Shown here in pieces: positions 1 to 36,365 of a stretch of DNA of 36,365 nt; positions within the stretch are counted from its first letter, which is position 1, and every line of letters starts with the position of its first letter. Origin of the DNA: a bacterium (lineage in GTDB: Bacteria; Planctomycetota; UBA8108; UBA1146); assembly GCA_029976805.1 (NCBI GenBank), contig JAPOLY010000022.1, forward strand, positions 1 through 36,365, in the 5' to 3' direction. The notes under the pieces were generated by a model. The model was given only the letters and a program-made list of their open reading frames with translations. It did no database searches and had not been told where the DNA came from. The position numbers were made by a program, and so were the translations under genes.

Positions 1-250
1 GAAGGGTCATCCCATGCATCAGCGTCAGAGCCATTCCTGCACCGGAGAGCAGAATCAGAATCACACCCACCGCACCGGCAGCACGAATGTTGTCGAGTAC
101 GGAAACCGTTTCGACGGGTGCTTCACCTTCGGCCTGAGCATAGGCAACGACGCCGGTTCCCAAAATCAGGGTCACAGCGAAGATGGTCAGGAGAAGAACG
201 CGGGTTGCAGAGGCACCCCGAATCTTGCTCATGAAACCTGTCAACTTCAT
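1..250 (-). CDS. MotA/TolQ/ExbB-like proton channel, N-terminal fragment (runs off window edge)
   Basis: Hand translation of the reverse complement from ATG at 250: MKLTGFMSKIRGASATRVLLLTIFAVTLILGTGVVAYAQAEGEAPVETVSVLDNIRAAGAVGVILILLSGAGMALTLMHGMTL. Signal/TM segment, Ala-rich linker, second TM segment; Shine-Dalgarno-like GAGGAAAG upstream. Family call rests on N-terminal architecture and position after TPR genes. Not in the ORF track because it is open at the edge. Confidence 0.5.
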   Translation of the reverse strand, partial: MKLTGFMSKIRGASATRVLLLTIFAVTLILGTGVVAYAQAEGEAPVETVSVLDNIRAAGAVGVILILLSGAGMALTLMHGMTL

Positions 251-289
251 TTTTCTTTCCTCTCTCACCTGTTCGTGAAGGTGATTCGA

Positions 290-1381
290 TTACTTGTTCC
301 AGCGGGAGTCCGGGGCGACCTGCTTCAGTCTTTGGGTCAAACTTTCCGCCCTGTCCGCATCTCCCTGTTTTTTGGCCAATTCCTTGGCCCGATACAACGC
401 TTCTGCGAGTACTTCGCCATTTCCGGTCGAAGCCATGACGGCAGCCCGGAGATAACGGATCATGGCCCACTGCAACTCACCGGCATCTCCGCCAGCCTGT
501 TCTTCTGTGGATCGTCCCCATACGAGCCAGCCGTGTGCTCGGGCTGCTGTGTTACCGAGGACATCCTTGTTTCGCGTCTCGAGGATTTGCTGACGCACCG
601 TATCGGCGGCCTGCTTCCACTGCTTCTGCCCCTGCTGTGCACTGGCATAACCAATCCATGCCTGACAGATCTGGTCGGTCGAGGCATTGGAGTCATTGGA
701 CACAGAGGAGAACTCTTCACGACAAGCGCCCCAGTTCTCCTGGGCCAACAGGCTTTGTGCCTTGCCCAGTCGTGCCCCGACAACCCAACGACGCCCCATG
801 TTTCCGGAAGCAAGACTGGAGAGCGCACTCTCCGCTTCCGAATAGTTTCCGGATTTGCGATGGGCTTCCGAGATCGCCATGCGTGCATGGGGAACGTAGA
901 AATCTTTTTTACTATCAAACTCGTTCAAGTAGGCCTCCAATGCGGAGACCGCTTCCTTGTACTTGGTCGCATCGGAATCACCCCAGCGAAGCAGGGACAA
1001 TCCGTGCATGTACATGGCACTCGATTTTTTCAGAGCGTCACCCATGCTGGTCGCCGACTTGAAACTGCTCGCAGCGGTTTCCCAGTCACCGTTTTCAAAG
1101 GCTCCCCGCCCTCGGGCCAAGCTGGAGGATTCTCTGGAGAAAACCAGACGTTCCACTTTGTCGGCGTCGACTTTTTGCGAAGTGCTGACTCCCGGCAGTT
1201 TGAACTGGACCTGCTCGTAAGTGGCTCCGGTAATCGTCACGTCTTCATAATTCCTGCCACCAGAGACAATAATCTGGTCCGCAAGGAGTCCGTTTCCGGC
1301 AAACGGAAGCATCATTCCGAAAGTCAGAAGAAAGAGCACGAAGTAGCGCTGCATGGTTGGCGTTCTTTCCATCATTTGCAT
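290..1381 (-). CDS. TPR-repeat secreted/periplasmic protein (363 aa)
   Basis: Full ORF; N-terminal signal-like sequence (MQRYFVLFLLTFGMMLPFAGNGLLA) and helical repeats with A/G/L TPR-like spacing (ARGRGAFENGDWETAASSFKSA; AISEAHRKSGNYSEAESALSSLA). Overlaps the stop of the upstream gene by about 10 nt. Confidence 0.75.
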   Translation of the reverse strand: MQMMERTPTMQRYFVLFLLTFGMMLPFAGNGLLADQIIVSGGRNYEDVTITGATYEQVQFKLPGVSTSQKVDADKVERLVFSRESSSLARGRGAFENGDWETAASSFKSATSMGDALKKSSAMYMHGLSLLRWGDSDATKYKEAVSALEAYLNEFDSKKDFYVPHARMAISEAHRKSGNYSEAESALSSLASGNMGRRWVVGARLGKAQSLLAQENWGACREEFSSVSNDSNASTDQICQAWIGYASAQQGQKQWKQAADTVRQQILETRNKDVLGNTAARAHGWLVWGRSTEEQAGGDAGELQWAMIRYLRAAVMASTGNGEVLAEALYRAKELAKKQGDADRAESLTQRLKQVAPDSRWNK

Positions 1382-4206
1382 TCTTCCTCCAGACGATCGA
1401 AGCGGGTCTGGAGTCCTTCCGGGGCAAAATCCTTGCCGTCCCCGGCCATCAACTTGCGACTGCGAATCAACTGAATGACATCTTCACAACGGCCCTGGGC
1501 TTTCAGTACTTCCATGTACTGCAGCCACGCAGACCAGTAATCACGCTCGAAGACCGGGTTGGTTCCGCCAGAGAAGAGCAGCGACTTGCGACGCTGATCG
1601 AGAATGGCGATGGCAGACTCAAGATCTTCGGTCATCGACTTGAGGCGGCTCGCTGAGCGATCGGACTGGTAGAGTCCCATTTCAGCAGTGGCCCTCTGAA
1701 TCAACACGAAAGGCGCTTCGTTGTAGCTCCCGTTGAGAGTGTTGTCTTCATAGTTCTCGATGATGGCATTGAGACTGTCGAGGGCTTCCTTGTTCCTGCC
1801 AGCGGCATTGGCAGCTTTTGCAAGGAAGTAGGAAACACCGATCACCAGTGATTCCTCACCGGATTCCAGCGCCTCCTCCTGAGCTTTCGACAACATCTCT
1901 GCAGCCTCTGCAGAGAAGCCTCCATCGATCAGGATCGACGCCAGACCCAGTCGGACTCCTGGTCCCGATTCTTCGAAGCCGGATCCCGGCAGACGGATCC
2001 AATCCAGGACCAACTCTCCTGCCCTGCGCTGGTTCTCCGGGGTGGAGGAAGCAGCATAGGCTTCGATCAGGTAGTAGGTACCGGCAACGAGAGTCTGACT
2101 GTCGGGCCAAACCTTGCGCAGTTCAGCCAAAACCTTTTCCGATTCAGCGGTCTTGCCGTCGGCAGCAAGGACTTCGAGCATGAAGAGCAACGCACCTTCG
2201 CGGTAAACGTTGTTGCCGCCGATCTCATTCAAAACAGGCTGCAAATACTTGAGTGCTTCCGCAGAGTCCTTGCCGCGGTCACCCCAGTAGATCTTTGCCA
2301 ACTCGTAACGAAGAACCGATTCACCACCGGCACTACGGGCTTCTCGCGCTTGAGAAAGCAGAGGAAGAATCTCACCGCTGGCATCCTTTTGGGCCTGCTC
2401 CGTATCAGTGCTGGAACGGTAGAGGCAACGGGCAGCACCGGCACGGGCCCTGAAGAAGAAGGGCACCTGCTTGTCTTCTTCACCGTCGTTGTAGGTTCTG
2501 GAGATTCTGCGGAACAATTCGCGGGCCTTGCGGTAATCGCCTTCGAGCTCCGCCTCAACAGCCTGTTGAAGTTTCAACTGCTCGCTTCCCAAACCCTGAG
2601 AATTGTCGGCAAACAGTTTCTCAGCGACCACCAGCAGATCATTCCACGGTCCGTCACCGGCGGTTCCGGCGAAATCACCGGCGATGGCAAAGAAGTTTTG
2701 TGCAGCCATCGCCACCATGCGTGAATCGGGGTAGTTCTCGGCCAACTCCTGATAGGCGATAGCAGCCTCTATCGATCGGCCAAGAGCATCGCTGGACTCA
2801 CCGATCTCGTAGAGTGCCTCGGCTCGCCATGTGGCGGCTTCCTTGCTGTCATCGGACGCGTAGAGAGCCAACTTTGCAGTTTCGATCGACTTCTCTGGCA
2901 ATCCGCGATCACGGAATCCCAAAGCAGCCCGTGCATAATATTCTGCGGGGAGATTGCCCGCTCCCAACTCTTGAAGCCTGCTCAATCCACGATTGAGACC
3001 GGTCACCACTTCCCGGGCCTGGCCGGGATCAGTGGAGTAAGCTTCCGGGTTGTCGAAGCGACTGATCACAGCATTGATCAACTCGAATCCTCCGACGCGG
3101 TCACCGCTGGCAAGCCGGGTGACCCCCTCTTCCACATCCAGGAGTGCGACGAGTGTCGCCAACTCCGGGTCTTCCGGATTTTTCCTGTAGGGGAAGTCGG
3201 GTTGCTCATCTTCGTAGAGGAAATCGAGCAGGTCGAGTCCATCCTGTGGCTGACCCGAGCGATTGTAGGCACGCAGGGAACCGGTCAGGGCCTCGACCCT
3301 CATTTGACGAATGAAGTAGATGACGTCGTCATTGTAGGGAGGATCTGCACTGGGTTCGATGTCGACCAGCAGTTCCAGAGCACCGGCTGCCTCAGCAGCC
3401 TGCCCCGCTGCCGAAAGCGCCTGACCATAGATCAGCTGCGCCTCATAGCGACGGCCAAAGTTTTCGTAACGGGAGTTGACAAACTCGTCCGCAAAGGTGG
3501 CGAGGGCCATGTACTTGGCCTGAGCCGCCTCACTGCCATCTGGTAACATCGCTGCATAAACCTTGTAGGAGTTCAGACGATTGAACTCCCAAAGATCACG
3601 AATGCGAGTTTCCTCGGCCAGTTTCCCAGCCAGTTCATCCCGATCGGAATCACTGGCCCGCATGACCTTGTCCTCGCTGCGCGAGACCTCGTCATTCAGG
3701 CGGCGAATGTTTTCATTCAGAACCTTGTCGATCTCTTCATTCCAGATGCGATCGCGAAGATCCATCGCCTGTTGACGCTGGGAAGGACTGGTTGCAAAAA
3801 CCATTTCAGTATTGGCATCGGAAAGCCTCAGCAGTGCGGCCAGCACTGACTCCAACTGGGCCCCCTTCGATCGGGGGTGATTCGGGTACTTTTTGGCGAG
3901 TTTCTGGATCTCGGCCTCATACCCATCCACGTCCCCATCGATCCGCATGGCATCCGCCAGAGCAAACTCCAGGCTCGCTCTGCCACTGGAATCTGCCGTC
4001 TTGATCCGGGACTGAATCCAGACCCGGGCAAGATCAGGGCTGCCATAGGTTCCGAGCAGTTCACTGACGAAAACGGTTTCCTCCATGGTCAACGGTCCCC
4101 TGCCCAACGACTGGGCAGGCGCGATTGCCGGTACAAGCAGTACCGTCAAGAGAGCCAGACCAGGGACGAAAGACGTCCGGAGGGTATGAGTCAATCCGTT
4201 GAACAT
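1372..4206 (-). CDS. Large TPR-repeat periplasmic protein (944 aa)
   Basis: Full ORF; signal peptide (LRTSFVPGLALLTVLLVPAIAPAQS); repeated TPR-like helices (AEALYEIGESSDALGRSIEAAIAYQELAENYPDSRMVAMAAQN; LKLQQAVEAELEGDYRKARELFRRI). Confidence 0.8.
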   Translation of the reverse strand: MFNGLTHTLRTSFVPGLALLTVLLVPAIAPAQSLGRGPLTMEETVFVSELLGTYGSPDLARVWIQSRIKTADSSGRASLEFALADAMRIDGDVDGYEAEIQKLAKKYPNHPRSKGAQLESVLAALLRLSDANTEMVFATSPSQRQQAMDLRDRIWNEEIDKVLNENIRRLNDEVSRSEDKVMRASDSDRDELAGKLAEETRIRDLWEFNRLNSYKVYAAMLPDGSEAAQAKYMALATFADEFVNSRYENFGRRYEAQLIYGQALSAAGQAAEAAGALELLVDIEPSADPPYNDDVIYFIRQMRVEALTGSLRAYNRSGQPQDGLDLLDFLYEDEQPDFPYRKNPEDPELATLVALLDVEEGVTRLASGDRVGGFELINAVISRFDNPEAYSTDPGQAREVVTGLNRGLSRLQELGAGNLPAEYYARAALGFRDRGLPEKSIETAKLALYASDDSKEAATWRAEALYEIGESSDALGRSIEAAIAYQELAENYPDSRMVAMAAQNFFAIAGDFAGTAGDGPWNDLLVVAEKLFADNSQGLGSEQLKLQQAVEAELEGDYRKARELFRRISRTYNDGEEDKQVPFFFRARAGAARCLYRSSTDTEQAQKDASGEILPLLSQAREARSAGGESVLRYELAKIYWGDRGKDSAEALKYLQPVLNEIGGNNVYREGALLFMLEVLAADGKTAESEKVLAELRKVWPDSQTLVAGTYYLIEAYAASSTPENQRRAGELVLDWIRLPGSGFEESGPGVRLGLASILIDGGFSAEAAEMLSKAQEEALESGEESLVIGVSYFLAKAANAAGRNKEALDSLNAIIENYEDNTLNGSYNEAPFVLIQRATAEMGLYQSDRSASRLKSMTEDLESAIAILDQRRKSLLFSGGTNPVFERDYWSAWLQYMEVLKAQGRCEDVIQLIRSRKLMAGDGKDFAPEGLQTRFDRLEEECK

Positions 4207-4245
4207 GAAAGCCTTCTATCTGAACTGCGTCAGATTTCCTTGCGA

Positions 4246-6762
4246 CTAGTTAAAGCGTTTCTCTTCCTCATCACGGATCACCGTGATTTTGGCACTGATC
4301 AGCACGAACAGGTTGGACTGCATACGGGCATTACCCTTGCGGCCAGCCAACAGGTCCAGAATCGGCAAACGAGAGAAGACCGGAATACCGGAGCGAGACT
4401 CCTGGGTAATCGTTCTCTTCAGGCCACCCACCAGAACCGTTCCACCGTCGGGAATCGTCACCGTGGTCTTGATGTTGGTCACCGAGAGCACCGGGAACTC
4501 CACGTTCAGGTTCGTCAGACCCAGAGTCAGGGTCTTGAATCTGGAGGGCAACTGCACCGCAAGAGTCGGCTCGATCTCGAGGATCACGTATTTGCGGTCA
4601 TGACTCACCGTCGGACGCACCTGGAGGATCGATCCACTGTTGAGGATTCCGATGACCGGGTTGATCACAGGAACCACACCGGTCTGGTTGACCTCGGCGT
4701 CCTCAATGTAGGCGCTCTGATCCACAACCAAAGAGTGGGAGATCTGGGTGTTGAAGGCTGTCACACGCGGTGCATCCAGCTTCTTGGTGCGCTGGATTTT
4801 CTGGTTCGCTTCCAGAATCGCCTCGAGGGCGTAACTGTCGAGAACGTTGTACTGCAGTGCAAAACCACCGGTGTCAGAAAGGTTGAAGGGAGACACCGAA
4901 GAACCCAGTGGCAAAGAGAAGGCGTTGTAGACCGCTGCGCGGACATCAATCTCTCCCTGAGCGTCGACGATCTCGAAACCGGAGGCAATCTGCGTTCCTG
5001 CACCGTCGATGTCATTGATCGGGTTCGGAAGGTTCGAGTTGAACGGGTTTCCGTAATCGACACCGATCGACTCCAGGAAATTATCCTGCAGATCGATGAA
5101 GCGGCTTTCCACTGTCACCATCACACCGGTGGACTTGCGCAGTGCCTTGAGCAACTGCACCAGTTTGCGGTGATTGGCGAGGGTGGTGTTGGCCACGAGA
5201 CGACCGCTCTGGATCTTGACCGATTCGCCATCCGGCTCGCCTTCGTCACCGAAGAGAGCATTGACAACGAGTTCGACAAGAATGTCGGAATCAAGAGTCG
5301 TCTCCTGAGAGTCCTCTTCACCGCCGATGTCAAAGAGTCCACCGGCACCGCCTTCATCGCCGTCTTGACTTGACTCAAGGGCGAGACGGGGAGCACGGAA
5401 ATCAGGCTTGTCCTTGGTGATATCGGAAACTTCGTAGAACTCCAGGAACACATCGTTGCGGACCGAATCGGAGGGTCCAATCAGGACCGCTCCTGAACGG
5501 ATGACGTAAGTGAAGGGAGGATCGTTCCCCTGAAGGACCAGATTCAGCACGTTCTCCAGCGGCAAGTCCGTCACTTCCGCCAAGCGGACAGTGCCATCTC
5601 CACCCTCAAGAGCATCGGAGGCTTCTTTTGTCAGCACAAAGTTGATACCGGAGAGCTCTCTCAGGAACTGAATTACCTGCTCAAAAGGCTCATCTTCGAA
5701 CTCAACACTGGCAACACGAACCTTCAGGCGTGAACGGATGGTTTTGACCTGCTGGCTCTCAACTGCCTGAAGACGATCTTCGAGGGACTGCTCCTGACGG
5801 CTGATGCGCAACCACTCTTCGCGAGTCGGGAAGTTGAAGATATCCGTGTAGGGAATCTCTGACTCCAACTGGCTCAGGAAAGTACGATCCCACTCCAACT
5901 GAGTCTGAAGGCTGGTATCCAGAACTTCATAAAGATGACGAAGCTCGGCCGCCTCACGACGCAGTGCACGGACATCTTTTCTGGAAGGATCGAGCAACAG
6001 CACTTCGTCGCAAAGGGTAATCACACGCTCGTAATCACGCTCGGAGAAGAGCCTGCGTGCCTGACGAAGGATCTCGTCGATACGATTCTGAATGAAGGAG
6101 ACGGAGCGGGCCATCTCGGACTCCGCTTCAGCAAGGATACGCATCTCACGTTCACGCTTCTCAGTTGCCGCGAACTCATTCTGAAGACGGATCGACTCCT
6201 CTTTCGACTGACGGGCACGATTCTGCTGATCGCTCAGGTCGTAATCAAAAGGGAACCAGCGGATACGCTCAAGGATCTGATCAAAGACCGTGATCGCCTT
6301 GTCGTAACTGCCTTCGTCCATGGCTCTGCGTCCATCGAGATAGAGGCGCTCGAGCTCAAAGACGTCCTGCTGAAGGCGGACCTTCTTCTCGTCGACCATG
6401 CGACGCTGAAGATCACGGATGTCTCCGCTTCGGTCACTCAGCAACATCAAGACTGTATCGAGAAGTTCACGGGCGGTCTCATTGCCCGGATCGAGGCGCA
6501 CGGCCTCCTGCAACTTCTCTTCTGCTTCGATGTAGCGCAGTTCGTTGATCAACTTCTCTGCTGCGTTGACCGCCTGAGTGGCAGCACCGGTACGGGCCTG
6601 ATTCTCCAGATTGACCTCGCGAATCAGTCCGTCCACGCCCCCATCCTGGGCCATGACCGGTTGAGCAGCGAAGCTGAGGAGCAACAGGGCCAGGGCGATC
6701 ACTGAGAAAACGCTTCTCGCCGCGGCAATTCTGAAGTTGGGCTCCCGGAGGCTTATCGACAT
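4246..6762 (-). CDS. Secretin (GspD/PilQ-type outer membrane channel) with N-terminal TPR-like and STN-like domains
   Basis: C-terminal secretin-type sequence: LDAPRVTAFNTQISHSLVVDQSAYIEDAEV, IPDGGTVLVGGLKRTITQESRSGIPVFSRLPILDLLAGRKG. STN-like: RVASVEFEDEPFEQVIQFLRELSGINFVLTKEA...LPLENVLNLVLQ. TPR-like: AAEKLINELRYIEAEEKLQEAVRLDPGNETARELLD. ORF track begins at 6831, but ATG at 6762 follows AAGGAGAGATCG and precedes a signal peptide (MSISLREPNFRIAAARSVFSVIALALLLLSFAAQPVMAQ). Confidence 0.9.
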   Translation of the reverse strand: MSISLREPNFRIAAARSVFSVIALALLLLSFAAQPVMAQDGGVDGLIREVNLENQARTGAATQAVNAAEKLINELRYIEAEEKLQEAVRLDPGNETARELLDTVLMLLSDRSGDIRDLQRRMVDEKKVRLQQDVFELERLYLDGRRAMDEGSYDKAITVFDQILERIRWFPFDYDLSDQQNRARQSKEESIRLQNEFAATEKREREMRILAEAESEMARSVSFIQNRIDEILRQARRLFSERDYERVITLCDEVLLLDPSRKDVRALRREAAELRHLYEVLDTSLQTQLEWDRTFLSQLESEIPYTDIFNFPTREEWLRISRQEQSLEDRLQAVESQQVKTIRSRLKVRVASVEFEDEPFEQVIQFLRELSGINFVLTKEASDALEGGDGTVRLAEVTDLPLENVLNLVLQGNDPPFTYVIRSGAVLIGPSDSVRNDVFLEFYEVSDITKDKPDFRAPRLALESSQDGDEGGAGGLFDIGGEEDSQETTLDSDILVELVVNALFGDEGEPDGESVKIQSGRLVANTTLANHRKLVQLLKALRKSTGVMVTVESRFIDLQDNFLESIGVDYGNPFNSNLPNPINDIDGAGTQIASGFEIVDAQGEIDVRAAVYNAFSLPLGSSVSPFNLSDTGGFALQYNVLDSYALEAILEANQKIQRTKKLDAPRVTAFNTQISHSLVVDQSAYIEDAEVNQTGVVPVINPVIGILNSGSILQVRPTVSHDRKYVILEIEPTLAVQLPSRFKTLTLGLTNLNVEFPVLSVTNIKTTVTIPDGGTVLVGGLKRTITQESRSGIPVFSRLPILDLLAGRKGNARMQSNLFVLISAKITVIRDEEEKRFN

Positions 6763-6792
6763 CGATCTCTCCTTGCTTTGAAGTACTTGCTT

Positions 6793-6808
6793 GCGAATCC
6801 ACATTCGC
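6793..6808 (-). repeat. Stem-loop in secretin leader (proximal)
   Basis: GCGAAT CCAC ATTCGC, 6-bp perfect stem, upstream of the secretin SD. Confidence 0.5.
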
Positions 6809-6822
6809 TCGCAACTTTTCCG

Positions 6823-6846
6823 GACCAACACTGTTGGTCATTTTTT
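6823..6846. repeat. Stem-loop in secretin leader (distal), with plus-strand T-tract
   Basis: GACCAAC ACT GTTGGTC then A and TTTTTT on the plus strand; minus-strand transcript carries the same hairpin preceded by an A-tract. Confidence 0.55.
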
Positions 6847-6927
6847 GTTGTTTCAATTCGCACCGAAGAGCCTTCGCTCCCTTGGGGTGCTGGCCAATTC
6901 GCCCCGTGGCGCAGTGGCCCGAACAGT

Positions 6928-8031
6928 CTAGTCGTCACCGCCAAAGAGGCCCCCACCTGAGGGTCGGGTTCTCTTGGGCTTTTCCACTTCGACTTCATCC
7001 GCGACTTCATTGTCAGAGGAATCGGCCTCTTCGTCATCCCCATCCGATTCGGCGGGATCACTGTCAAAGTTGTCCCAACCGCTGGGAGTCAGCGACAGGG
7101 GATCGTCATTGTTTTTGAGGTATGCTCTTTTTCCGCTGTCGTTTTTCAAAACTACCACTCGACCGTCAGCCGTATCCTGAATGCGCTCAAGTCGGAATCC
7201 GGTTCCGAACAACTCGGAAGCCTGGGCTCCCGCCTTCGGTTCCGTCACAACTTTGGCTGACTTCTTGGCAGAGTCGGAATCCCAGTCCCAACGGGAGTAC
7301 TGGATGGTTGCCCTACCCGGCATGAAGTTTCCGGAACTGTCGAGCCTTCCAACCTGCGCACCGCTGACTTTCCAGGCGTCATCTGCCGGCATCAGCACCG
7401 CTCCGGAGTCGCCGGAAACCACAGAGTTAGAGCCATCCCGCGGGAACTGCATGCTTCCGGAAAGACCGGCAGCACTGGTTGCAATCCGATAGCGGTAACT
7501 GCGCCCAGCCTCAAGGGGGCCGGACTGAATGGCGAAGGCTTGACCGGAAGAGAACCCACTGACCTGCTGGAGCTTGGTCCAGTCACCATCCCCTTCCTGC
7601 ATCTCAACGACACAGGAGGTGATTTCCGCATTGGAAAAGAGCGCATGACGCCCGGAGATCTCGTGATAGGTACTCTGATCAGAAGAATCGCGAACCACTT
7701 TGACAGAAGCGATGTAGGGAGCATCCAGAGTCGGTGCGACCAGAATGATGCGCTCCTTGACCGCCAGCCTTGCCGGCTTTCGATAGAAAGCCCACTCCGG
7801 GATCGCATTGTCCGTTCCGACTTCGTAGGCCAGGCGCACACTTTCCAGAACTTCGGGAACACTCTGGTCACCCAAATCCTGGGAAGCCATGTTCTCTTCG
7901 ATCTTGTCGTTGGCCTCACTGATTTTGCTGGAATATTCACTTCCAGGATCACTGATCAGGAAAGGGTAGCCGAATCCGACAACCAGAAGCAGAGCAACGA
8001 CTGCGATGGTGATCTTGTCGATATTTTGCAT
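6928..8031 (-). CDS. Single-TM envelope assembly protein between PilO-like gene and secretin (367 aa, function unknown)
   Basis: Complete ORF; N-terminal TM (KITIAVVALLLVVGFGYPFLI) with coiled-coil then beta-rich extracytoplasmic region and acidic Pro/Arg tail (SDGDDEEADSSDNEVADEVEVEKPKRTRPSGGGLFGGDD). Confidence 0.75.
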   Translation of the reverse strand: MQNIDKITIAVVALLLVVGFGYPFLISDPGSEYSSKISEANDKIEENMASQDLGDQSVPEVLESVRLAYEVGTDNAIPEWAFYRKPARLAVKERIILVAPTLDAPYIASVKVVRDSSDQSTYHEISGRHALFSNAEITSCVVEMQEGDGDWTKLQQVSGFSSGQAFAIQSGPLEAGRSYRYRIATSAAGLSGSMQFPRDGSNSVVSGDSGAVLMPADDAWKVSGAQVGRLDSSGNFMPGRATIQYSRWDWDSDSAKKSAKVVTEPKAGAQASELFGTGFRLERIQDTADGRVVVLKNDSGKRAYLKNNDDPLSLTPSGWDNFDSDPAESDGDDEEADSSDNEVADEVEVEKPKRTRPSGGGLFGGDD

Positions 8032-8034
8032 CGA

Positions 8035-8862
8035 TTAGCCCCTTTCCGATTCAGAAGAAGCAAGAACAGCTCCTTCATGGATCTGCATTTCCAGAAGCAG
8101 GAGCACATTGGGCTCACCCATGTCTCCTTCTTCCGGGGACACCTCACTGACGACGTCGAAGAGGAGGTTTTCACGATCCTTGCTGACCGCCACCTTCTCC
8201 ACGGAATAGTCGATAAAGGGGTGCTTCATGATTTGTCCCAAAAATTCAGCCACCCGATTTCCAGGAATGGCCATTTTGAGAGAAACAGGGAAGCGGCTCG
8301 GACCTTCATCGGCATTGCGACTTCCGCGGGTGGTTTTGCGATCGATCACCAGCTCCAGAATTTCAGAGCCGCGATTGTTAAGGGTCAGGTTGACCAGATG
8401 GCTCTGCACTTTCCAGCGACGCTCGTAATCGACGATCTTGGTCACATCACCCAGATCGTCCTGAATAAAGAAGGGCAATTCGGCGTCAGCGGCAAGGCCG
8501 GTGCTCGAGCGGTAACGCTTGGCAAGGAGATCAAAGCCATCTCGGTAACCGGCAGTCCACCCACTCAGGTCACTGCTCGCTCCTTCTTCAAAGCGGCTGA
8601 CCCTGCTGGTGTAAAACTCCTCTGCCCGATCCAACTGCTTTTCCCAACTGGCGTTGAACTTCTCTTCAGCCTCCAGAAGGTCCTTCGTTGGAAGGTCACG
8701 ATCCACCCGCTTGGAGTATTCGCGCAGGCTTTTCTGCTGCTTTCTCAGTTTGTCGGTCACCGAGTCGTACTCGGACATCTTGGGCATCACCAAGAGTACG
8801 AAAAGCACGATCCAGACGACCACTTCCGCTCCAAGAAGACTCCAGAATACTTTGTCACTCAT
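8035..8862 (-). CDS. PilN/PilO-like single-TM assembly protein (275 aa)
   Basis: Short cytoplasmic N-terminus, TM (VFWSLLGAEVVVWIVLFVLLVMP), coiled coil (YDSVTDKLRKQQKSLREYSKRV), C-terminal alpha/beta region; sits between pilM-like gene and secretin. Confidence 0.65.
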   Translation of the reverse strand: MSDKVFWSLLGAEVVVWIVLFVLLVMPKMSEYDSVTDKLRKQQKSLREYSKRVDRDLPTKDLLEAEEKFNASWEKQLDRAEEFYTSRVSRFEEGASSDLSGWTAGYRDGFDLLAKRYRSSTGLAADAELPFFIQDDLGDVTKIVDYERRWKVQSHLVNLTLNNRGSEILELVIDRKTTRGSRNADEGPSRFPVSLKMAIPGNRVAEFLGQIMKHPFIDYSVEKVAVSKDRENLLFDVVSEVSPEEGDMGEPNVLLLLEMQIHEGAVLASSESERG

Positions 8863-8871
8863 GGCGCCCCC

Positions 8872-10737
8872 CTATTCTTCTTCGCCAGTGGATTCCCCCG
8901 GCAAGGGCGGGTAAATCCAACGGATGGTCCAAGGGTAAAGCGGAGTGCCGTGATCCTTGGCAGCGTCCTCACTGCCTCCGCGGGTACGTCCCATTTTGAA
9001 ATTGTCGTCCGGTGCCCACATCAGCATCGTTTCCATGCCGACTTCGCGGGACACCCGCTCGCGACCATAATCTGCTTCGCCAAATGAAGCCTTCAAAGAA
9101 GCCTCAATCGGATCCGCAACCATCGCCTTGAGCTGATTGTTGTTGGTAGTGGCGTCTCCCTGGTCATAGCGGAAGCCACGAACGGTCACCTGATAACGAT
9201 CGTTGTAAACGATGTCTTCGGCATCGGTTTTGGAACCCTTGTCGAGGATCGTCCCGTCCTCGCGCACGCGAATTTTGCGAATTTCAAAACCTGAGAGCCA
9301 GGTCTTGCCCGTATTCAGCGACTCCTGTTCCGTTTCCACGGATCCACGGGTGCTGTCCTTGTCGGGACCATCTTCCACTTCGATTCGCACCGATTCAGAA
9401 ACCTGTTCCGAATTGGGAATACTGGCGATCAATGCCAGAACCTCGCTGGGAGCCAAGCGTCCGGCACCGTGAGCCAGAAGAAGGTTCTGTCTGGTTTCGA
9501 GACTGGATCGATCGACATCCTGAAGATCAGTCAGTTTCTTCTCATTTGATTTCAGTTCGTTGACAAGTTTCGCCTCTTGGAGAACCGCATTGGCGTCGTC
9601 AATCTTGCCCCCGAAAATCAGAATGAAGAAAACAATCAGCAAGTAGAGGGAAGCCGTCGCCCCCAACACCACTTTTTGCTTCTTCTTGAACTCTGCCGCC
9701 TCTTGCTGCTCCTGCGGCAACAGATTCAGTTGAACGTCACCGAGGCCGAGAGCCTGCAATCCCGCACCGATACAAGAAGTAAAGGACTGGAGATCCTGTT
9801 GCACCAAGTTTGCTTCGGGGCGAATCCGGACTCTCTGAAGGGATTTGAAAATCTGTACACGTATCCGCAGGTTGTCTTCAAGGAACTTGCGCAGTCCGAC
9901 AACCTTGCCGCTTCCTCCAAAGAGGAAGAGATCCTCAATTTTCAACTCCCCGGCCCGTGACTTGTAGTAACCGATCGAACGATTGATCTCACTGACAAGA
10001 TCGCGAAGCAATGGCTGCAGCACTTCAAAAATCTTGGCGGCGTGATCCGACTTGGCAGCGGTCACCTTGAGGTTCTCAGCCTCTTCTTCAGAGCAGTTGA
10101 AACGCTCCTGAAGGGCATTCGTGAAATCCTTGCCAGAGACAGGGATCGAACGGAACCAGTAACGGGACTCATTGACGACGACAAGATCGGTGTGATGAGC
10201 ACCGATCTCGAGGGCGACCATGGGACGCTTCGGACGAAGATCGAACCGGATCAGATTCAACAGTCCCACATTGCCCAGTGTCAGGACATCGACGCCGAGG
10301 TTGTCGGAATCAAGATCCTCCAGAAGGTCGGAAACCTCTTCCTGGCGAACCGCAAAGATTCCAATTTCCTTTTCGCCATCTTCGGTATCGCCACAGACAT
10401 GGCTATCCCAAATGACGTCTTCCATCGGCAGGGGAATATTCTGTTGAGCTTCGTAACCGATCAACTCTTCCAGCTTTTTTCCATCCACGGGCGGAACCGT
10501 GATGAAACTCGTGAGAGCAGAGCGACTGGGAAGAGCGATCGCCAGAGGACCGGCGATCGAATGCTGCGATGCCAATGTCGAAATCGCAGCGGCATTGGCC
10601 TCTGGGCCAGCCCCCGATGGATGCTCTATTTTTTCAGCGGCAATGATTTCAGCACCATTGCCGGATCGCTGGATTTTGATCGCCTTGAGGGAACTCTTTC
10701 CCCCGTCGATACACCAGACTTCGTCGAAGTCAGCCAT
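8872..10737 (-). CDS. PilM-like actin-fold ATPase fused to PilN-like TM/coiled-coil domain
   Basis: PilM-type sequence: VWCIDGGKSSLKAIKIQ, LPSRSALTSFITVPPVDGKKLEELIGYEAQQNIPLPMEDVIWDSHV, DLFLFGGSGKVVGLRKFLEDNL. After ~380 aa a TM segment (VVLGATASLYLLIVFFILIFGG) and coiled coil follow. ATG at 10737 preceded by GGAGAGAGG is preferred over the GTG at 10752. Confidence 0.85.
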   Translation of the reverse strand: MADFDEVWCIDGGKSSLKAIKIQRSGNGAEIIAAEKIEHPSGAGPEANAAAISTLASQHSIAGPLAIALPSRSALTSFITVPPVDGKKLEELIGYEAQQNIPLPMEDVIWDSHVCGDTEDGEKEIGIFAVRQEEVSDLLEDLDSDNLGVDVLTLGNVGLLNLIRFDLRPKRPMVALEIGAHHTDLVVVNESRYWFRSIPVSGKDFTNALQERFNCSEEEAENLKVTAAKSDHAAKIFEVLQPLLRDLVSEINRSIGYYKSRAGELKIEDLFLFGGSGKVVGLRKFLEDNLRIRVQIFKSLQRVRIRPEANLVQQDLQSFTSCIGAGLQALGLGDVQLNLLPQEQQEAAEFKKKQKVVLGATASLYLLIVFFILIFGGKIDDANAVLQEAKLVNELKSNEKKLTDLQDVDRSSLETRQNLLLAHGAGRLAPSEVLALIASIPNSEQVSESVRIEVEDGPDKDSTRGSVETEQESLNTGKTWLSGFEIRKIRVREDGTILDKGSKTDAEDIVYNDRYQVTVRGFRYDQGDATTNNNQLKAMVADPIEASLKASFGEADYGRERVSREVGMETMLMWAPDDNFKMGRTRGGSEDAAKDHGTPLYPWTIRWIYPPLPGESTGEEE

Positions 10738-10781
10738 GCTACCTCTCTCCACCTTCTGACCCCTACATGGGAGCCGTCAGG

Positions 10782-10804
10782 GATCTGCTCTCTACAGGCA
10801 GATC
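10782..10804 (-). promoter_or_regulatory. Potential stem-loop in pilM-like leader
   Basis: GATCTGC / GCAGATC 7-bp perfect inverted repeat, 9-nt loop, about 45 nt upstream of the start codon. Confidence 0.4.
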
Positions 10805-11069
10805 GAATGGTACAAATCATCACTTCAACAGTTTCAAACCAGCACAGCAGTGAGCGAAAGAATCGGGCGAAACAAATCCGCCAAAAAAGACGGGAACGAA
10901 TCCAACCCAGAGGGCGTTCTTCATTCCAGACTCTTGCACGACACTTCCACTGCAGCGAACGCCGCAACATTCAAACTTCGGCTGAAGACCGAATGTCACC
11001 GCTACTCTGCTTCACACTTCTCTCGTCAATACAAACTCAGGAATCGCAAACACTGCATCGCAACCCTCG

Positions 11070-11097
11070 GTCATGACAAACACGTCACGACAAACGC
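11070..11097. repeat. Tandem 14-mer repeat (2 mismatches)
   Basis: GTCATGACAAACAC immediately followed by GTCACGACAAACGC; first copy contains the palindrome GTCATGAC. Confidence 0.6.
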
Positions 11098-11411
11098 GCT
11101 CGCAACTCCCTGAATCAAAGCTTGCAGGAATCACTGAAATGGAATGAGTGCTCTTCACCTTCCGACCCCACTTCGCAAAGGAGCTGGAACCTTGCGGAAC
11201 CACTTCCGGGAAGCGTGACTGAAACCGCGATCGCACCTGGTGAAATCCCCGACGCAATCGTGCTCTCTGTCGAAGGCCAAACCGGCTTCCGTTGCAGACC
11301 ACTTCGCTATCCATAGAGGAGAAGAGACTTTGGAATCCTTCGCAGATTCCGGACTATCGTAACTCCCCGATGGCCAAAGCATGAATCGGCCCGCAACCCG
11401 CTACCGGATGG

Positions 11412-11441
11412 ATTCGGTTCATCGAAATTCGATTTCCGAAT
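11412..11441. repeat. Nested dyad / stem-loop in non-coding region
   Basis: ATTCGG-TTC-ATCGAA-A-TTCGAT-TT-CCGAAT: two perfect 6-bp inverted-repeat arms nested around one centre. Confidence 0.6.
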
Positions 11442-11648
11442 ACAGACGGTTCGCCGGTCAGCACTGCACACCATTCCGGTGGTCGACGTCTCCGTTTCCC
11501 ACCGAAACCCACAAACTTGTATCCACTCAAAATCCGAAGAGCTCATCAGAAAGTTGACGCAATCTTTACTCACGCAAAGGAGGCGCAGACAAGTCAGAAA
11601 CGGTCTCTTCGGTTCATTCTTTCCTTCCCCATATGCAGAATCTGCCCT

Positions 11649-11668
11649 CCCGGACCTGTGAGTCCGGG
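11649..11668. repeat. GC-rich hairpin adjacent to terminator
   Basis: CCCGGAC CTGTGA GTCCGGG, 7-bp perfect stem. Confidence 0.6.
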
Positions 11669-11671
11669 ATG

Positions 11672-11696
11672 AAAAATCCCTCTTGGGGAAGAGGGA
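11672..11696 (-). terminator. Intrinsic terminator of the ridA-opp-mtaB-udg block
   Basis: On the minus strand TCCCTCTT CCCC AAGAGGGA followed by TTTTTC; 8-bp perfect stem about 100 nt after the UDG stop. Confidence 0.85.
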
Positions 11697-11794
11697 AGTA
11701 TAGATGCCTGATAAGCGGAGTCAACGCCCCGAAACAGTCTCATTTGCCAAAATTCGATCGTCCTGAGGAGTTGAGGAGAATCGGAATTACCCCC

Positions 11795-12598
11795 TCAGCG
11801 GGGCAGGTCCAAAGCGGAGATGACCCGCTGCAGATCTCGCCAGCACTCCGCCTTGAACTGGGGCTGACGAAGCAGGAAGGCAGGGTGGTAGGTCACCACC
11901 ACAGGAATGCCTTTGTAAAGGGGAGATTGCCCCCTGAGACGCTTCAGAGAGGTTTCCTCCCCTGTCAAAAAGGCGGCTGCGGGTTTGCCGAGAGCGACGA
12001 TCAGCTCGGGGTTGACCAGCTCTATCTGCTTTTCAAGGAAGCCTTTGCACGATTGGACCTCCTCCGGACGGGGGTCCCGGTTCTCGGGAGGACGACATTT
12101 CAGTACATTGGCAATGTAAACCTGGTCACGGGTTAACTTCAGGCCCTGAGTAATGATCCGGTCCAGAAGTTGACCAGCCCGGCCAACGAAGGGCTCACCA
12201 CGCCGATCCTCTTCTGCCCCGGGTGCCTCGCCGACAAACATCAGTCTTGCCCCGGGATCACCACAGCCAAAGACCGTTTGGGTGCGGGTTTGACTCAGAG
12301 AGCATGCTTCACAACCGGAGACCTTCTGAGCGAGCCCGAGAAGGTCGCCTGGAAGAACAGAACTCATTCCCTTTTCAGCACTTACAGCATTTCCTACGGG
12401 TCTTTCAACAACACTGATCGGATTCTCCTCCACCCTGGAGCCGGGTTCGACCGGAGGATCCTCAAGTGGAATGCTTTCCGTTTTGGGAGAATCGGCGATC
12501 AGATCCCCCCTCCGTCGACGAACGCCCCAACCCGCCAGAGCACGATCATGAAATTCAGCCGGAAAGTGCAGATTCCCGTGTTGCGGAAGATCAGGCAT
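11795..12598 (-). CDS. Uracil-DNA glycosylase, family 4 (Fe-S type)
   Basis: Motifs [72 protein letters not shown]; Cys pattern SGCEACSL ... LKCRPP ... QSCKGF fits Fe-S family 4. Start assigned to ATG at 12598 (MPDLPQHGN), overlapping the mtaB stop by 8 nt. Confidence 0.9.
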
Positions 12599-13895
12599 GA
12601 CGAGCCTCCCGGACCGGATGCCGAGCCAGGAACTTGTCCCCCTCAACAGATTCCAGCAACAAGGGGATTTCCTGACCCCGAACCGCATCTCCTTCGCGAA
12701 CCCTGACCCGCAGCCCCTCTCGGGACATCCCCTCACCACCTCCGTCGGAATTTGTTTTTTCGATCAGGACATGTGCGATCTGACCCAATCTCTTTTCCGC
12801 AACCTGGAGCTGGATTTTTTCACAAAATTCCCGGGCACGAACCATGCGGTCATGTCGGACCTCCGGCGAAACGTGATCGGGCAACCGTGCGGCTCGGGTA
12901 CGCGGCCGGGGACTGTAGGGAAAGAGGTGAACCTTGGCGAAGCCGATCTCTTCCACTCTTCGCATCGATTCCTGAAAGTCATCTTCTGTCTCACCGGGAA
13001 AACCGATGATCAGATCGGTCGCAAGGGTGGCATCCGGCAAACGCTTTCGAGTTCGATCCATCGCTTCCGTAAAATCTTTCAGCGAGTAGTCCCTGCCCAT
13101 GGCTTCAAGAATCCGTGCGCTGCCACTTTGCAAAGGCACATGAAAGAAACGGCACAATCCTTCGTCATTTTCAAAAGCCTGAAGAAATCGGTCGGTAAAG
13201 GCACCTTCGCCGATGGACGAAAGACGGATTCGATCAATTCCGGCGATTTGTCGCAGCTCCGTCAGCAACCGCCCCAGGCCATCTTCAATCCCCAGATCCC
13301 GCCCCCATTGACGCAGGTGGATACCCGTCAGCACCAGCTCTGAAAAACCGGCCTCTGCCAGCCTCTTCGCTTCATCCAATACCGGTTGATGATCCCTGCT
13401 GCGGGACCCCCCTCGCATATAGGGGATGATGCAATAACTGCAGAAAGAATCGCAGCCATCCTGAATCTTCAGGAATGCTCTCGTACGCCCCTCAAAACCG
13501 GAAATCTTCAAACCAAAAATGTCCCGGGACTTTCTTTTGATCGGGCCTGTCGACAATTCTGCACCGGTAATGATTTCAGCGATGCGATGCTTTTCTTCAT
13601 TCCCAACCAGATGGGTCACTCCCGGAATCTCTGCCAACCTCTCGCGATCGTCTTCAGAGATACATCCGGTGACGATGACTTCTGCGGCTGGATTTTTACG
13701 GGTCACGGATTTGATACGCTCCTCAACCTTGAGGCCCGCCCGCTCGGTGACCGTGCAGGAGTTGACGACAACCAGGTCGACCCCTTCCGCCTTGGCAACT
13801 TCCTGATATCCCAAGTCGAGAATCTCTTCCCGGATCGCCTGCGTATCGTATTGGTTGATCTTGCAACCAAAGGTGATGAAGGCGCACTCGGGCAT
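12591..13895 (-). CDS. mtaB: tRNA t6A37 methylthiotransferase MtaB-like (radical SAM)
   Basis: N-terminal CAFITFGCKINQYDTQAI, radical SAM CDSFCSYCIIPYMRGGSRSR, DLIIGFPGETEDDF, VHLFPYSPRPRTRAA; C-terminal TRAM-like region. Start taken at internal ATG (MPECAF). Confidence 0.88.
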   Translation of the reverse strand: MPECAFITFGCKINQYDTQAIREEILDLGYQEVAKAEGVDLVVVNSCTVTERAGLKVEERIKSVTRKNPAAEVIVTGCISEDDRERLAEIPGVTHLVGNEEKHRIAEIITGAELSTGPIKRKSRDIFGLKISGFEGRTRAFLKIQDGCDSFCSYCIIPYMRGGSRSRDHQPVLDEAKRLAEAGFSELVLTGIHLRQWGRDLGIEDGLGRLLTELRQIAGIDRIRLSSIGEGAFTDRFLQAFENDEGLCRFFHVPLQSGSARILEAMGRDYSLKDFTEAMDRTRKRLPDATLATDLIIGFPGETEDDFQESMRRVEEIGFAKVHLFPYSPRPRTRAARLPDHVSPEVRHDRMVRAREFCEKIQLQVAEKRLGQIAHVLIEKTNSDGGGEGMSREGLRVRVREGDAVRGQEIPLLLESVEGDKFLARHPVREARHA

Positions 13896-13922
13896 AATCT
13901 CTGACTCTCTACAAATCCACAT

Positions 13923-14930
13923 TCAGGCGGATTTGTCACCGATTCCCACAGGACTGTCGAGCCAACAATAACTCTGATGTCCCTCAGCCACCGCGATTCC
14001 ACCGGGAACCTCCACAGAACACCGGGGTCCCACCTCGGGACACCGTGTATGGAATGGACAACCGGGAGGTGGGTTGATCGGAGAAGGAACATCACCGGCG
14101 AGAAGAATTCGGTTCTTCTTGCGCTTCGGATCCGGCTCAGGAACCGCCGACAAAAGAGCCCGGGTATAAGGGTGACGCGGATTGGAATACAGATCTTTCG
14201 AATCCGCTTCCTCAACGATTTTGCCAAGATACATCACAGCCACGCGATCGCTGATGTGCTCGACTACAGCAAGGTCATGAGCGATGAAAAGATAGGAGAG
14301 ATCAAACTCATCCTGAAGATCGAGCAGAAGGTTAATGATCTGTGCCTGAATCGAAACGTCGAGAGCACTGACCGCCTCATCGCACACGATGAACTCTGGC
14401 TCAACAGAGAGAGCCCGGGCGATACCGACACGCTGCCTTTGCCCTCCTGAGAACTCATGGGGATAGCGATTGATGTGATTGATCGGATCGAGACCACAAC
14501 GATCCATCAAGTGCTGGACTTTTTCGCGGATCTCGGACTCAGAGCCCATGCCGTGAATGTGAGGTCCTTCGCTGAGGATGGCCCCCACCGTCATTCGCGG
14601 GTTGAGAGAGCCATAAGGATCCTGGAAGATGATCTGCATTCTCTTGCGCAAAGCCCGAAGAGCATTTCCCTGAGTGTTTCGCACATCGATGCCGTCAAAG
14701 CGAACAGACCCCTCAGTAGGCTCGACCAGCCTCAGGATCGAACGACCCACAGTGGTCTTGCCGCAACCGGATTCTCCAACCAAACCCAGAGTTTGCTTGC
14801 GCCCGAGAGTGAAACTCACTCCGTCGACGGCCTTGACGTGCCCCGTCACTTTCGAAAAAACACCGGAGCGGATGGGAAACCAGGTCCGCAGACCCTCTAC
14901 CTCCAATAACGGAGTTTCTTTTTCTGACAT
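13923..14930 (-). CDS. Oligopeptide/dipeptide ABC transporter ATPase, OppF/DppF type
   Basis: Walker [14 protein letters not shown], signature [15 protein letters not shown], Walker [14 protein letters not shown]-terminal oligopeptide/HPY domain [14 protein letters not shown]...[18 protein letters not shown] at 14930 overlaps the oppD stop (TGATG). Confidence 0.93.
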
Positions 14931-15937
14931 CAAACGGCTCCATTCTCTGAAGCCTTGAAGACTTCTTCCCAGTGGTGACAAGCCACCTGGTGCTTCGGGT
15001 CAATCTGATTCAGATCCGGTTCTGTTGCAGCGCACGTTTCAGACGCATGGGGACAACGGGGTCTAAACTTGCAGCCACTGGGAAACTGGAGGGGGTTGGG
15101 AACATTGCCCTCGATCACCTCGAGGCGTTCGCTTTCCTGTTCCAATCGGGGCAGGGAGCGGAAGAGTCCAACGGTGTAGGGATGCTTGGGGTTTTCGAAC
15201 AGCTCTTCCACAGGAGCGCTCTCCACCACTTTACCGGCGTACATGACCACCACATGGTCTGCATTTTCAGCGACGACCCCGAGGTCGTGGGTGATCATCA
15301 GGATCGCCATTCCCTTTTCCCTTTGAAGATCCCTGAGCAACTCCAGTATCTGCGCCTGAATGGTGACGTCCAGCGCAGTGGTCGGTTCGTCTGCGATCAG
15401 CAGGGAGGGGTTGCAGGCGAGGGCGATGGCGATCATGACCCGCTGCTTCATTCCTCCCGAAAGTTGATGGGGATATTCATCGATCCGTTGCTCCGGAGAA
15501 GGAATCCCCACCTGCTTCAAAAGCTCAATGCTTCGCTCTCGGGCTTCCGCTTTGGTCATCCCCTCATGCAATCGCAGGGATTCTCCGATCTGATCTCCCA
15601 CCCTGAATACCGGATTCAAGCTGGTCATCGGTTCCTGGAAGATGACCGAGATCTCCTTGCCCCGTATTTTGCGCATCTTCGCTTCGGACTTTTCGAGGAG
15701 GTTCTCTCCTTTGAAAAGAATCTCGCCGCCCACGTATTTTCCGGGTGGAGTCGGGACAAGCTGAAGGATACTCATGGCGGTGACAGATTTACCACAACCC
15801 GATTCCCCGACGACGCCCAAAGTTTCCCCGGGTCGGATCGAATAACTGACGCCGTCGACCGCGCGGGCGACGCCATCATCGGTGTAGAACCAGGTCTTCA
15901 GGTCTTCGATGGAGAGTAACGGTTTTTCAGAACTCAA
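14930..15937 (-). CDS. Oligopeptide/dipeptide ABC transporter ATPase, OppD/DppD type
   Basis: [80 protein letters not shown]. Apparent TTG start overlapping ridA stop (TTGA). Confidence 0.93.
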
Positions 15938-16332
15938 CGATTCTCTCTCTTCCGGGCAACAGCGTCGACTTCCACATCCACCCCCTTCGGCAATGCCGCT
16001 GCCTGAATACAGGCTCGAGCCGGAAACGGATCAGTGAAAAACTCGGCATACACCCTGTTCACCGCCTCAAAGTCGGACATGTCGGAAAGGTAGACCTGGG
16101 TCTTAACCACATCCTCAAAGCCACAACCTGCGGCTTTCAGGACCTCTCCAAGATTTTTCAGTGCCTGATGAGCCTGATTCTCAATTCCATGGGCGATGGA
16201 GCCATCTTCAGGAACGATGGGAATCTGACCTGAGCAGTAGACCCATCCATCCACCTCCATCGCCTGCGAATAGGGCCCGATGGCTTTCGGGGCCTGGTCA
16301 GTATGGATCGCTTTTCGCAGTGAATCGGACAT
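15934..16332 (-). CDS. ridA: RidA/YjgF/UK114 family enamine/imine deaminase
   Basis: [101 protein letters not shown] at 16332 with GGAAGGA upstream. Confidence 0.92.
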
Positions 16333-16383
16333 GGGGGTTCCTTCCGGGATCGATTCCACCGGAAGAGTCTACCTTTGAGGGGG

Positions 16384-16896
16384 TCAGTTTTCCAGCGACC
16401 CGGGCCTCAGACGCTGGTTCAGTTCCTCGACAACGCCCCCTGCGATGGGCTCGGGAAGAGAATCGCGGACATCTCCTCCAAAAGCGGCAATCTCCTTGAT
16501 ATGGCGACTGGAAAGATGGGAAAACTCCAGGCTCGGGAGAACAAAGACCGTTTCCGCTTCAACATCTGCGGAAATCGATCGGTTGGTCAGGGCCATCGTG
16601 TATTCCGCCTCAAAATCGGCGAAGGTACGAATTCCACGCAAAAGAATACGACAAGTTTCTTTCTGCAGCAGTTCAACGACCAGACCATCGAACGCCTGAA
16701 CCTGAACCCCCGGCATCCCTTCAGTGCAGGCTCTGAGCCATTCCACTCGCTCTTCCGGGGTAAAGAGTGCGGACTTCTGGCGATTGACGGCCACGGCAAC
16801 GATCAGCTCATCAAACATGCGAGATCCACGCTGGATCAGATCCAGATGCCCCTTGTGGGGAGGATCAAAAGTACCGGGGTAAACCGCTTTGCTCAT
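16384..16896 (-). CDS. coaD: Phosphopantetheine adenylyltransferase
   Basis: AVYPGTFDPPHKGHLDLIQRGSRMFDELIVAVAVN, ILLRGIRTFADFEAEYTMALTNR, LSSRHIKEIAAFGGDV. Confidence 0.92.
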   Translation of the reverse strand: MSKAVYPGTFDPPHKGHLDLIQRGSRMFDELIVAVAVNRQKSALFTPEERVEWLRACTEGMPGVQVQAFDGLVVELLQKETCRILLRGIRTFADFEAEYTMALTNRSISADVEAETVFVLPSLEFSHLSSRHIKEIAAFGGDVRDSLPEPIAGGVVEELNQRLRPGSLEN

Positions 16897-17080
16897 CGGT
16901 TGCATTCCCTTTCAGGAACCGGGGTCGAGACACCAGTCAGAGAACATGATGCCCTCCGGAGATCCCGGCCGAAACCCCTGTCAAAGGAACAAACGTTGCG
17001 AAAATGAAGTTCGGAAGCTGGAGAAGGAGGTCCGGAAAGAGAAAGTCGGGTTCCTGCAGGGGCGATCGTCCAAATGGCGA

Positions 17081-19516
17081 TTACCAGCCGGACCTGCGCC
17101 CCCTGAAACCGCGTTGATCGATGGCCCCCAGCCATTCCCGCAAGCCGATATCGACGCGAAAGGTGGTGTCGTCATTCAGACCGGCATCGACGTCGAGGGC
17201 GAAGCCGAGGCGAAAAGTCCGGAAGTTTCGGCCCATTTCCCACCACTGACCGAGAACCTCTTCTCCGTCGAGATCATATTCGACGAAGAGGCCCAGATCC
17301 CAGCGGGGCGAGGCAACAAATCGACCACCTGCCAAAAGAGTTTCCTGATATTCAGGCCGGTTTCTCCACGACAATTCAAAGAGTCCCTGATCCGCCTCGA
17401 GCCAGCGCAGGCCAAAGTTTTTCCCCCGATTGACGCCCAACCCGAGGTGGTGACGACTCTCACCAAAGACGCTCCAACCTCCCGAAGCATGGAGAACCAA
17501 CTCCGAATAGAGGTCCCCCCATTCATCCCCGGAATTATCTCTTGCTGCCTCCGGATAATAGAGGGCATCGATGCGCATTTCCGCCACCGTCCGTGCACCC
17601 AATCGATAGAGACGCTCACGATCATTCGTGGATTGACGGGTCTGCAGACGATGGCCCATGGACAAGGTGACCACTTCCCGATCACCCAATCCGTCAGTCG
17701 CGTCCAGAGACAGGGGGACATCCGCCGGATCCAGAGAAGAGTCAAACAGCCCCGAGTAATCCCCTCTCAAATCCACCACATGACGTAATCCGTCGATGGC
17801 AAATGCATCACTCTTGACGTCAAAGACGCGCGAAAACCGTGTCGCTGCTTCAATCCCTGCGGACAGGATCGATCGATCCTCCTCGTCAAGATTGGAAGAG
17901 GTCCAACGAGTCCAGCGGACTCCTGCGGAAGGAATCACATTCAGCCAGCGACTGGCAACCAATGGACGCCGGATCTCACTTCGCACGTCCAGTCGACGAG
18001 TCTCCCCGCCCACCGTCGCCGAGGATTCTCCGGGCACCAGCTCCAGGTCGGCAAAAACCAGATCCGAATCGACACGCAAGCCCGCGGGCAGCTCCATGTC
18101 GAGAGCACGGAATGCCAATTCCGGTGACCGCTCGATCTGATCTTCAAAGTCTTCATAGCCCCCATCAAAACGAAGGCTGCCGACGAGGCTCTCACTCAAT
18201 TCCTGACGCACGGAGAAAAAGTTCTCGGGCCGCTTTACAGTTCTCGCTTCTGTGCGGAAAAACTCATCGACGAATCCCGCATCACTGGCCGACGACCATT
18301 CGGCATCCAGCCAGGTACTGGAAGTCACTCTGGCCTGCACGAAGGCACGGCCACGGAAACGATCCTCTTCGGTGACCGGGTCGCCGTTGCTGTCTGCAGT
18401 CGCCTCATCCCTGATCTGCCAAAAAGAACCATACCCGTAGAGATCAAGGCGATCATCCGGGTCTGCAGACCAGCGCAGGGGGTCGCGCCCCCATTCAAAA
18501 TCAAGGCCATACCCGGTTCCCCTTTTGGAGAGGGAATCGATGCGAGGGGACAGATCGATCTCGTCCTCGAATCTCTCGGGCAGCAGGAAATCACCGTTCC
18601 AACGGGTATCCACACGGGAGCCGAAGCGGGAAGAGTCAGAAATTCTCAGGTCGCGCAGGGGAAAGGAACGTCCCCAGCGACTGTCCCATTGGGTCGATGG
18701 GAAATAGGCCACTGGCCACCCCCCCAACTCGAGACGGGCTCCCTTCATCGACACCAGATGTCCTCCGGGGCCAGACTCATTGGCCCGTTGATCCACTTCT
18801 TCCCTCGGGATTGCAGAGCCGGCATTCGCGACCAACGCCCATTCCGGATCGTCAAATAAATCCGTTGTGAAGACGATGTCCGTCCCACTTACTCCACTGA
18901 AATCATCGACCTCCAACAAACGAGCTGCGATTCCCATGGAGGAAAGAGCCGCCTCTGATGAGTTCAGCTCTGAGACTCCACCCACCCATGATTCGGCCAT
19001 ACTGCGAGCTCGGCGGGGATCGTCTTTCGGAAGGGTGCGCAACATCTCCACAAGCTCGGAAGTGATGCGAATTCGGGCGTCCGTCAAAACCATGCGTCGG
19101 GCATCGACCTCATAGAAAACGGTTTCAGCCTGAAAGGTCTGCCCCGCACGGTCGAGCAAGACTCCACCCAATGCCAAAACTCTCGGGCGAATCGGTCCAT
19201 TCTCAGGATCGACACCATCGACGTAGACGCCTACCGCATCCGCTCTCAGTGAAAAGCCGCGCCCCTCGAGGAGAACATTTCCCAAAACCACCAGAGAACG
19301 ACCTCCACCGTCGGTAGAGATATCGGCTTCCAGTCGGTCATAAAAAATTCGGAGGTCTTCGTCTGTCCCCAGCAAACCCAAAGTGGTCTGGGCAGAGATG
19401 ACCGGAGCAAAGGCTGTCAGCAGAAAAAGGATCAGGGCAAGCCGAGGGAACAGGCCCGAAAGCCGGGTCAACCCGGAACCTTCGATTTGATTCACAGATG
19501 TCTCAGAGAATTGCAC
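17081..19516 (-). CDS. LptD/OstA-like outer-membrane beta-barrel protein (811 aa)
   Basis: Signal peptide, OstA-like N-terminal region (SLVVLGNVLLEGRGFSLRADAVGVYVDG...AETVFYEVDARRMVLTDARIRI), LptD-like core (GARLELGGWPVAYFPSTQWDSRWGRSFPLRDLRISDSSRFGSRVDTRWNGDFLLPER), alternating-strand barrel, C-terminal aromatic residue. Confidence 0.7.
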   Translation of the reverse strand: MQFSETSVNQIEGSGLTRLSGLFPRLALILFLLTAFAPVISAQTTLGLLGTDEDLRIFYDRLEADISTDGGGRSLVVLGNVLLEGRGFSLRADAVGVYVDGVDPENGPIRPRVLALGGVLLDRAGQTFQAETVFYEVDARRMVLTDARIRITSELVEMLRTLPKDDPRRARSMAESWVGGVSELNSSEAALSSMGIAARLLEVDDFSGVSGTDIVFTTDLFDDPEWALVANAGSAIPREEVDQRANESGPGGHLVSMKGARLELGGWPVAYFPSTQWDSRWGRSFPLRDLRISDSSRFGSRVDTRWNGDFLLPERFEDEIDLSPRIDSLSKRGTGYGLDFEWGRDPLRWSADPDDRLDLYGYGSFWQIRDEATADSNGDPVTEEDRFRGRAFVQARVTSSTWLDAEWSSASDAGFVDEFFRTEARTVKRPENFFSVRQELSESLVGSLRFDGGYEDFEDQIERSPELAFRALDMELPAGLRVDSDLVFADLELVPGESSATVGGETRRLDVRSEIRRPLVASRWLNVIPSAGVRWTRWTSSNLDEEDRSILSAGIEAATRFSRVFDVKSDAFAIDGLRHVVDLRGDYSGLFDSSLDPADVPLSLDATDGLGDREVVTLSMGHRLQTRQSTNDRERLYRLGARTVAEMRIDALYYPEAARDNSGDEWGDLYSELVLHASGGWSVFGESRHHLGLGVNRGKNFGLRWLEADQGLFELSWRNRPEYQETLLAGGRFVASPRWDLGLFVEYDLDGEEVLGQWWEMGRNFRTFRLGFALDVDAGLNDDTTFRVDIGLREWLGAIDQRGFRGRRSGW

Positions 19517-19687
19517 CGGAATCTTCCCCCATCTCCCGAGTCGAACCGGAGAGGTTCCGGCTTCCCCTGCCGGTCATGACCTCTGGACTGATGCCCTGAG
19601 ATTCACGAAACCCCTCAATACGAGACACGGTAGTCTGTCCCCGCAGGGCCATCCACAACTTCCATCAGGCCTGACCGGAAGCGGACC

Positions 19688-21514
19688 TCAGTTGCCCGCC
19701 CGAATCCGTACCTGCAACAGGAAGTTGATCAGCAGATTTTCGATGGTCGCCTCGTTGTCGGAACTGCTCTGCTCACCAAAATGGGAAAGGACATGAATGA
19801 CGCGCCCCTTCTTGACGGTGAATGTCACGGCGACCGCTCCCTCTCCGCACTCTTTTCGCAGATCTTCACTGTCGATCAGGACTTGCACCTTCTTCGAACG
19901 AATGTCCAGCGAAGGACTCTCCTTGTCGATCTTCCACTGGTGCTTGATCAGTCGAATATCGGGATCTTCGATCTCTCCGGGGGCGTCCAGATCGCTGTTG
20001 CCGACTCCGGTTTTTCCCCGGTCCCCATCGACATCTCCAGGATCGTCTTCCGAGGCGGGGTCGTACTCCGCGTCCTCGTCGTCGTCTTCATCGTCGAGTC
20101 CGTAGGCTCTCCTGCGCAAGGCATCCATATCGACAGGGGGAACGAATACGCCCCTCAGCAGAGGGTGGGAAGTCATCCCTTTTTCGGGAGAGATACCAAA
20201 GTTCCCTCCATCCAGGGCAGTGCCGGATCGGAGGAACTTGTTGAATCCCACTTCCAAAATCTCGATCAAGCACCAGTCCTCGGTAAAGAGGTAACCACCT
20301 TTTTCGACAAAACTCACAATTTTGTCGATGGCGTCCTTGTTCATTTTGAATTGAACCTCGTCATGGGCACCTTCCCCAACACAACGATGCATACGGTTAC
20401 CGGTGTATTCGCCTGGCTTGTGATTGGGGTTCTGACAAAATTTATGGATATGGCTGCAGTTGATAAAGACTGCCGCCACGCCCTTGAAACTGAAGGAGGA
20501 TTTTTCAACCTCCCCTTTCTCGATGACGGTATGAGGAATGGAGATTCGTTCGAGGACATGCTCAATGTGATCATAGTTGGTATCGAAACCGTTTTTGGCT
20601 GTGGGTCCCTTGATGACCAGCACCTTGCCCGGGGGCAAATCTTCCAAGCCCAGAAACTGTCGGGCACGCACGGGGTCGAGGGGTCTTGCCAAACCAGTGG
20701 TGGACTCGTGGTTTTCAGCCTCCTCGCGGATCACCTTGAGACCGCGACTGCGCTCCCTTTCCCACCAGCCTTGCCAGTTGATCAGACTGTTTCCCAGTTG
20801 CTGCATCGTCAGAGCTTCCATGGCAGAAATCAGCGATCTCTTCAGCTCCGTCGGTGGCCGCTTGCCGTCTTTTTCCTTGGCGCATTCACGGGCAAGAATC
20901 GGCATCAACACATCCACCGTACGGCGAACCGGAATCTCTGCAGCGATATCGACAGCCATCATTTGCATGTCGATGGGACAGTATTCCATCACCCGGCGAA
21001 TCACCCGGTTGGCATACTTGCTGCGGGTCTTCCTCAAAGCATTCAGGAGATCTCTGGCTATCGGCTTGGACTTGTACCGAACAACAAACTCACCCATCTC
21101 TGTGAAGGCGTCCGCCCCCTTGAATCCGGCAACGCCCTGGAGAAGAAACCAGTAAATGTCATCGGCGGTAGTGCGGGAGAGACTGTTGGCCGTACTGAGA
21201 ACTGCGGCGGTGGCGTTTCTGCCCGGCATTCGACCCATGGTGCGCAGGACCTCGGCCAGAGCGGATGCGTCTCCTGACATCGCCGCTTGCTGAACCAGCT
21301 TGCGCAGTTCTTTGGCAGACGGCCCTTCCTTCTCATCCCCATCTTCCAGCGAATGAGTGAAAAGTGGTGTCGTTTCTCTCGGCTCGAACTGCAATCTTTG
21401 TGTAAAACTCTGCTGGGCATCCAAAGGATGACAAACAGCACCCACAAAAAACCACAGACCAAGAAAAATCGATGCAGTGAAAAAACTTCGTGAAGAGAAA
21501 GACATCTTCTTCAT
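19688..21514 (-). CDS. HEAT-like repeat protein with DUF4159-like C-terminal region
   Basis: N-terminal signal after ATG at 21514 (MKKMSFSSRSFFTASIFLGLWFFVGAV), helical repeats, then VEKGGYLFTEDWCLIEILEVGFNKFL...GMTSHPLLRGVF, GAVAVTFTVKKGRVIHVLSHFGEQ. DUF4159 assignment is from recollection of the family. Confidence 0.6.
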   Translation of the reverse strand: MKKMSFSSRSFFTASIFLGLWFFVGAVCHPLDAQQSFTQRLQFEPRETTPLFTHSLEDGDEKEGPSAKELRKLVQQAAMSGDASALAEVLRTMGRMPGRNATAAVLSTANSLSRTTADDIYWFLLQGVAGFKGADAFTEMGEFVVRYKSKPIARDLLNALRKTRSKYANRVIRRVMEYCPIDMQMMAVDIAAEIPVRRTVDVLMPILARECAKEKDGKRPPTELKRSLISAMEALTMQQLGNSLINWQGWWERERSRGLKVIREEAENHESTTGLARPLDPVRARQFLGLEDLPPGKVLVIKGPTAKNGFDTNYDHIEHVLERISIPHTVIEKGEVEKSSFSFKGVAAVFINCSHIHKFCQNPNHKPGEYTGNRMHRCVGEGAHDEVQFKMNKDAIDKIVSFVEKGGYLFTEDWCLIEILEVGFNKFLRSGTALDGGNFGISPEKGMTSHPLLRGVFVPPVDMDALRRRAYGLDDEDDDEDAEYDPASEDDPGDVDGDRGKTGVGNSDLDAPGEIEDPDIRLIKHQWKIDKESPSLDIRSKKVQVLIDSEDLRKECGEGAVAVTFTVKKGRVIHVLSHFGEQSSSDNEATIENLLINFLLQVRIRAGN

Positions 21515-21731
21515 TCCATTCCTATCGACACTGCCTGAGCAGCGTCCGCGATTGTCGAGAAGGTCCTGGAAGAAAGGGTCAGAATGGGACGGGCTGATCC
21601 ACAATGAACTCACTTGCGCACTCTTCCGTGGGACGCCCCCATTCTAGCGAATGAAATCGGAGACGGCAGTACCTAGTCGGCAACTCGGGCGAGCCGCTGA
21701 GCAGGTCAAGACTGGACGCTATTTTCTGGGA

Positions 21732-23414
21732 TCAGGGACTTTCAGCGAGCAGTCTCAGGGCTACCTGTGAAATGATGGAATCATCCCTGAATGTCGGATC
21801 GAGCTTGTACCAGGCCAGGTTTCCGTTGCGATCCACTGCAACCATCGTCGCTCCACCCACAGGACAGTTGTACTGTCCAAAGTTGGGTGATCCGTCCTCC
21901 AGATCGAGACCGGCGGGGAACGCCAGCCCCATGCGAGCGCACTGCCCCGTCAGCTTGTCCAACTGCTCTTGAGCAGGAGCCTTGCCCTTGCTCGAAGCGA
22001 TCCAGGCCACCCGCAATCCGTCATTCCCGTGGGTCATGTACAGTTTCTGCAGGTTCTCCAGAGTTTCGAAGTAGCGAGGGTTTTCGTACGGAGCAAAAAG
22101 CATCAGCAAGACGTTCCCTTGCTCCTGGGCCGGATCAAAATTGACACCACCCATCCAGTTTTCTCCCAGTGAAATCGGCGGAGTCGGTTTTCCTGCGAAT
22201 CGAAGCAGACTTTCGAGAACCCTTTCGGTTCTCTTGGCATAAATCTGTCCGACCTGGGAAGCGGTCTGTGCATTGATCAGCTCTGTGAGGATTTCCATCT
22301 CACGGGTAAAACTGGCGGACGCCGATTTGTAGTTCCCCAGAGCAAATTCCAGGAAACCGATGGCGAAGTTCACCTCTTCGTAATAACGCTGGAAATCCTT
22401 GCGACAACGGTCACTGATCTCGACCGTCTTGTCACCGAACACCAGAGGGTCTCCCCTGTGGGCGTTCTCGATGATGCCTTCGATGGACTTCCACCAGCGC
22501 AGGCAGTCGACGAGACGACCCGCTTCCTGCAACGCCTTCGCTTTCAATCGCAAGACGTGGGGAAGAAGGTCGGAATCGGTGTGATTCTCCAGAAATACAT
22601 CCGCAGTCGCGGCAGCACCTTTGTGATCTCTATCACGGATCTGGGCATTCAGCAAAGCGGTCAAAACCACGTCGAGATCCTCAGCGTCCGGGCAGCCATC
22701 GAGGATCCGCTTGTACTCATTGATGCAACGGGGGTACTGCTGGCCATGCCAATAGGCATCCGCTTTCAGACGAATCAACTCACAGGGCGGACCGTCCTCA
22801 GCCTGAACCTTGGCCAGTTCACCATCGAGGAGCTCGTGGATCCGGTCGAAGTAACCCTGCTTCAGGGCTGCGGTCCATGCGGCCGGAGCATCCTGACCAT
22901 TTCGTTCCTTGTAGAGCCTGCCACTGTCGATGAAGTGACGATTGCAATTCATCAGGTAGATACGGCACACCGCGGGAGTCACCTTGGAAATACTTTTTCC
23001 AGAAGGGTAATTACGGAAGTAGTTTTCACCCCGTAACAGAATTTCATCGGTGAGTTTCTGGATTTCGCCGATACTCATCCCCTTGGGTTCCCGAACATCT
23101 TCGGGCATGCGCGAGACGGCATCGAGAACCCACTGCGCTTCCTTCTCTTCCTGAAGACGACGCGTCAACTCATCCTTGACGTCTGATCCATCTTGACTGG
23201 CATTCCAACCCAGTGCGGCTGCACCCTGTTGACCGATGTAGAGATGGATTCCCGCAGTCCCCATAAACAGGAAAAGTCCCAAAAGGGTTCGCAGAAAAAA
23301 TCGGGTGCGGCTCTGGTGGCTCTCCCAGGATCGATGGCTCATCGGTTCGGCAACCTCTCTGGTCATGATCGGCGAAACGGTTCGGAGGGCGCCAGAGGTC
23401 CAAAAACCTCTCAT
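21732..23414 (-). CDS. TPR protein with C-terminal thioredoxin-fold (TlpA/AhpC-like) domain lacking CxxC
   Basis: N-terminal TM (FFLRTLLGLFLFMGTAGIHLYIG), TPR-like middle, C-terminal NVLLMLFAPYENPRYFETLENLQKLYMTHGNDGLRVAWIASS...NCPVGGATMVAVDRNGNLAWYKLDP. True start may be an internal ATG (23366 or 23342). Confidence 0.65.
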   Translation of the reverse strand: MRGFWTSGALRTVSPIMTREVAEPMSHRSWESHQSRTRFFLRTLLGLFLFMGTAGIHLYIGQQGAAALGWNASQDGSDVKDELTRRLQEEKEAQWVLDAVSRMPEDVREPKGMSIGEIQKLTDEILLRGENYFRNYPSGKSISKVTPAVCRIYLMNCNRHFIDSGRLYKERNGQDAPAAWTAALKQGYFDRIHELLDGELAKVQAEDGPPCELIRLKADAYWHGQQYPRCINEYKRILDGCPDAEDLDVVLTALLNAQIRDRDHKGAAATADVFLENHTDSDLLPHVLRLKAKALQEAGRLVDCLRWWKSIEGIIENAHRGDPLVFGDKTVEISDRCRKDFQRYYEEVNFAIGFLEFALGNYKSASASFTREMEILTELINAQTASQVGQIYAKRTERVLESLLRFAGKPTPPISLGENWMGGVNFDPAQEQGNVLLMLFAPYENPRYFETLENLQKLYMTHGNDGLRVAWIASSKGKAPAQEQLDKLTGQCARMGLAFPAGLDLEDGSPNFGQYNCPVGGATMVAVDRNGNLAWYKLDPTFRDDSIISQVALRLLAESP

Positions 23415-23443
23415 GAGCCCTAATAGGAGAATATCCAGATTTG

Positions 23444-23484
23444 AAAAAAAGTGCCAATCACCCTCCCAGTACCGGCAAGGGTGA
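23444..23484 (-). terminator. Probable intrinsic terminator after the tandem-repeat giant gene
   Basis: Minus strand TCACCCT-(13 nt)-AGGGTGA, then TTGGCAC and seven T residues; U-tract is offset from the stem, so confidence is moderate. Confidence 0.45.
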
Positions 23485-23536
23485 CCTGTTCGGAAGGAAT
23501 ATTCCCGGACCTTGAGCGGTGCGGGAGAGGGTTTGC

Positions 23537-26500
23537 CTACTGGGGAAAAACCTGAAGATCGATCTCGACATCCTCAGGGGCCATGAGTTGGACCGATACG
23601 GGCGCTCCATTCGACAAGAGTCGAATCCCCAAACCGGGTGACGCGCCCCCGTCACCTGCAGGAATACCAATCGCGAATTCCCCGGTCGGGAAGGGTCCAA
23701 AACTGAAAAATCCATCCCGATTCGTCGACCGTGTCTCCTCGTACTCCTTGCCCGTTTCATCGACACCGGTACAGATCATTTTCTGACGGGTGGCGACTTC
23801 TCCATCGGTCAGGAAAACCGTTCCTTTGATATATCCGCCACGAATCAACACATATCGCTGCACTTCAGATCTCGTTGAGATCCCCACATCCACCAGTTCA
23901 CTCTTTGGCAGGTATCCAAATTTCGAGAGACGTAATCGGTGAGGCCCCTCTTCCAGACCTCCGATGGACAACTCGCCATTGGAATCGGTATCCAACCGCC
24001 TCGATGTCGGAAGGCTGACCCACTCCCCCCGGTTTCGTTGCCGATCCTTGCGAACATCCGGTCTCACCCGAACCCCGTCGAGAGGAAGACCGTTTTCATT
24101 GGTGACCTGAAGATAGATCCGCTCCCCTCTCTGAAGAGGAAATTCCACCACTTCCGGAACAGTGGGGATGGACAAGATCTGTTCCAAGGGAAGGTGATCT
24201 GGGGAAGTGATCTGGACCTTGTAGAACCCTGGCCGCAAATCGGGCGAAACGAAAACGCCTTCTTCATCCGACCTTCGGGAACGAATGCGCCGCCCCCCAC
24301 GAATCGACTGTCCGGATTCATTGACGGCAGTCACCCGGACCAAAGCATTGGAGACCGGTTCACGGGACGCGCCATCAAAGAGGTATCCCGTCAGGTCATG
24401 GGTTTTATCGACCGTGATCGTCAGGGGACTCTCACGGGGATCGACGCCTTCGACTCGCCGAAACTGATAACCATCCGCACGAACATCCACCCTGAGTGCT
24501 CCAGCAGCCAGGGACTCCACCCGAAACTCTCCACGGGAATCGGTGATCCCCTGACGCTCGGTTCTGGAGACATCCCTGATCGAGACCACCGCCCCGGCAA
24601 CCGGAATCCCTTCACACAAAACCCAACCGGAAAAGGAAATCGGTGAATCCAGGGACACTTCGACCCGGTGCTCACCATCCTTCGTGAGCTCGATCCCGGT
24701 CAAAGCAGATCCAAATCCGGACTTGGTGACTTTGACTGAAAGGTCAGAATCCCCGAGCCCGGAAAAGCGGCATTCTCCGCGCTCATCCGTCACCCCCACC
24801 TTGCGGACAAAATTCCAGCCACGATTTCGGGACAGTTCAACGGTCGCTCCCTGAACCGGTTCCCCCGAAGTGGTGACCACCACCTCAAGGCTGGCCCCCT
24901 TCGTCAATACGACATCGACCGGGATACTGCGTCCCGCTTCACCGGCAGGGATTTCTATCGGCTCGGAAGCCGTGAAATCCGGATGATCTGCGGCCAAAGT
25001 CCAGCTTCGACTGGAGACGGGCAGGTGAAACTCATAAAAGCCCTCACTGTCGGAGAAACTCTGTCGCTTCATATTGCCTGTGGGATCCCACTCGGGGCGT
25101 TCTCCCGAAGTGAATTCCAAAGCCACGCCTGCCAGAGGTGTGCCATCCGGTGCCCGAGTGATTCCGAAAATTCGAGAAGCCGGGGACAACACCAGATCGC
25201 CCATTTCCCCCAGTCCCTGTTGAAGATCGAGGACCAGCTTTTCGTGTTCAGGAGAAAAAGCGAAGAGCACCAGAGGGGTTTCCGAATCGGAGACCACCTC
25301 AGAGCAAACGGAAAAGGTCCCGTCGAGCCCCGAGACAGCGCTCGAGTACTGGTCCCGAACCTCGGATCGGGCCCTGTCGGAGACTTGCACTTTCACACCG
25401 GGGACAGGGGTACCCTGAGAATCGACAAATCGACCGGAAACCACTCCCCCATCCTCGACCACGATGACGAGGGGTTCCGCATCGACGGGTGTTTCCGTCG
25501 ATGAACGAAGAACACATGGGCTCTCCACGAGGACACGGTAGGTTCGGGGGTCGAGTGTGTCGAACTCGAATCGCCCCTCCGGGTCGGTGGGGACAGCGGG
25601 CCCACGATCGGGTCTCAACCGAACGTCCACCCCGACTACAGGATCACCGAGACGGTCCACAACCTTTCCCGAAATCCGGTGGCCTTTCAGGAGCAGCACC
25701 TCCTCAAAAAGTTCCTGTGCAGGATTGACGATCAGATCGTCGAGGCGGCGGGTCTGATAGCCGGATAGCCCTACCTTCATTTCGTAGGTTCCCGGTTTCA
25801 GATCGGTAAAGGTAAAGGTGCCATCCTCTGCGGAAACGCCCTCCACACCGGGAACAAAGTATTCGGTATTGATATTTCCATCGTAGGACAACTCGATTTC
25901 GGCACCGGCAACGACCTGATCATCGTACCCCATGACGATTCCCGAGACGGTTCCCCCCTGGATCAACTCAACCCTTTGAAGGCGGGGGTCCTCCCGAGAG
26001 GTATGGGATTCACCGGTTCCCACCCCATCCTTGCGGGCAAAGATCAGGTAGGGGATTGCGGGCAGAACCGGGAACGAGACGAGCCCCTTGGAATCGGTTC
26101 TGGCAGACACGAAGGGATCATTGAGCAGATAGAGCCAGACCTCTTCTACTGGAAGATTCAGACTGTCTGGAAGAGCGGCCCGATCGACGATTTCACCGCG
26201 AAGACCCACCCAGGCATCCGCCACCGCACGGCCGTCACTCAGTACCTGAACCGTCACCGATCGGGTCGGTTGAAGAGGGATTTCACATTCAGATTCCCAA
26301 CCGGTCCGATCTCCCAGGACTGATCGTTCAGTAGCAGGGCTCCAGATCGAATCAGGTCCGGCGGCACAAACCAGATAGGAACCGGCAGCCAATCCATCGA
26401 AGCGAAAGGAGCCATCACTCTCACAGGGTCTTCGATCGATCTCGGAGATGATCCCCCGCAATTCACGAATCAAGGGGAGATCATCCTGTAACCCAAAGTC

Positions 26501-26854
26501 TCCTTCGAGAGTCACCAGTTGTGTGGCATCGATGCGGGCCTGATCGGCAAAGCGACCGGGCCAATCGAATCGAACCAGTTTCACCATCAGATCAGCGGGG
26601 AGGGTTGAATCCCCCTCTGAGTAGACGATTCCAGAGATCACGCCCCGGCCTGCAGCAGGGATCTTGGGAGGTTCAGGGTTCTTGCCCTGATCCAGCACGA
26701 TCTCCGGCAACTCTTCCACTTCCTCGGAAATCTCCGACTGCACCGGGGCATTATCTGGAAGAACAGGGGAATCCGGGTCCCCCAAAATCATGAGCGCACC
26801 GACGATCAGGAAGACCACCAACGCCAGGGCTGTCAGCAAGACACGAGGTTGCAC
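23537..26854 (-). CDS. Membrane-anchored protein with about ten tandem carboxypeptidase-regulatory-like (beta-sandwich) domains
   Basis: N-terminal TM (VLLTALALVVFLIVGALMIL) then repeated G-x-V-x(n)-G-x-P-V-x-G-A/V-x-V units: GHRISGKVVDRLGDPVVGVDVRL, GGVVSGRFVDSQGTPVPGVKVQV, ASLEVVVTTSGEPVQGATVEL, ISFSGWVLCEGIPVAGAVVSI, etc. GTG at 26854 has GGGAG 7 nt upstream; ORF track start is 26947. Confidence 0.8.
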   Translation of the reverse strand: MQPRVLLTALALVVFLIVGALMILGDPDSPVLPDNAPVQSEISEEVEELPEIVLDQGKNPEPPKIPAAGRGVISGIVYSEGDSTLPADLMVKLVRFDWPGRFADQARIDATQLVTLEGDFGLQDDLPLIRELRGIISEIDRRPCESDGSFRFDGLAAGSYLVCAAGPDSIWSPATERSVLGDRTGWESECEIPLQPTRSVTVQVLSDGRAVADAWVGLRGEIVDRAALPDSLNLPVEEVWLYLLNDPFVSARTDSKGLVSFPVLPAIPYLIFARKDGVGTGESHTSREDPRLQRVELIQGGTVSGIVMGYDDQVVAGAEIELSYDGNINTEYFVPGVEGVSAEDGTFTFTDLKPGTYEMKVGLSGYQTRRLDDLIVNPAQELFEEVLLLKGHRISGKVVDRLGDPVVGVDVRLRPDRGPAVPTDPEGRFEFDTLDPRTYRVLVESPCVLRSSTETPVDAEPLVIVVEDGGVVSGRFVDSQGTPVPGVKVQVSDRARSEVRDQYSSAVSGLDGTFSVCSEVVSDSETPLVLFAFSPEHEKLVLDLQQGLGEMGDLVLSPASRIFGITRAPDGTPLAGVALEFTSGERPEWDPTGNMKRQSFSDSEGFYEFHLPVSSRSWTLAADHPDFTASEPIEIPAGEAGRSIPVDVVLTKGASLEVVVTTSGEPVQGATVELSRNRGWNFVRKVGVTDERGECRFSGLGDSDLSVKVTKSGFGSALTGIELTKDGEHRVEVSLDSPISFSGWVLCEGIPVAGAVVSIRDVSRTERQGITDSRGEFRVESLAAGALRVDVRADGYQFRRVEGVDPRESPLTITVDKTHDLTGYLFDGASREPVSNALVRVTAVNESGQSIRGGRRIRSRRSDEEGVFVSPDLRPGFYKVQITSPDHLPLEQILSIPTVPEVVEFPLQRGERIYLQVTNENGLPLDGVRVRPDVRKDRQRNRGEWVSLPTSRRLDTDSNGELSIGGLEEGPHRLRLSKFGYLPKSELVDVGISTRSEVQRYVLIRGGYIKGTVFLTDGEVATRQKMICTGVDETGKEYEETRSTNRDGFFSFGPFPTGEFAIGIPAGDGGASPGLGIRLLSNGAPVSVQLMAPEDVEIDLQVFPQ

Positions 26855-27034
26855 TCTTTCACTCCCGACTGTCCCTGAAGAGTCTCTGTCACCGAAATTC
26901 CATTGTCCACTGATGGACGAATGACCCGGAGGTGCAGTTCCAACCACCCCTCACATGAACATCATCGTAAAAGTTCGGGTCTTCGATTGCGACCCTTCTT
27001 CAAGCCCCTCGAGCTCAACGTGGAGGATTCATTG

Positions 27035-29374
27035 GTGATTCCAGATGGCGGTCACCCTGAAAGCAGTCCCCCTGAAACAGGTCGCTTTCATTTAGCCCCG
27101 GTTCTTTGGCCTGTTCTCTTTCTCTGGCTGGGAACCCTGTCCTCGGAGATATGGAGTCATTGGCTTCCAGGTCAAACTCTTCCCGCTCTCTGGATTGCGT
27201 GCAGTTTTATTGCAGTAGGTCTTGTCCAACGGGACCTCTCCGGTTTGCTTCTGCAGACCATCGTCCCTTTCTTTATCGGGATTCACATCACACCACCAGA
27301 TTGTCCACCGGCGGACCTCACCTCAGCACCTGTCCGCATCAGCGGTGAAGTGATTTCTCCTCCACGATTTGTTCGCACCCGATCCGGCACCCCGAACAGT
27401 GCACAAGTTCGAATGAAATTGGATCGGTTGATCGGGGCGACTGGCCCGCTTCAGGGACATTTAATCATCGAATCTCCTGCGAACCTGTTGCACGTCGGCC
27501 GGGGAGCACGAGTCGAGGTTCAATTGAATGAGGGAGAAGGAGTTCTTCGCAAAGTATCCCGCTGGGGTGGGGCTCTTTCCGACGCCAATGAAAATCTGCT
27601 CGGACACTTTGATCTCCTGAGACAGGACCTCTCTCGTCGCTGGCAGCCGATAGCAAAAGGCTGGGCTTCGGTACTGGTGCTGGGGGAACGCAAACTCCTG
27701 CCACCGGAAGTCATCGATACCTATCGAGAGACAGGACTCGCCCATTTGCTGGCCATCAGTGGTCTGCACGTCGGACTCCTCTTGGGAATTCTCAACGGTC
27801 TGGGACGCAGATTGCCGGGAAGGATCCGAAAAGCATGGAACCTCACCACCCCAGTGATTCTGATTCTGCAAACCCTTCTCTCGGGAGCAGACGCTCCCGC
27901 GATCCGTGCGACAACCACCGCCATTCTGATCGTCTGGGGATTCCATGCAGGCAGGGTCCTGTCACCGATCCACACTCTATCCATCTGTCTGGCGGTCTGG
28001 TGCATGACGGGAAAAGCTCCCCCTGACCCGGGCGCAACAATCTCACTCTCTGCCATTCTGGGATTGTTGATGCAGAAAAAACCGGACAATCTTTTGGACG
28101 AAATGGGACTGAGCAGGAAGTCGACAGGTTCGAGATGGACCTTACCGATTCGAAGCGGCTATGTGGCATTTTTCGGTGCTCATGCGGCACTGGTCTGGTG
28201 GTCACCACTGATCTGCTTTTGGGGTCCACTGATGACACTGCTGATTTTGCCCTGGGTCATCGGAGTCCTTATCGTCGCCATTAGCTCGCTCATGTTGTTG
28301 CCATGGATTCCCCTGGAAGCCTGGAGTCCATTCTGGATATTCCTCGAAGCCGGATTGATCTCTCTCCCCGAAGCATTTGACCGGCTACCCGGGACGCCTT
28401 TCATCCTGCCCCCCCTGAGCCCCATCAGCTGGACATTGATTTTCACTGTGACACTCCTGTTATTGACATTCAGAATCCGATCGGTTCCGTCAGCCATCCC
28501 CGCTATCTCGATTGCCCTGATCAGTTCTCTGTGGCTTCCCCTATTCCTTCAGGAAACACGTCTTCATGTGGAGTTGTTCTCCAGAGGGCGAGGTCAAGCT
28601 CTCTTCATCGCTGCCGGAAAGACCCGACTCCTCTTCGACGCCGGAGACACCTCCACCCACGACGGTGGTTACTCCCGCATTCGCCAACGATTATGGAAGA
28701 TGGGAGTCAGACAGATCGACGCGCTGTTCCTCTCCCACCCCCATCTCGACCATCAGGGTGCAGTTCCCGGGTTAATTCAGCAGGGCATCCTCAAAAGAAT
28801 TGTGGTTACCAAATCCTATGACTCTTATGCCACCGGTCGCAGCATGTTGAAGCTGGCACACAGATACCAGATTCCGGTGACATGCCTGCAACGTGGCCAG
28901 AGATGGCAACTGGAAGATTTCCGAATCACCGTGATTTCAGATGGGATACCCCAGCACTTGGGTCCAACTGCCAACGATTTGTCTCCCTTGTTGCTGATTG
29001 AAGTCGCAGGGACCGCTCTCCTCACCACTGGAGACGCAACCGCTCCTGTTCTCGCTTCGACCCCCATACTGGGCCCACTGGATCACGCCCTGCTCCCTCA
29101 CCATGGTGCTCCCACTGAAGGAGTCGCTTCATGGTTAGGAACTCTGCAACCGAGCCACCTTTGGATCGCTCGCAAAGAACCGATCCCACGCCAAACAGAC
29201 TTTCAACTGAATCAATTCTCCGGCTATCGGATTCTCTTTCATGGGGCGGTCTGGAAGGAAAACACAGGATGCCCACTAGAGAAGAACATTCTGTTTCTGA
29301 ACACCCGCCAGTTCGTGCTTTTTCAAAAGCCTTCCAGCGTCACCAGAAAAGAAAAAGAGTCATCCTGTAATTAA
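27035..29374 (+). CDS. comEC: ComEC/Rec2 family DNA-uptake channel with C-terminal metallo-beta-lactamase-like domain
   Basis: Competence core GWASVLVLGERKLLPPEVIDTYRETGLAHLLAISGLHVGLLLGILNGLGRRLP, multiple TMs, C-terminal GQALFIAAGKTRLLFDAGD...DALFLSHPHLDHQGAVPGL...LLTTGDA. Probable start TTG 27032 or GTG 27035 after GGAGG; ORF track starts at TTG 26903. Confidence 0.92.
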   Translation: MIPDGGHPESSPPETGRFHLAPVLWPVLFLWLGTLSSEIWSHWLPGQTLPALWIACSFIAVGLVQRDLSGLLLQTIVPFFIGIHITPPDCPPADLTSAPVRISGEVISPPRFVRTRSGTPNSAQVRMKLDRLIGATGPLQGHLIIESPANLLHVGRGARVEVQLNEGEGVLRKVSRWGGALSDANENLLGHFDLLRQDLSRRWQPIAKGWASVLVLGERKLLPPEVIDTYRETGLAHLLAISGLHVGLLLGILNGLGRRLPGRIRKAWNLTTPVILILQTLLSGADAPAIRATTTAILIVWGFHAGRVLSPIHTLSICLAVWCMTGKAPPDPGATISLSAILGLLMQKKPDNLLDEMGLSRKSTGSRWTLPIRSGYVAFFGAHAALVWWSPLICFWGPLMTLLILPWVIGVLIVAISSLMLLPWIPLEAWSPFWIFLEAGLISLPEAFDRLPGTPFILPPLSPISWTLIFTVTLLLLTFRIRSVPSAIPAISIALISSLWLPLFLQETRLHVELFSRGRGQALFIAAGKTRLLFDAGDTSTHDGGYSRIRQRLWKMGVRQIDALFLSHPHLDHQGAVPGLIQQGILKRIVVTKSYDSYATGRSMLKLAHRYQIPVTCLQRGQRWQLEDFRITVISDGIPQHLGPTANDLSPLLLIEVAGTALLTTGDATAPVLASTPILGPLDHALLPHHGAPTEGVASWLGTLQPSHLWIARKEPIPRQTDFQLNQFSGYRILFHGAVWKENTGCPLEKNILFLNTRQFVLFQKPSSVTRKEKESSCN

Positions 29375-29409
29375 AAGAAGCGAGGACCCCTCGGGAGAGG
29401 AGCCCTCGC
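29372..29409 (-). terminator. Intrinsic terminator of the FAS1-CIA30 gene
   Basis: Minus strand GCGAGGGCTCCT CTCCCG AGGGGTCCTCGC followed by TTCTTTTAA; 12-bp stem with two G-U pairs. Confidence 0.75.
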
Positions 29410-29451
29410 GTGACACGGACAATATCCGTGAGGAGGTGTGTCAGTAGGAAA

Positions 29452-30801
29452 TCAGTTGGAAGTCTCGGCTTGCGCCAAATTTCTTCCGTCAGTCGAAACC
29501 GCCTGAATGTTGTCGATCTCGAGGCGGAAAGGACCGGCCTTCTTGTCGTAGATGTAGAAGTCGATACCACGCACCTGATCGGGAGTGATCGTTCCCGGCA
29601 ACTTCTGTCCGAAGAAGTGACGCTCCATTTCATCGATCTTGATCGTGACGGTCTGCCACTCACCCGCAATGGTGTCAAAGCGAGTCCAGAAGGAGTCTCC
29701 CCCAGAGCCACTGGATCCACGGGTTCCAAAGATGTAGGTGCGGCCATCCCCTTTGACCCGGAACTGGATCGAATCGGAACCATCCATGGCGCCACGGGGA
29801 AGAGCACAACGCATCGAAGAGAATCCACCATTGTTTCTCAGGGAAGTCTCACCCTCAAAGACCAGAGTCGCTCCCTTGCCACCATGGCTGATCTTTCCGG
29901 TGGAAAGGCCGCCCATGACGCCGTCGAGCACCGTTCTCCAGCCGCGAACTTCGTTCGAATCCCGGAAACTGAAAATCATGTTGCCCACTTCCAGGTCACT
30001 GGCCTGCTCCTTGGCAGCTTCGCTGTTCCCGGAGACCTTCTCAGAAGAAGAGATCGCCATGTCACCGCGCAGGACGGCGTCGATGATGCCCCGGAGCTCC
30101 CAGGCCAGTTCATGACTGTCGGACATCTTGTCCGCTTCCATCTTGCGGCCCTTGATCACCTGGCGCTCCTCATTGGTCAATCCAAAGCCTCCACCGAGGA
30201 CCAGTGCATCCAAAGCCGTAGCATAGACGGCACAGCAGGCGGCAGGATCGCCGTCATTGAAGAGCGGAACCCCACGGCTGATGGCACTCATCAGGTAAGT
30301 CTCGAGGGGGTTCTCCTGGACCGGTGGCAACAGCACCCGGTCGATGACGTGAATCACACCATTGCTGGCCAGAAGGTCGACCGCATCGACGGCGGCGTCA
30401 CCGATAAGCACGCGGCCGCGAATGACACTGACGTCTAGGGTGGTCCCTGCGAGGGTCTCGACCTCATCGACATTGACGACCTGATCCGACGTCACCTTTC
30501 CGGCGACAACATGGTGCAGGAGGATTCTCTGAAGCTGGGGACGCCCGCGATCGGTCAGAAGAAACTTCAGGGTGTCCGCATCTACTTTGGCAAAAGCCTC
30601 ATCGGTCGGTGCGAAGACGGTCAAAGGGCCTTCGCCCGCCAGAGCGTCCACGAGGCCGGCGGCCTGAACGGCTGCCACGAGGGTCTTGAAGTTGTCAGCC
30701 CCGACAGCCAGATCGACGATGGTGTCGCCGGCTTCGGCCTTTGAGCCGGAAAACAGGCCCAAAAAGCCACAAAGGGTCAGAATCAGCAGCGATTTACTCA
30801 T
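29452..30801 (-). CDS. Secreted fasciclin (FAS1) domain fused to CIA30-like domain
   Basis: FAS1: TIVDLAVGADNFKTLVAAVQAAGLVDALAGEGPLTVFAPTDEAFAKV...LQRILLHHVVAGKV...NGVIHVIDRVLLPP. CIA30-like: WRTVLDGVMGGLSTGKISHGGKGATLVFEGETSLRNNGGFSSMR...GIDFYIYDKKAGPFRLEIDNIQAV. Signal peptide after ATG at 30801. Confidence 0.85.
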   Translation of the reverse strand: MSKSLLILTLCGFLGLFSGSKAEAGDTIVDLAVGADNFKTLVAAVQAAGLVDALAGEGPLTVFAPTDEAFAKVDADTLKFLLTDRGRPQLQRILLHHVVAGKVTSDQVVNVDEVETLAGTTLDVSVIRGRVLIGDAAVDAVDLLASNGVIHVIDRVLLPPVQENPLETYLMSAISRGVPLFNDGDPAACCAVYATALDALVLGGGFGLTNEERQVIKGRKMEADKMSDSHELAWELRGIIDAVLRGDMAISSSEKVSGNSEAAKEQASDLEVGNMIFSFRDSNEVRGWRTVLDGVMGGLSTGKISHGGKGATLVFEGETSLRNNGGFSSMRCALPRGAMDGSDSIQFRVKGDGRTYIFGTRGSSGSGGDSFWTRFDTIAGEWQTVTIKIDEMERHFFGQKLPGTITPDQVRGIDFYIYDKKAGPFRLEIDNIQAVSTDGRNLAQAETSN

Positions 30802-30856
30802 GATCTTCTTTCCGTGTTGGAGATACACCTCTTCTACTCCGGATTCGGCGGAATGA

Positions 30857-30875
30857 AATCGTTCAAATCGTTCAA
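30857..30875. repeat. Short tandem direct repeat in divergent promoter region
   Basis: AAATCGTTCAAATCGTTCA: two copies of AAATCGTTC back to back. Confidence 0.5.
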
Positions 30876-30898
30876 GTCACCTGGGTCGCCTCATAAAT

Positions 30899-30920
30899 AG
30901 AGACCCATGGGTCTCTTTTT
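30899..30920. promoter_or_regulatory. 18-bp perfect palindrome followed by T-tract, upstream of mtnA
   Basis: AGAGACCCATGGGTCTCT + TTTT between divergent FAS1-CIA30 and mtnA genes; candidate operator or attenuator-like hairpin. Confidence 0.65.
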
Positions 30921-30950
30921 GCCAACTTGCCCCTTTCTCAACTTGCCCCA

Positions 30951-32078
30951 ATGGGTGCTTCCCTCAATCATGTCGCTGTTCCCGGTGAAAGGACCCCATT
31001 GAGCGATCCGCATCCCGATCCCCCATCGCACTCACCGACCGACCGCAATTTTTTCACCCTGCACTGGCAAGGGAACGTCGACGGCTCCCTTCTTCTGCTC
31101 GATCAAACCCGACTCCCCCATGAAGAAACGATTCTCGATCTTCACTCTCCAGAAGAGGTCATCGACTGCATCGTTCGCCTTGCGGTTCGTGGTGCTCCCG
31201 CGATCGGAGTTGCAGGAGCCTACGCTCTCTGCCTCGCCACCCGCGGTATGACAAATCGGGAACAGATACTTGAACGCTTGCATGCCGTCGCCCCCCGTGT
31301 CAGGGATTGCCGCCCCACTGCCGTCAACCTGAAAACGATGGTCGAGCGGATGATGCACTCTCTCGATGACACAGAAGTCGGTTCGACCAGCGGGCTCGAC
31401 CTTCGCAACCACCTGCTCGATTTGGCCCAGACCATTGACCAGGAGGATCAGGACTTTTGTGACCGAATCGGACGGTCGGGAGCAGATGTCGTTCCGGAAG
31501 GGGGAACGGTCATCACCCATTGCAATGCCGGCGCCCTGGCCACGGCCGGCTCGGGAACCGCGCTTTCTGTGCTATATGCCGCCTGGGAATCCGGACGAAG
31601 ATTCAACGTTCTCGCGGATGAAACTCGACCTCTGCTTCAGGGATCCCGTATCACCGCATGGGAACTGCAAAAGAAGGGAATCCCGGTGGAAGTGATCTGC
31701 GACGGTGCTGCCGGCAGTTACTTCCAAAGGGGCAAGATCGACATGGTCATCACCGGAGCCGATCGAATTGCCGCCAATGGCGACACGGCCAACAAGATCG
31801 GGACATACATGCTGGCGACTCTCGCTGCTGCACATGATGTTCCCTTCTATATCGCAGCTCCTTCCAGCACCTTCGATTTTCAGACGGAAAGTGGTCAACT
31901 CATCCCCATTGAAGAACGGGATGAAAAGGAAATCTGGTATCCTTTGGGGGAGAATCGACCTGAGGGAAAGATCCGATACGGAAACCCCGCTTTCGATGTC
32001 ACTCCAGCTTCCCTGATCAAAGGCTGGATCACCGAGGAAGGGATCCTGCAGCCTCCATTTTCAGAGATTCGGGATTGA
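30951..32078 (+). CDS. mtnA: Methylthioribose-1-phosphate isomerase / eIF2B-like aldose-1-P isomerase
   Basis: AVRGAPAIGVAGAYALCLA, VITHCNAGALATAGSGTALSVLYAA, VLADETRPLLQGSRITAWEL, IDMVITGADRIAANGDTANKIGTYMLA, YIAAPSSTFD, NPAFDVTPASLIKGWITEEGI. Start uncertain (30927 TTG, 30951 ATG, or 30999 TTG with AAAGGA). Confidence 0.9.
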   Translation: MGASLNHVAVPGERTPLSDPHPDPPSHSPTDRNFFTLHWQGNVDGSLLLLDQTRLPHEETILDLHSPEEVIDCIVRLAVRGAPAIGVAGAYALCLATRGMTNREQILERLHAVAPRVRDCRPTAVNLKTMVERMMHSLDDTEVGSTSGLDLRNHLLDLAQTIDQEDQDFCDRIGRSGADVVPEGGTVITHCNAGALATAGSGTALSVLYAAWESGRRFNVLADETRPLLQGSRITAWELQKKGIPVEVICDGAAGSYFQRGKIDMVITGADRIAANGDTANKIGTYMLATLAAAHDVPFYIAAPSSTFDFQTESGQLIPIEERDEKEIWYPLGENRPEGKIRYGNPAFDVTPASLIKGWITEEGILQPPFSEIRD

Positions 32079-32124
32079 CCAGGTCTGAGAGATCCACAAC
32101 CGGAGAGACCCACAAGGAGAAACC

Positions 32125-33027
32125 TTGAACGAATCAGCTCCAAAGAAACCAGAGACAAAATCACCGCTTCTCGCCTTTGATGGCGACTGCAGGCTTTGTG
32201 TCGGAAGTATTCGGGGGCTGGAAAAATGGGGTCTGCTCGGAGAGCTGGAAACTTGCGCAGCGACTCTCGTCACTGGAACCGATCGTGAATTTCTCGATCG
32301 CCACCGTCGTGCCGGGGAAATCGTCCTGCTGAAAAACAATCGTAGTGAAGCACTGACAGGGGCGGCAGCATTTCGCTGGATACTCCAACGACGCTTCCCA
32401 GGGTTCTTGACCCGTGCTCTCGACTTTCTCCCCATTTATCTGGTCATGACCCTCGGTTACCGATTGATCGCCTCATGGAGACGCATCGTGTTGCCCCCCC
32501 TCGCGACCCCGGACCCTCTCTTCCCGGAACCGGGTTGGGTTGTGGCCTTTCGGGCAACTCTGTCAGCAGTGTTCCTGCTCCTTGCACCGGTGTGGGTCAC
32601 ACTGCTTCATCAGAAACTGGGCATCGGGAATGGATTCGATTCCTTATTGCCTGTTGGTGGAGAGGCCCCGCCCTTCCTGTTTGTCACAGCACTGATCGTC
32701 AGCAATGCTTTGCTGACCCGGCTTCTGGGATTTCGCAGATTCAACGATCTCATCGCCGTTCAGTCATTTGTCCTGATCCTGACCCTATTGGGAAGCGGAG
32801 CCCTGCTCGCTCTGGCCAGCTGGATCACCGAGGTCCCACTGATCGTGGTGTGTATGATTCAGGTGGTCGTCTCTGCCGTCATGATTCAAAAATATTGGAT
32901 CTGGCTCGGCCTGCAGGATGGAAAAAAGGGCCTCACCGCCCAACTCACTGCCACACTTGCAGTGAGTCTGGGCGGTGCGACCCTTTGGACCGGCACTCAA
33001 CCGCTGCTCTTGAATCTCGGATTCTAG
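32125..33027 (+). CDS. DCC-family (DUF393) thiol-oxidoreductase-like domain fused to multi-TM region
   Basis: LLAFDGDCRLCVGSI motif typical of DCC proteins; C-terminal hydrophobic segments. TTG start with AAGGAG spaced 6 nt upstream. Confidence 0.75.
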   Translation: MNESAPKKPETKSPLLAFDGDCRLCVGSIRGLEKWGLLGELETCAATLVTGTDREFLDRHRRAGEIVLLKNNRSEALTGAAAFRWILQRRFPGFLTRALDFLPIYLVMTLGYRLIASWRRIVLPPLATPDPLFPEPGWVVAFRATLSAVFLLLAPVWVTLLHQKLGIGNGFDSLLPVGGEAPPFLFVTALIVSNALLTRLLGFRRFNDLIAVQSFVLILTLLGSGALLALASWITEVPLIVVCMIQVVVSAVMIQKYWIWLGLQDGKKGLTAQLTATLAVSLGGATLWTGTQPLLLNLGF

Positions 33028-33043
33028 AGCAGGTTTTTCAGCT

Positions 33044-33550
33044 TCAGGCTCCGGCAACCTTGCCGCGAAGAGCTTCATCCTTGGCTGCGACCTTGCTGGC
33101 CATCGAAGCCTTGTACTCGTCGAGACGAGCACGCATTTCGGCATCGGAGCTGCCAATGATCTGAGCAGCAAAGATGGCTGCATTCGTCGCACCCGGTTTA
33201 CCGATGGCAACCGTGGCGACCGGAACACCCGGAGGCATTTGAACCGTCGCCAACAGGGCGTCGAGCCCGTCGAGAGCACTCGAATCGATGGGAACACCGA
33301 TGACAGGCAACGTGGTACTGGCAGCCATCACACCGGCGAGGTGAGCAGCATGTCCAGCAGCTGCAATCACAGCAGCGTATCCTTCATCAGCGGCAGTGCT
33401 GCTGAGATGGTGAGCCACCTCAGGGGTCCTGTGGGCAGAACACACACGGACTTCCGCTTCAATTCCAAATTTGGTCAACTGATCAGCGCAGGTTTCCATC
33501 ACAGACCAATCGCTGTCACTTCCCATGACGACAAGAACCTTGTGACTCAT
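33044..33550 (-). CDS. purE: N5-carboxyaminoimidazole ribonucleotide mutase
   Basis: VLVVMGSDSDWSVMETCADQLTKFGIEAEVRVCSAHRTPE, AAHLAGVMAASTTLPVIGVPIDSSALDGLDALLATVQMPPGVPVATVAIGKPGATNAAIFAAQI. Confidence 0.95.
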   Translation of the reverse strand: MSHKVLVVMGSDSDWSVMETCADQLTKFGIEAEVRVCSAHRTPEVAHHLSSTAADEGYAAVIAAAGHAAHLAGVMAASTTLPVIGVPIDSSALDGLDALLATVQMPPGVPVATVAIGKPGATNAAIFAAQIIGSSDAEMRARLDEYKASMASKVAAKDEALRGKVAGA

Positions 33551-34461
33551 GACATCTGTTCCTTCCAGGTCTCCCAGGCCACCCCGGTGACCCTCTCAAA
33601 CAATTCCTGATAACGGGCAGTCGTTCCCTCCACGACTTCAGAAGGCAGGTCGGGCGGAGTTCCGTCCCCGGTCCAACCCACCGAAGCAAGGTAGTCCCTG
33701 ACATACTGCTTGTCGAAAGAGGGTGGGCTGGTGCCCACACGGTACTCATCAGCGGGCCAATAGCGGGAGGAATCCGCAGTCAACACTTCGTCAGCGAGAA
33801 CCGGACCTTCGGCGTCCATGCCGAATTCGAATTTGGTATCGGCGAGAATCAATCCCCGGGTCGCAGCATGTTCACGACCATGAGAGAAGATCTCGACGGA
33901 CAATTGCTTCAGCTGCGCCATCAGGTCATGACCCACCATCTCACCGGCCTTCTCGATGGAAATATTCTCATCGTGACCGTCATGATTCTTGGCTGCCGGG
34001 GTGAAGATGGGGTCGTCGATCCGATCCGCTTGCTGAAGACCTTCCGGCAACGGAATGCCACAGATGGAGCCCGTGGCCTGGTAGTCTTTCCAACCACTTC
34101 CGACCACGAATCCACGAACCACACATTCCACAGGGATCATGTCCAGTTTCTTGACCAGCATTGCCCGGGGCCCCCACTCCTCCGCCGCACTGCGGAAAGG
34201 TTCTGGGAAGTCTGCCGGATTGGTCGAGACCAGATGATGACGAATCTCCGAAGGGAGACGCTCCAGCCACCAGCGAGTGAGCTGGGTCAGAATGGCTCCT
34301 TTTTCGGGGATGCCCTGGGGCAAAACCACATCGTAAGCACTGACACGGTCACTGGTCACCAACAGAAGATGGTCACCCAAATCAAAGATGTCGCGAACCT
34401 TTCCGCGCAGGATCGGTTCATGTCCGGGAACACTGATCTCCCGTATAGCAGTTGGATGCAC
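33547..34461 (-). CDS. purC: Phosphoribosylaminoimidazole-succinocarboxamide synthase
   Basis: GKVRDIFDLGDHLLLVTSDRVSAYDVVLPQGIPEKGAILTQLTRWW, PVECVVRGFVVGSGWKDY, GLILADTKFEFGMD, LADEVLTADSSRYWPADEY, SFDKQYVRDYL. GTG start with AAAGGA upstream; overlaps purE start by 4 nt. Confidence 0.95.
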   Translation of the reverse strand: MHPTAIREISVPGHEPILRGKVRDIFDLGDHLLLVTSDRVSAYDVVLPQGIPEKGAILTQLTRWWLERLPSEIRHHLVSTNPADFPEPFRSAAEEWGPRAMLVKKLDMIPVECVVRGFVVGSGWKDYQATGSICGIPLPEGLQQADRIDDPIFTPAAKNHDGHDENISIEKAGEMVGHDLMAQLKQLSVEIFSHGREHAATRGLILADTKFEFGMDAEGPVLADEVLTADSSRYWPADEYRVGTSPPSFDKQYVRDYLASVGWTGDGTPPDLPSEVVEGTTARYQELFERVTGVAWETWKEQMS

Positions 34462-34586
34462 GTGGATCCTTTCTCATGATTCAAAGAGAGCCGGGATCGG
34501 GGGAACCGGTCCCGCCTGACCCAAGCCACAGAGTACCGCTCCCGAGGACGACTTCCACCCCTGACGACATGGAATCCGGTAGGACA

Positions 34587-35540
34587 TTACTCCGGGAGCA
34601 ACCGCTCTCGACTGCCATCCTCCCGGTGCTTCCAGCGCTGATGCATCCACAGCCAATCGGCGGGGTTTTCCCGGACCCAGTGTTCAATTTTTGCACTGAC
34701 AGCCCGTGTGGCCCCGTCGATGTGCTGGCGGAGATCATCCCCCTCCGGCAGATCGGCAATTTCACAGTGCATGCGATAGCGGCACCCTTCCTCGAGTCTA
34801 CGGGCATGGAGGTACACCACGGGAACCCGGTATCGACGCTGAAGAACTCCCACCACAGGAAGAGTCCCGGCATCCCGACCAAGGAAGGGCACATGCAGGC
34901 CAGCCCGGGTGTTTTGATCCACCAGCATCGCCAGGCAGCGTCCAGAACGAAGGGAACGGCCCATCTCCGGAAGGGCTCCGGAAGGGTCGAGGATTCCCGG
35001 GACTGTTCCGGATCTCAGCCAGTGCATCATTTTGTGGACGTATCCATTTTTGATATGTCGGGACAGGAGATCGATCCTCCAACCCCGGTGGACCAGAGTT
35101 GGCAACACGACTTCGAAAGGACCCAGATGACCGCTGACGAGCAAAAAGGGCTCACCGGCCCGGTGCCGTCGCTCGATCTCTTCCCAAGGCCCCACCCATT
35201 CGATGCGCTCATGGAAAGTCGAATCAGCCAGCCAGCGACGAATCTGCAAAGCTTCCACCGCCGACAAGGCGACTCGACGCCACGACTCGCGGGCAACCCT
35301 TCGAATTTGGTCATCGCTCCAGACATGGCCATAAACATGACGCAGGTTACTGAGGGTCACCCGTCGGCGCCGACCTGCGAGCCACCAGCCCGGCAGTACC
35401 AGGCGGCTTGCCAACCAACAGGCCCACCGTGCCGGCAGGATCGCCAGAGGCAGGGCAACCATCAGGGAAAAGCATGCCGCCAAGAGTGACGACAGACCAA
35501 ACTTCTGGGAATGTCGGGGTTGACTCGAAGACTCTGTCAC
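34587..35540 (-). CDS. LpxL/HtrB-type lysophospholipid (lipid A) acyltransferase
   Basis: VTLSNLRHVYGHVWSDDQIRRVARESWRRVALSAVEALQ, FLLVSGHLGPFEVV, RCLAMLVDQNTRAGLHVPFLGRDAGTLPVVGVLQRRYRVPVVYLHARR, HWVRENPADWLWMHQRWKHR. ORF track extends to 36089 but that extension overlaps a divergent gene; GTG 35540 or ATG 35462 more likely. Confidence 0.85.
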   Translation of the reverse strand: MTESSSQPRHSQKFGLSSLLAACFSLMVALPLAILPARWACWLASRLVLPGWWLAGRRRRVTLSNLRHVYGHVWSDDQIRRVARESWRRVALSAVEALQIRRWLADSTFHERIEWVGPWEEIERRHRAGEPFLLVSGHLGPFEVVLPTLVHRGWRIDLLSRHIKNGYVHKMMHWLRSGTVPGILDPSGALPEMGRSLRSGRCLAMLVDQNTRAGLHVPFLGRDAGTLPVVGVLQRRYRVPVVYLHARRLEEGCRYRMHCEIADLPEGDDLRQHIDGATRAVSAKIEHWVRENPADWLWMHQRWKHREDGSRERLLPE

Positions 35541-35576
35541 TCGCCCCCCGATTCCGCACTCATTACCCAGAAAATC

Positions 35577-35600
35577 CTGTCCCACGCCCGCCGTGGACAG
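35577..35600. repeat. Bulged hairpin in divergent promoter region
   Basis: CTGTCCCACGCCCGCCGTGGACAG folds into a 9-bp stem with one bulge, between divergent acyltransferase and DUF481 genes. Confidence 0.4.
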
Positions 35601-35652
35601 TGTAAACTCCCCGTCCCCCCGCCCAATACCATCCCGAAAGGAAACTTCGACG

Positions 35653-36365
35653 ATGATTTCCACGTTGATTTTGGTACTGACACTGCAGGTTGCGACAAAC
35701 CCGGCTGCTTCGGATGCGGATATTCTGGAACTGGTCGACGGTTCTTCACTGGTGGGTTCCATTCTCCAATTTGAGGATGGCGTATATCTCATGAATCTGG
35801 AAGGAATCGGCGAAATCACCATCGCTGCAGAAAAAGTCAAAGGCCTTCGATTCGGCAAAAAGGCCACTCTTGTCACCGACAATGGCATGTCCATCGAAGG
35901 TCTGCTGTCCATGGATGAAAATGGCGAGTGGCGAGTGACCAACGATCTGCTCGAGACTCGGGTACCGGGACAAAATCTGGTCGCCATCAACCCGACTCCG
36001 GAAACCCCGCCAACTTCGACCCAGAAGGCAACCATTTCCCTGAATGGTTCGAGAACCTCCGGAAATACGGAGACCACCTCTGCGGTCATGAATCTCGATT
36101 ACAAATTTCGATACCTGACCCACCGTTTCGTTTCCAAGATTGACTGGACCTACGCCGAGGACAATCAGGTGGTCAGTAAGCGGTCCACCGGTGCCGAAGT
36201 AAAATACGACTTCTTCCCGGAGGACGAATGGTTCCTCTACACCAGCTTCGGGGCAAGGAATGATGGATTTGCCGATCTTTCCCTGAGAACCACTGCCGGT
36301 ATCGGTGCCGGAATACAGGTCATCGACCGGGAGGATCTGACCTGGTCAGAAGAAGCGGGAATCTC
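35653..36365 (+). CDS. DUF481 (YdiY-like) outer-membrane protein, truncated at window edge
   Basis: Hand translation from ATG 35653: MISTLILVLTLQVATNPAASDADILELVDGSSLVGSILQFEDGVYLMNLEG...ATISLNGSRTSGNTETTSAVMNLDYKFRYLTHRFVSKIDWTYAEDNQVVSKRSTGAEVKYDFFPEDEWFLYTSFGARNDGFADLSLRTTAGIGAGIQV. Open to window end, hence absent from the ORF track. Confidence 0.75.
   Translation, partial: MISTLILVLTLQVATNPAASDADILELVDGSSLVGSILQFEDGVYLMNLEGIGEITIAAEKVKGLRFGKKATLVTDNGMSIEGLLSMDENGEWRVTNDLLETRVPGQNLVAINPTPETPPTSTQKATISLNGSRTSGNTETTSAVMNLDYKFRYLTHRFVSKIDWTYAEDNQVVSKRSTGAEVKYDFFPEDEWFLYTSFGARNDGFADLSLRTTAGIGAGIQVIDREDLTWSEEAGI

Follow-up and report, generated by a model that had tools for sequence, protein, structure and literature searches.

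The well-studied secretin machines, those of type II and type III secretion and of the type IV pilus, are powered by cytoplasmic ATPases. The locus analysed here raises the question of what drives a secretin whose gene shares an operon with PilM-like and ExbB-like genes. The window, that is, the whole stretch of 36,365 nucleotides, spans, from end to end, contig C59 of a metagenome-assembled genome (2.88 Mb, 91% complete). Its positions 1 to 10737 are filled by seven codirectional minus-strand genes, either overlapping or spaced by 3 to about 165 nt, and the gene coordinates thus agree with a preliminary description of the locus. Named close relatives of the locus, seven loci from a scan of named genomes, are Planctomycetota; the locus is therefore planctomycetal, not verrucomicrobial. 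In our proposal, an ancient operon of the Planctomycetota encodes a trans-envelope machine, and the window contains its first two thirds; we give this explanation, taken whole, an even chance.

Outside the operon, the window encodes three proteins in a row that match no Pfam family (17081-23414; 804, 608, and 560 aa), a protein of 1105 aa in which carboxypeptidase-regulatory-like repeats occur at least six times (23537-26854), and a protein combining fasciclin and CIA30 domains (29452-30801).

A PilM-PilN fusion, two single-TM proteins, and a TPR-secretin

The first gene encodes a 621 aa protein, whose start codon was corrected to the ATG at 10737. Its residues 1-335 (9733-10737, minus strand) constitute a PilM-like actin-fold domain, which scored 136 bits against NCBIfam TIGR01175 (cut-off 133) and matched Pfam PilM_2 with an E value of 1.5e-27. 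Its profile retrieved the PilM structures 3jc8 (2.7e-50) and 2ych (1.4e-46) from the PDB. The remaining part (8872-9732, minus strand), which begins where the PilM domain ends at about residue 335, contains the PilN-typical motif LNLLPQE, a transmembrane (TM) helix, and a periplasmic domain that matches PilN. Since the strict NLLPxE motif was present in 28/64 only, the PilN identity was taken from profile comparison, where the C-terminal part of the fusion family aligned with full-length planctomycete PilN at 97% probability (hhalign, E 1.1e-10). The fusions were separate from conventional PilM in a PilM tree, which was not used as proof because the support for the fusion group was weak (57/71) and the branches were long. 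The locus thus provides a PilM/GspL-type cytoplasmic ring component together with PilN, and the fusion proposed in the preliminary description is supported by both the TIGR01175 score and the PilN alignment.

Structure prediction had been proposed for the 275 aa and 367 aa proteins that follow, for which we found no Pfam or NCBIfam family, and no significant hit in PDB sequence searches with their profiles. The AlphaFold2 model of the 275 aa protein (p275; 8035-8862, minus strand), with a mean pLDDT of only 64, consists of a TM helix, a coiled coil, and an alpha-beta-beta-alpha-beta-beta domain at about 8080-8445. Its best Foldseek matches were Amuc_1100 (6lad, E 2e-4) and PilO of M. xanthus (3jc8_O, E 2.4e-4). 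The p275 profile scored 82.8% against conventional PilO over its full length in hhalign, and poorly against the other conventional components. We regard p275 as an inner-membrane protein that resembles Amuc_1100 and PilO, on structure models of modest confidence, and hence as the putative PilO/GspM-type protein of the locus.

The 367 aa protein (p367; 6928-8031, minus strand) has one TM helix, an FN3-like beta-sandwich at about 7396-7734, and an acidic tail, and is predicted to be periplasmic. The AlphaFold2 model was confident only at residues ~100-212 and uncertain elsewhere; Foldseek matched it to FN3 domains with probabilities up to 1.0, yet with E values of at least 2e-3. Its identification as PilP was rejected, since hhalign gave only 0.1% against the protein that occupies the place of PilP in the conventional locus; by this test of p367, no PilP/GspC protein was found at the locus. 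What stands for p367 is the FN3-like domain and a position corresponding to that of Amuc_1099.

The fourth gene (4246-6831, minus strand) encodes a TPR-secretin, secretin 1, with a secretin domain at about 4285-4803 (PF00263, 4.6e-19) and an N-terminal TPR at about 6481-6555 (TPR_2, 5.8e-6). Translation probably starts near 6762, as in the relatives L009, L010, and L015, which gives a protein of 838 aa. A secretin pore is thus encoded, with scores under the PilQ, MshL, and GspD cut-offs. The STN domain that had also been assigned to this protein gave a sub-threshold match only (14.8 bits, E 0.027), whereas the secretin and TPR assignments stood. In some lineages (L056, L086, L087) three to four secretin-like genes stand in tandem after the fusion gene.

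The next two genes encode proteins of 944 aa (1372-4206, minus strand; TPR_6 6.6e-13, TPR_14 2.2e-12) and 363 aa (290-1381, minus strand; TPR_19 6.4e-9), which confirms the TPR repeats previously read in both. Each protein has a signal peptide-like N-terminus, and the two genes overlap by 10 nt. The position of the 363 aa TPR gene immediately 5' of exbB is conserved.

The ExbB-ExbD-ExbD genes and their linkage to the fusion

The last gene of the window (2-250, minus strand) is the 5' part of exbB, encoding 83 aa and cut by the contig end. The fragment (83-89 aa) had no significant match in Pfam or NCBIfam. We nevertheless assign it to ExbB, as the preliminary description had done, because its sequence agrees at 93% identity with the N-terminal end of the full-length relative in L009 (254 aa), the full-length protein of another relative (L038) matches MotA_ExbB (PF01618, 5.6e-30), and the remainder of the gene lies on contig C64 of this genome. 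C64 overlaps window bases 1-227 (227 nt at 94% identity), and therefore the assembly broke inside exbB. About 6% of positions differ between these overlapping ends (window 1-227 and C64 1-227), which suggests strain variation.

The operon extends beyond exbB. On C64 and in relatives, it continues with the genes for ExbD1, ExbD2, a second secretin, a HAD hydrolase, and glycosyltransferases. Both ExbD proteins matched PF02472 (5.4e-16 and 2e-17), and the proton-binding Asp was invariant (100%) in the 41 and 43 sequences of the two. By sequence, ExbB and both ExbD are genuine family members with the features of an ExbBD/TolQR proton motor. Of the exbD/tolR and tonB genes that the preliminary description suggested looking for beyond exbB, exbD follows, in two copies; tonB does not, and the second secretin stands in its stead. 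Secretin 2 is a TPR-secretin of about 900 aa with a lipobox-like N-terminus in this clade. The HAD hydrolase gene follows secretin 2 in many families (L108 4699-5430 and loci across the phylum), a conserved link for which the reason is not obvious.

Only two MotA_ExbB genes are present in this genome. An ordinary Ton system lying by chance beside a secretin locus would account for the family membership of ExbB and ExbD. It is disfavoured to the point of being scarcely credible, as the operon lacks tonB, and three genomes with the operon, namely this one (91% complete), G004, and G008, yielded no match to TonB_C or to the Plug domain of TonB-dependent receptors. TonB_C was likewise not detected in 7 of the 37 genomes with the linkage described below. 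No TonB- or TolA-like transducer was found in the operon, and TolA, TolB, and Pal were not seen among its classified genes. Because TonB_C and Plug were not detected, the motor probably powers a system of another kind than Ton, although a divergent transducer may have escaped detection.

Whether the association of these genes is conserved was determined in a sample of 119 planctomycete genomes. Strong matches to the ExbB profile were obtained in 113/119 genomes and matches to the PilMN profile in 97/119; the 77 genomes with strong fusion matches were used for the linkage count. A codirectional exbB lay 8.4-18.8 kb downstream of the fusion gene in 37 of these 77, representing 21 families. Random placement would yield about 0.3 linked genomes, a crude expectation that ignores shared ancestry, so that the family count is the better measure. 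Eight loci from the same genus and family have the intact order, PilMN, p275, p367, secretin 1, TPR, TPR, ExbB, ExbD1, ExbD2, and secretin 2, and this order is recognisable throughout the phylum. Gene order is thus conserved among relatives; a lack of such conservation would have refuted the preliminary description. A record titled 'Bacillota bacterium' (QNYK01000063.1) also carries the operon, with a PilMN identity of 62%; this title is probably wrong or outdated.

Some unlinked cases are due to contig ends, this genome included. In several complete or near-complete genomes (e.g. G071, G051, and G108), the PilMN triple has neither a secretin nor exbB next to it; one of them, the complete genome G071, carries TPR-TPR-ExbB-ExbD-ExbD at a locus apart from the triple (L100 and L109). 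These are, then, two modules that are joined in many lineages, and the motor need not be dedicated to secretins everywhere. They could even be functionally separate within one operon, an Akkermansia-like PilMNO-secretin module beside a Tol-like TPR-TolQ-TolR-TolR module for outer-membrane tethering or another motor task. The TPR-tolQ-tolR-tolR cassettes of PVC bacteria (PMC12204202) would agree with this, as would the scores of ExbB, which are higher against the TolQ model (81 bits) than against the ExbB model (57 bits), both below cut-off. We consider such independence rather improbable in view of the linkage in 21 families and of the position of secretin 2 directly after ExbD2, both on C64 and in many other loci.

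ATPase genes and the proposed machine

The preliminary description suggested that the secretin is coupled to an ExbBD-like motor rather than to PilB/PilT ATPases. The absence of such ATPases is shown for the gene cluster only: PilB/GspE-type ATPase, PilC, and (pseudo)pilin genes are absent from it, and none lies inside the cluster in any of 65 retrieved loci. The scan of these loci gave no PilC and a single ATPase match (L087, distal and on the opposite strand); three prepilin-like genes were also found, all outside the interval from PilMN to ExbB. In this genome, both PilB and PilT types were found at loci away from the cluster. Four GspE/PilB-type ATPases are encoded on C80 (two), C55, and C10, and several PilT-type ATPases and PilC/GspF genes are scattered over the contigs. 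PilB and PilC genes lie on C80 and C55, type II secretion genes on C10, and C19 carries conventional PilM, PilN, PilO, a fourth protein, and PilQ, plus a PilT. Two further PilM-like loci were noticed. One, on C47 (L067 5145-13064), is a gene cluster that also encodes FHA proteins, a TPR protein, and pilin-like proteins, and is possibly another pseudopilus system; the other, on C11 (L068 8892-10505), encodes a fourth PilM-like protein with a weak PilM_2 match (1.3e-6).

These scattered genes lend some weight to another explanation, in which the operon provides a divergent type IV pilus or pseudopilus with its alignment complex, while PilB, PilC, and pilins are encoded elsewhere and ExbBD and the TPR proteins are accessories, for example in opening or stabilising the pore. 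The T2SSE-family ATPase PF00437 is universal in the sampled phylum (119/119 genomes), and the homologous Akkermansia cluster has been described as pilus-related (PMC4960237, PMC5332112). Against it, the separate conventional sets on C19 and C10 have alignment proteins of their own. A complete conventional system lacking just the components of our operon, which would have refuted the preliminary description, is not what the genome contains, because the conventional loci have their own PilM, PilN, PilO, and secretin. ATPase and pilin genes are also practically never close to the cluster, and the ExbB linkage extends over 21 families. We hold the pilus explanation to be a serious contender, though a clearly less probable one than a proton-driven machine. 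The absence of an ATPase was rejected as a test of independence, given PF00437 in every genome. Because of this and of the conventional sets in the same genome, we infer, and do not observe, that the machine runs without PilB or PilT; an ATPase acting in trans is possible.

The best reading of the operon, on which we are evenly divided, is a double-secretin machine scaffolded by PilMNO and coupled to the proton motive force. The PilM-PilN fusion, the PilO/Amuc_1100-like p275, and the FN3-like single-TM p367 would form an inner-membrane and periplasmic scaffold, which would sit under the TPR-secretin pore as the alignment complex does in the type IV pilus. The ExbB-ExbD-ExbD proton channel of the same operon would supply mechanical energy from the proton motive force, the two TPR proteins would be likely periplasmic couplers, and the second TPR-secretin may be a second or alternative pore. 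We infer that the motor and the secretins belong to a single machine, which would carry macromolecules, or else a fibre, through the outer membrane. The gene cluster hints at a mechanism, not described so far, by which traffic or force across the envelope could be powered. If true, outer-membrane traffic would be coupled to energy in a new way, through a secretin and PilMNO scaffold tied to ExbBD across the phylum.

Planctomycetes have crateriform structures that connect the outer and cytoplasmic membranes; fibres bind dextran, and CCCP abolishes its uptake (Boedeker et al. 2017, PMC5394234). A proton-driven, envelope-spanning pore would fit both the structures and the CCCP-sensitive uptake, and the operon would offer candidate genes for them. 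The more specific proposal, that the crateriform structures are formed by, or cooperate with, a secretin machine that is driven by the proton motive force and takes up macromolecules, for instance polysaccharide, into the periplasm independently of PilB/PilT, is conjectural, and we think it unlikely. Working genetics exist in the phylum: in P. limnophila, three pilQ-like genes were deleted and were dispensable (PMC11958385).

Comparison with known systems

The type IVa pilus PilMNOPQ complex shares with the operon homologues of PilM, PilN, and PilO and a secretin. The operon differs in that PilM and PilN are fused, PilP was not found at the locus, the cluster has no ATPase, PilC, or pilins, and a conventional PilM-PilN-PilO-PilQ locus is separately present in the genome. 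With the Ton and Tol-Pal systems it shares the ExbB/TolQ and ExbD/TolR families; it differs in having two ExbD and secretins, with neither TonB nor its receptor detected in this genome.

Proton-driven motors energise outer-membrane transport or surface movement in type IX secretion (GldLM) and in Agl-Glt. The Agl-Glt/Nfs machinery of Myxococcus has one TolQ-like and two TolR-like subunits together with TPR proteins, and our operon could in principle encode an analogous gliding or surface-polysaccharide machine, given its ExbB-ExbD-ExbD set, its TPR partners, and the glycosyltransferases downstream. To our knowledge, GldLM and Agl-Glt consist of other proteins, with neither a secretin nor PilMNO, and, within the cluster, conservation reaches less far for the glycosyltransferases than for the remaining genes. 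Such a machine is thus very unlikely.

The PVC cassettes, in which TPR, tolQ, tolR, and tolR genes are followed by vWA genes (PMC12204202), agree with the operon in the order of a TPR gene, a single TolQ/ExbB gene, and two TolR/ExbD genes that are unlike each other. In the operon, PilMNO and a secretin come before, and a secretin rather than a vWA gene comes after.

The likeness to a PVC-type secretin locus, seen earlier in Amuc_1098-1101 of Akkermansia muciniphila, is supported. The first four genes, for PilM-like, Amuc_1100-fold, single-TM, and ~900 aa TPR-secretin proteins, correspond in content and order to Amuc_1101, 1100, 1099, and 1098, as judged from gene order and models. The curated NCBIfam cut-offs are far from reached, with 74/750 bits for secretin 1 and 114/750 bits for secretin 2 against NF042912 (the Amuc_1098 family), and 189/650 bits for the fusion against NF045709 (the Amuc_1101 family). 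The planctomycetal operon adds TPR proteins, ExbB, two ExbD, and secretin 2 to the Amuc cluster itself (Amuc_1098-1101, with 1102), which the comparison covers, and gives Amuc_1100 and Amuc_1098 a context. No description joining PilM/secretin with ExbB/ExbD/TolQ modules was found in the open-licence literature, PVC bacteria included. Each half of the operon has already been reported; the union of the PilMNO-secretin and ExbBD modules appeared nowhere in the literature searched.
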